Positions 1-64,000 of a stretch of DNA of 64,000 bases are shown one piece after another. Position numbers and translations under genes: made by a program. The notes under the pieces are model-generated. The model saw only the letters and a program-made list of their open reading frames with translations. It did no database searches and was not told the origin of the DNA. Source of the stretch: Ptychodera flava (lineage: Eukaryota > Hemichordata > Enteropneusta > Ptychoderidae); the NCBI RefSeq assembly GCF_041260155.1, contig NC_091929.1, positions 46,680,744-46,744,743 on the forward strand, in the 5' to 3' direction. How positions within the stretch are numbered: the first letter of the stretch is position 1; each line of letters begins with the position of its first letter.

Positions 1-1280
1 ACCATGCAAAACTACAACTCCCAAATGTGATGATTTGAAAATTGACATGCCCACTGCAACTAAGTTTGACAATTCCCCTTTGCCATGACTCCTGATAAAT
101 CTATTTTAAAACCGACAGTCAAGCTACGGTAAATGCCATTTAAATTGAAAGGAACTAAGACATTTCCTTTTAACATACGATTGAACCTATCGGACCCCCT
201 AGGTGGTATCGTTTGAACAATAATTGTGTACTTAAGGGGTCTTCATTCATGACATCATGTGTGGGGACCAAGATTTGACATTTAAGAAAAACTCTTTTTT
301 TTTTCTTTTTCCACTTCTCCACTAGTATTATGACTCTGTTTGTGAAAGCTTCCTTAGAAATTATGGTTTTTAATATGAAACTGAGTAGCTGCAAGCCAAA
401 TTCTGATTCAAGAAAAGTAGGTAAACCTTGGACTCACGAAAACCGGGACTTACAGAGGCAAAGCCAAGCCTCAGTATTTACTCACGGACGTCAAACATGG
501 TGTATTTCGGTATCAAAGAGCAACATTGTTTGTTTTACGTACCAGGGAATTTGTAACTTTGTAGAAAGGAGAGTAAACTGTTTCAATACATTGCAACATC
601 GTAGGAAGGAGAGTAAACTGTTTTAATATCTTACAACATTTTACTGTTAGCCATAGTTTTCTGTTGAGGAGGCACTGTCTAAAAATTCAATGGCCACTAA
701 AATATGGCCTACTCAGATTGCGTCATGGTGACCCAAACGGTTATTTTATTGGGACCAAAAAAATGCGTCAAATGTCGAAATGCCGCACACTGGCTGAAAC
801 ACTGTTCAAAGTAGTTGTACTTTGTTCAAAGTGGGAATGTATAATGAAGATTGATTGGTGTTACATTGATATAATGTCCAGCCTTGCTCTTCACGTGAAA
901 AACAAAATGTACACACCATCAGGCTTAGCCAGTACCATTCTAAAACCGAGCTTGCGCACCAATTATGTGCATTCTATCGTTTAAATATCATATAAGTCTA
1001 GGGGGATCAATCTTCATAATCAAGCCGTTATTGAGTAAATATTTACCAATTTTTAATGTAAAAACACTAAAACACAGTATGACTTTTATCCCTATTTCCA
1101 TAATTCTTGGCCGATGTTCCGATCCCCCTAATTGAGCTTACCTTCCCATCTTTACAGTGGTTTTAATTTCGTAATGATATGGTCCAAGAGGCATGGATGA
1201 TCATAAGACCATTTACAGGGAAACACCCGGGTTGCTTTGCTGTCTGACCTAAATACATAGGCAAAAACATCGAGCTAGTG
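1..1280. other. No recognisable gene
   Basis: AT-rich sequence with short open frames only. None shows a family motif, a convincing codon pattern or paired splice sites. I see no tRNA, no array and no clear transposon end here. Confidence 0.5.
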
Positions 1281-1830
1281 CACAGTCACTTGTCATCTAT
1301 TCCGCTCTCGGACTATGCGTCCCATAGAATTGTGTGTACATATGCCTCAGAAAAACTAAGTCAGGGAAAAAACGGCTATTTTTATAGGGATTATGCCACC
1401 ATGTCATCTTCGACCTTCGATTTTACCGTGAAAAGTAGCAAGTTCGTCTATCTTAACAAAACTTCCAGTCACCCCTCATGGGTACGCGGCGCTAACATCA
1501 GTAAAGTGGAGGTGCCCAACGTTCACTGTGAGGTGACCGGAATGTTGCTCACGCTTATATTTTAGCCATGTGTCAGCAAATTCGGCTGAAAATCACTCAA
1601 ACGAGCGTTTTTGAAGCACATTAAGTACCAGGTATGAATTTTGAGAATGATAGGGAGCAATCGACGGTTAAATTATAGATGAACTTGCTACTTTTCACGG
1701 TAAAATCGAACGTCAAAGATGACATGGTGGCATAATCCTTATATAAAATAGCCATTTGATTTCCTGACTTGTTTTTTTCTTAGACATATCAACACATGTC
1801 CAACAGCAGAATAGATCACAAGTGACTGTG
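1281..1830. repeat. Foldback (inverted-repeat) element
   Basis: Two arms of roughly 155-175 bp face each other: about 1281-1450 and 1677-1830, separated by ~225 bp. The outer ends read CACAGTCACTTG and, inverted, CAAGTGACTGTG. The inner parts share ATTATGCCACCATGTCATCT in opposite orientation. The arms have diverged by substitutions and small indels, so this is an old foldback or MITE-like copy. The open frame at 1278-1565 lies over the left arm and is not a gene. No clear target duplication was seen. Confidence 0.7.
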
Positions 1831-2166
1831 GCTAATGTACTGCAGCAAATTTTCACCATACATACGTTTGTGTCCACAATATCTCACTAATCGCAATTTA
1901 CCCACCTACGATGACATTTTAGATCGGCGGAGAGTATGAACTTCAGTATATCACAGAAGATATCCCTTTGACATAGAAAGGTCACTGTCAACATTTATGC
2001 AAATAAACCATTCACGAGTACAATGACTCACCCACCGTCATGTTACAGATCAACAATTATGCCCAATGTACACTTCTGTATCGCACAATACACTTAAGCA
2101 AAATGCCACCAAGCTTCTCTCCAATATAAAGAACGATAATAATATATTGTACAACATACTTTTGTC
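1831..2166. other. No recognisable gene
   Basis: Short AT-rich spacer between two inverted-repeat elements. Nothing supportable was seen. Confidence 0.5.
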
Positions 2167-2850
2167 TTAAGGTTCCAAGACAAAATTTGACCTTTTAATC
2201 TAACAATTATCTAACGGTTGATAAGCTCAGAACCCCTGTAAAGTATACATTTTCTGAAAGCCTAGATATACGGGAACATTTTGGTAACCAAAGTGTCTCC
2301 ATTGTTTACATAACTATCACGTGACACGGTAATTTGCATAACCTTTCAAAAAAACGGTTTTCCCTATGTTTTGTCTCAATACTTCAAAATATCTGACTCA
2401 AACTTGCTGGAATGCAAGCTGTCACAACGCTCTTCCAAAGTGTGTCTCAGATTTTTTATATCTTGCTTAGTTTTTTTGGAGCACAATTTTAAAGAAATCA
2501 ACTATGCTTAAATTCACTGCTCTGGAAGTTTTTCTGGCATAAAAACTGTTGTAGAAGGTTTAAAAAAATTCTGAGACACTTTTGAAGACCCTTCAGAAAG
2601 CTTGCACTCACACAAATTTCAGCCACATATCTCAACGCATTGAAACAAAAATAGGGAAAACCGATTTGGTAAGGTTATGCAAATTACTTGTCACGTGATA
2701 GTTATGTAAAAAATGGTGACACTATTGTAACCAAACTGTTCCCCTATATCTAGGCTTTCCGAAAATATACAATTTACGGGGGTTCTGAGCTAATTAAACA
2801 CTAGAGAATTGTTGGTTTAAAATGGTCAATTTCTTGTCTTGGAACCTTAA
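2167..2850. mobile_element. TTAA-bounded foldback MITE-like element
   Basis: The element starts TTAAGGTTCCAAGACAA and ends TTGTCTTGGAACCTTAA, a perfect terminal inverted repeat including TTAA at both ends (2167-2170 and 2847-2850). Inward, the two halves remain recognisably inverted, for example CTGAAAGCCTAGATATA on the left and its inverse near 2744, plus CTATCACGTGACA on both arms. It is about 684 bp and lacks a transposase. TTAA targets are used by piggyBac and Kolobok superfamilies, so a non-autonomous member of one of these is likely. The short ORF at 2794-3000 overlaps its end and is not credible. Confidence 0.7.
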
Positions 2851-3787
2851 ACTACGGTAATGTCTTCTCTTCTCCCTATTGATATCACTCTCAATTGATT
2901 TAAAGTCATTTGTTCTCTCTCTCACTGGGCTGCTCACAACATAACGTTTTTGATCAAAATGCACACAAAATAAAGTTCTGTAGCAGCGCATTACAGCCAT
3001 TTTAAAACCACAATGTTGTCAGTGAGGTAAACAATATTCACAAAAAATAACATTTCGAGGCTAATAGACTATGTTTTACAAATCACACGTCCTTATCATA
3101 TAATAAAACAAGTCCAGTAAACAGGTCCTGTAGCTAGCCATATGACAAAGTCAGGTGACAAATGCTCAGGGTCATAACAAATGTGAAAAATTAATACATT
3201 AAATATGTTGTTTTTTATCAATTTTATTATCAAACAGAATGAAAATCTCTGATACTTCGAATAAGCCATCCTGCATATTTCTAACATTCATCAAAAGCAC
3301 ATTTCTGTTCAACAACTCATAAAACAGTCCAAAATGCAGGATTGGTGTAACTTCCAAAATTGCATCTATGAAAGACCCCTACAAATCAATTAGTTAAAAA
3401 AGGGGGTTAGTAATTTCCCAAAACTATCTAACCGCTACTCTGTTTCGCTCCATTTTAACAAATCGGAACCTTCAACGCGGTCTGAAGATCTGTACCAATA
3501 TCAACGCCGTCTATTTAATGGTTTTGATTTTTTGACGTTAAGAAGGAAAATTTTCACTGTCCGACAGGGTCAACCCAACCACAATGACACAATTGGCCTT
3601 AGGCCAGTTGTGTTAATAATCAGTGCATAAGTGATCTCTTGTATGTTTTATGCTAATGCTTAAAATGAAATTTAAGGACAATGGTGTCCCTTTTATCAGT
3701 ACATGTTACAGTAACTATAGGTTACATTGATTTCCACAAAGGTATTACAGTGTTGATACTTGAGATGTAAGCATTAACTATATCATT
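2851..3787. other. No recognisable gene
   Basis: AT-rich sequence without a supportable coding region. A small inverted motif, ACACAATTGGCCTTAGGCCAGTTGTGT, sits near 3589-3616 and is probably a short hairpin. Confidence 0.45.
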
Positions 3788-5284
3788 CAGGGCCCGAAAT
3801 TAGCGGTAGTCCCGCGTCCACTGACTACCAACGCTTCCCTGGGCTACCAAAACCCGTGAAGTGGTAGCCCACACTGACTACCAAAGCCTGGGACCTGAAA
3901 TTCAGTCAGTACTTGGCATACCATGTCCAGTCACGTTCGGAAGTGCTAAATGCAGTCAAACCCAGCAGGACACAGAAAGGCTAGACCATGACTTTGTTAT
4001 GCAAATTACAAAAGACCATCAGGTGGCGGAACTTTGTAGTAAAGTTTCAAAATCTGAACTGATGTACTTGAATGACAGGCACTGGACATGATGACAGATG
4101 TAAACGCATTTTCGTTGCATTTTGATCATAATGTATCAATCACAATTAGGGAGCCGTCATTATTTATGGCTTGGGGGTCGGAGGAATGTGAGGGGGGTAC
4201 TCAAAAAATTGAAAACTACAAGGGGTGCTCAAAATGTGGAGAGAAAGAACGGGGAGGGTTACTCAATTTTTGGTGCAGAATGAATTGAACCCCTCTCCGA
4301 TTGCACCATTTCACTCAATAATATCTAAAAATTTTCGATGTGAGAGGGGATACTCCCCTCTCGCGCCCCTTTGGGTACGTGTTCTCCTATTTTATTTAGT
4401 AAAGTTACAAATTGAAAACACCTCTCATATTGCACCAGACTGCATCATTGCTTACATCAGTTCCTCAATTTTTTTCACGCAAGAGAGAGTACAACCTCAT
4501 TTGACACTCCCCCCCCCGTGTGTGTTCTCCCCGCTATACTTTCACATGTTTTCTTGTCAGACATCTGAGTGGAAATCGTGTCGTGATACCCATCCAATGT
4601 ACAAACACTACTGCATGGTAGGATACTGGTTATAGCATGAGTTTAATATCTACATTTCATTGTGACTTTGAATTTCATTTTGTTGGTTTCATCTTCTTCA
4701 ACCGTCATGAGATAACCGATGAAAATATAGCAGTGTACACCAACATATAAAAAGTATTTACTATTGCTGTATTTTTGTAAAGTTTACAAATACATCTCTT
4801 GATATTTAACTTTTGTATGTGGGGGAGGTCGAAATTTCTGTGTTATAGAGGGGAGTTACTCAAACTCATCAGGGTTGGCAGGGGATGACTCAAAATTTCA
4901 GATTTTCCGATGAAATTGGTCTATTCTTACCCCTGCAACAGTATGTCACAGTGCTGAGAAGGCAGTGTTACTGTCATGACGACTATCAGAATTTGCATAC
5001 AATTCTGAGAGTGAAACGGATTGCCAATAGGTCACCAAACTTTTGAGTATCACTATCGTCCATCTTACCCGTTTCCTTGAGTATTAAAGGTGTGCAATAT
5101 TCACATCAAATGCCATCAAACTACTATATATCTAAGAAAATTCACTTCATGGCAGAATCTTGGAAACTAGCCTTTTCTGGTCTTGTGATATGCATGAGCT
5201 ACCAGCCATTGTCCCTGGGCTACCAATTTCAGAAAATAGTTGCCCAAGTGAACTACCAGGGAAAAAGGGTAATTTTGAACCCTG
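3788..5284. mobile_element. Non-autonomous hAT-like element (tentative)
   Basis: The left end, CAGGGCCCGAAATTAGC, is matched in inverted orientation at the right end by TAATTTTGAACCCTG. Both ends continue into diverged copies of a unit containing GGTAGCCC and CTACCA. CAGGG-type ends are typical of hAT elements. No transposase is visible inside. The interior has low-complexity stretches such as GGGGTACTCAAAA and short open frames that look like noise. No clear 8 bp target duplication was found, so the superfamily call is inference. Confidence 0.45.
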
Positions 5285-5834
5285 TCATAAGGCCTTGACA
5301 TGTGTGCTACTTCTTCAGTACAATTCTGGTAATGACGTCCAAATTCAAGCTATTTTTGTGAGGTGATGACTTTGTTCACATACATGTTTAAATGAAGGAA
5401 TGCATAGTACTCACTCTTAATTTGAAAGACTTGCACTTTTGCTAAAACTTTCCTCAAGGAAACCTGAAACTATTTCCCATCGGAAACTAGAATGAAAACC
5501 GAGGGCAAATTTCAAAATTTTGCTGTTGAGAAAAATTTCTGAAAAATAAATAATAATATTTAAAATCAAAATAGCCGCAATCCCTGTGTTAAGTCTATAG
5601 GGAATGATTAAATGTTCGATTAAAAAAAGAATAAAATTGTAAAAATTTTGCTTACTCCAAGAGCTTCAAATTGAACTCCAACAAGCGACAGACCAAAAAA
5701 GTATTTTAATAATACCGCAAATGACGCTGTGTAGCTTCTCTTATGTGTGGCCAGGTCAGCTAATTGATTGTTTGCATAGAGTTGTTGGCAAATAGTTGAT
5801 AATGTAGCGGCATGAGGTGGATTCCCTGCTTTTA
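5285..5834. other. No recognisable gene
   Basis: AT-rich spacer. The - strand open frame at 5620-5862 has no recognisable domain and runs into the GATCATG-rich block. Confidence 0.45.
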
Positions 5835-6090
5835 GGTCGACCATGATTTCACGTTCTTTCATGGTCGATCATGATCGATCATGTTTTGATCATGACTGAC
5901 CGTGATCTGATGACCATGATGATACCTTACAATAATCTGACCATAACTGACAAGATCCCTGAAATATGGTCATTCACGATCAACATGAATTCTCCAACGT
6001 TTGTGACCATGAAAGATGATCATTCATATTCATTCTGATTCCAACTTCAACTTAGACGAAATAATGTCTAGTATCATGATCTCATCCCAA
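5835..6090. repeat. GATCATG / ATGGTC-rich palindromic block
   Basis: The dense part (5835-5930) is a cluster of self-complementary words: GGTCGACCATGA, ATGGTCGATCATGATCGATC, TTGATCATGACTGACC and CATGATGATACC. Looser copies such as ATGGTCATTCACGATC and GATGATCATTC continue to about 6090. It looks like a decayed short tandem or inverted repeat. No protein or RNA role can be assigned. Confidence 0.5.
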
Positions 6091-6257
6091 ATGATGATTA
6101 TTGCCATTAGGCCCCCCCCCCCAAAAAAAAAAAAAAAACTGTGTGTTTCCTGTAACATGCTCTTCAGAAATAGGGTAGGTAGGTAGGAAAAAAAAAAAAT
6201 GGCAATTTTTTTTTCACTGCAAAAAAGAAAACGTGAAAATTTTAATACCCTTCGACT

Positions 6258-7677
6258 AGGGTCAAGGCATCGTCATTGTCAACACAAAAGATTACATACA
6301 CGAATGCAAAAGACAATTATGCAACACTCAGTATTATACACAACTAGACAGTGACGACACAGAACAAACAGTAAACAAAGTACACGAACTATTAAACAAA
6401 ATGTACGAGAACAAACACATCGACCATGATACTTATAAGTATCTCGATCCAAAAACATAAAAATCCGTACCCCGCATTGATACTTGTTGCCTAAAATTCA
6501 CAAACCGCCGCCTGAAAACTCAAAGTTTGCAGGGAGACCAATAATTAGTGGCTGCTCAAGTCCCACTAACAGAATTTCAGAATTACTGGATTACTTCATA
6601 AAACCACTGGTCCAGCAACAACCGTCGAATATAAAAGACACAACAACTTCATACAAGAAATAGAAAAACAAATTTCCCCCACCATGCATTTCTTGTAACA
6701 CTCGACGTGGTGTCGATCATGGACACAAACACAATTCACGACGAAGCGATTCGGCTAGTCAGTGAAACATTAAACTCACAAACCTCGCTTCAAACAAATT
6801 ACGGCATCAAAAAACCACCCACGGAAGACTTAATAGAAATTTATGCTTTCACTAATTCTAAAACACAACAGTTTTGAATTTAACAAGCAATATTTCCGCC
6901 AAACCCACGGCTGCAGCATGGGATCGAATGCCTCGCCAGAGATAGCAGACATTGCTTTTCATGAACTTGAAAAGAAAATAATCGTAAACAACCTCAACAA
7001 CATTCACTTCTGGAAAAGATTCAGAGATGATGTCTTTGCAATCTTTCTGGGAACACAAACCGAACTCACTAACTTCATTCAAAAAATCCACACAATGCAC
7101 CCAACGTTTAAGTTTTCATACGAAAACTCAACACAAGAAATTACATTCCTAGATGTAGTAGTTTTCAAAGGTGCAAGATACCACAAAGAAAATATCCTCG
7201 ACATCAAAACACATACTAAACCAACAGACACATTCCAATTTCTACTGTATAGAAAATCGTGTCACCCGACAGCAACATTTAATGGCTTTATTAAGGTGAA
7301 ATCCTTGGATACGCTCGCACTTGAAACAACAATGACGACTTTACTAAAAAAATCGCTTTCTTTAGAAACAAACTACTCGACAGAGAATACAAAAACAATG
7401 AAATCACGAATATAACAGAATAAATAAACCACAGCATTCGTAATACACTAACAAACTGTACAAGTACACGTAAAGAAGCAACAAACAAACTCATCTTCAA
7501 TACAACATACAGCCCTTACATTAAAACAAAGATCTTAAGGGAAGTCTTTTGAAACATTTGGCTGAACTGGAGAAGGACTCAACACTAAGGAATCTATTCC
7601 CAGAATCACCAATCATTGCTTACAAGAGAAACAAAAACTTTAAAGACACACTAGTCAAACAAAATTTACAGAAGTAA
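6258..7677 (+). pseudogene. Penelope-like retroelement reverse transcriptase, decayed
   Basis: Fragments in several frames match the Penelope-like RT layout. First comes an upstream stretch around 6264-6480 (KDYIHECKRQL, then KYLDPKT). A 'VTLDVVSIMDTNTIHDEAI' stretch lies near 6694-6750. The longest open piece (6843-7415) contains QTHGCSMGSNASPEIADIAF, the catalytic RFRDDVFAIF at about 7016-7045, and TFLDVVVF and SCHPTATF further on. A connector 'RNLFPESPIIAYKRNKNFKD' appears near 7590-7650 in another frame. Stops and frameshifts break the frame at several places. I could not recognise the GIY-YIG endonuclease that canonical Penelope elements carry, so it is lost, too decayed, or never present. 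Confidence 0.75.
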
Positions 7678-7827
7678 AGAAACAAAAAACAAACAAACAA
7701 GACCACCAAAGGGACTCATAACGAGACGCAAACATTGATATTCTTGCCTCGCTATTCGAAGAGCAAGACCACTAAAATACATTAAAATAAATTTTCACAA
7801 ACACAAACTAACGAAAGAATCTACATT

Positions 7828-7876
7828 GCGACTGATGAATAACCACACTCGGGTTTCGAAATGCAAGCGTCAAAGG
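7828..7876 (+). ncRNA. Hammerhead-like motif in the 3' part of the Penelope-like element
   Basis: GCGACTGATGAA is followed by a possible stem (AACC...GGTT), then TTTCGAAA, then AGCGTCAAAGG. CTGATGA plus GAAA is the conserved hammerhead core, and Penelope-like elements are known to carry hammerhead ribozymes. A related copy with the same conserved words lies on the - strand at 51897-51946. Stem I pairing is not evident, so the ribozyme is probably decayed. Confidence 0.4.
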
Positions 7877-8340
7877 GCCACTCATCACCTTTGTAACACC
7901 ATAGGTCCGGCTGCGTCTCGCCATAAGCTTTCCCCACACAAACAAAACATTACCGTACACACTAATCCAAATTTTCCTACAAATATCCGAGGTGAAACAA
8001 ACATTTTCATTAACACAAAAAATCGGATAAGAATATAGGAACACATTTTTGAAACGAATTAAACACAAACTCGACACAAAAACATTTTGGAGGTGGGGAG
8101 CCTCTCACACTTTTTTCATTTTTTCTTGAACGTGATCGCATTCTCACATGTTACGGAAAACACGCTTGCACAAGCAGTCACTATTGTTGTTTAATGACGT
8201 CATGAAATCACGCGTGATTTAAAACTTTTCCCTGCCAATCTCGCGGGATTTGTTTTCAAGGTCCAAAAAAAAAGTTTAGGGTCGGGGGGTTTGAACTAGG
8301 GTAGGTCGGGTTACCGGAAACACACAATTTTTTTAGGCCT

Positions 8341-9866
8341 TAGCATTTACTGTAACTAATACTTAATGCTGAATGATGACATAGTGACAATTAATGACGT
8401 TAAGAGGTTGGGGGAATATAGGTATGACAAGCAGGCGTCTTAGCCTCTGTCTTCCTCATGATACAACCCTGCTTTCGGATAGCATCATGAGTGATGGCGT
8501 GTTACCTGAGTATACCTGCCAAACGCAGAAGCCCCAGAGGCAGCGTCATGGCAACCAAGACCCCATGATGGGAGACATGTCTGATTTGACTCCTTCGAGC
8601 TGTAGGCGCTGGTGCTCGAGTGGGACACGTGTGCTCTGGTCAGCAAATTCCCCTACACACTTTATTGGAAACTAAGCAAAAAAGAATAAATCAGAAACCA
8701 GCAAAATACAAATAGTGACTGCAGTAGGAAGTAATGTCGAAATAGCCAAAATGTAAATGAGGCTGTCTACTGCGTATGAGTAGTCTGGAATGCCAATTGT
8801 CCGAAACATGAAACAAAGCTGCTTTTTTAAAAAAAAAAGGAAAGGTGTGGGTGGGAGGGCGAAAAAGCGTAGCGATGTGCACTGTGGCAGCAAGCAGTGG
8901 TGGAATGAATAGGAGGGCTGAGGAGCTGAATATAAAGCTGAAGGTGTGAAACCCTGTGGTCAAGGCATGAGCAAAATTATAAACAGAGATAAGGGAAGAC
9001 AAAGGCATAAGCTGCAAGGGGGACGAGAACTACAAGTCAGAGGTCATGAACACGAGGGGAAAGCATGAGTGGAAGCTGTTAGAGGTAGAGGACACAAAGG
9101 AAAGCGTGGTGAAAAGCAAAACACGGGGCCGGGAGAGGAGGAATGGGGAGGCTAATTGTGCCTGGGAAGCATGGAGGTCAGAGGTCAAAGCGTGATCGGA
9201 CTACAATCGGGGATGTGGGGACAAAAGCAGATGCCACAAAGGCTAGAAAAATAAAAAGTCAGAGGTCAAGAAAAACAGAGGAATGAATGAGTGTGAAAAG
9301 TAAAAATGGTAGGGACAGGGCCAAGTAGAAAGGCAGGCGTAGGAAAGGTAAAGGCATGGTAATTTTTGCATTAACCTTATTATAGTATTATACCATAATC
9401 AGACACAATACACAAAAATAGAAATATAACTTACATGGATAAACTGTAGTTTTGCATTTGCTGGCTTCGTCATTTTTTTAATTGATAAAGTGTCATCAGT
9501 GAACATACAATCGTCTACCATATAATTGAACAAATTTTGCAGCACTGCTGCATGAATGCAACATGCAATGTAAGGATTGCATCATACTGTACAACATACC
9601 TGTGCATAAAAATTTACAGGCAACAAGTTTGTTGGTAACCCAAACTATCTAAATTAATGTACACTAGATAATAGTTTCACAAGACAGAAATTGAATTTCA
9701 GCAAGCCCACTGACTGAAAAGTGACTAGATTATCAGAATACATTATCCGTAGTCTTTAAAATTATTCAAAAAATGGAGATGCAGTGTGACTTTTAAAATG
9801 ATTTGGTTATTTAATGAAACGTTTTCAAAATTTCTTATCGAAAACACTTAATGTTTCACGGAGGAG
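8341..9866. other. No recognisable gene; purine-rich tract
   Basis: About 8820-9350 is strongly A/G-rich, with words such as GAGGTCA, AGCATGAG and GGGGAAAGC recurring irregularly; it may be a decayed minisatellite. The open frames at 8394-8675 (+) and 8672-9017 (-) have no recognisable motif. From 9360 on the sequence is AT-rich and featureless. Confidence 0.45.
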
Positions 9867-10015
9867 TTATGGCTTCAACTTTGCTAAACAAAGAGATACA
9901 TTGGTGAACCACTCAACCCCAAATGTATCTTGATCACTGTTGTAACTTGTCGGAGTTGATAGCTCATACTTCTTCAGGGCCTGGTAAGAATTAACAGGGG
10001 GGAAGGCCGGTGCGA

Positions 10016-10992
10016 TTAAAACCTTGATCCATGAAAAATACTCACCCTCTCCCGATTTCTTGCGCAAATTAAGTGACCCTCCGTTTCCCTGTGTGCTGTC
10101 TTCAGTCCCAAAAAACTGTCTTGTTCAGTAGGCTGTTGTCCTCCTTCCGTATCGACTAAACTGCACAGGCTGTTCAGTTTGTTCTGTGTCTTCTGACATA
10201 CAGGTATCATCAATGTCACTGTGTGAGAATCTCCAATTTCAGCTAGCACCATGGTATCTTCTTTGTCACTATCAATATCGGAATCAGTATCATCATGCGT
10301 CTGTGAGTCTTCCTCCCAATCTGACTCTTCATCATTCTCAGCTGGCTCTTCATCATTATTAGCTGGATTTTCATCTCTTGTCACAAAACTAGTTTCATTT
10401 CCATGCAAAAAAGACTGTGCAATACTGGCATTAATGAGTCTTACTTTCTCGATCTTTTTCATTCTTTTAATATCTCCAAGATATTTGGCTAAAATGTACT
10501 TGTCAAGCACAGCAACTTTTTGTTTCTGTATTTGGCCACTTTCATACAGGTTTATCCAATCAATATCTGCATAGTTCTTCTGAAGCTCTTCTCTTGTCTG
10601 CTTTATGTTTTGATTCTTTCGTTTTTCTTTCATTTCTTTCAGATGTTGAAGATGCTCTAAGTATCTCCTAACAAGAGGCTCCTTTACTATGTACTTTTCT
10701 GAAAACTCTTTCACTTTTTCTTTCTTGTCATTGGAAATTTCTCCTGAATCAATAAAATATAGAAAATAAGGCAATGACATAAGTTAAATGTAATGCAAGT
10801 CTAAAATAATGCATGCAAATAAAATTAGCCTGACAAGATGGCAAACCAAAAAAAAACATATTGATAAACTATGGGTGTATTTTGGATCTAACATACCTGC
10901 CTCAAATTGCCTTTTTAGCTGTACTCTTGGACGAAAATCATCAATTTTTCTGACATTGCCATTTTCATCTGTTAATGGTGTAGCCCAAGGAT
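10016..10992 (-). CDS. Two visible exons of an uncharacterised protein gene (partial)
   Basis: Two exons on the - strand join cleanly. Exon 10897-10992 begins after CACTATTTAG and ends GAGGCAG|GTATGT. Exon 10743 downwards begins after TTGATTCAG. The join keeps the frame (...QFEA-GEISND...). The second exon stays open to a stop at 10016-10018. The product has a charged helical part (KEKVKEFSEKYIVKEPLVRRYLEHL), a segment ending in VAVLDKYILAKYLGD that resembles a SAP-like or similar short DNA-binding helix pair, and a very acidic tail (runs of D, E and S). I do not recognise a named family. Further 5' exons would lie above 11 kb. The 3' end may be longer if another splice exists; an open frame at 9867-10067 in another frame could be a further exon. 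It could be a host gene or a transposon-borne gene. Confidence 0.5.
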
Positions 10993-11519
10993 CTAAATAG
11001 TGAAAGGGGGATCTTTGTGACTTAAAGGCCAAAAACTAGGCCCCCCTACCCCGAGGGCCAAATTAAAAGAGTTCTCCTTGCCATTGAATTGGATTACACT
11101 TGTTTTGATATGAGACCTGCACGACTTTATTAAGGCCCCGTTGCCCCTCGGGTCTTTTCTTTACTTTGCCCCCCCCCCCCTTCAGCCAAGATATTATAGG
11201 TTCATTTGAATGAATCATTTGCCTCTATTAGAAATTTTGAAAATGTTTCAAACAGACACTTATTTAAATGATGTAATGGGTCCCATTCTACCAACACAAG
11301 TAAAGAGAAAGTTAATCCTTTTTACCCTCCTGATAATTATAGATCATTACCTGAAATGGTCCAAGATTACGGGAGTGCTTTTTTTTTAAATTTATAGAAG
11401 CGATTGCTACGGGGAAAAAAGATGAATGGTGGTACATTAACCGATCAAGTTAAAAGACGAAGAACAAAGCTGCGAAACTGTTGTTCATGTTTTGACACTT
11501 TTGATTCAGTGTCTAATAA

Positions 11520-11563
<44 letters not shown>

Positions 11564-14470
11564 GCACACAAACAAACGAACATTCTTACTCATTCAACAA
11601 ATGTTTACACACAAACATCAACAAATAAATTCAAACCAACCACTGAATCAGTTCAAATGAACTAAATTGACTTTGGTTTATTGCATTTCAAAAGATAAAC
11701 CAGAAACTGCTTTTTTTGCTGTGTTACCATGTAAAAAGACATGAAAGGTGCAATTTAAAAACAAAACAAACTGTTGATCTGTCATGTTCAATTTCAAATT
11801 CAATATTTGAAGTTTAAAGGGGGAATGTACCCTCTTCTTTCTTTGTTTTCATTTGCAAATATGAATCACATACATTTAAAGACTATAGAAAGTGTCTGAA
11901 ATATACAACTACAAGTCTTACAAACAGAATGATTAGAATACATTTGCAAAAATATTGATCAGGAGATTTTTTTTCAAATTGTCAAACTACCTATAAGCAA
12001 GATCAATTTTAAATCTACTGAATTTGATGTTTTGAAAAAGTATTCTTTTAAAACATTATACAGTGAATTGCTGGAACATACATGAAAATTGTGAAAACAT
12101 TTCACTACACTTCATTACATCAACCTCGAATAACTTGAAAGAATAGCACTTTACATAGATGTCATGGCTATAAAATAACATTTACAATGATTCGTTTGTT
12201 TTTGTTTGAGTGAAATCTACAAACCCTCATGATGGTTGTATCTGTGCCATAATCTATATAAGTGTTGCAACTCATCCATTTAACTTGTGGATAAATTTTG
12301 GGTAAGGAGGGGGGACTCAATCTATAGTATGAATACAAAAATGTGATATATTCTCCTTAAGGTATGAATCTGAAGGGGAGAATCATCGGCTCTTAATTCT
12401 TAGGGATGAATTCTATGTTAGTTTGTTTTGAATTCTGAGAAAGACTCCTTGTATAGGATGAAAAGGGGAAACTTCAAGTAGGGGGGGTATCGTTGAATTG
12501 AATCCAGAGAGTGAATAGAAAAGTTGAATTGTACCAGGTTTATACATTACCACAAATTTCTTGTCAGTAAAAGGTATTATTCAGTGAGAACGGAACAAGT
12601 GATAGTCTGGTCCTCTTAGTTATCACTCAGTGTAGCCTGTATTATGATATTATGCTCTTTTTTCATAATAAAGCAATTAAGTAGCAGAAGCTGTACTTTC
12701 AGACCCTTTCTAAACATGTTGACATCACACCAAATCTTATCAATGGAAAAAAGAAAGCTTTGAGTAAAACAATTTCTTAGGATTAGCAGTGTATTTATTT
12801 TTTTCTATATTTAAAACATCTTGTGTGGGGTTGGGGTGGGGGCTTCAATCTTAAGGGAAAAAAAACAGTAATAGAAATAAGGTTGTCCAAGTGCATGGTG
12901 AGATACCACATACTTCATAAAATGACATGATTTCCCCATACAGTTGGCTTTATTTCTTCATGATGGTAGAAATAAAACGTAACCTGAAAGGTACCTTCTA
13001 AGTATTGAATCATAGTTCTGCTTTCAACTGATCTTCAAATAATATTCCATGTCCTACTCTGTGACCCAAGCATTGTTTCTCAGTGACAATTAATTACTGT
13101 ATCTTTCAGGTATTTAACCTAAATTTCCATCATGAATACTTCGATGACTGCGTTGGAACATACAAATATTACTATGGATCCACATTACTTTCCTGATGTA
13201 TCATATTGTAGTTGTGAAGCAAGGAAGTGTTGTGTCACAGTCACTGATTGTATCTTCTCACGAACAAACGGTTATTTTCCCAAGCTTTGTCAATGTCCTT
13301 CAAATATGTCCAAATATGAGTCAAGTATTTTTGCAGAAATGATAGTCCATGACGAAAAAAATTCGTGAATGTTTCACAGATACAGTATTCTGGAAGGAGG
13401 ACGGGTCGGGGTGGGGTGGAGTAGATGATCACCTGTACGTTCCTTGAGACATGATTATTTCACTGGCATCAACCTAGGGATGAGTTTCTAATGATGAAAG
13501 TCTCAAGTCTACAACCTAGTCAAGCACTTTATTTCTTGGCGATCAGCAGATTAGAATCAACAGCCACCTGAAAAGAAGATAAACAGCACCTGAAAAGAAG
13601 AAAAATTATCAGAAGATTGTAATGAAATTCATGGAGAGTTAAACAGCCGAATGCATGGGAAAATAAATCTCAATCTGCACCAGATTATGTGATTAACCCC
13701 CTCCCCATGGTTTTGTATAAGTATAGTGGAGAAGGTAATAGATATATATATAAAAAAACAAAACAAAAACAAAACATAATACAGTGAAGTGATTTTCTCT
13801 TTAAAAATCCATCGACATTATAAGACGAAATATGGCACTGCATAACAAAAATTATTTCAAATTTAGTAAAGGTGACTATAACACTTAAAGCAAGCAAACA
13901 ATACTGAATACAAATAATAGCACAATATAGATGTAAAGTATTGTATATATAATTTTGCTGTGTGTGTTTTATATAAATTTGCTTGCAATTTACATCAGTG
14001 GGTGTGATTTGTTTGAAGCTCTTGTTCATTGACGGGAAAGAAATATTGTGAAATGATCAACTCTTAGATTTTTTTGTTTGTTTGATTAGTCACTTTATAT
14101 TAACTTTCACAGTTATCATCATATTCATAGGTTTATTATTTTTTTTTTTTACCTTAGGAACACAGGTCTGAAACAGAATTTAAAACAAGTATAAACAAGG
14201 TGATATAGTAGGAATTGCTTTTTAACTATGCAAGCTCTCATTCAAAACACCGTGGCATAATTTCCTTTGTGTTTCAGTGTCACCTTACATTTGGTGCTAA
14301 AGTCAATGAACTTTGAACTCAACGCAGAACAAAAGTAAAAACTGGGCAGCTAGGCGTTTGCTTATTGCTTACTACTTTGCGTGAAAAAAATCACGTCTGA
14401 CATTGTAACTTGTTAAAGAAATTGTGATTGTACAGTTTACCACTTTATCAGGATAACATATTCAAGATAG
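10993..14470. other. No recognisable gene; AT-rich
   Basis: About 3.5 kb of AT-rich sequence with short poly-C and poly-T runs. It includes decayed words like GGGGGACTCAATC near 12310. None of the open frames here (for example 13132-13368 + or 13685-14029 -) shows a domain or plausible splice partners. Introns or 5' exons of the gene at 10-11 kb could be hidden here. Confidence 0.45.
11522..11562. repeat. (CA)n microsatellite
   Basis: About 20 uninterrupted CA units, followed by looser ACAAAC-type repeats. The ORF running through it codes threonine-histidine repeats and is an artefact. Confidence 0.95.
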
Positions 14471-14641
14471 GAGACGTTTGAAATGACATCAAAACAGCGG
14501 CCGATTTCGATTGCCCCGGCCGACCGCCATAATAAACAATAGACTCAGATACAGCATACAACGCGGACTTTGTGCATAGAAAGTTTCCGATCATGAGTGA
14601 CTGTCGATCAAAAAATTTGTTATAAAGTCTCTCTCCCTTGA

Positions 14642-14675
14642 CACATACACGCGACTAGCTAGTCGCGTGTATGTG
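14642..14675. repeat. 34 bp perfect palindrome
   Basis: The sequence centred between 14658 and 14659 is its own reverse complement over 34 bases. Its core is CGCGACTAGCTAGTCGCG, flanked on both sides by CACATACA/TGTATGTG. It has no spacer, so it can form a cruciform or a tight hairpin. Confidence 0.95.
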
Positions 14676-15338
14676 ACCCGTTGCGTCTGTTTACAAAAGT
14701 ATGTACTTCCAGTTGTAGCCCGTGCACAGCTTCCATTTTCTTTCTTAAGTTAAAGCAGTTTAGAAAATTGCTGGACGTGTCCTCTACTCAACAGTAAGAT
14801 TAGAAGAGGGCAGATTTATTTTTCTTTTGCTTGTTTTAAGCGGTTGCCCCTTTCTTTTAGCCCAAGATCGTACAGGTTTGCTGCGCGCGGTGCCGTGCTG
14901 CATATTTATCAAAGAAATAGTTGTAAATTAAGTTTCAACATCGCCGCGATAACTTAACATCACGAATCGATACAGGACGCAATTTTCAAAATAGGTCAGA
15001 CTTTCTCATATATGCACCATCAACGGTATAGAAAATAGAACATTGACTTCGATCTAGCCTGCACATCGATTGGCTCCGACCCGTAGCGTAGCCCCATCGG
15101 CGCAGCGTGTTATGTAGTACACGGCATGACCTATATAGAATCACATCACGGGAGTGGTTATACACGCCAACAGTTTAACCACCGAAATAAACATTTTAAG
15201 CGTCACCGGTGCTGCTTCTGTGATATTTCGTTAATTTTGTTTTCCTGTCATTATAGTAAATGCAGTTTTATAAGCCTAAGGGTAGTTAAGAGGCATTGAT
15301 AGACAAGTAACCACACGATCAGTCCCTCTATGGTGTAC

Positions 15339-15379
15339 GCGTTACCATGGAGGTAGAAAACCTACCTCCATGGCGTAAC
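15339..15379. repeat. Short hairpin with GGAGGTAG arms
   Basis: GTTACCATGGAGGTAG is followed by a short loop and then CTACCTCCATGGCGTAAC, the inverse with a one-base bulge. It lies in the CpG-richer segment. It might be a structural or regulatory element or a mini-MITE remnant. Confidence 0.7.
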
Positions 15380-15572
15380 CAAGACGGTACGTGTGGTGTT
15401 GAATACAAACTATCACTGTTTCACGGGTTGAACAGATACTGCAGATTGTGAGCGACTTCTAACTTTCAATCCGACTGAAATGGTTATACAATTTCTATGG
15501 ACACAGAATTGCAGAAGTGGAAAGATAGCCCTACGGAGGCCTTCTAGTTAGTTGTAAACAAACTCGGCATAA

Positions 15573-15839
15573 AGCCGGCCGCACACGAGAGAAATTAGCA
15601 AAAATCCTCGCGAGGAAAATTGCTCAGCAAACTTTTCCCCGTGTGCGGTCGATTTTTTGCGCGTTGCATCACTCTTTTGCGCGTTCAGTAAAATATCCAA
15701 CATGTTTGATATTTTTTTCCTCGCGAGGAAAATTACTCACCGTGTACGCGCCCGACTGAGTAATTTTACTCACGACTTTCTAACTACGCGCATGCGTGGA
15801 ATCACATGACAGTACAAAATGGCTGCCCCCATGGAAAAT
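15573..15839 (+). repeat. Harbinger left terminal inverted repeat
   Basis: About 267 bp, matching 42234-42500 in inverted orientation with a few substitutions and small indels. It contains the perfect 12 bp palindrome TCCTCGCGAGGA twice, plus repeated CGCACACG/CGTGTGCGG and TTGCGCGTT words. These are likely transposase-binding subterminal motifs. Its inner end includes the start codon MAAPMEN. Confidence 0.85.
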
Positions 15840-15878
15840 AGCTCGATCTTGATGTCGTTGATTAAATGTGACCAGTTG
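15819..15878 (+). CDS. Candidate first coding exon of the Harbinger left-side gene
   Basis: ATG at 15819 opens a 20-codon frame starting MAAPMENSS and ending at a textbook donor, CAGTTG|GTGAGTAA (15879). The first seven residues match the first residues of the MADF gene at the other TIR (MAVPMEN), because both start codons lie inside the inverted repeats. It would splice downstream, conceptually to the transposase body at about 36 kb, and the LINE would then lie inside that intron. No cDNA support exists, and the acceptor upstream of 36081 is not certain. Confidence 0.35.
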
Positions 15879-15879
15879 G

Positions 15880-16170
15880 TGAGTAAATATGTTACACATC
15901 TGATTTTTTGTTGCAAGAAAGATGCAAAGAACATGAGATCTACGTTGTTTGCGCCTACTGGTGCGGGTACTGCAGGAAATATGCGGATTGGACCAACAGA
16001 TACTCGTATCACAGCACCTTCGATGCATTGGGACTCGTAAATATGAATAGGGCGTTCAGGGAAAAATTCTATAAAATTCCAAGTGAATTAATTTTGACGT
16101 TACTGAATAGATCTCAGGGAAAAATTACAACACTTTTTATCTGGTGAAAATCGGAGCAATCTAACTCGTT
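15880..16170. other. Left internal part of the Harbinger element
   Basis: This sits between the candidate exon's donor and the LINE 3' tail. The open frame at 15908-16147 (CKEHEIYVVCAYWCGYC...) is not recognised. It may be decayed coding sequence or intron. Confidence 0.35.
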
Positions 16171-16172
16171 AT

Positions 16173-16199
16173 ACTTTACTTTACTTTACTTTACTTTAT
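16173..16199. repeat. (TAAAG)n LINE 3' tail
   Basis: Five to six tandem ACTTT units on + (AAAGT/TAAAG on the LINE strand) follow directly after the ORF2 stop. Short 3' terminal tandem repeats of this kind are typical of CR1/L2-like LINEs, and this one marks the 3' end of the insertion. Confidence 0.75.
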
Positions 16200-16570
16200 T
16201 GCTCAACAACACACTCAAGGAGTGAGGTAAGGCAAAATTACAAAACTCAGCAAACACTGGACGAAGCTGCTGCTGGGGAGTAACTAAAGTACAAGAAATA
16301 AATTTGGCAAGAGGTAGTTTGTTTTCGTGAGTAAAGATATACATGAACTTTTCTCTAGCATTCAAATCAAGAAAACCAGGATTATACAAACTAGTGGATG
16401 AAAATAGACTATCTCGATAAGCTCTGTATTTTGGACATTCTATTACAAAGTGAAATTCATCCTCAACTAAAGACTTACAATGCTTGCAGAATCTTTCATT
16501 TGCAGGAACTTTTGGAATTGACCTTCTACCCAGTTCTATTTGTAGGTTGTGATCCGAAATTCTTAGTTTT
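16186..16570 (-). pseudogene. LINE ORF2, C-terminal fragment
   Basis: This piece continues the ORF2 frame exactly where the piece ending at 27670 stops: WLTK is followed by LRISDHNLQIELGRR. It carries the C-terminal Cys/His motif CKHC(x12)C usual in this class of LINE (CKHCKSLVEDEFHFVIEC). The frame ends in a TAA supplied by the 3' (TAAAG)n tail. The copied bases 16566-16570 (GTTTT on +) are the left half of the Gypsy target duplication. Confidence 0.85.
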
Positions 16571-16863
16571 GAAGTGATAGCCGGGCGTGAATATATGTAC
16601 TCACCGTAAGCTAGAGTAGATGACTCTCCAGAACAGGAATCAGTCCTCTGTTCAGACAGCCGGATATCTGGCTTCTCAGGTAGTGAGTAGATAGATATAG
16701 TATCGTAGCGTAGAGCTGTGCGATGCTGATAGTAAGGCGGTAATAGTCGAACTGGCGTGTTCCGATGCGGAGATCACATGGTCCCAGGACGCTGACTCTG
16801 CGGGGGGTCGGCAGTATCCCCTAGCAACCAACAGGGGCAGTTGGGGGCGCTGTTCACACTACA
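16571..16863 (-). repeat. 3' LTR of the Gypsy element
   Basis: 293 bp. On the element strand it starts TGTAGTGTGAACAGCGCC and ends CTATCACTTC. It is nearly identical to 27377-27669. On the + strand it begins GAAGTGATAGCC and ends CACTACA. Boundaries were set from the shared sequence and the GTTTT duplication; the inner-end placement could shift by one to four bases. Confidence 0.9.
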
Positions 16864-16876
16864 CTCCTCCCCGTTT
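16864..16876 (-). promoter_or_regulatory. Polypurine tract
   Basis: On the element strand AAACGGGGAGGAG directly abuts the 3' LTR start TGTAGTG. This is the expected plus-strand primer site for an LTR retrotransposon, and it confirms the LTR boundary and the element's direction. Confidence 0.8.
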
Positions 16877-17156
16877 TATCAGACAGGTGGGACCCGCATC
16901 CACGACCTGGAAGGAAACAAAAACGAACAAACAAAAAGAACAGAGAGAAAGGGATAGCAGTTGTTTTCTCTTGAGGCTTCCCAGTGCGAATATTTCACAC
17001 CGGTGCTGCTCCCGTCACCAAGGGCGTTACCAGAGTAGCTCCCTCCTTGGATGGGTGGTTGTACTGGATTGGTCCTCAGGGCGCGCACCCTCTGGGGTCT
17101 GTGAAGTCCCCTCCCGGGCACGAGTCCCGCTCCAAATCCAGGTTTCCTGGACCTCT
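16877..17156. other. Gypsy 3' untranslated segment
   Basis: Non-coding stretch between the stop of the third ORF and the polypurine tract. Nothing else is recognised in it. Confidence 0.6.
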
Positions 17157-19634
17157 CTAGTCCCCATAGAGACGGCGGGTGTTGCTCATCGCCGTATGCA
17201 GGAGGCGCTTGATGTCTCCACCGCGGTGTCGTACTACCTCCTGCGCCACGTCACCGATGTATGCGGGGGTGTTGTACCGCTGGTCGGGCCATGGCATCAG
17301 ATACGGCGAATCCGTCTCCAGGAGGATCCGGTCCAGGGGGACGTCCCTCAGGGCCTCAACTTGCCTGTCGTCGAAGTCCGCCACCATTGCCGAGAAACTG
17401 AAATAGCAGTGGCGGAACGCCTGGCGCCATCTACGAAGGGTGCGCAGCTCTCCTGCGAAGTTATGGATATGGATGAGCTGGGTCGAATCGCACATCTCCT
17501 TGACGGTTACCAGGGCCAGGGCGTGAGTATCGCAGGCGTACTTATCCCCCGCCGCGCCTCTCAGGTGTAAGATGACTGGTTTGGCGGGGTCGGCCATGCT
17601 CAGGAGTTCCCTGAAGACGTCCTCTTGTTTCGTCCACTTGTCGCTGCCCACGGTTCTGTCGAGTCCGATTTCCCCTAGAGCGGCGACGTGTGGGGATGCA
17701 ACCAGGCGTCGGATCTCCTGCAGTACCTGGTTGCCTGCTCCGACGGCGGCTTTGGGGTGGAGGCCGATGGCAATCTTCCACCCTGGTTCCCGCGTCAGGT
17801 CTTCGGGGAAGGTTTCCGGGTCACAGTATACCTCCACTCCTCCAACCACTTGGACTGGCACTTCGGGTCGGACGCTTGGGCAGGCCGAGACTAGTTGAGC
17901 TGACGTTGTCACTCGGCTGCCTTTCCTGAGTTGTTTCACCGTCCGATCCAGGTGGAAATGTGAGTCCATAGCTTTCGGAAGTGGAGATTCCTGGCTACGT
18001 TCCCATCCGTACCTTGCTGGGGCCGCCGTCGGGTGTTCTGCTTCCTGACAGGCTGCTGCCACCTGCGTGCGAGGAAGTGGGGTCTCCCTGGTGGGCTTGG
18101 CTCCCCGCTGGTAACCTGCGGGGATCATTATTGGACTCCCTGGCACTTTGGCGGCGGCTGCTGCTGGTGGGCGAGGGCGCTCCTGGGCTCCCTTGCCAGT
18201 CCAACGCCGTACCCGGTCACGGTCCGCTGGGTCAAGGTCGTGTACCAGAGCTGACATGACTCTCCATTGGACCATGACAGCCGGAGTATTCGGTGGGTTG
18301 ATGCGGGGCTTCTCTGGGACGTCCCAGTTCATCCGGTGGCACAACCCCTCCATAGTCTTCCGGCAGGCGTCGGTGACTTTGGCGCCTTCGGGTATCCTGG
18401 CGTGGGCTCGGGCCTTCAGGTGGTCGTAGAGCGCCAAGATTGGCATACTAGGCCCCACCAGCTTCCTTGTCAGGAACTCCAGGAGGTCAACGATGGCGTT
18501 GTAGTCGACACGTCCTGGGTCTTCGCGGAGGCATCGGGGAAGGTGTTTTCTGAAGCAGTGCTCCTTGATCCCCTTCGACTCGAAGCGGCATCCCGGGAAA
18601 GGGCAGGGGGACGGTCGTCCGGCGTAGTAGCTCCCCGCTCGCTTGGATGAGCTGGGGTGGGGCTCCTCCTCCCTGCACCTCTTGCCGTTGGTCTCTTCGT
18701 CACCCGGGTGGCTCTGCAGGGTGACTGATCTTTCAAGTTGCCGCTTGCGTCGCTGCCTCCGCTTGGCTGCAGTTGTACGTCCCTGGCTGGGGTCTGGGCC
18801 CTGGGAGAGACTTCTCTCTGCGCTTGTCACTGGCTCCCGTTCAGTCCTCCCCTGATCCCCGCTGGGGTGGCTGGCTACATCCGAGGATGTGCTGGCCTGT
18901 TCCCCTTGGGGTTCTGGGGGCAGACTGCTGGAAACCAGTCCCTGCAGCACCGAGAATTGGAGTCTCGCCCCCTGGGCAGTGCTGGGCTTCTTCCTTCGTA
19001 CTGGCTCCCTACACAGATCTTCCTGGTCTTCCTCCGACGTCAGGCAGAAGAGGCTGTCGTCAGAGTCCGGAGCGGCGACTTCGATCTCTGGGGCTCCAGC
19101 CCCGGGGGTGGTGGTGGATTTTCCCTGGTCCCGTGGCGAAGGTGTTACAGCCGTCCGGGACAGATCGATGTCCTCGCTGACCTGTGTGGTAGGGGCAGAC
19201 TGGACCTCCCCAGCCAGTTGTGGTGGACGCTCTGTGGGCTCCCCCGACGCCGGCATGCCCTCCCTGTATACGGTAAGGTCAGAACGAGTCTGGAGACGTA
19301 TGTCCCGACACATACCGTAAGGGTTGGTGTTGGTGTCAACCGGCGTATGCTTCCTGGGTTTCGGTGGCCGAACGTTCTTCTTGGGGTTGATGTGTGGCAT
19401 GTTCTTGACTATCCAAGGCACATCAACCATGACGTCGGCCTCCTCCTGCATAGTCCGCACCCATCCCCAGTTGCCTCTCGCTTTGGCGATGTCATAGAGG
19501 GTGATGAGTGTTCGCTTGGCTTCGTGTATACCCAGGATGCTGAGGGCGCCCATGATCTCTCTAGGCTTGAGTAGTCGTCGGGCGCGGATAGCCTCCCGAA
19601 CATCCTCAAGGGTCAGTTGACCTCGCTGAGCCAT
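17157..19634 (-). CDS. Gypsy third ORF: C2H2 zinc finger plus TatD-type metal-dependent nuclease
   Basis: An 825-residue frame with a true ATG and no breaks. Residues 1-100 form a helical region of unknown type (LTLEDVREAIRARRLLKP...). About 100-340 is a low-complexity acidic/Ser-Pro linker with a basic patch near 289-301 (KRRQRRKRQ), a possible nuclear signal. A single C2H2 finger has C344, C349, H359 and H364. Residues 555-825 are a TatD/TATDN2-like hydrolase: H559 and H561 in DSHFHLD, GLHP at 624, E655 in GEIGLD, H690 in ILHLR, H724 in HIHNFAG and D775 in LLETDSPYL, so the metal ligands look complete. TatD proteins are metal-dependent DNases/exonucleases with a TIM-barrel fold. It occupies the env position, with a splice acceptor 17 nt before the ATG. 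There is no signal peptide or membrane segment, so it is not an envelope protein. A role in integration or cDNA processing, or in countering host defence, is speculation. Confidence 0.9.
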   Translation of the reverse strand: MAQRGQLTLEDVREAIRARRLLKPREIMGALSILGIHEAKRTLITLYDIAKARGNWGWVRTMQEEADVMVDVPWIVKNMPHINPKKNVRPPKPRKHTPVDTNTNPYGMCRDIRLQTRSDLTVYREGMPASGEPTERPPQLAGEVQSAPTTQVSEDIDLSRTAVTPSPRDQGKSTTTPGAGAPEIEVAAPDSDDSLFCLTSEEDQEDLCREPVRRKKPSTAQGARLQFSVLQGLVSSSLPPEPQGEQASTSSDVASHPSGDQGRTEREPVTSAERSLSQGPDPSQGRTTAAKRRQRRKRQLERSVTLQSHPGDEETNGKRCREEEPHPSSSKRAGSYYAGRPSPCPFPGCRFESKGIKEHCFRKHLPRCLREDPGRVDYNAIVDLLEFLTRKLVGPSMPILALYDHLKARAHARIPEGAKVTDACRKTMEGLCHRMNWDVPEKPRINPPNTPAVMVQWRVMSALVHDLDPADRDRVRRWTGKGAQERPRPPAAAAAKVPGSPIMIPAGYQRGAKPTRETPLPRTQVAAACQEAEHPTAAPARYGWERSQESPLPKAMDSHFHLDRTVKQLRKGSRVTTSAQLVSACPSVRPEVPVQVVGGVEVYCDPETFPEDLTREPGWKIAIGLHPKAAVGAGNQVLQEIRRLVASPHVAALGEIGLDRTVGSDKWTKQEDVFRELLSMADPAKPVILHLRGAAGDKYACDTHALALVTVKEMCDSTQLIHIHNFAGELRTLRRWRQAFRHCYFSFSAMVADFDDRQVEALRDVPLDRILLETDSPYLMPWPDQRYNTPAYIGDVAQEVVRHRGGDIKRLLHTAMSNTRRLYGD

Positions 19635-19650
19635 TGTATGGGGTCAACTC

Positions 19651-19664
19651 CCTGCAAGGAAACA
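19651..19664 (-). promoter_or_regulatory. Candidate splice acceptor for the TatD ORF
   Basis: On the element strand TTCTGTTTCCTTGCAG|GG lies 17 nt before the ATG of the third ORF and only a few nt after the Pol stop. It has a good pyrimidine tract and a consensus AG. Paired with the leader donor at 26616/26617 it would remove Gag and Pol, as in retroviral env splicing. Confidence 0.6.
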
Positions 19665-19678
19665 GAACAGGAACAAGG

Positions 19679-22600
19679 TTAGTGACATTTGAAATTGATG
19701 CATTTTGGGCAGATAAATTCGCCATGATGCGTTCTTTTGGCTGAGTCGATCCCTACGCACTGCGCGTGAAACCAATCAAAGCACGCATCGCATTGCAGCA
19801 TCAATTTGCCGTCATCTGGTTTACCGCATACGCAATACCCCCTCTCTCCCGAACCGACCTGATAACTGCGGCCTTTCCTACCAGCCTCCTGATATTTCTG
19901 GATCCAATCCGGTAGAACGTTGTCCCTACACAGCTTCATCCTATCGTGGTGGACCACGCTTTCCTGCCGTCTGATCTTGACCCTATACAGGTATGGCGTC
20001 AGTTTCCCCACCACGATTCCGGGGCCTTTCCAGGGAGGACTAAGCTTTCTACATTTCCCCTTGATTGTGGCTGTGTCCAAAATGTAGACGCGGTCGCCAA
20101 GGTTATATGCCTTGGTGTGGACTCTAAGGTCGTAATCGCGCTTCATCCTCTCCTGGTTGGTCTTGAGAGTCTTGCGTGCAATTTCGTGTGCGGTCTTCAG
20201 GGTCTGTTCCAAGTTCTGTACATATTGCCCGAGGTCTTCGGCTGAACTGGCAGATGGTTGGCTGTACATCAGCTCTGAGGGCAGGTTTACTTCCCTCCCG
20301 AGCATCAGTCTGTTGGCCGTATAGCCGGTACTGCGGTTCACGGATGCTCGCATGGCTGCTGCGATTTGAGACAGGTTGATATCCCAATCATTCTGCAAAT
20401 TTCCAACGTAGCATCTAACCGCGTTCATCAGCGTACGGTTATAGCGTTCCACTTGTCCGTTCGCTGACGGTCTATACGGCGTTGTTCTACGCTTGTGAAT
20501 GTGTAAGAGGTCGCAAACTGCCGCGAAGAGCTGGCTCTCGAAGTTCCTACCTTGGTCAGTAAACACTTCAAACGGACATCCGAAACGGGCGAAAAACTCA
20601 TTAACTGCCGCCTGGGCTGTGACCTCTGCCTCCTGAGATGGGAGTGGTATACATTCCACCCACTTGGTGAACTGGTCTACCATCATCAGGATGTGTTCAT
20701 TTCCATTTTTAGTCTTCGGCAAAGGCCTCAAAAAGTCGAGGTGCACCCGTTCCATTGGAGATCCGGCATGGAATTTGACCATTTCGAACTTGGAGTACTG
20801 TCGAGGCTTCTTGTTCTTGTTACACTTCGGGCAGCCGGCTATGAAATTTCTTACATCATCCGACATTCTGTGCCAGTAATACCTCAGTTTGATTCTGGAG
20901 AGTGTTCTTTGCACACCCTGGTGTCCTGCTGAGGGGATAGAATGGTTCAGGTCTATGACCTCCGATTTCAGTGAGGCCGGGATGACCAGTTGTTTTTCCC
21001 CTTCCTCATTCCCTTCCCTCCACAGTACACCTTCTGTGATGAAGAACATCTCCCTATTGATCCAGTAGTGCTTAGTTGCTGGGCTCGACAGCTTCAATTC
21101 GCCCTCGCTGGGTTCAGTCCCACCGTAAGCCCACTCGTACACATACTGTAACTCAGGGTCATTCTGCTGTGCTTCCTTGATGTCATCCGTAATGCCCCTA
21201 GGAATTGCCGTGCCTTCGTTTTGGTCACTGCTGCGGGTTACTACGTAGACTTTCGAGGTCGCACGCTCGCTGTCCCATACATGCTCGATATCAGCATGGG
21301 TATGGAACGCTGTTGTCGTCATGGGGTCCTCCGTGTGATTGTATTCGTTGTCCCATGATGTTCCGCCAGGGTCCCATGGCCAGGTGGGGCACTCATCGAA
21401 TTGCTCCCTTTGGCGTGGTGACAGCGTCTCTTCGGCGCTTGTCAGAACTTCAGTACCCTCTAGGCTCTCGCTGTCCTTATTCCTCCCATCGGCACCAGTC
21501 CCTGTATCCGGGTCAGCTAATAGCGTCATATCTGGACCGTTGGTTGGCATCGTGTCGGAGCCTGAGAGTGCTGTGGTGTCAGGGTCCGAGAGTGTCACCT
21601 CCCGGGCTGCATTTGACAGCGGCACGACGTAGTCTATGTCCTCCATGAAGGGTCCCCACTTGGTGTGGGCCCTCTCACAGTAGGCGCACCCTCCACAGGG
21701 CAGATGTTCCAGGGCGACATCGTGTCGGTAGTTTGGGCAAACGGCCCCTTCGCCTACTCTGGACAGAGCGTCTGCGTTGAGGTGTCTCCGGCCGGGTCGA
21801 TGTCTCACTTCCATGTCGTACTGACTTAATTCCTCCAGCCACCGGGCAAGTTGTCCCTGCGGCGCCTTGAAACTCAGCAACCACGTCAAGCTGTTGTGGT
21901 CCGTTCGGAGGAGAAAAGGCTTTCCCAGCAGGTAGTGCCGGAACTGCCGTGTAAACCGCACCACGGCCAGTAGTTCTTTCCTCGTGGTGCAGTACTTGCG
22001 TTGCTCCGGTGTTAAGCTGACACTGGCATATGCTATGACTCTTTCCTCCCCGTCCTGGACCTGCGACAACTCTGCGCCGAGGGCGGAATCAGATGCGTCA
22101 GTGTCCAGGACAAACCTGCCCGTCTGATTCGGCATGGCGAGTACTGGTGGCGACAGCAGTGTGGCCTTGATAGATTCAAATGCGGCCTGTTGCTCTTCTG
22201 TCCAGCAGAATGCCCGTTTTCCGGTAATTGCATAAAGGGGAGCTGCTAGGTCAGCAAAGTTCTTAATAAAACTACGGTGGTAGTTTGCCAACCCGAGAAA
22301 GCTCTCCACGTCCCTTGTCTTAGTGGGTAAGGGCCAGTCCTGGATCGCTTGAATCGATTCCTCTTCGAGGGCGACACAATTGTATGTGACCTTCCTACCG
22401 AGGAACGAGACGCTTGTCTGGAAGAGTTCGCACTTGCGGGGCTTCAGCTTCAGCTGGTATTGCCTCACACGCTGGAATACATCCCGCAAGTTCTGTAGGT
22501 GGTGCTCGAAGGACGTCCCCAGCACCATGATGTCGTCGAGAAAGGCAAGCACTACCTCCCATGTCAAACCCCTCAATACCAGGTTCATCACACGTGAGTA

Positions 22601-23269
22601 CGTGGCGGGAGCGTTGCAAAGTCCAAAGGGCATCCTCGTGAATTCGAAGAGCCCGTACTTGGTAACAAATGCAGTCTTCTTCCTGTCTTCAGGGTTGACT
22701 CTAACTTGCCAGTATGCTGAGTTGGCGTCTAACTTCGAGAACCATCTGTTCCCGGCCAAGGTGTCCATGCAGTCTTCAATCAGGGGGAGTGGGAATACGT
22801 CCTTGGTGGTCAGATTGTTGAGGGCGCGATAATCCACGCACCAACGAACGGACCCATCCCGTTTCCGGACAAGTACAGGTGCGGAGGCCCACTCGGACAC
22901 CGATGGCTGAATGACTTTGGCGTCGTACATCTTCTTGAGATGTGCCTGCTCCTCGGCCGCAAAGCATCGTGGGGTTCGCCTCATCTTGTGTTTGATTGGG
23001 TTCGCGTCCCCGGTGTTGATACTGTGATTCAGAGCAGTGAAATTGCCCAAGTCGAATTCATTGGCTGCGAACACGTCCTGGTACTCTATCAGGAGGTCTC
23101 GCAGCTGGCTTGCTTCGCCTGGACTTAAGTTTGTGCATGACCTCTTGAACAAGTCCTTCAAGTGTTCGGGCAAGCTTGCGTCACTGTTAGTTGTTGGTGT
23201 AGAGTTGTCAGTTGTTTCTTTGACCTCCTGTACTGTTACACTTTCAGCTAGTTCGGGGTACCGATTGCC
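19679..23269 (-). CDS. Gypsy Pol: reverse transcriptase, RNase H, integrase, PHD finger
   Basis: The long frame is open from 23269 to a stop at 19679; numbering here counts the 1164 residues from 23173. There is no ATG start, as expected if Pol is made as a fusion. RT: LDANSAYWQV (D149) and FLDD 211-214. RNase H: DTDAS 357-361, TDHNS near 424, NADALSR near 466. An acidic Asp/Thr/Ser linker of about 150 residues follows. Integrase: zinc-binding H744, H751, C781, C784, then catalytic D813, D873 and E909. After the C-terminal integrase fold (GDRVYILD..., PWKGPGIV) comes a C4HC3 PHD finger: C1114, C1116, C1128, C1131, H1136, C1139, C1155, C1158. LDFLRPLP has Arg where Gly is usual. The frame matches that of the protease ORF upstream, from which it is separated by TGA-AAT-TGA. 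Confidence 0.93.
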   Translation of the reverse strand, partial: GNRYPELAESVTVQEVKETTDNSTPTTNSDASLPEHLKDLFKRSCTNLSPGEASQLRDLLIEYQDVFAANEFDLGNFTALNHSINTGDANPIKHKMRRTPRCFAAEEQAHLKKMYDAKVIQPSVSEWASAPVLVRKRDGSVRWCVDYRALNNLTTKDVFPLPLIEDCMDTLAGNRWFSKLDANSAYWQVRVNPEDRKKTAFVTKYGLFEFTRMPFGLCNAPATYSRVMNLVLRGLTWEVVLAFLDDIMVLGTSFEHHLQNLRDVFQRVRQYQLKLKPRKCELFQTSVSFLGRKVTYNCVALEEESIQAIQDWPLPTKTRDVESFLGLANYHRSFIKNFADLAAPLYAITGKRAFCWTEEQQAAFESIKATLLSPPVLAMPNQTGRFVLDTDASDSALGAELSQVQDGEERVIAYASVSLTPEQRKYCTTRKELLAVVRFTRQFRHYLLGKPFLLRTDHNSLTWLLSFKAPQGQLARWLEELSQYDMEVRHRPGRRHLNADALSRVGEGAVCPNYRHDVALEHLPCGGCAYCERAHTKWGPFMEDIDYVVPLSNAAREVTLSDPDTTALSGSDTMPTNGPDMTLLADPDTGTGADGRNKDSESLEGTEVLTSAEETLSPRQREQFDECPTWPWDPGGTSWDNEYNHTEDPMTTTAFHTHADIEHVWDSERATSKVYVVTRSSDQNEGTAIPRGITDDIKEAQQNDPELQYVYEWAYGGTEPSEGELKLSSPATKHYWINREMFFITEGVLWREGNEEGEKQLVIPASLKSEVIDLNHSIPSAGHQGVQRTLSRIKLRYYWHRMSDDVRNFIAGCPKCNKNKKPRQYSKFEMVKFHAGSPMERVHLDFLRPLPKTKNGNEHILMMVDQFTKWVECIPLPSQEAEVTAQAAVNEFFARFGCPFEVFTDQGRNFESQLFAAVCDLLHIHKRRTTPYRPSANGQVERYNRTLMNAVRCYVGNLQNDWDINLSQIAAAMRASVNRSTGYTANRLMLGREVNLPSELMYSQPSASSAEDLGQYVQNLEQTLKTAHEIARKTLKTNQERMKRDYDLRVHTKAYNLGDRVYILDTATIKGKCRKLSPPWKGPGIVVGKLTPYLYRVKIRRQESVVHHDRMKLCRDNVLPDWIQKYQEAGRKGRSYQVGSGERGYCVCGKPDDGKLMLQCDACFDWFHAQCVGIDSAKRTHHGEFICPKCINFKCH
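19694..19837 (-). other. PHD finger at the Pol C-terminus
   Basis: Spacing C-x-C-x11-C-x2-C-x4-H-x2-C-x15-C-x2-C with the tryptophan-containing FDWFH core is a clean PHD finger. It replaces the chromodomain that chromoviral Gypsy integrases carry at this place. PHD fingers read histone H3 tails, so a role in targeting integration to chromatin is a reasonable inference. Confidence 0.85.
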
Positions 23270-24346
23270 TCAATTTCAGTTGCCGTGGCAACAGATCTGC
23301 CCCCTTTTATAGTTATCGCACGTCGGTTGGGTTGACAAACACACTTTGGGTTGCTGGCCACCTTCGTGAACCGTACGGGGCATAACGACCTGTAACTCCG
23401 AAATGGGTTCGATCATATACTCCCCAAGGGTCTGACTTAGGTGGCATGGGGCCCTAACCACTGAGTTAGGGGGTATAGTTGTTCTACCCTGCAGTGTGAC
23501 CTTTGCAACTTTACCTAAATTTCTCTTACGGTCAAAAGCCATGGGTACAGTCTCGTCACCGAACATTAGGCGGTTGTTGAGCATATCTAATACAACCCGT
23601 CTCGATCGCATGAAGTCCGCGCCTAAAAGCATGTCGTCCCCTATCGGTGGCGACATACACATTTTCGGTAAATTGGGTGGTACCTAGTTGGATCGAGACT
23701 GGCCCCACCTGGTAGGCTTTCATGCCCATTTCTCTGCCTGCTGTCTGCATAGTCGTAACCTTTATAACTGCAGGGGGTCCGCCAGTCGGTGGTAAAGGCG
23801 GTCCGAAATGATTGTTACTTCGGCAGCTGTATCCACGACCGCTTGTATTTCTTGGTCGTCCACTGAGATAGGTACGCTATACATGGAGCCAGACACAAGT
23901 TGATAAATCGTGATCGGCGTGGGGTCCTCTTTTTCGGCTCTCGGTTCGTAAGTCGGTACTTCAGTTGCTGTAACCAGTGGTGTATCATGTTCTAGATTGT
24001 CGCAATCCAAGTCCCATGGTGGCTCCTCTGGGGCGGTTGTCCAGAAATACTGAACAGGCTCTTCCATTGGAGTTTCTTCCACAGGCGTCTCTGGGACGTC
24101 CGTTTCCTCGTACGTCGAGGTGTCGGATACATCCCCTGTGTCAAGTTGGCTGGTGTGGGTCCGAGATTCAGTCCCACCTTCAGTTTGCACCTGAACCTCC
24201 TCCTGACTCGCGCGGGTTAGGGTTATATCTTCCCAGCCCTCCTCACAAAGTTGTTCGGAGAGATCGGACCCCCTATCTTCGCGTGAGATTGGCAGAGGTA
24301 CAGGTGGGGTATTGTCGGGTAGGCCTGCTGCGTCGTTACGGGTCAA
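23270..24346 (-). pseudogene. Gypsy protease region, frame-disrupted
   Basis: The first part (24346-23762) is in the -1 frame relative to Gag and in the Pol frame. It is acidic and Pro/Thr-rich at first, then has the aspartic-protease active site VVDTAAEVTII (DTA instead of DTG). Near 23770 the frame stops at TAA, and the homologous reading continues in another frame (AVIKVTTMQTAGREMG...FTENVYV) until about 23656. It then returns to the first frame with GDDMLLGADF, the second protease landmark. So two compensating indels displace about 115 nt. After the protease tail, TGA-AAT-TGA at 23270-23278 interrupts the link to RT. Assembly error or mutation could explain either; together they suggest this copy is defective. 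Confidence 0.8.
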
Positions 24347-24348
24347 GC

Positions 24349-26328
24349 CTAGGCCCTCTCGGTTGACCCAGCCTCGTTTAACCCCTCACTGAAAGTGACT
24401 TTCTTTTCTGGTGTTGTTGGCGTTTTACGTTGAGGGCAGTCTTTACGGAAATGCCCCACTTCGCCACAGCCGAAACACTGAGCGCGCCCAGGCGAAGGTG
24501 ATCTACTCCGCGGCCTGGACGAGTGTGTCATCGCGCGCGCCAGTTCGGTCATCTGTTTGGTGAGTGCCTCTAGGGTCGTACTGAGGGCGCCGATCTGAGT
24601 GACCTCAGCGTCTACCCTAGCCATACGTTCCTCAAGGCGAGCCAAACGTCGGTCGGAGTTCGGGCTGGCGTCAGGTTTTTGCCTGTCTGAGCTATCACGA
24701 CGGTAATCGGGCGAGTTCAACCTCCTCGGTTTGTCTTTGGAGGTATAACGCACGTTGAATTTTTCATTGTCGCTGTCGGGGTCCGACGAGACCCGGCGAA
24801 CTTCGCGTTTCGCTGCCCGTTTGCCATAAACTTCCCGGTTTATGTACTGACGTACCCGAACCTCGTCAATGGCTTTATCCATCGTAGCTGGTCGCTGAGC
24901 AGCAGCCTCCCTTCCGGCCTCCCTATCAATACAGCCAGTGCAAAATTTCATGATTGCCTGTCTGTCATTACGGTCGGAGAAGTCTGGGAAAGCCCGAGTT
25001 GCCAGTGAAAGCACACGGTCCGCCCACTCTTCTAAGGTTTCGTCAGGCACCTGTTGGGACTGCTGGAAGTTAAGTTGCGCTGCTTCGGGGAGTTCTTGAT
25101 ACCCGAAGCGTTTCTCTAGTTTCTTAATGAGCTCTTTGTAGCTGATGTTTTTCCCCTCTCGCTCGATAAGGAGGGTATAGTACTCGCTCGCAAGACCTTC
25201 GAAACACCAGCACAAATAGTCTTTTCTCTCTTCCTCAGTCCAGTCATGCGCTTTCGCGAAGGAGTCGAATTTGGTATAGAAGACGCCCCACTTCCTCCCC
25301 TTTTCTCCCGAGAAAGTCAGCGTCTTTGGTAGCGTAACCCGCTTAAGCGGAGCTTCTCTATCTCGGCGGGTAGGTGGGGGGACATCTTCGTCAGTGTCCT
25401 CTGAATTGGAATCGAGTCCGGACCATTTCCCCTTTGTGCTATAGCGCGGGTTCCCTCTAGCTGTGGGAGGGCCCCATGCTATCGCCCGATGGGGCTGGTC
25501 TCTCCTCACGCTTTCCCTGGCCCTGCTACGTCTTTGGCGGGTTTCCCTATCTGGGGAGTCCCTCCTTTGACTCAGGGGATAGGGTGGCGGCGGAGTGCGG
25601 TACGCGTTAGAGTCACGGGAGTAAGGTTGGTCCGTGCGACGGCTTCGCCTCTCCGAGCGGTAAATTATTTCTTCACCGTCGTTGTCGTCACGTTCCTTAT
25701 AGAACCCATCCGGTTTTCTTCCTGACGAAAAGTCCGCGTTCGCTGGTCTGCGGGCCTGCGCGCTGTGGCGACGGTGTTCTCCCTCTCCCCTCTTTGAGCG
25801 GTGAGGGCGCCAGTCATCGCCGTCAGAAAGGAAATCATCGTCGGATGGATAGTGGGAGGGGCTCGCCCTTCGTCCCATCCTTACCTCCCTGTGAGGTCGT
25901 TCGTCCCCGATGTCTTTATATTCAAGCCTTGGGTGAGCTCGTTTACTAATGCTATTGTCGTAGTTTTGGCTTAACCTATCGACTCTCTGGGCTAGTTCAG
26001 GGACGGGGACTGACGCTACGGAGTCTTCGTCATCCCAGTCCTGGGCTGCTTTTGTCGCCCAATCATCCCCTCCCCTGGTGTCATAACCCATGGTGTGACC
26101 TTCCCTACGATGGGCACCTGCTGTCCTTGGCCCATAGGTTATCATGTCGAAAAAGACAGCTTGGGGTCTAAAATTCCTGATGTTCTCTAGCCCCCTCGGG
26201 GTGACCCCTCCAGGCTGGTCCCTAAGTTTCATAATTTCTTTCGCTGTTTTCTTTCCGACCCCAGGTAGAACCAGCAGTGTCTCTGGGTCGCAATGATTTA
26301 AGTCTATCTTGTCCTCTGTAGACTCCAT
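24349..26328 (-). CDS. Gypsy Gag with N-terminal helix-hairpin-helix and C-terminal CCHC knuckle
   Basis: 659 residues from an ATG. Residues 8-53 carry a helix-hairpin-helix of the ComEA/HhH type (IDLNHCD..., LPGVGKKTAKEI), which binds DNA non-specifically in other proteins. Residues 80-320 are a long Arg/Ser/Asp-rich disordered region, with a PPPPY at 246-250 that matches the PPxY late-domain motif. The capsid-like core follows at about 335-500 (LTFSGEKGRKWGVFYTKF, then the EEWADRVLSLA helix). After it comes a Ser/Arg-rich stretch and a heptad-like helix (LEERMARVDAEVTQIGALSTTL). The CCHC knuckle has C618, C621, H626 and C631. The stop at 24349-24351 is followed by the protease frame in -1, so a frameshift would be needed to make Pol. 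Confidence 0.93.
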   Translation of the reverse strand: MESTEDKIDLNHCDPETLLVLPGVGKKTAKEIMKLRDQPGGVTPRGLENIRNFRPQAVFFDMITYGPRTAGAHRREGHTMGYDTRGGDDWATKAAQDWDDEDSVASVPVPELAQRVDRLSQNYDNSISKRAHPRLEYKDIGDERPHREVRMGRRASPSHYPSDDDFLSDGDDWRPHRSKRGEGEHRRHSAQARRPANADFSSGRKPDGFYKERDDNDGEEIIYRSERRSRRTDQPYSRDSNAYRTPPPPYPLSQRRDSPDRETRQRRSRARESVRRDQPHRAIAWGPPTARGNPRYSTKGKWSGLDSNSEDTDEDVPPPTRRDREAPLKRVTLPKTLTFSGEKGRKWGVFYTKFDSFAKAHDWTEEERKDYLCWCFEGLASEYYTLLIEREGKNISYKELIKKLEKRFGYQELPEAAQLNFQQSQQVPDETLEEWADRVLSLATRAFPDFSDRNDRQAIMKFCTGCIDREAGREAAAQRPATMDKAIDEVRVRQYINREVYGKRAAKREVRRVSSDPDSDNEKFNVRYTSKDKPRRLNSPDYRRDSSDRQKPDASPNSDRRLARLEERMARVDAEVTQIGALSTTLEALTKQMTELARAMTHSSRPRSRSPSPGRAQCFGCGEVGHFRKDCPQRKTPTTPEKKVTFSEGLNEAGSTERA

Positions 26329-27356
26329 TGTGGTGGCAATAATTTTTTGAAGTTGAGGACTTTAGGTTGAGGACTTTGTCTGGTATTGGAGCTCAAGTGT
26401 CACAAAGTGGGGTTGTACTTTAAAACCCAATGGACAATGATGTTTTCCAAAAATTTATTGAGCTCAACAATTATCAAAATCTGTCAAAATATTGCACTGG
26501 GTATACAACCCTATTCCTCCCTTACAAAACAATAGTTGCTTATAAAGGGTCTAGGAAGGGCGCCACCCTGCGCTAAAGTTGTGCAATGTGACTGTGGGAG
26601 GGCCCGGTATACTTACAAGCACACACACAGACACTTCCCTATCACACCGCTGGCTGACGTTAGCAACACCAGCTTAGATTTTCAACAACAAAATCTTTAT
26701 TGAAAATAAACTCGAAAATAAATAATGGTCCTTGTTTTCACACAAAAATAAAACGGTAAACGTCAACAAAAAGAATCAAATTCAATCACGCTGTACGGGG
26801 CACCGTCAGGCGACAGCCGAACCAACCTGTGGCGCGAATCCTGAGTCACGTGACGGAATTTTCCCAGCGCGCGGTAAATTCAGTGAGAGAATTTGAGCAA
26901 GGGCCGAACGTTTCCAAAACGCACCCTACGGCAATTTGCTACAAAAATCCTCGCACAAAATGGACAAAAACTAGTGTGAGAGGGTCTGACTTACGTCTCC
27001 CTTCTAATTTTGGAACAGTGAGAGCTCACTTGCTCTGATTGAAAACTGTTCTTTGATCTCACGCGTGTGTGGGCAGCCGCGTCACTACGGACTGGCTTTC
27101 CCGTGGTTGCGTGAAAAAATCAAAGCCGTACGATCGCACCACACCGTACAAAAAATATGACTTGCCCCAAAACCTCCGTCCCTCCTCCTTCTTGGGAGAG
27201 AAAAGGCTAGCTGGGGAAGTCAAAAACTAAAAAATTTCGCAGCGATCACTCCCTTAACCCAAAGGCAGTGGACCGCGGCACGACGGACGAGTCTAACTCT
27301 GAATCGCCTCGTGCAAAATTAGAAAAAGTGGCTAGCACCCCACGTCTGGTTCGGAG
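26329..27356. other. Gypsy 5' leader
   Basis: About 1 kb between the primer-binding site and the Gag ATG. It has no coding sequence I can support. It contains the strong donor at 26609-26616 and some short repeats such as CACACACACAG. Confidence 0.65.
26609..26617 (-). promoter_or_regulatory. Candidate splice donor in the Gypsy leader
   Basis: On the element strand GCTT|GTAAGTAT is close to a perfect U1 match. It lies upstream of the Gag ATG, so joining it to the acceptor at 19651 would give a subgenomic RNA whose first long ORF is the TatD protein. Confidence 0.5.
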
Positions 27357-27374
27357 CTTTTGCTCACAGCGCCA
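27357..27374 (-). promoter_or_regulatory. tRNA primer-binding site
   Basis: TGGCGCTGTGAGCAAAAG begins two bases after the 5' LTR end. TGG at the start pairs with the CCA end of a tRNA. Which tRNA it is cannot be fixed from the sequence alone. It confirms the orientation of the element. Confidence 0.7.
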
Positions 27375-27376
27375 GT

Positions 27377-27669
27377 GAAGTGATAGCCGGGTGTGAATAG
27401 ATGTACTCACCGTAAGCTAGAGTAGATGACTCTCTGGAACAGGAATCAGTCCTCTGTTCAGATAGTCGGATATCTGGCTTCTCAGGTAGTGAGCAGATAG
27501 ATATAGTATCGTAGCGTAGAGCTGTGTGATGCTGATAGTAAGGCGGTAATAGTCGAACTGGCGTGTTCCGATGCGGAGATCACATGGTCCTAGGACGCTG
27601 ACTCTGCGGGGGGTCGGCAGTATCCCCTAGCAACCAACAGGGGCAGTTGGGGGCGCTGTTCACACTACA
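27377..27669 (-). repeat. 5' LTR of the Gypsy element
   Basis: 293 bp, matching 16571-16863 with nine differences counted by eye. On the element strand it starts TGTAGTGTGAAC, directly after the AAAAC duplication, and ends CTATCACTTC. It is presumed to carry the promoter and polyadenylation signals. Confidence 0.9.
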
Positions 27670-29648
27670 GTTTTGTCAGCCACCTCCTATAGGTAAAAGA
27701 TCTTATATCTAGCAAGTAACTTTCAAATTCAAATTTTGTCTTAAATAGTCTGTAAGTTCGGAGCTTATTCCTCTGCATTCCACACTTCCTTGTATCATTA
27801 TGAATGTTTCTCAACCATGTTTGATCATAAGTTTCACATAAACTATCACATACATTATTAACTGTGGAATTGATATTGCAAACACAAGACCATATATCAC
27901 TCCCACTGTAAGAGTTCAAAATGCTTTGTATATAATTAGACCAATCTGAATTCAACCTGGATGTATAAGCAGATCTCAGTAAGATGTCATCTGACAAAAC
28001 TAATCTATGCCAGTATTTGAGCATGTGCTTTATCACCATAAAGTCGGTCCGGGTTTTGGGACTCGCCTAAAGTGAATTGGATATCTACCCAGCTCTCCAA
28101 CAACACCATCAGACGGTGCATGTTTAGAGACTCCTAGGATAAATCTATAAAAAGATATACTAACATCATTGAGAAAGTTACATTTGTCATTAATTTCATG
28201 TCCCCATATTTCACAGCCATATGTCATAATAGGAACAATTAAACTATCAAAGAGTGATAATGCAACTTTTACAGAAAGTGAACCATTCTGAAGGCCCTTA
28301 CGAAGGCTGAAAAGAGCTTTCATTGCCTTCAATTTAAGATTATGAAAATTACCTTTGAATCTACCATTTGGGGTAATGACAAAACCAAGGTAACAGTACT
28401 CTTTCACTAAGTCAAGAGTCACTCCATTGTAAGTGAGTGTAACTCCTTTTACAAGATGATTACTTTTGTTAAACACAATAACTTTCGTTTTCTTTATGTT
28501 AATAGACAATTTCCATTCACGACAAAAACTATGAAGTTTATCTAAGCAGCTTTGTAAGCCTGTTTCAGATTCTGAAATCAATAAAAGATCATCAGCATAC
28601 ATTAGACAATTGATAAGGAGTTTACCAAGTTTGATAGGACAGTCCTGACTGGAACCATATGTACTGGGAAGATCATTTATAAAAATATTAAACAAAGTTG
28701 GACTTAAGTTACACCCTTGCTTAACTCCTAAATTGGAGTCAAATTCTTCAGTAAAGCAGTTGTTACTTTTCACACAATACTTAATGTTGTCGTACATGGA
28801 CTTAATTAAGCTATAAAAATTACCATTAATGCCATATTTCTGTAATTTCCAAAGTAAACCTGTACGCCAAACCCTGTCAATGCTTTCTGAAAATCTACAA
28901 AACAGCAATAAAGGTACCTACGACTGGGACTATAGCTTGGCTGAGAAATTTTCGCATAGACATGTTGATTGATAGCAGAACGCAAAACAAGAAGATTATC
29001 TGCAGTTCTCCTCTTTGCTCTGAAACCAGACTGAAATGGTGAAAGAATACCATTGCTATTAAGAAAGTTTATAAACCTATTATTCAACACAGAGGTAAAC
29101 AGTTTTGCAAGGCAACTATTTATAGAAATCCCTCTGTAATTTGACGGATCACATGTATCACCTTATTTGAACACAGGGACCAAATATGCTTTTTTCCAAG
29201 CATTAGGAAACGTTCCTGATCTGAAGATGACATTGAATAATGAACACAATGGAGTAAGTATGGAAGAACCACCATATTTTAGCATTTCATTCAAAATACC
29301 ATCGACACCTGGGGATTTCCCTGATTTTAATTTACGCAAAGCCTTAAATATTTCTGATTCTCTAAATGTGGAATTAAGAATAAAGTTCACATCATATTCA
29401 TTGGCAGCTTCCATTTTTGTTAATTCAGATATGATACGTTTAGAAACATTATCAGTTTCTTCACAAGAAAAATCACATAACTGCTTAAAGTGATGAAACC
29501 ATTCAGCAGGAGAGATAGATGAATCAATTTTCTTACAGACACGACTCCCTGAAATATCCTTCCACAATTTCCAGTAATCATTACGGTCTTCGGAATAAAC
29601 CCTTTCTAATTTCCTTAATTGACTCTCTCTGAAAGTTGACCGTTTATT
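27670..29648 (-). pseudogene. LINE ORF2, reverse transcriptase portion
   Basis: The pieces read in order from 29648: STFRESQLRKLERVY, YDVNFILNSTF, GKSPGVDGILNEMLKYGG, and YLVPVFK followed by a nonsense TAA at 29161-29163. The frame then continues through NYRGISIN and FQSGFRAKRRTADNLL to VDFQKA; a frameshift near 28880 comes before DRVWRTGLL. Catalytic LMYADDLLLIS is at about 28580-28615, preceded by GVKQGCNLSPTLFNIFIND. Another frameshift near 28040 comes before the thumb/connection part. At 27670 the Gypsy element cuts the frame, which resumes at 16570. At 29648 the tandem-repeat element cuts it from the endonuclease side. Confidence 0.88.
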
Positions 29649-32352
29649 AGTCCCCACGGACACCGTCCGGGGGGACTTATAGGTTTGGTCATGTCCGTGC
29701 GTGCGTCCGTGCGTGGTCCGTCCGTCCGTCCGTGCGTCCGTCCGTTCACGCAGATATCTCAGAGATGCAAAGAGCGATTTCATTCAAACTTGGTACAAGG
29801 ATTACTTCATATGTCATACAGATGCACGTTGATTTGTTTTGTGATACGATCCAATATGGCCGCCAGGCGGCCATTTTATTACGATTTTTTCATGTAAAGA
29901 GCCATAACTCAGACATGTTTCAACCGATTTTATTCAAAGTTGGTACAAGGACATTGACCAATGTCATAGATATGTACATTGATTTTTTGTGTGATACGAT
30001 CCAATATGGCCGCCAGGCGGCCATTTTATTACGATTTTTTCATGTAAAGAGCCATAACTCAGACATGTTTCAACCGATTTTATTCAAAGTTGGTACAAGG
30101 ACATTGACCAATGTCATAGATATGTACATTGATTTTTTTTGTGATACGATCCAATATGGCCGCCAGGCGGCCATTTTATTACGATTTTTTCATGTATAGA
30201 GCCATAACTCAGACATGTTTCAACCGATTTTATTCAAAATTGGTACAAGGACATTGACCAATGTCATAGATATGTACATTGATTTTTTTTGTGATACGAT
30301 CCAATATGGCCGCCAGGCGGCCATTTTATTACGATTTTTTCATGTAAAGAGCCATAACTCAGACATGTTTCAACCGATTTTATTCAAAGTTGGTACAAGG
30401 ACATTGACCAATGTCATAGATATGTACATCGATTTGTTTTGTGATACGATCCAATATGGCCGCCAGGCGGCCATTTTATTACGATTTTTTCATGTATAGA
30501 GCCATAACTCAGACATGTTTCAACCGATTTTATTCAAAATTGGTACAAGGACATTGACCAATGTCATAGATATGTACATTGATTTGTTTTGTGATATGAT
30601 CCAATATGGCCGCCAGGCGGCCATTTTATTACGATTTTTTCATGTATAGAGCCATAACTCAGACATGTTTCAACCGATTTTATTCAAAGTTGGTACAAGG
30701 ACATTGACCAATGTCATAGATAGGCACGTTGATTTTTTTGGTGATACGATCCAATATGGCCGCCAGGCGGCCATTTTATTACGATTTTTTCATGTAAGGA
30801 GCCATAACTCAGGCATATCTCAACCCATTTTATTCAAAGTTGGTACAAGGACATTGACCCATGTCATACATATGTACATCGATTTGTTTTGTGATACGAT
30901 CAAATATGGCTGCCAGGCAGCCATTTTATTACGATGTTTTCATGTACAGAGCCATAATACTCAGACATGTATCAAGCGAATTTATTCAAAGTTGGTACAA
31001 GGAGATTGACTAATGTCATACATATGCATGTCAATTTGTTATGTGATACGATCCAATATGGCTGCCGTGCGGCCATTTTGTTACGATTTTTTCATGTACA
31101 GAGCCATAATTCTCAGGTATATCTCAACCGATTTTATTCAAAGTTGGTACAAGGACATTAACCTATGTCATACATATGTAGGTCAATTTGCTTCATGATA
31201 TGATCCAATATGGCTGCATGGCAGCCATTTTGTTACAATTTTTTCATGTCCTTTGCCAAAACTTGGGCACATCTCAACTGATTTTATTCACGGATTTTAT
31301 TGAAACATAGTGCAAGGACATTGACCTATGTCATACATATGCACATTGATTTGTTTTGTGATACAATCCAATATGGCCGCAGTGGTGCCATTTTTTTTCT
31401 GAATTTTTCATGTCTGGAACCATAACTCAGACTTGTATCAAGCGAATTTATTCAAAGTTGGTACAGGACATTGACTTATTTATACATATGTATGTCGATT
31501 TGTTTCACGAGATGGTCCAATATGGCCACATGGTAGCAATTTTGTTATGGTTGTTTCATGTCGAGAGCCATAACTCTGGCAAGTCTCAACTGATCTTATT
31601 CGAAATTGGTACATGGACTTTGACTTATGTTATACATATACGTGTTGATTTTTTAAATAGTGAGATCAAATATCGCTGCATGGCTGTGATTTTGTTACAA
31701 TTTTCGAATGTACAGAGCCATAACTCAGACATATTTCCACCAGTATCATTCAAAGTTGGTACAAGGACATTGACCTATTTCATACATACGCTCGTCAATT
31801 TCTTTCACATCATGTAGCAGTAACATGTCAATTATTGAAGTTTCGTAAGTAGGCTGATATGTCAAGAAATACTGCATCAAATTCATGAAATTTTGTACAG
31901 ATGTTAAGCTCACATTGCTTTAACATTGAAAAAGGCATTTATCAGTGTCATTTTCATTAATTTTTAATTGCATAAGTAATGAACTTTCCTAATTAGAGTG
32001 ATATAGCCACAAATTAATACAACGTCAAATTTGATGAACCTTGATACAGATGTTGATCTCATAGTGTTGTAGATACTGCATCAAGAAATATGGTAACATT
32101 GAAATCTGTTAAGTGTTAGGATTGTATGCAAAAGTGTTTTACAACATCCTGCTGATTAATTCCTAGTTGACTCATTTTATGAACTTTAGATGGTTGCCTA
32201 CATTGGTTTTATGTTTTCATCACCATGGAACTCATTCTTGGCCATTGAGCACCATCTGTATCGCAGTATTTTTATCACAGACCTAATTAATGAAGATGAC
32301 TCTATCCTCTCTGAGGACATGTAATCAAAGTACCCATTAACAAGTGGGGACT
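29649..32352. mobile_element. Tandem-repeat-bearing element inserted in the LINE
   Basis: The 2.7 kb insert is bounded by AGTCCCCAC (29649) and GTGGGGACT (ends 32352), an inverted pair, and it interrupts the LINE ORF2 between KLLKYK and STFRESQ. After the left end comes a GTCCGTGCGTGCGTCC-rich block (29655-29750), then the 150 bp array (about 29770-31815). A less repetitive AT-rich tail of about 530 bp follows. There is no transposase, so it is non-autonomous. I could not find a clear target-site duplication. Its superfamily is unknown. Confidence 0.7.
29770..31815. repeat. 150 bp tandem array, about 13 copies
   Basis: CCAATATGGCCGCCAGGCGG recurs every 150 bases (about 29850, 30000, 30150, 30300, 30450, 30600, 30750). 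It then appears more diverged to about 31800, with small indels after 30950. The left copies are almost identical, while the right ones are clearly decayed. Because 150 is a multiple of three, one frame stays open through each copy (a ~50-residue unit beginning MFQPILFKVGTRTL), broken only by TAG in some units. That is probably chance plus periodicity. GGCCGCCAGGCGGCC is itself an inverted repeat within the unit. Confidence 0.9.
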
Positions 32353-33612
32353 GTGTCATCAACGATGACTTGTATTTTAATAGTTTTTTGTATTCTGTTT
32401 TTAGAGTGAACATCTCTCTCTAATATGTGGATCATTTGGGTAGCGATTCAACAATTTACAGCAATCTTTAAGATCTTTACGAAGTGAAAAACAAGACTTA
32501 TCAAACCAAGGCTGAAAAACACGTTTTGATTTCTTCTTTTTCAATTTTGGCGTTACCTTACCTAAACAGCGATCTGAAACTTTGTGAATAATACCTTCAA
32601 ATACTTTTACAATATTATCACAAGAATGGGAACTATGACACTCAATATTAAAATTTCTAAAGTCTTCTTGAATAGATGAACGTTGCAGAGTATTAAGAAA
32701 TTTTGTTTAGCATTATCATTCCACAAATATTTACTTGAACATGGTTTACATTCTACATCAACTGACTGCTTCACAATATTATTTATATTCATAGAAAAAC
32801 CTATTGGACAATGATCAGAGAAATGTGTAAAAGCATATACTTTGAAATAATCTATACGGTTCGCCAAATTCTTTGTAACAATACCATAATCTACTGAACT
32901 AAATCCATTTCCCTTGTAACAAGTTGGTTTTCCATAAAGATCCCCTGCAGTTCTACCATTTAAAATCTGTAAGCCGTTTTGAATGCAAAGATCAATAAGT
33001 TGTCTCCCAAAGGAATTGATACTACAACTACCATTATCCATTGAAATTCTATTGTGTACAGAGTCAGGAATATAATCATTAGGTGTAGGACAGTGATTTA
33101 TGTTATCATGTTGAATATAATCTTGCAAATTACCTGTCCTGGCATTAAAGTCTCCTACTAACATTATGTCTCCCAAACTAGAAAATTCAAGAATCTCAGA
33201 ATGAAGAGTTTCAAAATAATCATTATTTACATGCATTACAGACCCTTGTGGAGGTAAATATACACAACACATAAAAACATCACTACTGAATGAGAAAAAA
33301 TCCTTATCAAGTTTTACCCAGAGCAAGTCAGAAATTTTTGATTTTATCTTATGAATACCTGTCTTAAGGCACGACTTAAATACAACAACAGATCCCCAGC
33401 AGCACGTTTACTACGTTTATGTTGTAAACTTCTATCAGATCGAAAATAACTATAACTATCTAATGCAACAGTGTTTGACTTCGAAAGCCACGTTTCTTGA
33501 ATACACATTATATCAAATTGGTTAACAATTGATAGAAAATCTTCATTATCATATTTTTTGATAAACCACCTTGGATGTTCCAACCAACACGTAAGAAAGA
33601 ACGCTTAAAATT
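32353..33612 (-). pseudogene. LINE ORF2, AP-endonuclease portion
   Basis: Starting near 33610 (VGWNIQGG, carrying the N-terminal Asn), then IMCIQETWLSK with the catalytic Glu, MLVGDFNARTG with Asp and Asn, SSVDYGI, and HFSDHCPI with the terminal Asp-His. This is the standard exonuclease/endonuclease/phosphatase set. Frameshifts occur near 33550, 33390 and 32700. After the endonuclease the frame continues (KKKKSKRVFQPWFDKSCFSLRK...) to KLLKYK at about 32370, where the tandem-repeat element begins. Confidence 0.88.
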
Positions 33613-34118
33613 TCTTCTTAAAACAGCAGTACTCTGTCTCCGCGAAGTAAAACACATGGCAGTGTAAAAGCTGACTAACAGAACTGGATAAATTGAAGGA
33701 AAACTTGATGAACAGCTGACTACAAATAGAAATAGAAAAAAGTAGCCAGAACAACAGGTGTGCTAAATTAAGCACTACCTTGACAAATGTTAATAGACAC
33801 TCAACTCTATTGAAGCACAGTGTAACATTGTAGCCATAGTGGCTGTATCCAGAACGTTCCAGGACATTAAAAACAAACAACATGAAAAGAAACAAAGCAC
33901 ATCAACATATGCTGGTCACAATCTAAATCTAGTTGCGATCACCATGGTCATATCTACTAGTGTATACACCATTGCCATAATTATAGTATGGCCTTCTATT
34001 GTAGGGCCTATTTACTTGGAAAGAATCACTACTATCCACCCGTCTAAAATTTGACGGGGATCTATATGTATGAGAATGAGTGGTCACACTGCTCCTCTTT
34101 GATGCTCTGACACCCCAT
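33613..34118. other. LINE inter-ORF spacer
   Basis: About 500 bp between LINE ORF1 and ORF2. The open frame at 33605-33895 (-) is not a recognised protein. Confidence 0.5.
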
Positions 34119-35126
34119 TTAAAAACTCACCAATAAACTTGTGCTACGTGAATTTATATGAATTCCATCACTGTGATAGAGGTAACTATTGTTACCTAAT
34201 CTATTATGATCTACAAAGACGCAGTGATTTATATCAGAACATGCATTCCTAACCCTCTCATTAATATACTGGATTTGATTATTTAGAATGGAGTATTCAC
34301 CATGGAAAGGTAAGATACCCGACACAATAATCAACGCTTTAGGACAGACATATTTAACTTCATTACACAGTGAAATTATTCCATCAATGATTACATCATC
34401 ACGTAAGTAACCAACATCATTCGACCCTATATGCAAGATTACAATCTCTGCATCAATATTATTGACATTTCTCAGACATGAATAAGCTTCATCAATATTT
34501 GAAGCTCTAAGCTTAACAGAACGCTTATGCTTATATAACAAACTCGTGTTAATGTACTTAGTAATTGAATCACCTAATACAAGGACATTACAGTTCATGT
34601 TACGACCGTCATCTCTAATGAATCGTGGACGATGCGGACCCGATATGCGAGACTGTGTCCGGCGATATGTAGAACTCGTCCTATTAACAGCTTCATCAAT
34701 GCTGCCACGACGCGAAGGACTCTCTCTCGATTCATCTGAATGACTCAGGTACCGGTTAGCGTACGCGTTCGGAGTACTGGGAGTTGGAACGGTAGGCGAA
34801 CGTTCAGTCGCTTGTAAGAATTTTGCTGGGCTCTGGTTTACCACGGAAGACAACGGTGGAGGATCAGACCGGGGAGTATTCATCAGGATTGGTTCTGGTG
34901 TTGTTGAATGAGATGTTTGCGGCGGGAGAGTGATATTACCAACTACATGGTGACGATGAAGATCTGCGGGGTGAGGTGCGACACTGGAGACAACACGCTC
35001 ACGAGTTACAGCTACATCAGGCTCAATTGATGACGTCACAGCGGTCCCAGAGACTTTTTCTAAAGATCCGTGAACGAATTCAAGTTTGTCATCAATACGA
35101 GAGATAGTACTCACAATATCATTCAT
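34119..35126 (-). CDS. LINE ORF1 with SGNH-hydrolase (esterase) domain
   Basis: 335 residues, open. The N-terminus is short and helical, followed by a Ser/Pro/Thr-rich linker with an Arg-rich patch (about 80-175). The C-terminal half is an SGNH esterase-like domain: GDS at 185-187 (VLVLGDSITK), GSND at 234-237 and DGIH at 320-323. Esterase ORF1 proteins are known from CR1-type LINEs and are thought to help RNP formation or membrane/lipid association. An in-frame TAA not far upstream limits extension, so the ATG at 35126 is plausible, though an N-terminal coiled coil could have been lost. Confidence 0.85.
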   Translation of the reverse strand: MNDIVSTISRIDDKLEFVHGSLEKVSGTAVTSSIEPDVAVTRERVVSSVAPHPADLHRHHVVGNITLPPQTSHSTTPEPILMNTPRSDPPPLSSVVNQSPAKFLQATERSPTVPTPSTPNAYANRYLSHSDESRESPSRRGSIDEAVNRTSSTYRRTQSRISGPHRPRFIRDDGRNMNCNVLVLGDSITKYINTSLLYKHKRSVKLRASNIDEAYSCLRNVNNIDAEIVILHIGSNDVGYLRDDVIIDGIISLCNEVKYVCPKALIIVSGILPFHGEYSILNNQIQYINERVRNACSDINHCVFVDHNRLGNNSYLYHSDGIHINSRSTSLLVSF

Positions 35127-35430
35127 AGATTTTTTCTCATCAAATGTTCGCGTTTAGTAAAGCAGTACATCGCTATTCTTTCAGTGAATGGCGTTCTTTC
35201 TAAAAATATATTTCTTTCATTGCAGTCACTGCCTCATATTCCAATCGTCATTTTGCGAAAAAAGGGAAGTATCTAGGAACCATTACCATTGTTCAGGAAC
35301 TCTGAAGTCTACTGGTCTAGATCGTGGTGTTTCATCTAGATAGGGTGACAGGGGATTCCCCTTCTGTTGACTTGTTGGCAACCCCTAGCAACTGACCAAG
35401 GGGCGATTGCATTGGTGCCCCACTGAAATA
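35127..35430 (-). other. LINE 5' region
   Basis: On the element strand CAGTGGGGCACCAATGCAAT begins the GC-richer 5' sequence that runs to ORF1. The exact 5' end is uncertain, and no target duplication was recognised. Confidence 0.45.
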
Positions 35431-36080
35431 ATGACAGTTGACAAAATATTTTTACACAGTCAAGAACACTGAATGGTAAGTGAATTGTTAATTTTCTTTA
35501 ATGTTCAAAGTATAAACAAATTAACAGAAGGTGTAAACTAACTTGAAGCTAGTTTAAGCAGGTTTTTGTTCTTGATGTTGGTTTAAGTAGATTTTTGTTC
35601 TTGTTGGTATTAAAATTTGGATGTATTTGCAACATAACATCGTCTGGTACACATGAAAATGTTCAAAATGTGCACAATAATAATTAGATAACAGATTATT
35701 TCAGAATTCCTGTTAAAAAGGTATTGTTAGTTGTTACAGTCCACGGTTTCCCCTTCTGTCAGACTCAATCAACAACAACACCCCCACACCCCCCACCCCC
35801 TGTTGCTGACATGATCGTGGATGAAACAATGAGATCAGCCTACGCCAAAAAAGAAGTTACCAGGTGCATTGGCAATATTCAAATGAGCAGAGGGTCAGTC
35901 AATCTGCCATGAAGGTGATTTAATTTTGTGAAATATGTTTGAAGAAGAAACAGATCCGTCATTGAAGGCTGTCTCAACAATATGTAATGTATCAAATTCA
36001 GGTTATAAAATAAAGTCCAACTCCTTTATTTTGCAACTCAACATTTAGATCACAAGGGCACAACAGTGTATAATAGTGCA
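35431..36080. other. Harbinger internal sequence upstream of the transposase exon
   Basis: AT-rich, with a CCCCACACCCCCCACCCCC tract near 35780. It could be intron or 5' UTR of the transposase. The small ORF at 35724-35912 is not recognised. Confidence 0.4.
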
Positions 36081-39000
36081 ATGGAAGCAAATGACAGTGC
36101 ATCTGAGGATGAAGAAGTATTATTGCTTCTTTTGCTGTTGCGCAGATGTCGGCGTCGAAGGAGAGCAGCATGCAGAACAACTTGGACAAGACAGTGGATA
36201 ATGCGGCGACAGGCTCAGGGAGTGTATGCGAACCTGGTCCAAGAATTAAGGGCTGAAGACCCTGAAAGCTTCCGCCAGTTCCACCGTCTAGACAGACAAT
36301 CATTTCAAGACATCCTGACAATGATAAGCCCCTACATTGAGAAGCAAGACACTAATATGCGATCTGCAGTTAATCCCAGTGAAAGACTTGCTGTAACCTT
36401 ACGATTCCTTGCTACAGGTAGGTGTACTATCGGTAATGCCTTAGGGCATATTTCTGTAATTACCCACAAGCAATCTTCATCAGCACTCAAGGTACGGTAC
36501 TATGGTTGATATTTCAAAGATTTGCCACAATTTCTTTGATTGTAAGTAAATAGAAAACCAAACCCTTTTTCCATAAATAACAGTAATTTGCGTAATTTTG
36601 TGCTCTAAATACTTCATTTATTCTAGTCATTTTTAATTTTAAATTCAATTAGCTGTAACTAAGACTATTTTTTTGTTCAACTTCTTTTTTTGTTCTGTGT
36701 ATCAACTACATTTTTTCCACTATAGACAGACAGACATATACATACATACATACATACATACATACATACATACATACATACATACATACATACATACATA
36801 CATACATACACACACACCTACCTACTTACTAACCTACCTACCTACTTACAATGAATATGTTCAAGTGATACATTGTATAGGGTAAGTGAATATTGTAGAC
36901 CACTGTTCCACTACTAAGCATATGCTTGGCTATGTTGTGAATTGTGTTGTCATCAACTTTTTCTTTTCAGGGGAAACATTCAGAAGTCTTTCCTTCCAGT
37001 TCAGGATTGGTGAAAGGACTGTTTCAGCCATCATAGAAGAAACATGTGGGGCCTTGTACAATGCAATGAAGGAAAAATTCTTGAAGGTATAGATTCCATA
37101 TACTTTATTTATGAAATGTTTTGAACAACAATGAACTGTTAATTACAACTACGCTGCTGCAACTCATTTACATCTGAGTGAATATTGGTGTATGTCGTTC
37201 ATCAGATAATTGTGAATTGACTCTGTTACTGTTATCTGATTGCCAGATATTCTGCTGTGGAGGTAGATGAACAGCAGAATCTGTAGCTGCATGAAAGGTG
37301 GTATTGATGGGACTTGAGTTTTGTTGATATGGTACCTGCCAGTTGTGTGTGTATGCTTGAAATTGCTGATGATTTTGAAAGGCATTATAATGCATAAGAG
37401 ACCCTGTCTTTGCCTCAAACGAATATTTGATATTCGGTGTTGGGCCAAATGTCTCATCTTTGGTTCAAGTTCCCGTAGAGTTTGGGTTACATAATTCCCA
37501 AAAGTCTCAACAGCATCCTTTTTTTCATCACCACACTTCTGTCTTTTGTTTCTTTCAGTAATTGATTCTGCAACTCCCTTTATAAGTTCATATTCCATTT
37601 CTGCCTGATGTCTTTTGGAAGACTTCATTTTTGTCTTCATTGGCTTGTTTGTTGATTTATCATCACCGTCTGTTGAATCCTTACAGCTGGCTGGGGTTGG
37701 TGGCATAGAGAAATCCAAAGTTGAATTTGACTCATCATCTACCAATTGTGGGTCATCAATATCATCATCTACTGCTACTGAGGATGGGGATGGCTGAAAT
37801 GATTAAAAATATCAGTTATATTAATTGTCTTTTATAATATTTAGGGTTACTTACAAAATACAATACTATAAGGACAAGGGCTCAGTGACTGATGCCATAT
37901 ATTCAAGTCAAATACATCACTGATTGGGCCTGAGTCCATACATATCTGTAATTTTTATTTTTATTTCTATTTGGGGGATTTTTTTACTTTTTTATTACAT
38001 TTTATGAAGAAAGCCTGCATAACATTACACTTGAAATGATCAATCTAGCTGCTTTCAATTACATTGTTTTTTTACACATAAACATTAAGGAGTCTACTGA
38101 ATGAAACTCACACTTAGAACTGAGGGTTAAAGTCCTTAGTGTATTACATTCATAAAGACTCATTATGTTTAACATTAACACTGTAATTTGTATCAGCCAG
38201 ATTAATTACTTTAAGTGTAATGTGATGCAGGCTTTGTCAAAGGTTACAACAATAGGTGTATAATAATCTCTGATATTTTTTTTAATTTTTTCAGACTCCA
38301 ACATCAAAAGAAGAATGGCTGAAAATTGCAGAAGAATTTCATCAAAAATTGAACTACCCATGCTGCATTGGTGCCATCGATGGAAACATATCGCCATCGT
38401 TCAACTACATCACAGTGGAACTGAATTTTTTAATTATAAACACTTTTTTAGTATTATTTTATTGGCTTTAGTAGATGCAAATAATAAGTTCACTTGTGTA
38501 GACGTTGGGGCAGCTGGTCGGGAAGGTGACGCAGGAGTTTTTAATAATTCTGCTCTTAAAAATGCATTGGATGCTAAATGTCTCGATTTACCACCTCCAG
38601 AGAACATCCAAGGGGTTGAGTATATCAATGAATGCATTATCACATTGTTGGGGATGATGCATTCCCCATGTCTATGACAATCATGAAACCATATCCTCAC
38701 AGAAGTTTAAATACAGAAGAGAGGATTTTTAACTATCGACTCTCCCGTGCCCGTCGGGTAGTAGAAAATGCATTTTGAATTCTATCCAACAGGTTTCGTG
38801 TTTTTCATACCACCATCAACCTAAACCCTGATAAAGTAACAGGTTTGGTTTTAGCAGCATGTTGCTTGCATAATTTTATGGTTGATAAAAACAAGCACAC
38901 CTATGTAGGCATTACTGATACTGAAGATGTTGAAAATCACACATTTACTGCTGGTGCTTGGCGCAATGATCCAGCACTAGCTGGATTGGCTCCAACACTG

Positions 39001-39108
39001 GGTAGAAATCCAACAAGAGAGGCAAAGGAGCAGCATCGACTTCTCACAGGTTACTTCTGCTCTGAAGTTGGATCAGTTCCATGGCAAAACCATATGACTA
39101 GTCTGTAA
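36081..39108 (+). pseudogene. PIF/Harbinger transposase (DDE_Tnp_4 type), decayed
   Basis: Three exons are visible. Exon A 36081-36416 has a MEANDSASEDEE acidic start, an Arg-rich patch and FRQFHRLDRQSFQDILTMI; its donor is ACAG|GTAGGT. Exon B 36971-37086 has TFRSLSFQFRIGERTVSAII; acceptor CTTTTCAG, donor GAAG|GTATAG. Exon C is 38295-39108, with acceptor TTTTTCAG. Exon C holds the catalytic parts: CIGAIDG (first Asp), FNYKHFFSIILLALVDA, VGAAGREGDAGVF (second Asp), then RARRVVENAF (Glu), and LAACCLHNFM. It is broken by a one-base deletion after GAIDG (near 38387), a second frameshift near 38635, and a nonsense TGA at 38776-38778. Downstream it ends naturally (TAA at 39106). Its partner MADF gene lies on the opposite strand and overlaps its intron. 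Confidence 0.88.
36739..36808. repeat. (CATA)n microsatellite
   Basis: About 17 CATA units in the intron between transposase exons A and B, flanked by CAGA and CCTACCTA repeats. The open frame over it (YIHTYIHTY) is an artefact. Confidence 0.95.
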
Positions 39109-39359
39109 GTCTTTCGTGGACAATGTGATTTCTGGCCAATTTATGGCATGAAAAATATTTCAAAGACTTTTTTTAGTCTATGGTAATTTTTGCTTAATTT
39201 TTCATTGGTTGTGTTCGGCTAGCACACCATGGAACATGAGGAGTACATTATCTTCTAGAACATTTACTGTATGGCAGTACAAGTTGTGCTTCATGTTGTG
39301 TCAATTTTATATTGAATTAAATAAAGTTTTAAGAAAACTGAACCGGTCGTAGCATTGAG

Positions 39360-39662
39360 TTAAAGGCACAGTAGCTGTAACTTTTGATAATGGTTTCATG
39401 TTCTTCTCCCTACATCATGTTGATATGTCAAGTATTCAGCTTATCACCACAGTCAATACAGGCATTACCAGCAATGTTGTTGTTGAAAACTGACTTTTAA
39501 TCTGGACTTAAAGTCAAATGTCAACAAAAAACATGGGATACATACATACACACTTTGTTGAGAAACTCAATATAATTTAGTGAAGAGAACAAGAAATAGC
39601 AATTGTTGAACAGAACAAAAATGGTGAAATAATCATCAAAAGTTACAGCTACTGTGCCTTAA
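39360..39662. mobile_element. TTAA-bounded MITE
   Basis: Starts TTAAAGGCACAGTAGCTGTA and ends with its exact inverse ...GCTACTGTGCCTTAA; the repeat extends over ACTTTTGAT. It is 303 bp with no coding capacity. It sits in intron 2 of the MADF gene, just 3' of the transposase. It is a piggyBac- or Kolobok-type non-autonomous element by its TTAA ends. Confidence 0.85.
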
Positions 39663-40125
39663 GATTATAGTTGTGACAAAATCTGTTCATTAGAGAAAAA
39701 TGAAGATCAGTCTCCATGTTTTTGCAATGTTGGCTATTGATTGGTGAATTTTCAGTCACAAGGAGACAAATCTGCATGTTCTCCACAACAACAGATAATA
39801 CAATAGTTGTTTAATTTATGGATACATTATTTAAACAAAATACTTACCTCATCCAAATTTGATATTGATGGTCGAGATGCAATGAATGGATCCAAGAACT
39901 GCAACTTGTCCAACAACCAATTTCTTCTCTTACTGGTGTTGCGTGCACTCCCACTTGATCCGGGCTTCTTGGCCTTCACATAGTTGTTACGAAGATTAAC
40001 GTAATTTCACCTTTACCCAGTCAGCTGAAGATCATGACATTTTAATCATTTATTTACTCATATTGAAATAATGAAAATGATCTTCAGTTCTTAATGGAAC
40101 AGAACAAGTTGTTATGGTTTCAAAG

Positions 40126-40461
40126 TTAAAGGGACATTATAATTTTTGGTAATTTTTCCAGTATTCTATTTATATAACTGCAATACCCAATTCCCATCTG
40201 TATGTCAAGCTGAAATATCCAGTATTCTGCCAGTCAAGACATCCTGTATATGTGAAATGACCATTGTTATTGTTATTTTTGACAAATGAGTTCCAGTCTG
40301 GACTTGAACACAATTTTCTGATTACCCTAAAATAGGTTCTGTTGATAAGTGAAACATTGGGCATTTCATCATGGTTCAGGTTTTTAAAAAGGAAACTGTA
40401 GCTAAAACAGAGCAAAAAATTCTGAAAGTCTCGCCAAAAGTTACACCTAATGGAGCTTTAA
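40126..40461. mobile_element. Degenerate TTAA-bounded MITE (tentative)
   Basis: TTAAAGGGACATTATAATTTTTGG on the left loosely matches the inverse of CCAAAAGTTACACCTAATGGAGCTTTAA on the right. The match is imperfect. Length and placement (intron 1 of the MADF gene) are plausible for an older MITE. Confidence 0.45.
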
Positions 40462-42233
40462 CATACAGAATCAATCATGCTCATTGTTTCATTCCAACTT
40501 ATTTCCAAAACCACCAGCCAGATTGCTTGACATGAAATTTGTCATAAAGATGTAAAATATGTCACAATGTCCTTGAATATAATGAAATATGCAATGTTGC
40601 CTTTAACTATTTGTTTTCATTCATACTTAAAATTATTCAAAATCACCGATCCAAATGTGTAAGTATATGCAAGTCTTTGAGAATATTCCTGATGTAAACT
40701 CAAGTCAAAAATATTTCATTGCTCAAAACCACTTGTCAAATTACTTTGATATAGGCATACAGGTCATAATAGTTCAAATCATATGTATTCGAGGAAATGT
40801 GTCTCATTATGAGGGACAATTAATATGATCCAACTTGAAAATTGTGAGACCATTTCTATTCTATGGATTGCTTAGGCTTGTAGTAAAGTATGATACAATT
40901 ACCTATATAATGTCTACATATGGGTATATCACATAAACAGAGCTGCATTAGGGACAAGTCATTTTCTTAAACAGGGGAGGGCGGATGTGAATTAATTATT
41001 GTACACACCAATTGGTTTCTGATTCAAATTGACATTTCGGCCAATTGTTTAAAAAATTATTTTTTTATTCAAATGAGAGAAGCCATAACTAATTTATAAA
41101 AGTAAATATACCTGTACTTCCTGCAATTATACTTTTCCTTCTCTCCACCCACCCTTACTTGATAAATGAAAAATGCGAAACATTCAGATTTTATCCTGAT
41201 CTTTATGAGATAAATATAAAAAAATATCTGCTAAAATTCATGATTGGTTTTTTCCTATTTCTTTTTCTGTTTATGTTTCCCTTTTTCTGAAATCACATAA
41301 TTGCCTGTGAATGCCACAGTATCGAAATGAAAGGCGCCATACAACAATAAGATATTGGCCCCATTTAGCATTTTTGTAACAGGTGACAAAGTGCTTCAGC
41401 GCCATAATAAAATTAAAAAGAAAAAGTGACCCCTCCCCCACCGAAGATACTTACCTGCCCCTGTTATGCTAATTACCATGTCGCTGTACCTTTATTATTA
41501 TTCAAATTATTTGTGACGGTCTTCGCATATGTTTAATCAGCTTATAATTTTCGTCGTGCGGCGCACGCTTCGTGAGGGTGTCCCCCTTGTTGAAAACATA
41601 TCCCAAGATGCCTCACTAAATCAGTGGCCTTTCTATACGCAAAAACGAACTTGCCAAAACTAACACGCAATAAAAAGATCCATTGATCTAATTTAAATAT
41701 CTGCTAAATATTGAAAAGGGATTACATTATGTTAAAATCACATTTGATCGTGATTTTCGTGTATTTAGCCCGAGGTTACTCTGATCGCTCGAGCATACTT
41801 GGGAATCTACACTAAACTATACACAGATTTTCGAAAGAATTGATATATAAACGGGGTGGCGTACAATAAAATTAGACAGTTACTATCTCACCCCGATAGA
41901 ATCCGAGAAGCTCTTGGTGTACTAAATTGTTTGTTTATCAACATAAAAGTCCCGCAAGCGCGGCACGACGAGACTAGCAAATGAGGGAATTTTTAGGGGA
42001 GAGGAACTTTCAATCTCCGGAGCGGAGTTATATGTTTGACTTGAAAGAACACAAATATGCGAATCTCCCATTTTTACCTGTTTTTCCAAGCTCCGTCCCT
42101 ATCGCTACAAGTGCATGTTCTTTTTTGTCTCTATTCTTAAAATCGGGTGATCTAACGTCGTATAAGGCGGGATAACTTGACCAGATTTCAACTAATTTAT
42201 CCTCAATAACTGCATCAGCTATATAACTATCGT

Positions 42234-42500
42234 TTTCCATGGGGACAGCCATTTTGTACTGTCATGTGATTCCACGCATGCGCGTAGGTAGAAAGTCGTG
42301 AGTAAAATTACTCAGTCGAGCGCACACGGTGAGTAATTTTCCTCGTGAGGAAAAAAATATCAAACATGTTGGATATTTTACTCAACGCGCAAAAGAGTGA
42401 TGCAACGCGCAAAAATCGACCGCACACGGGGAAAAGTTTGCTGAGCAATTTTCCTCGCGAGGATTTTTGCTCAGCTAATTTCTCTCGTGTGCGGCTGGCT
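42234..42500 (-). repeat. Harbinger right terminal inverted repeat
   Basis: Inverted copy of 15573-15839, with TCCTCGCGAGGA/TCCTCGTGAGGA-type palindromes and the CGCACACGAGAG end. It is followed by the TAA duplication (42501-42503). The MADF start codon (42250-42252) lies within it. Confidence 0.85.
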
Positions 42501-42503
42501 TAA

Positions 42504-44490
42504 GTCCCATTGCAGAACGATCGCGATGTCAGCTGGGGTGATTTCGAATGGAACAACTGAAACATTGTAACAATTTCACAGGGGAGACGGGAAGACTCAC
42601 TCATATCCATGTGACTGCCGTACGTACGGTGTACATCACTACCCTGCTGTGAATAAGCTCCAAAATCAGCCGTAGGATTTATCTTCATCAAATCAGGGGC
42701 AGGTAGTGCGCTACTTCCTAAGTTTTTCAACTTCTAACCAAATAACCTATGTGCCACATTCCTACATTTCTTGTTCGGCTCGAAGTTGTGCTGCTCCACA
42801 AAAAAAAAAACACAAAAAAAACACCACTGGTATATACAGACCTGGCCCTTGCACAAAGACAATGCAATGATGGCCGTGCACCTGTTCTGTGGGTTAAAGT
42901 GATTTATTTCCAATTAGCTAGAGGGTCTGCCATTGTTCTTTAATATCCGTACACCCCTCCATCTAAAATGGTATGGTCCCACTGTGCTCACACGCGGTAT
43001 GCGGGGGGGGGGGGGGGGTTAGGTGCAGCCATAGTATCTACTTTCACTCAGCCAAGGGGTCTTTTCATCACCTAGGAGACCTACGTGTGCTGTATGCAAC
43101 CATTATATTACAGAGTGATATATGTAAATATAAACAATGACTGAGCTGTTTCTTTGGCAAAATTTATTTATTGTCGTTTTGAAAAGAGAAAGTGTTATAT
43201 TATTTCTAAATGAATTTTGAGGTTTTTCTTTCTCTCTTTCTTTCTGATTTTACAAGTCCCACTCATTTGCATCAAAGTCAGGAAGACTGTGCCCCAGCAC
43301 AGAGTGTACGTGAACTGTACAAGCACAGGGGGGGGGGGGAGGAATAACAACATCCCCCAAGGCGAGGTTGGGCTAGACAAGCCCATGTGGGGGGGGGAGC
43401 TTGGACTATACAAGCCCCCGCATAGGGTGAACTACTAGTATATAAGCCCCAGCACAGGGTGATCTATAGGCCTATATGCCAATCTATTTTCCCTGAGCAT
43501 GGGGTCTTTTAGAGGTCATGACCTAAAAGAGATTATGACCCCTCTATTTTCACTGAGCTAAGGGGTCCTTAAGGGGTTCAGAAGGTTCCTCGGGGGCCCA
43601 TCTATGCATGGACCAACTCCAAAATTTATAGTCCACAAGTCTCGCGAGACTTTGAACTCTCGCATTTTGCGAGATGTGTGGACTATCCAACGGCCATAAC
43701 TACTAAGCAGGTGCTGCCGATTGGTAAATTTCATCTATTTTGCAAAATCATAACAAAAGATGTTTTCAAGGCTGATATACCGATTTTACTCATTTTTGAC
43801 CTTGACCTAAAATTTGGAGGGGACAGTAAAGCTGTTTCTATCTGCCTCCCACTGGCATATACGGAAAATATGCCCTCCAACTGAACTTTGATGCCCACTG
43901 CCCTCCAGTATCTAGGGTCTGCCCGCATCCCAATTCTGTCAACAATTCAAGCCCCCCCCCCCCCCGGCCCTCTGACCATTTATGACATCCCCCATTGCCA
44001 CGATCGAGGCAACCGAGATCATCACACAACCATGCGAGCAGTATTCATTTGAACTTTCCTCCCCCTTACCGTCAGATCCTCAAGTTCTTTAAACCACACC
44101 ATTCTCCTCCCTCTACATATTTTCCAGTACCCACTAGCTTTCAAAAACTTTCTCCCTGCCCGCTGTAAACATGATAATTCTTCCTCACAGTAAATATCGA
44201 TTTTTCTCCCAGCCCGCTTATTAGTGTTTAAAGTTGCTTGCCTGCTTAACAACTGTGCACAAACACCTTTTTGCATGAACAGCTTAGTTGGCAGCACCTG
44301 AATAAACATTCTCATCTGGACATTTTTAGGCTCCGAGGCATGCAGGGGTGTTGAGATTTGAAAAACTACTCTTTTCAGTACCATTGTTTGATGTTGTTCT
44401 TTTGTTTTCAGTGGTGAATTTGGACCTCTTCAAAAGGAACAGGGGTGTTCACCTGCTCATCCCCATCTGATCCCTTAGCGAAATTTTAGG
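42504..44490. other. No recognisable gene; low-complexity blocks
   Basis: Contains several homopolymer G/C runs (a 16-base G run at 43003-43018, others near 43328, 43389 and 43952) and a run of variants of ACAAGCCC...GCACAGGGTGA between 43370 and 43480. The words GGCTCGAAGTTGT near 42776 recur at 58448 and may be a shared repeat. No supportable gene was seen. Confidence 0.45.
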
Positions 44491-44493
44491 CCT

Positions 44494-44790
44494 CCCGCAA
44501 ACTGTTATTGCAAATTTGCCGCAAGCTTTGCAGTAAATTTGCAGCAAACTATTTGCCGCAAATATGCGGGTGGTTCATTTTTCAGATGCAAATTAGGTTT
44601 CTTGTGAACTTGCTGCAAATATGCAGCAAACTCCCTGCCGCAACGTTGCTGCAAACTCTTTGCAGCAAATTTGCGGCACAATCCTTGCAGCAAACTTGCG
44701 GCAAATTAATTTGAATATTACTGAAAATTTGCCGCAAACTCCATACAGCAAATTATTTTGCATGTTACTGCACATTTGCTGCAAATTACA
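44494..44790. repeat. TTTGCNGCAAA array
   Basis: About 15-20 variants of the near-palindromic word TTTGC(A/C/G)GCAAAC recur at irregular 15-30 base spacing (GCAAATTTGCCGCAAGC, TTGCAGCAAACTTGCGGC). All frames on both strands stay open, so the four listed ORFs are artefacts. A second such array is at 55000-55190. Confidence 0.8.
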
Positions 44791-45794
44791 CATACAAAAT
44801 TTCCTTCAAAAGTTGGTATAATTCCACAACAGTCAGCTCTGGAATAAACTTTTACCAATTTCAGTTATAGTAAGAAAACTAAATACATTATAATAGACAA
44901 GAGATACTGAAAACCAAAGAAGTAACACAATTAAGTGACAGCAAAATTTCTTGTATTGTACCACAAGTTTCAAAATTTTATCTTCTCCAAAAATATAAGT
45001 TCAGTTCAGATATGTACACAGAAGTTGTAGAATCACTTGTGTAGACATGGCCAATGTCAGTGACATGGTTGAGAATGAAAATCTGACAAATCTTAAGGCA
45101 GACTGTGGACAGCACAAGATGTGTTTTATCCAACTAAGCTCTGAAATACCAGTTTCACGAGAAACAATGGTCAGCGCAAATAAAGTTATTATTAATAAAA
45201 AGACGACAGAGAAAAAAAAGTTAAATTCAATTGTGGTACAATTTATTTTATATGCCATGTTCATTTCATGCCACATAAGTGTCATGATCATGTCAAGATT
45301 TTCTTTTGACTTGAGAAGTTTCATGTAACATTTACATTACTGTCAAAGGCTGCGATTTGGCTTTCTGTTCTCTGAATTTCTTGTCCCCTTTAGGGTACGT
45401 GTACCAGCAATGGATTCTGAAAAATAAAATCGTTCAGGGAAGAGTGCAAGTCTTTACCGTTTGACCAAACATTGTAAATTTCATGAAAGAAATCGATAAT
45501 TATTTGAAAATGAGACAAAATCAAGTTGAAAAATTGAAGCAGAAAATGCATAAAATATTCATGAATGAAATTAATTAAAATGTCCGACAGCGGACAACTC
45601 GCCGTATGCTATGTTGTTTACATACACGTCGGCGACAATCTGCAAAAATCTCAGCACTTACTGTAAGTAACTGTTGTGAACGTAAGTGAATTCAGTATGA
45701 ATCAGTACTCAACGAAAATTTATCTTTAGGTATAAACATTGCAATAAAATGATTACAAAACATAATAGCGATGTACAGACGAACGGTACATTGC
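44791..45794. other. No recognisable gene
   Basis: AT-rich, becoming CpG-richer after 45580. Open frames at 45001-45328 on both strands are not recognised. Confidence 0.4.
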
Positions 45795-45929
45795 ACAGGC
45801 GTGATGTTTACTGGGTAGTTTGTATAAGCGTAGTTTATGCTACTACGTTCTGATGTTCTCTTCCGTAGAACGTCGAAACGTAGCATAAACTACACTCATA
45901 CACACTGCCCAGTAAACATCACGCCTGTG
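45795..45929. repeat. Hairpin / foldback element
   Basis: ACAGGCGTGATGTTTACTGG on the left and CCAGTAAACATCACGCCTGT on the right are exact inverses. Inside, TAGTTTATGCTACTACGTTC pairs imperfectly with GAACGTCGAAACGTAGCATA. The arms are about 60 bp with a short loop. Confidence 0.85.
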
Positions 45930-46309
45930 GTACATTGGCTTACATTTGTGAACGGCTCGCAGACGCTGGACGATTCCCGGTTGCAGGTCTCTCCGTGCTG
46001 TGTGTAAATACGGTTTACCGTACTCAGAAAATATAGTCGGCATCTTTACTGCTGCTCGCGTTCACAAATTTAGAACTCCGCCTGTCCCTGGTACTGTATA
46101 TACGTTTTTGCAACTATGTGATATAATTTGGCTGGCGATTCCATAGAAAGATCACGAAATTGCCCACTATAACTCCCTGATCACAAGTACGCAGCCGACA
46201 CTGGCCGAAAATCTAACTTCGCCGATCAAGCCTCTGCATGACCCCGGCTCATGACGATCCGGAAGTGCGATCAACAAATCATTACGTGGGATTGATAATG
46301 TAGCCTCGT
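45930..46309. other. CpG-richer spacer without a recognised gene
   Basis: Sequence such as GACGATCCGGAAGTGCG contains a perfect CCGGAAGTG word, a common ETS-type promoter site, but no exon can be supported. Confidence 0.35.
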
Positions 46310-46640
46310 TTTTAGCTCACGTGTGTGAACACGTGGGCTAATGTCATAGCGATGTCTGTCTGTCTGTCTGTGTGTTAGTGTGTGTGTGTGTGTCTGTCTG
46401 TTTACACGATAACTCAAAACGCCTGAACGCATTCAAGTCAGATTTAGTACACAGGTACCATATGCTTCTTGCAAGAACTGATTAGCTTTTGGTTGGTGTG
46501 GCTTGCATATTAATGAAGTTATGCAATATTGTTTTTTTTTTCCGTACAATGGTTTCCCAATGAAGACGGTAATGACAGTGTAGACATATATCAAGAACCA
46601 GATATGAACTGAAAATGCTCACGTGTTTCATTATATATTG
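46310..46640 (+). repeat. Copy of the CACGTGTGAACACGTG / GTCTGTCTG repeat family
   Basis: GCTCACGTGTGTGAACACGTG is followed by CATAGCGATG, a (GTCT)n tract and a degenerate unit (AACGCCTGAACGCATTCAAGTCAGATTTAGTACA...). An inverted copy of the same order lies at 49660-49880. Confidence 0.75.
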
Positions 46641-47560
46641 CATTTATGTGCAAGTTTGAACCTTTGCTACATGCTTTGCTACATTTAAAGTGTTATGATC
46701 AACACAATGAATTTCACCACAGATCAATTCTAAAGGTCATTAAGTATTCAAATATGTAATTAGCTTGAATAAAAATAATTAATTTCTTTGAGTACTGTCA
46801 TTGTATCACAATATAGCATGTGTCATTACCTTTGGTCAAGTCCTTCAAGCTCTATATGCCAAACCGTGAAAGCTTGTTAGCTATTTATGCAAATTATGAA
46901 TTAGCTGACATGAAAATGCAAATGACTTTCAATACTGTTATAACCTGGTATAATGATCAATGTACACAGCATGTTTCGCCAAATTTTATCAAGTAAATGC
47001 CAGTATATATCCCTAATTTGGAAGGTTCATTAAATATGCATATTGGGAATTGGCTGAAAAAAATGTCAAATGACTTTCAATAATCTTGTATCATAATATC
47101 TTTAATGTACATAGCAAGTTTTGCCAACTTTGGTCTAGTCAAAACAGATAAATATCGCTAATAAATGCGGGATATCGGACCGCAGGCGGGCGAAGATTGC
47201 ATTATAAGCGCGCCAACCCAAACTCACTGCATGGACATCACATTTACGAAATCGAAGTCCAAAGTAAACTACGTCATTGTTAGAATAAGAGAGGTTTTCC
47301 ATCACACGGGAGCATACCACCACAAATTTTGCACAGATGGCGTTGCACTGGCATTGCAAAAGGGTGCATGGGAGCATGGGAACGCGGGCAGTTTCCCTCG
47401 CTATGGGTAGGAAATGCATTGAGCAAGACACACTTCCGGGTTCGCAAAAAAACGAGGATTCCATTTACGGGGCGCTCAAATATAACTATTTGCTGTGATA
47501 CATAGCAGAGGAGTATATGTTTGTGATGCTGAGAATAACATCAGTAAATATATGACGGGT
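46641..47560. other. Degenerate repeat remnants, no gene
   Basis: Contains several loose copies of a unit with TATGCAAATTATGAATTAGCTGACAT and GTACATAGCAAGTTTTGCCAA, probably continuing the repeat family at 46310. After 47170 the sequence is less repetitive and no exon is supportable. Confidence 0.4.
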
Positions 47561-47578
47561 TTTAAAAGTTGACGTTTT

Positions 47579-47881
47579 TTGCGATGTAACAGACTTCTGA
47601 AGGTAGCTCGCTTGGGGAACACGTCATCCCGGCCGCTGTCCGCTTTGACCCCAGTAATTCACACTGGTTTTGGTCGGCCCCAGGTACCCAAGTCACTTCG
47701 ACCCCGTCACACTTTTGCCTACATGTCCACGGAGACGATTCAACATGTTCCACAACAAAGGCAAGACAAAATTGAAAATATCAATAAAATGGCTTCACAA
47801 AGGCTGAAATACACGATACTCGATGAGTATGAAGTTTATGAAATGAAATCAAAATTGACAACACAAGTGTTTTGTCTCGGG
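47579..47881 (+). CDS. Candidate first coding exon (possible mitochondrial presequence)
   Basis: An open frame of 101 codons starting MRCNRLLKVARLGNTSSRP, rich in Arg, Ser and Leu and poor in acids over its first ~45 residues, which resembles a mitochondrial targeting peptide. It then turns charged (RQDKIENINKMASQRLKYTILDEYEVYEMKSK). GTAATA near the end (CTCGG|GTAATA) is a possible donor. No family is recognised and no downstream exon is seen. It could be a chance ORF. Confidence 0.25.
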
Positions 47882-48387
47882 TAATACCACTTGAAATTGA
47901 ACTATTCTACAGACTGTTTTTTCCATACAGTGCAGTATTTGTCAGTGACAAATTAATCTTTGCAATACATTTTTTTGCGATGAGCTGGAAATTTGATTAA
48001 TATCGAGTTAATGTACATAAATATTCCGTTATTTTAATACTGGGACACGTTTATTTTCTCGATCCGCTATCTGCGGACTACGTGCTGAAGTACATTGACT
48101 GTTCATGTCAACGATCGTTTCTCCCTCTGCAGAGTTTCTGTATCCCGTTCAACAACGCTGTACCTCGATCACACGATAGTGACGCTATGTAGCTGTGCAG
48201 TATTGAAACTTATCATAAAATGGCCACCTCGTCTAACAGTAACACGTATTGTCGGGATTATCGTACGGAAAAAAGACTGCAAAATTAAGACTTATGAATC
48301 TTCATCAGAATTGAACACATCATGATTGTACACGAGTATCAACCGTGAATGCACGTTGAGCTCGGCAGTTACACAAGCATGGTACGC
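47882..48387. other. No recognisable gene
   Basis: Mixed sequence between the candidate exon and the hairpin. Short open frames lack motifs. Confidence 0.4.
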
Positions 48388-48517
48388 TACGTGCATAGCC
48401 CTACGAGTATAGCGACAGTGCAGTGTGCGGCTTTGGCTACGCCGCCTACCGGAGGTGGGAGGCGGCGTAGCCAAAGCCGGACACTCTCGTCATACTCGTA
48501 GGGCTAGCTACATGCAC
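48388..48517. repeat. Hairpin / foldback element
   Basis: The arms contain GCTTTGGCTACGCCGCCT and its exact inverse AGGCGGCGTAGCCAAAGC. Outside them lie CTACGAGTAT/ATACTCGTAG and TGCATAGC/GCTACATGCA. The loop is about 14 bases. Confidence 0.85.
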
Positions 48518-48778
48518 TGCCGCGCGATGCCGATCGTATGCATTCCAAGGCCTATCCCGGAATTTGTTTCACAAACAACCTCAAAGGAGAGCAAACATAC
48601 TTCTATGGACAATGACGGACACGTTTCTTGGCGAAGCAAAATCAAAACAGTGCAGAAGTACATGAAGTAGGTCATGGCCTTGGACTCTGTGCACGAACCT
48701 GATTGGACACTTCATACCTTTGACCCAAAGTTATTATTCATCAGCACTTCCATGCCATGAGGCTAAGTAGAGAACGTA

Positions 48779-49394
48779 TTAGCCCTGCGTACGATGCTGT
48801 GTGTTCCGCTACAGCTAATAGCCCCGCTCACCACAGCCCTGCAAAGACCCGTACGTAGAGTTGGTGACTTCATGGTGACTTCAAATCCATTTTTGGACTT
48901 GACGTAAAAAGCCAAATTACTGCCGAAATTCAGCGTTCTTGGGCCCAAGTCGTATCCCTGCCTACCTCAGCTACTCGATCGCTTCCAAAAATGCCAGTCT
49001 TTTATTTTTTTTTCGTAAATAACCGTCGATGTCGGCAACTCTCTCGCTAGCCCTGCGTACGTACGCAGTGTACGCTGTGTGTTTAGGAACGCACACAGGG
49101 AATGCACAGCGTACACTGCGTACGTACGCAGGGCTAGCGAGAGAGTTGCCGACATCGACGGTTATTTACGAAAAAAGAATAAAAGACTGGCATTTTTGGA
49201 AGCGATCGAGTAGCTGAGGTAGGCAGGGATACGACTTGGGCCCAAGAACGCTGAATTTCGGCAGTAATTTGGCTTTTTACGTCAAGTCCAAAAATGGATT
49301 TGAAGTCACCAACTCTACGTACGGGTCTTTGCAGGGCTGTGGTGAGCGGGGCTATTAGCTGTAGCGGAACACACAGCATCGTACGCAGGGCTAA
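48779..49394. repeat. Long near-perfect hairpin (two ~300 bp arms)
   Basis: Arms 48779-49079 and 49104-49394 are almost exact inverses with a spacer of ~25 bases. The main difference is an 11-base tandem duplication in the left arm (GGTGACTTCAT). Both the outer end and the loop-proximal end of each arm carry AGCCCTGCGTACG-type words, so each arm may itself be a small element and the hairpin a head-to-head pair. Identical short ORFs at 48967-49155 (-) and 49029-49217 (+) reflect the symmetry. Confidence 0.92.
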
Positions 49395-49659
49395 GAACGT
49401 ATGTACTCATTTCTGGCGATCGAGCAGCGAGGGAAACAATCAATTACCAAGGATAAAGCTAATTTGCTAAACGATATTTTATCTTGAATAGTGAGTTGAA
49501 TGAGTAATAAAATATATTTTTAATGTTCAATACGAGGTTGAAACATGGAGGGACCGTGGTTGAAACCAGAGCTATCCAGCTGTAGCCAACCTGGACAAGC
49601 ACATTTCACAGCGCCCTCAAACAGTCGATTGTTTTCACTTGTCATACGCGGCGTAACAG

Positions 49660-49880
49660 AAAAATTAAAACTTTCATAACTTCATTAATATCCAAGCCAC
49701 GCCCACCAAAACCTTTTCAGTTCTAGCCATTTGAATTCTGAAGATGTCTACCAAATTTGACTGAAATACGTTCAGCCGTTTTTGAGAAAATGGACCACAG
49801 ACAGACAGACAGACAGACAGACACACAGACAGACAGACATCGCTGCGACATATGCTCACGTGTTCACACGTGAGCAAAAA
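49660..49880 (-). repeat. Inverted copy of the CACGTGTGAACACGTG / GTCTGTCTG repeat family
   Basis: Reads (ACAG)n, then CATCGCTGCGACATATGCTCACGTG, TTCACACGTGAGC, the inverse order of 46310-46640. The tetranucleotide tract is at 49797-49838. Confidence 0.8.
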
Positions 49881-51290
49881 ATGCACTAAATTTCATGAAA
49901 CTTTTCACAGATGACAATCTTACAACATTATGATGATACTGTGAGTGTCATGTCAATTGTCTGCTCATTTGCATATTAAATGAACTTTTGTTATTAGTGA
50001 CATAACTCTGAAATTCCTGCACCAAATTAGATGATACTTGCAACAAATATATATATATATCTATCTATATATATATCTTATATATATATCTGATATATAT
50101 CTAATTATACTTAGAAGCATTGGGCAGTGTCAAGTTAATAAATAGCTCATTTGCATATTTTATTAAGTTTTGTAATTAGTAGTATAACTGCACCAAATGT
50201 GATGAAATCTGCTGTAGATACTGATCCGACTGATATCTAACTGTGGTGTAAAGCAGTTAGTAGTGTGAAGTTAATTAAGGGTTCATTTGCATATTTAATG
50301 AACGTTGTAATTAGGTATATAACTCTGAAATTACTGCACCCAAGTCAGTGAAATTGGGTACAGATATTGATCTGATAAATATCTAAATGTGTTGAGAAGC
50401 ATTATGCAGTGTCAAGTTAACAAATAGGTCATTTGCATATTTTATGAAGTTTTGTAATTAGTCATATAACTCCATAATAACTACACCAAATGTGATAAAA
50501 TCTGCTGCAGATACTGATCCTACAGATATCTAATTGTGGTGTAAAGCATTTAGTTGTGTGGAGTTAATTGAGGGTTCATTTGCATATTTAATGAACTTTG
50601 TAATTAGTGATATTACTCCAAAATTACAGCATTAAATTTGATGAAACTTGCTACATATGTTGATCTAATAAATATCCAATTGTACTGAGAAGCATTGAGC
50701 AGTGTCAAGTTAATAAATAGCTCATTTGCATATTTCATGAAGTTTTATAATTAGTCATATAACTCTGAAATAACTGCATCAAATGTGACGAGAACTGCTG
50801 CATATACTGATCCGACAGATATCTATGTTGTAAAGCATTTAGTAGTGTGAAGTTAATTAAGGGTTCATTTGCATATTTAAGAAACTTTGTAATTAGGTAT
50901 ATAACTCTGCAATTACAGCACCAAATTTGGTTAAACGTGCTACAGATATTGATCTGATAAATATATATTTGTGCTATGAAGCATTGAACAGTGTCATGTT
51001 AATTTAGAGCTCATTTGCATATTTAATTAACCTATAATTAGTGATATTAGTCTAAAATTACAGCATTAATTTTAATAAAAATGCTACAAATGTTGATCTG
51101 ATAGATATGTAATTGTCCCTTGAAGCATTGAGCAGTGTCAGGTTGATATATAGCTCATTTGCATATTAAATAGAGTTTTGTAATCAGTGATTATATCTGA
51201 GAGTACTTTGCGAAGTTGATAAAACCTGCTGCATACAGTGTTATAACACATATCTGATTGTTCTGTGAAGCGCACTTCTATTAATGAACC
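49881..51290. repeat. ~147 bp degenerate tandem array
   Basis: About nine copies, marked by CTCATTTGCATATTTAATGAA at roughly 145-150 base steps (49962, 50149, 50284, 50430, 50576, 50723, 50864, 51011, 51158). Each also holds GTAATTAGT.ATATAACTC and AAGCATT...CAGTGTCAAGTTAAT. Copies differ by many substitutions. A (TA)n-rich patch lies at 50045-50105. It seems to be the tail of the repeat family starting at 49660. Confidence 0.85.
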
Positions 51291-51896
51291 TGTTGTAAGA
51301 GACGTGAGCATATTCAGTTCATGTCTGGTTAAACGCTTGAATTGACCCTACATCTGCACCAATCCATTATATTTCATACTTAATATAGCATTTAATTTAT
51401 AGTTTAATGAAAATGGTTATTTTTATCATAGAAAGACTAAAATGAGAGTAAAAATTCTTTCAACACGAAAAATCAATATCAATGCGCGAACTGACCTTGA
51501 TGAACCGTGACCGGAGAGTGCAAAACATGTTGGCTGCTCGCAGCTGATACACAGGACATGTTGGACATTGGCGAAGTAGCGCATTGAATTTTCGTACAGT
51601 GACTCGGGATGGAGTGTAATCTTAAACCTCAAATTTGTGCTCAACAATATACTCTAACGCTGAGAACGTGGACAAAGCCTTTCACCTCGACCCATGTTAT
51701 CAAAAGTTAGTAAAGGGAAAGCAACTCCACACATCGTTCATGTATTAGTGATTTGCATTTAATGTATATTAGTGTGTATGTTTTTGTTTCACTGCCTTGT
51801 GTATAGGACCGATTAGGCACGGTGAGACACAGCTGTAATCTGCGTGTCAGTGCAGACTGTACTCCAGAGTGGAGAGACTGCGTACGACACTGCGAT
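51291..51896. other. No recognisable gene
   Basis: The - strand frame at 51426-51647 is unassigned. It lies downstream, on the same strand, of the hammerhead-like motif and might be decayed retroelement sequence. Confidence 0.4.
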
Positions 51897-51946
51897 CCTT
51901 TAACGCTATGTTTCGAAAGTTTGCCAGACTTTCTTCATCAGTCGCC
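51897..51946 (-). ncRNA. Hammerhead-like motif (Penelope-type)
   Basis: On the - strand GCGACTGATGAA leads into a 6 bp stem (GAAAGT, loop, ACTTTC), then GAAA, then AGCGTTAAAGG. The CTGATGA and GAAA core and stem II are intact. The same words occur in the Penelope-like element at 7828-7876, so it marks another Penelope-type remnant. Stem I is not obvious. Confidence 0.5.
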
Positions 51947-53400
51947 TCAAGTTCATCTTCAGTGGATAAAATGTGTGGTATATTGAAAGATTGTATGTAT
52001 TCCTATATTGTCCCACTGGAAGTATGTTCTTTTATTCTGGAAGCTAGAATATCTCATTTTGTTCAGTTGTGTTCAAGGTCGTGTTCGTATCGTGTTTACC
52101 AGATTGAGAAATAGATAGATATATGTGGTCGTCAACATGTTTAATGTTGTGCTGTCAAAATGTTGTATTTTTTCTGTGTTATAAGTTGTCAGTTGTAAAC
52201 TTTGTTTGAAATCATTGGTTGACGAGTTATTTTTGACGCTTCCTTATTATGTAATCATTAGTGTATACAATGTCAATCCGCTTCCTCTATCTAACGGTTT
52301 GATTGGTATCTCACCGTTTTCTGATAGTGTTCTTCATGACATGCCTTCGACATGAGATGTGTTCTATTCTGTGTTTTGGAAGGGGATATTGAGATGAATT
52401 CGAGGCTGCTATGTGTATCAATGTTCATTTTGGTTTGTGCCCGTGTAATGCGACATATTTGTAATGTGCACTATTTTGTTCTCTGTTTCTGTGCCGGCTT
52501 ATACTGTTACCGCCCGTCTTTATTTTGTAATTTTATGTGCAATTTTAGTGTAAATTTTTGGTGTTGAGGCATGGCACAGTGTTGATACGGTAACTCTCCC
52601 TTTTGAGTTTGTGTTGGCCTTTAAAAAGGCCGTTTGGTATTGCGATCCTCGTTTAGCCCATGCTGTATCCAGTTATGTACGTTGTTCACAACGTTTACTG
52701 TTGCTGGAATGTTGTGTGGTTTCTTGTGGATTCATTGTACGGCCTAGGATCTTGTCTTGCTGATCTCCGCTCACTACGTGCAGTCACATGAGGTCTACTC
52801 CGCTCCGAGTCTATGCGCCCATAGACGTGTACACATATGTCCGTCTTCTTCTCAGGCACATGCACACACGTCCATCCATGGCAGAGCGGAACAGACCACT
52901 GGTGACCGTGCACTCACCTATGTTCAGGACGTCTTCCATCTCCAGTGCAGGTCTTTTACTGTTCTTCTTCGTGTAGTATATGTTCTATTCGTTGTGGGAG
53001 GGAGACTGGGATTACCGTACGTTAGTGTATCTTAACATGAAATACTAACCGTTACGTTTTTGTTATCTTGTTTGTAATAAACAATGTATTGATGATCCAA
53101 GCAGCCACATTGATTTAAGTTGTCATGATTTCTACTTATCCAACTCCTCTATTGTGCATAACTGTATCCTATTATGACTCTTTCAATAACAATTTGGGAG
53201 ATCACTTATTTGATATCATTCTCCCATTGGCAATACATTAGGTATAGGTCGGTGTCAAATGTTCATGTTGCTGTATGTACATTTTTTATTTTTTGAGGAC
53301 ATTGACAGAATACAAACTATTCAGAATAGTGCAAAATGTCATCAATAACAACTGGAAGCTTCAGGTCGATCAACTTTTGAATGACTGTTTAGGATCAGAT
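51947..53400. other. No recognisable gene
   Basis: T/G-rich sequence (52100-52600) then mixed sequence with short frames. The + frame at 52757-53035 and its overlaps are unassigned. It could be part of the retroelement remnant carrying the hammerhead-like motif. Confidence 0.4.
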
Positions 53401-53409
53401 AACCTATGA

Positions 53410-54660
53410 GTTATTTGTAGTTTCCTCGTAGCCTAAAATGTATAGTGAATCAACATTTCGATGAAATTCCAAAATCAAATTTCTTGCACAACCATGGACT
53501 TGAAACCACTCTAGTCTAATCATTAACATTAATACTAATAATTAGGTGTACATAAATGCAAAGATTTACTTAGTTTTGTATTGGAAAAAAAATATTCATA
53601 GTTTTGTCATAGACTGCTATGCATTGTGAATCGACATTTCAGTTAAATTCCAAAATCAAATTTCTTGCACAACCATAGACTTGAAACCACTCCAGTCTAA
53701 TCATTAACATTAATACTAATAATTAGGTGTACATAAATGCACAAATTTACTTAGTTTTGTATTGGAAAAAAATATTCATAGTTTTGTCATAGACTGCTAT
53801 GCATTGTGAATCGACATTTCAGTGAAATTCCAAATCAAATTTATTGCACAACCATGGGCTTGAAACCACTCTGGTGTAATCATGAACATTAATACTAATA
53901 ATTAGGTGTACATAAATGCACAGATTTACTTAGTTTTGTATTGGAAAAAAAAATATTCATAGTTTTGTCATAGACTTCATATAATGCATAGTGAATCGAC
54001 ATTTCAGTGAAATTCCAAAATCAATTTCTTGCTCAACCATAGACTTGAAACCACTCTGGTCTAATCATTAACATTAATACTAATACTTAGGTGTACATAA
54101 ATGCACAGATTTACTTAGTTTTGTATTGGAAAAAAATTATTCATAGTTTTGTCATAGACTGCCATGTATAGTGAATCAACATTTCAATGATATGCCAAAA
54201 TGAAATTTCTTGCACAACCATGGACTTGAAACCACTCTAGTCTAATCATGAACATTTATACCAATAATCGAGTGTACACAAATAGGCAGATTTGCCAAGT
54301 TTTGTATTTTAAAACAATTATTCTTACTTTTGTCATAGACTACAATGTATGATGGATGAACCTTTTATACGAAATTCCAAAAACAAAGTTCTTTGTACAC
54401 AGATGCACGTGTTACCACCCTCTTCTAATCAAGTACAATTATGTCAATTATTCAGGGTCCATATATGCACAAAAGTGCATACCATTAATTGTGAAAGAAT
54501 TTTTTTACAGTTTTGTCATAGACCCCATGTATAGTGAATCAACATTATTGATGAAATCTAAAAATTACATTGTTTGTACACGCATGCACTTTTTACCTGC
54601 CACTTCAAGCAAAGTACATTTACATGAATTATCACACACATATGATTTGAAAGTTTTTTG
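53410..54660. repeat. ~182 bp tandem array, about 7 copies
   Basis: Each unit holds TTTCTTGCACAACCATGGAC, GAAACCACTCTAGTCTAATC, TAATAATTAGGTGTACATAA and TATTCATAGTTTTGTCATAG. Starts are near 53450, 53630, 53815, 53995, 54178, 54355 and 54540. The first four copies are highly similar and the last three are diverged. Confidence 0.9.
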
Positions 54661-54999
54661 ACAAAGAGTTATATCAGCCACATTTTGCCTTCCTTTTGGG
54701 AGGGGGATTTCAAAATATAGCAAGTCAGAAGAGGGGTCTTGAACACATTGCGGGTTTGGTGGGGTATTGAGTAACAGGGGAGGGTCATTTATTTTCATGC
54801 ACGGATAAGGGGAGGGTCACTAATTTTTGTGCATGAACTTTTGAAGGGTCACTATTTTTGAGGCAGTGGTGTTTCGAAAAACACCGGCCCACCCCCCCCC
54901 CCACCCCCCCTGTAATTTGTGTCCAGTCCCTTACCCAACCGGATTGTCAAAGGTTCTTTTATTACATTATTGGGCAATATGTCAATCATGTGTTGCTGC
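54661..54999. other. No recognisable gene; poly-C/A tract
   Basis: Contains GGGAGGGGG-type words and an A/C-rich tract (CCCACCCCCCCCCCCACC) near 54888-54910. Confidence 0.45.
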
Positions 55000-55190
55000 A
55001 TATTTGCAGCAATATACTTGTTTGCCGCAAATTTGCAGCAACCTAGTCGCTTACCGCAAATTTGATGCAAAATGATTTAAGGGTTTGCAGGAGGGTCACA
55101 GCTAGCTGCAAACTTCTGCAGCTCCTTACTGCAAGCTATATGCTTGTTACATATTTGCATCAACTTACGGCAAATTTGCAGTAGAAATCA
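55000..55190. repeat. Second TTTGCNGCAAA array
   Basis: Repeats such as TTTGCAGCAATATAC, TTTGCCGCAAATTTGCAGCAA and TACTGCAAGC are the same family as 44494-44790, here less dense. Confidence 0.7.
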
Positions 55191-56690
55191 TTTTCGGAAA
55201 GGGATGTGTCAAGTATGTTCACAATCACAAATTATGGATGGCAGTTAATGCAGGTCAATCCATTGACACTGATTGTGGTGAAAGGGTTGGGTCTTCAAAT
55301 CACTGCTGCCCGTACCCCAAACAATTTCGACAACTTACAGACTGCTTGGTTGATGCAATCGATGGCAATGATAAACATGGTAAAAACAATATATCGGCAA
55401 TTGAATTTTCTTTCATGTTACAAGTAGCGAACATCATTCATCAAGATCAGTAGTGAAATAATAAACATTTATTGAATGATGTGGTCCCATGGTGATCATT
55501 GAGAAAACGTAGGCATTGACACAGTTACAAGCTTGTGACCGATACCAATCGATTTTTGTAGATTGTTCCTTCAATGAGCCAATCAGTGTATAGTTTGCTG
55601 CATCATCATCTGAAGTGATATTCTACTCTGGAATAATATGGACGCAGTGTTTTACAGAATCTGTAAGATCAATAGATTGCCTCATGGTGGTACAAAGCAA
55701 CCCACATCTTCAAGCATGTTTGGAATACATGTACATATATGAGGTCATATTTTGTTTGTATCATGGTCCATTCAAATTTAACGTTTCACATATTGAGATA
55801 TCAGATCAACCTTGTGCATCTTGCCAGCATTGTCATTGTTGACAACCAAAATTCATGTTATCAATAATATCAATGCACTTAACATGTACACGTATATGTA
55901 CACAGGCAATGATTGTAGACAAGCCAAGTACAAAGTGTTTGAAAACTTCTTTTAAAACAAATAGCCGACCTATGGTAAGTTTTTGATGTCAGGAGGGTAG
56001 TAAGTTTATTTTGATTTACTATGAGCAGTTTCAGTCTCAATAAATTGCAAAAAGCAATTTCAGTTCATTACATTTCAGAACAAATGATCTGGACTCAAAA
56101 TATTTACAACCAATAGATTTTAATCCCTTGACTATATTGATTACCATAAATTTCCGCTGCCATAATGAATTACGGAATGCTGGAAAATTAATGTGATAGT
56201 TCATATTATCTTTCATGTGGGAAATAAGTCGTCAAGCGGTAAATGAATATATTATGAATAATTTGATATCCATGCTCTCTATCCTCTATTGGTTCATTTT
56301 CAGTTTCTGTTCAGCTTTTGAATAATTTTCATAAAACAATCTCAATATACCAGGGTATTATAACACTGCTTTCAAACTGTAGCCACACAGATGACATAGT
56401 GACTCAGTGATATCATTGCACAGTTCAACTTTACCTTTCAATGGATATTGCACAACTTATGTAACTTCAAAGTAATGTTCTGTTATACATAAACTTAATA
56501 AAATAAATCATTAATTTGAATCAAAATACAAGGATATCACCTAGACATTGCATCAAAAACGATTTTTTTTTAAAAACTTTACTCCTCTTGAAAGAGTAAT
56601 AACTGTCAAAATAACAAAAAAGAAATAAAATATAAATTCTGACTCAAGATACACAAACCATTAGATGTAATGAATTCTTCACAAAATTAT
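55191..56690. other. No recognisable gene
   Basis: AT-rich. Open frames at 55206-55453 and 55615-55842 have no recognisable domain. Confidence 0.4.
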
Positions 56691-56716
56691 ACATCATCAT
56701 TTTTTTGTTTCAGAAC

Positions 56717-56928
56717 CATGGACAAACTGTCAATTCCTAGAAAATTGACAACTATTTTCTTTTTTGGTCTAATTGTATTCACGTCATGTGACAATATTTA
56801 TCATCTCCGTGTACTTGGTTACAGAAGGTTTGCTTTGAGAAAAACAGTTGTACAGTTACACATGGAAACACAAACTGTTGCGGCAATGGACAGAAGTGAC
56901 TGGGAAAAAATGAGAAAAGATTCTGGTA
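56717..56928 (+). CDS. Candidate exon with a signal-anchor-like N-terminus
   Basis: After TTTTTGTTTCAG|AACC an ATG opens MDKLSIPRKLTTIFFFGLIVF, a basic then hydrophobic start like a signal anchor. The charged segment that follows ends SDWEKMRKDSG at a donor-like CTG|GTAATT. Such exons occur in type II membrane enzymes, but no family is recognised and no next exon was found. Chance ORF remains possible. Confidence 0.25.
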
Positions 56929-56946
56929 ATTCTTTGTTTTTCAGGA

Positions 56947-57799
56947 TTAAGTCTCCATGGTGACATTCTTTCTCCTAAATTTGGATGGTCGGGCACGTCC
57001 CTTTGGTCCAGATAATCTTTGTTTAGTTGCAAGTGCTGGTGCCTTAATTTGCTGAGAAGAGACAAAATAATAAAAATTATTTAGTATTGTAGTACTTTTT
57101 GTCAATTAATGTGTGTCATTACAAAAAATCATGTTAAAGCACAGCTTTGGTAATATCACATATTGCATACAGCTTGCACAACAAACTAAAGATTTTGATA
57201 GAGTAAATCTATTTCAGAAAGACAAATTATGCAAGAATATTTTTTCATCAGCATACCATTACAAGGACTAACAGTACCAGATCTTCAAAAATTTCTACCT
57301 ACTAATACTTTTGTAAATGATTTAAACAGGAACTTCTCCTATAAAAGCTGGATTATCGTAAATCTATGCTAAAGTAAAAAATCCATGCTACTGATCGGAA
57401 ATACCAAATATACAGAACAATAAAATGTACAGCACAGAATGTCTAAGTTGGGACTTCAAGAAAATCACCTTTCTATCTTTCAATCGTCGAAGATGGTAGG
57501 CATATCACTTATGAACTGTCAAAAACGTTCAAATCTGTAATAATTCAACCCCTAAAATTATTTTGGCTTAGTTGATTTCCTAAAAACTAATTAATTTGAA
57601 ATTGCAATTATTTGTTTCTGATTGAATTAATAGGGTTTTTACGGTACCTTGTTCATTTGCTGCATCTGGTTTCCTTTTTCTGTTCTTAAATTCTTTATTT
57701 GCATAGTCCAAGTGTAATTTTGTTCCTCCAAGTTTCACTGTAGATATCTTGGCCTTTACTGCATCATCTCTTTCAAAGATCAAAAGATGAAGTTTGTGT
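56947..57799 (-). CDS. Two 3' exons of a possible RRM-like protein gene (partial)
   Basis: Upstream exon 57799-57643 follows a TCTGCAG acceptor and ends GGTACC|GTAAAA. It encodes FERDDAVKAKISTVKLGGTK then LHLDYANKEFKNRKRKP, which resembles the second half of an RRM fold (the strand after the alpha-helix and a last beta strand). The last exon 57051-56947 follows TTCTCAG, joins in phase 0, and encodes a basic tail (LSGPKGRARPSKFRRKN) with a stop at 56947-56949. The tail resembles an AT-hook or nuclear signal. 5' exons would be above 57.8 kb and were not found. RRM assignment is tentative because the RNP1 half is missing. Confidence 0.4.
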
Positions 57800-60700
57800 C
57801 TGCAGACTACCATAGAAAAGTTGAATCTCTATTCTAGAAAGACACACATTATAAATTCTAGATACAGAAAAACTGAATCATGAATTTGTCAGTACTGCAA
57901 AGCCTGTTCTCGTACCAAAGCCAAGTTTGTAAAACTACCAGCTTTCAAATTGATGATAGGGTTTTTTTGTTCAAGACAATTTTATACAGAATGTGTAAAA
58001 TATATATAAATATATGCTGTTGAAGCAAGACATGCATACACATGCATTTGTCAAAATGTACCACAGCCAGAATAACCATGCACACACTGGTGTCAGAGGG
58101 GGATAACTGCAATTTCTATCCAATTAGACAATTCCGTTCCTACAGTCCTATCATTTGAATCTCATTCAGAATACAGCTTGTTAACCCTTTTCCTGCAAAG
58201 TCCATATTTCACCATCAGGTCAAGATGGTTAAAATTACTAATTAGTGAACACATGGTGTATTTTAACATAATATTGAACTTTTGAAGGCTGTTGAATATA
58301 TATATACTGTAGACTTGATTTTATGGACTAAAGATGCTATAACAGACCAAGCCAAGACGGTGAAAATATGTCAAGGGCTCGACACAAGGTCAAATAATCC
58401 ACTAGCCCAAAGGACTAGTAGCAGTTCAATTTTATTAGTCCTTATATTCGGCTCGAAGTTGTACGGCTCCGCGAAAAACACTCGTATACGATGACGTCAA
58501 ACATAGAAAAATACCATGGGATTATATATTTATCACATGAACAGTCTTCTTATTTTTCTTTTGACGTAAATGGATCAAAATTATCGTAACAAATTGCATG
58601 AATTTCGTCACGATTTGTGTTTTACTTACGCGGATTACTTTCATTTAAAGAGTAAAGCGGCCCGTCACCCAGGAGATACTTTCATTCATAAATCCCATCA
58701 AGCTGAAATTTGCTACATTAAAGGGTATCTCCATCAAGCAGACGTACGAATTCGGTCATGTGAATGTGTCAATCATTGTCTCGCGCTGTACTGATGCCAA
58801 GGCAAGTTGGCCATCGGCGGACATAGCTTTCACCGTGCTAGCGACGGATAACCATAGTACGCAGAGTTACTTAGAATATTTACATTATACTTATGAAGTA
58901 AATGAGACGACGCAATCGAAACAGTAATTCTCATTCTCAGAGATGCCGTGGCTTTCAAAATATCACACAAGTTTACGACCTTTGCGAGCGCGAAAGATTC
59001 CGTTCGATGACACACTCATTGCATGTCTGTGCCCACAACGTTGCCGTCACCGGTCTCTGCCGTGTCAACTCGTCAATCCTGATCTCGGTCATCAATGTTT
59101 TCGTCTTACGAACTTTGATGTTTGCATTGACACATATTTCTTCCATGGATATATCCTAATTTTGTTGACGGAAACTCTGCATTGAGTGTTGTCTGAGTCA
59201 ACTTTCGAAGTACATGGGATTCCACAGCGCTGCACACTGCTCGACAGCTTATGTCTTCGCTATACAGCATTATGCCGCGCTGCAAGTTTGATTCCGAGCA
59301 AGAGTTTACTGAGTTTTTGTGTGATTAAGGAAATTGATCGTTGTTAGTCGAATGACTTTAGGCTTGTGCCTCCTATGTCGCTTTCCCGAAGATTAAACTA
59401 TACTCATTTATTCAGTTTGAGGTGTGGTAGGTTTCAGTTTTATCGCCAACCGGTATCGCCAGGTACAATAGAGAGATTAAGATTGCTTACGTGAACGTAA
59501 CGTGAACGTAAACGTCATCACTTCTTGCGCGCCTTTCCCGTAATTTGATTACGTCACACGTTCGTTTGTCGTCTGCTAGCCGTATTTTACATGAAAAAGG
59601 TAAGTTTCACGTATGTGAATTCCGAGAAAAAAATAAGGGTTTATTTGAGAAGTGACTTCAATGCCAATGATTTGTATTCCGACTTTCTTTATCACTTAAT
59701 GTGTTAATGTTGAAAGTTGCTTAGTACGATACATTTTATGCAAAAAAGTTTAGCACAATTTATCAGAGGGGATTTTTCGTTGAGGGCATCCTTCAGATTG
59801 CAGCTGTAGTGACCTTTGGCTGAACACGGAAGCAACAAAACGGCAAGCGAAAGGATGCCCGCTCCAAAACCCCCAGTTCATAATTACTGGATATTAATTT
59901 CTGGCTTATCTGACTGTCATGTTGAGGAAATGCATAGCATCGTAGACAACTTTGAACTGGTATAGCCCCACTCGGAACCTGGGAAAACTTGACTGTTCGC
60001 TCGATGCCCGATGATGTTGTGAAATGCATTGAGCTGACCTGGTCTGTCATGCAGTTCACCTCCACTTTGCCGGGCAACCTTTGTCTTTTTACGCAATATG
60101 CGATCTATTTGAAGTATTTTATGCATGAAGTATATCTCTCATTTTACCAAGAATACCGTATTTAACTGCTGACCAATTGTCAGGTTTTCTGTTTTGTTTA
60201 CGCGGAACGGGAAATTTCTGAAACACTAGTCATTGCATGTATTATATAGGCCCCAGTGCAGTGGCTTTGCTACCTCCATGGTCACTGCCTTCCTAAGATA
60301 CTTGTTGGGTTTCACCAATTGGAAAAGTTGTGTACGATGCTTTGTGGTGTACATGAACATGTAATTTTGTTTGGTAAGTAGTAAAACTTTGATTCTTGGT
60401 AATTGAAAGCTCAGCAACGTTTGTTTTTCAAAATGTTGACGGTTTTTCTGAATGTTCTGAGCTAATTGCAATTTTGGACAAATTTCCATGTCACTGTATC
60501 TAGCATGATTACAGAACTTGTAATTAGATTTTAAGTTCAGCCAAAAGGTGACATAGATTTGATTGTTTTTTCTATAGACTATAAACAATAATGGGCTGTA
60601 CTTGCTGTATTGTGACAAAGGAAAACATTTTTAAAAATTGTTTTGTTATAAATTATATTTTTTGTAATTTAGCTACTTACTACATGCTTATAGCGTTGAT

Positions 60701-61199
60701 CGGGATTCAAGGTTTGTTTCTAAATATAGTAAGGCGCGCGCGACATCGGCACGTCGCGCTAGAATTTCGGACAAATTTTGTATGCGATCAGTCTGTGATT
60801 ATTGTCGTGACTTATAGCTTGAACTTGAAATATTTCATTTATATGCCTCTTGCCGTCACGTCAATAGACTCCAAGCTCGATTTTTGTCGTTCTTGTTTGT
60901 TCAATTTGCTACTTTGTCTCTGAAATTTTCGGACAAACAAAATATTTGCATATACAGTGACGTCATTTACGATCAGCGTTATTATGTTTTGGTATGCCTG
61001 CTAAACTGAATGATAGTGAATTTTCAGTGAACAGAGCTGAGCCATTAAATATTGTAAGATGATAGTCAGTACTCTGATGGCATAATTTTTGGTATAGATC
61101 AAAATTATATCATCAAAGTAATATATATATATATTGTTATACCACAAGCAAGAATGATGAAGTTTAGAGATGATGAATGATATTATCATAATTTTTCAA
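57800..61199. other. No recognisable gene; one CpG-richer block
   Basis: 57.8-58.4 kb is AT-rich, with a TTAACCCTTTTCCTGC word at 58182 that resembles a TTAA-transposon end but has no partner found. 58.6-59.6 kb is CpG-richer; ATGAAAAAG|GTAAGTTT at 59590 might be a first-exon donor. Open frames at 58570-58794, 58902-59185, 59793-60126, 60226-60618 and 60591-60923 are unassigned. Confidence 0.35.
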
Positions 61200-62448
61200 T
61201 TAAGGCTATTGTCTGGGCTATTTTAAAACACTAACCGTGTAGTACCTTGTTTTCAGATTTTGTCATCTTTTTGTTGCAGTAGATGGTAAAATGCAGTGCA
61301 GGGGGAAAACCGGATATTCGGTTGGCATGGCGACAATTTCAGGGTTAAAAATATGAGGAAATTTGTGGCAAAGATATCTATTGAATGAAAAGTCATACAA
61401 CAACCGAATTTTTTCTGTAGCATTCAGATGTATATGTATTACAATATGAACCTAAATCTATGACTGTATAAGATGTCAATATAAATTAAATCATAGTCAT
61501 CTCGTTAAGATTGAAAAATTAATAAATTTCACAACTTTCCGTCAAGTTTCTACTATGACATGATTGGATGACCTTGTTTTTTGAGGTTTATTTTGTAAAG
61601 TATTTAATTTCACATATGTTGGCTGATTTTCATTGCATTCCAACCATTCTTTCAAGAGTCATTACTGCCACAAGAACGAATGCAGTACAAAACACACTTG
61701 TTAGGAGTATTGGATTGAAATGTTTACAACATAAAGGTGATACTCATACTTCATGCAAAGTTTACGACCTCAAAATAGGGTATTGGACAAGTTTAAATTG
61801 TCAGTTAGAATTCTATTTACAAAAGCCTGGTTGTAATTGCTTTCTTAGTGAAAAATGAACTGTTAATTATCAAAAAAACATTGATTTTATAATCAGCATG
61901 ATAATGAAATTCATGTGAGATTCTTTACTCGTTATGTATATGGACACCATAACGTCTAATATGGTTTGTTTTCTGGTTTAATTGCTATACCTGAATGAAA
62001 ATCTTCATATGCCTTACAGTAATATCCACACAAAATATAAAACAGAATCATTTGTTGCAAATTTCTTCCGATTACTCATTGATCTGGCTTTTTTAGACTG
62101 CAATTAGTCTCAAACTCACAATTTCCACAACGCCATATTTTTACCTCTGAAAAGCTGCTTCAATAAGCAAGCAATGGTCACTACTTCATACAGGATGCCA
62201 TAACTCAACAAAGTTTTTAGGCAACCAAAAATAGCGATTTACCTGTTTTGAATATATAATTAGACTAAATAAAATTTTACCAGGGGTCAGTGGGAAAAAA
62301 ACGCGATTTTCTCGATTTTAGTTAATATTTTTTGAAGAACGATATAGCTTATTTGAAAGTATACATGTCGAGGGTGACAATGAAGGAAAAAAATAAAATT
62401 TGATTTTTTGAGCATTTTGACCGACATTAGCCCAGACGATGGCCTTAA
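61200..62448. mobile_element. TTAA-bounded element, 1.25 kb
   Basis: Left end TTAAGGCTATTGTCTGGGCTA and right end TTAGCCCAGACGATGGCCTTAA are near-exact inverses with TTAA at both edges. Inside, the + frame at 61568-61858 (96 residues) has no recognisable domain. It could be a decayed piece of a transposase or noise. Kolobok and piggyBac are the likely sources. Confidence 0.75.
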
Positions 62449-62768
62449 GTGCATGAATCTGAGAAACACCTTACATGAAAAATAACAAAATTGTTACTTT
62501 GTATCTTTGATGTTGAAGTGGCTGTAACTGATAAATCTTTCAATATTCTGGTTTAGTGTATCAACTGTAGTTTCTTTCTACACACAAAAGCATTCAAACA
62601 CTAAAAGTATTCAGCTTGTCAACACAGGTGATGCAATTAATGAAAATATTGAAAATGCACACAAAGTTACACCTTCTATCCTTTAATCTAAACAATCTAG
62701 TTTAGTTTTTAATTTATGACCAGGTTATTTACATGTCAACTATCTAATTTTGGACTATAGTTCTAGAA
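62449..62768. other. No recognisable gene
   Basis: AT-rich sequence upstream of the SANT-like gene; its promoter or an intron may lie here. Confidence 0.4.
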
Positions 62769-63819
62769 ATGACAACACCAAAACGGATTGCATTGCGCTG
62801 GACGGTTCAGCAAGATGTTGATTTGCTGAAGGAGGTGGTGGCCAGTAGGCCTGATACATCAGCAGAGTGGCAAGCTATTGCCAATAACCTGATGAGTCAT
62901 TGGTCCTGGGCTGAAGACAGAACAAAAATATCACCAAGATCTGTCCGATAGCATGCAGATTTACTGCTAAGCAAGTTCAAAGAAAATGACAAGAAGTCCA
63001 TGAAAAAGTAAGTAGTATGCAAGTGCTGTTGCTACTCAGTATATGATACCTGTATGTGGTGCTAAAATCATTTGGGCTTTATAATTTAGAGGTATTCTAA
63101 AATTAGGTGATAACTTTATCATTATTATATTAAAGAGAAGGTTACTTAGGTATTTTTTGTTCAGTAATAAAAAATCGATGAAAAACTGGCACGAAATCTG
63201 TCTCTGTTATTCACTTTCACTCACTCATAGTGCAATGGCACCCATTTGAAAATCTTTGGTTATAGGCGGATTAGTGACGTAAGAGCCTAGCACTGCACTC
63301 ATAGTTGCAGGGCTTCCCCATAGTCTATAGCTTGGGAAGCCTTACAAGTGTCGGTGCAGTGCTAGGCTCTTGCGTCACTTACGCCTATAATCAAAGGTTT
63401 TCAAATGGGTGCCATTGTGCTATGAGTAAGTGAAATTGAATAACAAAGACAGGTTTCACACCAGATTTTCATAGATTTTTTATTGCTGAACACATAATTG
63501 CTGGGTAACGTTCCCCTTTAATCATTAGATTGATTTGTCTGAATGTTTCTGAGTTTTTTAGTTGCTATTAGTATTATTATAATTCATACTTCAATATTTC
63601 AGATCTGGCACAGAAGAACAATACAATGAGCTGCAACAATTATGCCAAGAAGTCCTTTCATATGTAGAAAGTCATGCAGCCAGTACTTCTAAGGAGGTTG
63701 TTGCATCAAAGAAAAAACATGAACAGAGACAGCAAGCCCTAGCCATAAGAGAGACTGCCATGAAAAGAATGACAGCAACAGCAGTGAACAATGACCAAGA
63801 AGGTATGCTCAGTCATTAG
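62769..63819 (+). pseudogene. Myb/SANT-like DNA-binding protein gene with a nonsense codon
   Basis: Exon 1 (62769-63007) starts MTTPKRIALRWTVQQDVDLL, a Myb/SANT-like domain (RWT...DVDLLKEV...W.AIANNL...ISPRSVR). A TAG at 62949-62951 interrupts it where Glu would fit; then HADLLLSKFKEND follows to AAAAA|GTAAGT. Exon 2 starts at 63603 after ATTTCAG. It joins in frame as KKSGTEEQYNELQQL, followed by a charged helix. It stops at 63817-63819 or splices at GAAG|GTATGC (63802/63803). The layout matches a family of Myb/SANT-like proteins abundant in invertebrate genomes and often transposon-associated. A true stop or a sequencing error cannot be separated here. The gene may continue past the window. 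Confidence 0.65.
63130..63521. mobile_element. TTAA-bounded foldback MITE in the SANT-gene intron
   Basis: TTAAAGAGAAGGTTACTTAGG at the left is the diverged inverse of GCTGGGTAACGTTCCCCTTTAA at the right. The arms match in inverted order almost to the centre, through ATAGGCGGATTAGTGACGTAAG/CTTGCGTCACTTACGCCTAT and GCACTGCAC...GTGCAGTGC. It is 392 bp with no coding capacity. Confidence 0.88.
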
Positions 63820-64000
63820 GAACTATCACACACCTCATTTGGTATCTTCTCAGATTCATTGAATGTTCATGTCTTGCTGAAAAACTGTTTAATCAGGTAT
63901 CATCTATTCTGCTGCAATAGCATGAACAACTAGTCCCATAGCAAATCCAAATTGATATTTGCATAAGGAAACATGACTTTAAACAAAGTTATCTTCTGTG
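63820..64000. other. Window end, no separate feature
   Basis: AT-rich. It would be intron or downstream sequence of the SANT-like gene. Confidence 0.4.

What the first reader, a model, noticed from the sequence alone, without database searches (positions are those of the whole stretch)
17157..19634. Gypsy retrotransposon with an intact ZnF-TatD nuclease ORF in the env position
Seen: an 825-codon open frame between Pol and the 3' LTR, with one C2H2 finger (C344, C349, H359, H364) and a C-terminal TatD domain whose ligand set (H559, H561, E655, H690, H724, D775) looks complete. Known: TatD proteins are metal-dependent DNases/exonucleases, and third ORFs of Gypsy elements are usually envelope-like or absent. 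Inference: the element captured a TATDN2-like host gene and still uses it, since it is open while the protease is broken. Possible roles are cDNA end trimming, integration-site processing, or acting on host nucleic acid.
Basis: partly seen in the sequence, partly recalled or inferred. Interest (0 to 1): 0.9.

Follow-up and report, generated by a model that had tools for sequence, protein, structure and literature searches.

The report
Retrotransposon carrying a TatD-type nuclease
A virus-like jumping gene in an acorn worm carries, where related elements have an envelope gene or nothing, what looks like a complete DNA/RNA-cutting enzyme; relatives of this protein occur in mussels, oysters, snails and sea urchins, which suggests that such elements have kept it for a long time.

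Summary
A Ty3/Gypsy-type element (16570-27669), probably from Ptychodera flava, has 294-nt LTRs, a 4-bp target duplication, Gag, a broken protease, Pol, and an 825-codon third ORF with a C2H2 finger and a TatD domain (PF01026, E 3.5e-38). All eight metal or catalytic residues checked are present. Three things were added. First, ORF3 starts 17 nt after one of the best-scoring splice acceptors in the window, and the 5' LTR holds a strong donor, so it is probably made env-style from a spliced mRNA. Second, a finger / 'NSPAxLxHWR' / TatD core recurs in bivalves and sea urchins, partly in gastropods; one Mytilus gene model joins Gypsy protease and integrase pieces to it. Third, between P. flava copies, amino-acid changes avoid the finger-HWR and TatD parts (5 of 300 against 47 of 423 elsewhere). 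Codon dN/dS could not be run. The paper searches made (one library) listed no TatD-bearing retrotransposon. Best reading: a retained accessory nuclease acting on the element's own nucleic-acid intermediates; the substrate is inferred.

The parts
27376..27669 (-). 5' LTR (TG...CA), with a strong splice donor at 27410
27670..27673 (-). target-site duplication AAAC, 5' side
27361..27374 (-). likely primer-binding site TGGCGCTGTGAGCA, one base inside the LTR; looks complementary to a tRNA-Ser 3' end (tRNA recalled, not tested)
   Evidence: sequence; tRNA identity recalled
24349..26328 (-). Gag: N-terminal helix-hairpin-helix (PF12836), Retrotrans_gag, CCHC knuckle
23762..24346 (-). protease N-terminal part (PF13650); the frame is interrupted downstream of it
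19679..23173 (-). Pol: reverse transcriptase, RNase H, integrase with zinc-binding N-domain and core, ending in a PHD finger (residues 1114-1158)
19652..19678 (-). pyrimidine tract and CAG of the splice acceptor (last intron base 19652) between Pol stop and ORF3 start; rank 6 of 6986 scored AG sites in the window
17157..19634 (-). ORF3: N-terminal domain (residues ~9-87), long linker, C2H2 finger (344-364), NSPAxLxHWR-type domain (~365-470), TatD domain (557-824)
16907..16928 (-). second strong splice acceptor, downstream of ORF3 (rank 2 of 6986)
16864..16880 (-). purine-rich tract before the 3' LTR
16570..16863 (-). 3' LTR
16566..16569 (-). target-site duplication AAAC, 3' side

Best explanation
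ORF3 is a genuine accessory gene of this Gypsy lineage: a zinc-finger TatD-type nuclease with a complete active site, probably translated from an env-style spliced mRNA (donor in the 5' LTR, acceptor just before its ATG) and kept by selection on the element. Most likely it is held on element nucleic acid by its finger and basic linkers and trims or removes single-stranded 3' ends, or RNA in RNA-DNA hybrids, made during reverse transcription or before integration. Shown: the anatomy, the active-site residues, the shared domain core across phyla, uneven protein-level change between copies. Inferred: splicing, catalysis, substrate and the step in the life cycle.
For: Anatomy: LTRs, target duplication and gene order. 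Active site: all eight residues in 42 of 53 aligned rows (the window's included), CCHH aligned in 41 of 53, both in 33 of 53. Splicing: acceptor at 19652 is rank 6 of 6986 AG sites on both strands, donor at 27410 rank 16 of 7622 (consensus frequencies recalled). Retention: P0012 (430 aligned, 43 differences) and P0011 (307 aligned, 10 differences); 5 of 300 in finger, HWR and TatD residues and 47 of 423 in the rest (N-terminal domain and linkers), Fisher p 2.6e-7 (bins set before counting). Neutral drift to the TatD divergence of P. flava P0002 gave a stop-free frame in 0 of 200 runs. Breadth: an N-terminal-domain profile built from four distant members matches 22 of 51 proteins not used to build it, P0001 at E 4e-12. 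Linkage elsewhere: Mytilus edulis model P0007 has a protease (50% over 48 aa to the window's) and integrase zinc domain (37% over 91 aa) followed by finger and TatD. Activity of the class: E. coli TatD digests single-stranded DNA and RNA 3'-5' (PMC4176340, passages); [quoted passage not shown]
Against: No DNA of any other copy could be read, so codon-level selection, LTRs and splice sites in other copies are untested. BLASTP of the window's Gag, protease and Pol against all 126 proteins in hand matched only P0007, so the other relatives could in principle be host genes. Gene models are stop-free by construction, which weakens the stop-codon simulation; drift to the divergence of the close copies still left 7 of 200 runs stop-free. 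11 of 53 rows lack at least one active-site residue in the alignment, some cut or misaligned, some substituted. P0011 loses the frame near its end. The N-terminal domain was not significant in either sea urchin model (E 0.17 and 0.52) or in Nucella (0.14). This copy's open frame alone is weak evidence (0.30). There is no substrate evidence.
Confidence: 0.5

Rival explanations
1. ORF3 is a post-transcriptional regulator, like CERV of Cer1: a nucleic-acid-binding protein from a spliced mRNA that handles export or stability of genomic RNA, with the TatD fold used mainly for binding or RNA trimming.
For: Cer1's env-position ORF is part of a protein translated from a spliced mRNA and needed for genomic RNA export (PMC10309623, passages). 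ORF3 here lies between two of the six best-scoring acceptors in the window and has a finger, basic linkers and an N-terminal domain besides TatD.
Against: A pure binder would not need eight active-site residues, kept in 42 of 53 rows. No sequence link to CERV was tested.
Confidence: 0.17
2. Counter-defence: the nuclease cuts host nucleic acid (small RNAs, R-loops at silenced loci, or sensor ligands) to protect the element from silencing.
For: TATDN2 acts on R-loops (PMC12709183, passages); retrotransposon helicase domains have been proposed to suppress silencing (PMC6338049, part 1 of 4 read). Bacterial QatD, a TatD protein of a phage-defence system, is among the weaker profile hits.
Against: No direct evidence; the QatD match (62.2 bits) is far under its curated cut-off of 230 and reflects the shared TatD domain.
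Confidence: 0.15
3. Passenger or decaying capture: a host TatD gene was picked up and is only riding along.
For: This copy's open frame is expected in 30% of neutral runs; bdelloid enzymatic ORF3s showed no significant departure from neutrality (PMC5408684, discussion section).
Against: The same domain core in several phyla; uneven amino-acid differences between P. flava copies; a splice acceptor placed just before it.
Confidence: 0.1
4. Host gene beside or inside LTR debris rather than part of the element.
For: 52 of 53 aligned relatives show no protease domain in the model, and 125 of 126 proteins no BLASTP match to the window's Gag, protease or Pol.
Against: The ORF lies inside a matched LTR pair with a 4-bp duplication; joining the flanks with one AAAC gives an open frame across the junction, the empty site; P0007 joins Gypsy protease and integrase to the same ORF.
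Confidence: 0.03

Closest known systems
Bdelloid LTR retrotransposons with enzymatic ORF3 (DEDDy exonuclease, GDSL esterase), PMC5408684 (abstract and two sections read)
   Same: Extra ORF between pol and 3' LTR coding for an enzyme, one type a nuclease, with intact active-site residues
   Different: The nuclease there is RNase D-like (DEDDy); here it is of TatD type, with a C2H2 finger and further conserved domains
CERV ORF of Cer1 in C. elegans, PMC10309623 (passages, some from the abstract)
   Same: LTR retrotransposon with an env-position ORF made from a spliced mRNA
   Different: The paper says that ORF has no obvious homology outside Caenorhabditis; no nuclease domain is mentioned in the passages seen
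Orchid Ty3/Gypsy elements with an m6A RNA demethylase domain, PMC9289625 (search listing only)
   Same: Gypsy element that took up an enzymatic domain
   Different: Plants, demethylase
TATDN2 and TatD/YcfH nucleases, PMC12709183 and PMC4176340 (passages)
   Same: TatD domain with the metal-binding and catalytic residues
   Different: The finger, the NSPAxLxHWR signature and the N-terminal domain were not detected in P0053, the crustacean protein taken as TATDN2-like; by sequence the best solved structures are bacterial YcfH and TatD, not TATDN1 or TATDN3

Membership tests
Ty3/Gypsy LTR retrotransposon | two LTRs beginning TG and ending CA, with target duplication | tested here: met
   294 nt each, 9 differences, AAAC on both sides
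Ty3/Gypsy LTR retrotransposon | Pol order reverse transcriptase - RNase H - integrase | tested here: met
   Pfam order in 19679-23173
Ty3/Gypsy LTR retrotransposon | placement of the reverse transcriptase in a named Gypsy clade | not tested
Ty3/Gypsy LTR retrotransposon | intact protease (autonomous copy) | tested here: not met
   frame interrupted between about 23.8 and 23.2 kb; this copy only
TatD nuclease (PF01026) | profile match above the curated cut-off | tested here: met
   131.9 bits against a cut-off of 27
TatD nuclease (PF01026) | metal-binding and catalytic residues | tested here: met
   H559 H561 H626 E655 H690 H724 E773 D775 (roles from PMC4176340 passages; pairing by alignment and motif)
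TatD nuclease (PF01026) | nuclease activity and fold | not testable with these tools
TATDN2 orthologue group | groups with vertebrate TATDN2 | tested here: inconclusive
   no confirmed TATDN2 in the sets; P0053 (TATDN2-like by recalled resemblance) and P0097 split off first from the family. A GVxV[FY]CDP-type motif, defined after seeing the family, is in 43 of 53 rows, P0053 and P0097 included, and in 0 of the 71 other TatD proteins
NCBIfam TIGR00010 YchF/TatD subfamily | score above the curated cut-off of 206 bits | tested here: not met
   108.7 bits
envelope gene (retroviral env) | membrane glycoprotein features | not tested
   no transmembrane prediction run; the only Pfam family at E 0.001 is TatD

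The most novel reading that the evidence does not exclude
An old Gypsy lineage spanning acorn worms, sea urchins and molluscs carries three unusual modules that work together: a helix-hairpin-helix Gag, an integrase that reads chromatin through an H3K4me3-type PHD finger, and a spliced env-position nuclease needed for its life cycle. Many mollusc 'TatD' genes in databases would then be retrotransposon ORFs rather than host genes.
Probability: 0.3. Interest if true: 0.78.

Novelty: new variant of a known kind. Interest (0 to 1): 0.65.

Why it matters
Lasting gain of an extra enzymatic domain by LTR retrotransposons is considered rare (abstract of PMC9289625 as listed). Here the same nuclease core appears in several animal phyla, with splice signals fit to express it, so it is directly testable whether a Gypsy element needs another nuclease besides RNase H and integrase. 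It may also correct gene annotation: proteins listed as TatD in mussel and pearl-oyster genomes may be transposon proteins.

Tried and rejected
Whole-genome search: no genome is held for this window. Seven scans of viral contigs, with ORF3, the 53-row alignment, Pol, the finger-HWR alignment and three relatives, gave no element copies, only TatD-coding loci in seven contigs. A tblastn of ORF3 against phage records gave TatD-domain matches only, 21 records, 5 of them listed. Two scans of prokaryote genome contigs, with P0026 (filed under a bacterial assembly, probably host contamination) and with the finger-HWR alignment, found no relative. The profile search with a 10-row alignment gave only three P. 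flava proteins. Rfam gave no match at the gathering threshold; ARAGORN found no tRNA. PHROGs gave four families for Pol, all over the integrase core, and none for ORF3 and Gag. The stray-host-gene idea was rejected by the LTR and duplication anatomy and the empty site. The claim that an intact frame alone proves use was rejected. Left out of a count: the last 14 aligned residues of P0011 (1 difference) are not in the 300-against-423 count, because that copy loses its frame there. Of the 206 proteins that one search reported, 120 were listed; the 53-row alignment uses P0001, P0002-P0010, P0013-P0053, P0097 and P0103; the tree adds ten of the other listed proteins. Paper searches (ten, all used, one library): with TatD or TATDN2 and retroelement words, (0 papers; 8 of 8 listed; 20 of 4,602 listed; 12 of 142 listed, none holding the word TatD; 6 of 6 listed); none of the listed titles or abstract starts is about a TatD-bearing element. 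One search was for TATDN2 and R-loops; for PHD fingers or extra ORFs; for P. flava. The one PHD passage read (PMC3286476) was a gene near an insertion, not a domain of an element. Repbase and most subscription journals were not searchable, so prior notice there is possible.

Full report
What is there. The window is probably from the acorn worm Ptychodera flava: two proteins of that species, each on a contig of 44,297,253 bases, match ORF3 at 96% and 90% identity over 37% and 52% of it. The reported ORF is on the minus strand, 825 codons from 19634 down to 17157. It lies inside an LTR element: LTRs of 294 nt at 27376-27669 and 16570-16863 with 9 differences, 8 of them transitions, a likely primer-binding site one base inside the 5' LTR, a purine-rich tract before the 3' LTR, and AAAC on both sides. 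Joining the flanks with one AAAC gives an open frame across the junction, in what looks like the tail of a LINE ORF2 whose RT part lies upstream in another frame. Gag carries an N-terminal helix-hairpin-helix, a Gag domain and a CCHC knuckle; Pol carries reverse transcriptase, RNase H, integrase and a terminal PHD finger. The protease is interrupted, so this copy is not autonomous.

ORF3. PF01026 matches residues 557-824 at 3.5e-38, 131.9 bits against a cut-off of 27. By sequence the best solved relatives are bacterial YcfH and TatD; with the 53-row profile YcfH scores 156.5 bits, TATDN3 68.9 and TATDN1 64.9. In E. coli TatD, mutants of E91, E201 and D203 are inactive and H62 is called critical; two-metal TatDs have two further histidines (PMC4176340, passages). 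Counterparts here, by alignment and motif, are E655, E773, D775, H626, H559 and H561, with H690 and H724 for the other two metal histidines.

How it is expressed. ORF3 is in another frame than Pol, with 44 nt between them. There lie a pyrimidine tract and CAG, with the ATG 17 nt beyond the cut. With a simple splice-site score (consensus frequencies recalled, not trained on this species), this acceptor is rank 6 of 6986 AG sites on both strands; rank 2 lies just after ORF3 at 16907; the 5' LTR donor at 27410 is rank 16 of 7622, and a donor inside gag at 25884 is rank 6. This is the layout of a retroviral env mRNA; the env-position ORF of Cer1 in C. elegans is expressed from a spliced mRNA (PMC10309623, passages). 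Splicing here is inferred.

Relatives. The two single-protein searches and the profile search returned TatD proteins of this family from Ptychodera, Saccostrea, Crassostrea, Mytilus (three species), Dreissena, Pinctada, Mya, Haliotis, Elysia, Nucella, Strongylocentrotus and Lytechinus, plus unnamed sources. Not every one has all parts. Finger, A..WR signature and TatD occur together in bivalve and both sea-urchin models; the Haliotis model and one Crassostrea model lack the finger, and Elysia and Nucella lack a clear NSPAxLxHWR match. Of 53 aligned rows, 42 have all eight active-site residues, 41 the aligned CCHH, 33 both, 36 the A..WR signature. A profile of the N-terminal part built from P0003, P0009, P0010 and P0013 matches 26 of 55 proteins at E below 1e-3, 22 of them not used to build it, P0001 at 4e-12; it is not significant in the sea urchins (0.17, 0.52) or Nucella (0.14). 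In a quick tree with ten other TatD proteins the 53 rows are one side of a branch (SH-aLRT 100); P0053 of Macrobrachium, which resembles a host TATDN2 protein as recalled, and P0097 split off first. Of 60 inner branches 25 are weakly supported, so vertical descent and horizontal transfer cannot be told apart.

Is it in elements elsewhere? One gene model says yes: Mytilus edulis P0007 runs from a retroviral-type protease (50% over 48 residues to the window's) through the integrase zinc domain (37% over 91 residues to the window's Pol) into finger and TatD. It is the only one of 126 proteins that matched the window's Gag, protease or Pol. No genomic context was available for the others.

Selection. 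Between this copy and the two P. flava gene models, 43 of 430 and 10 of 307 residues differ. They fall 5 of 300 in finger, HWR and TatD residues and 47 of 423 in the rest, of which the N-terminal 100 residues have 8 (Fisher p 2.6e-7; the last 14 aligned residues of P0011, with 1 difference, left out). Random drift of ORF3 to the TatD divergence of P0002 left no stop-free frame in 200 runs, while drift to the divergence of the close copies left 7 of 200. These runs count substitutions only, and gene models are stop-free by construction, so the stop test is weaker than it looks; the uneven spread of changes does not depend on it. Codon dN/dS needs DNA of other copies, which was out of reach.

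How it most likely works. TatD digests single-stranded DNA and RNA from the 3' end (PMC4176340) and TATDN2 is described as an RNA 3' exonuclease and endonuclease that resolves R-loops (PMC12709183, passages). A reverse-transcribing element makes such substrates, and the finger and basic linkers could hold the enzyme on them. That is inference. Regulation of genomic RNA, counter-defence and passenger status are the rivals. The PHD finger is closest by sequence to those of DIDO1, TAF3, BPTF, PHF2 and Spp1, recalled as H3K4me3 readers, so integration may be aimed at active promoters; this too is inferred.

Compared with what is known. Enzymatic ORF3s are known in bdelloid rotifers (DEDDy exonuclease, GDSL esterase; PMC5408684), an m6A demethylase domain in orchid Gypsy elements (PMC9289625, listing only), and chromodomain and DnaQ-like exonuclease domains are cited as accessory domains in PMC6338049. 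A TatD nuclease in an LTR element was not seen in the listings, two of which were capped lists. This makes it a new variant of a known kind.

Noticed in passing
window 19700-19834, minus (Pol residues 1114-1158): PHD finger at the end of the integrase (PF00628, E 1.1e-9), nearest by sequence to PHDs of DIDO1, TAF3, BPTF and Spp1; a possible chromatin-targeting module.
   Followed up: partly
window 26164-26316, minus (Gag residues 5-55): Helix-hairpin-helix motif (PF12836, E 2e-7) at the start of Gag, unusual for a Gag protein as far as recalled.
   Followed up: no
window 16907, minus: The second-best scoring splice acceptor of the window lies after ORF3 and before the 3' LTR; a fully spliced short RNA is possible.
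   Followed up: no
window 29661-31846: Tandem array of units of about 150 bp, parts up to 99% alike.
   Followed up: no
window 32607-35126, minus: Endonuclease-type ORF (PF14529) near a GDSL lipase-like ORF (PF13472); may be another retroelement with an esterase.
   Followed up: no
window 27674-28908 and 16300-16565, minus: RT-bearing LINE-like remnant split by the Gypsy insertion; the joined flanks are open across the junction, in a frame other than the RT part.
   Followed up: yes
window 23762-24346, minus, and P0007: The protease active-site motif reads DTA in both the acorn worm and the mussel protein, where DTG or DSG is usual as recalled.
   Followed up: no
P0026, P0034, P0035: Finger-TatD proteins filed under bacterial Sedimenticola assemblies; probably DNA of the animal host. 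A genome-contig scan with P0026 found no relative.
   Followed up: partly
window 1379-1747 and 2183-2832: Two pairs of inverted repeats, arms of 73 nt (93%) and 144 nt (83%).
   Followed up: no
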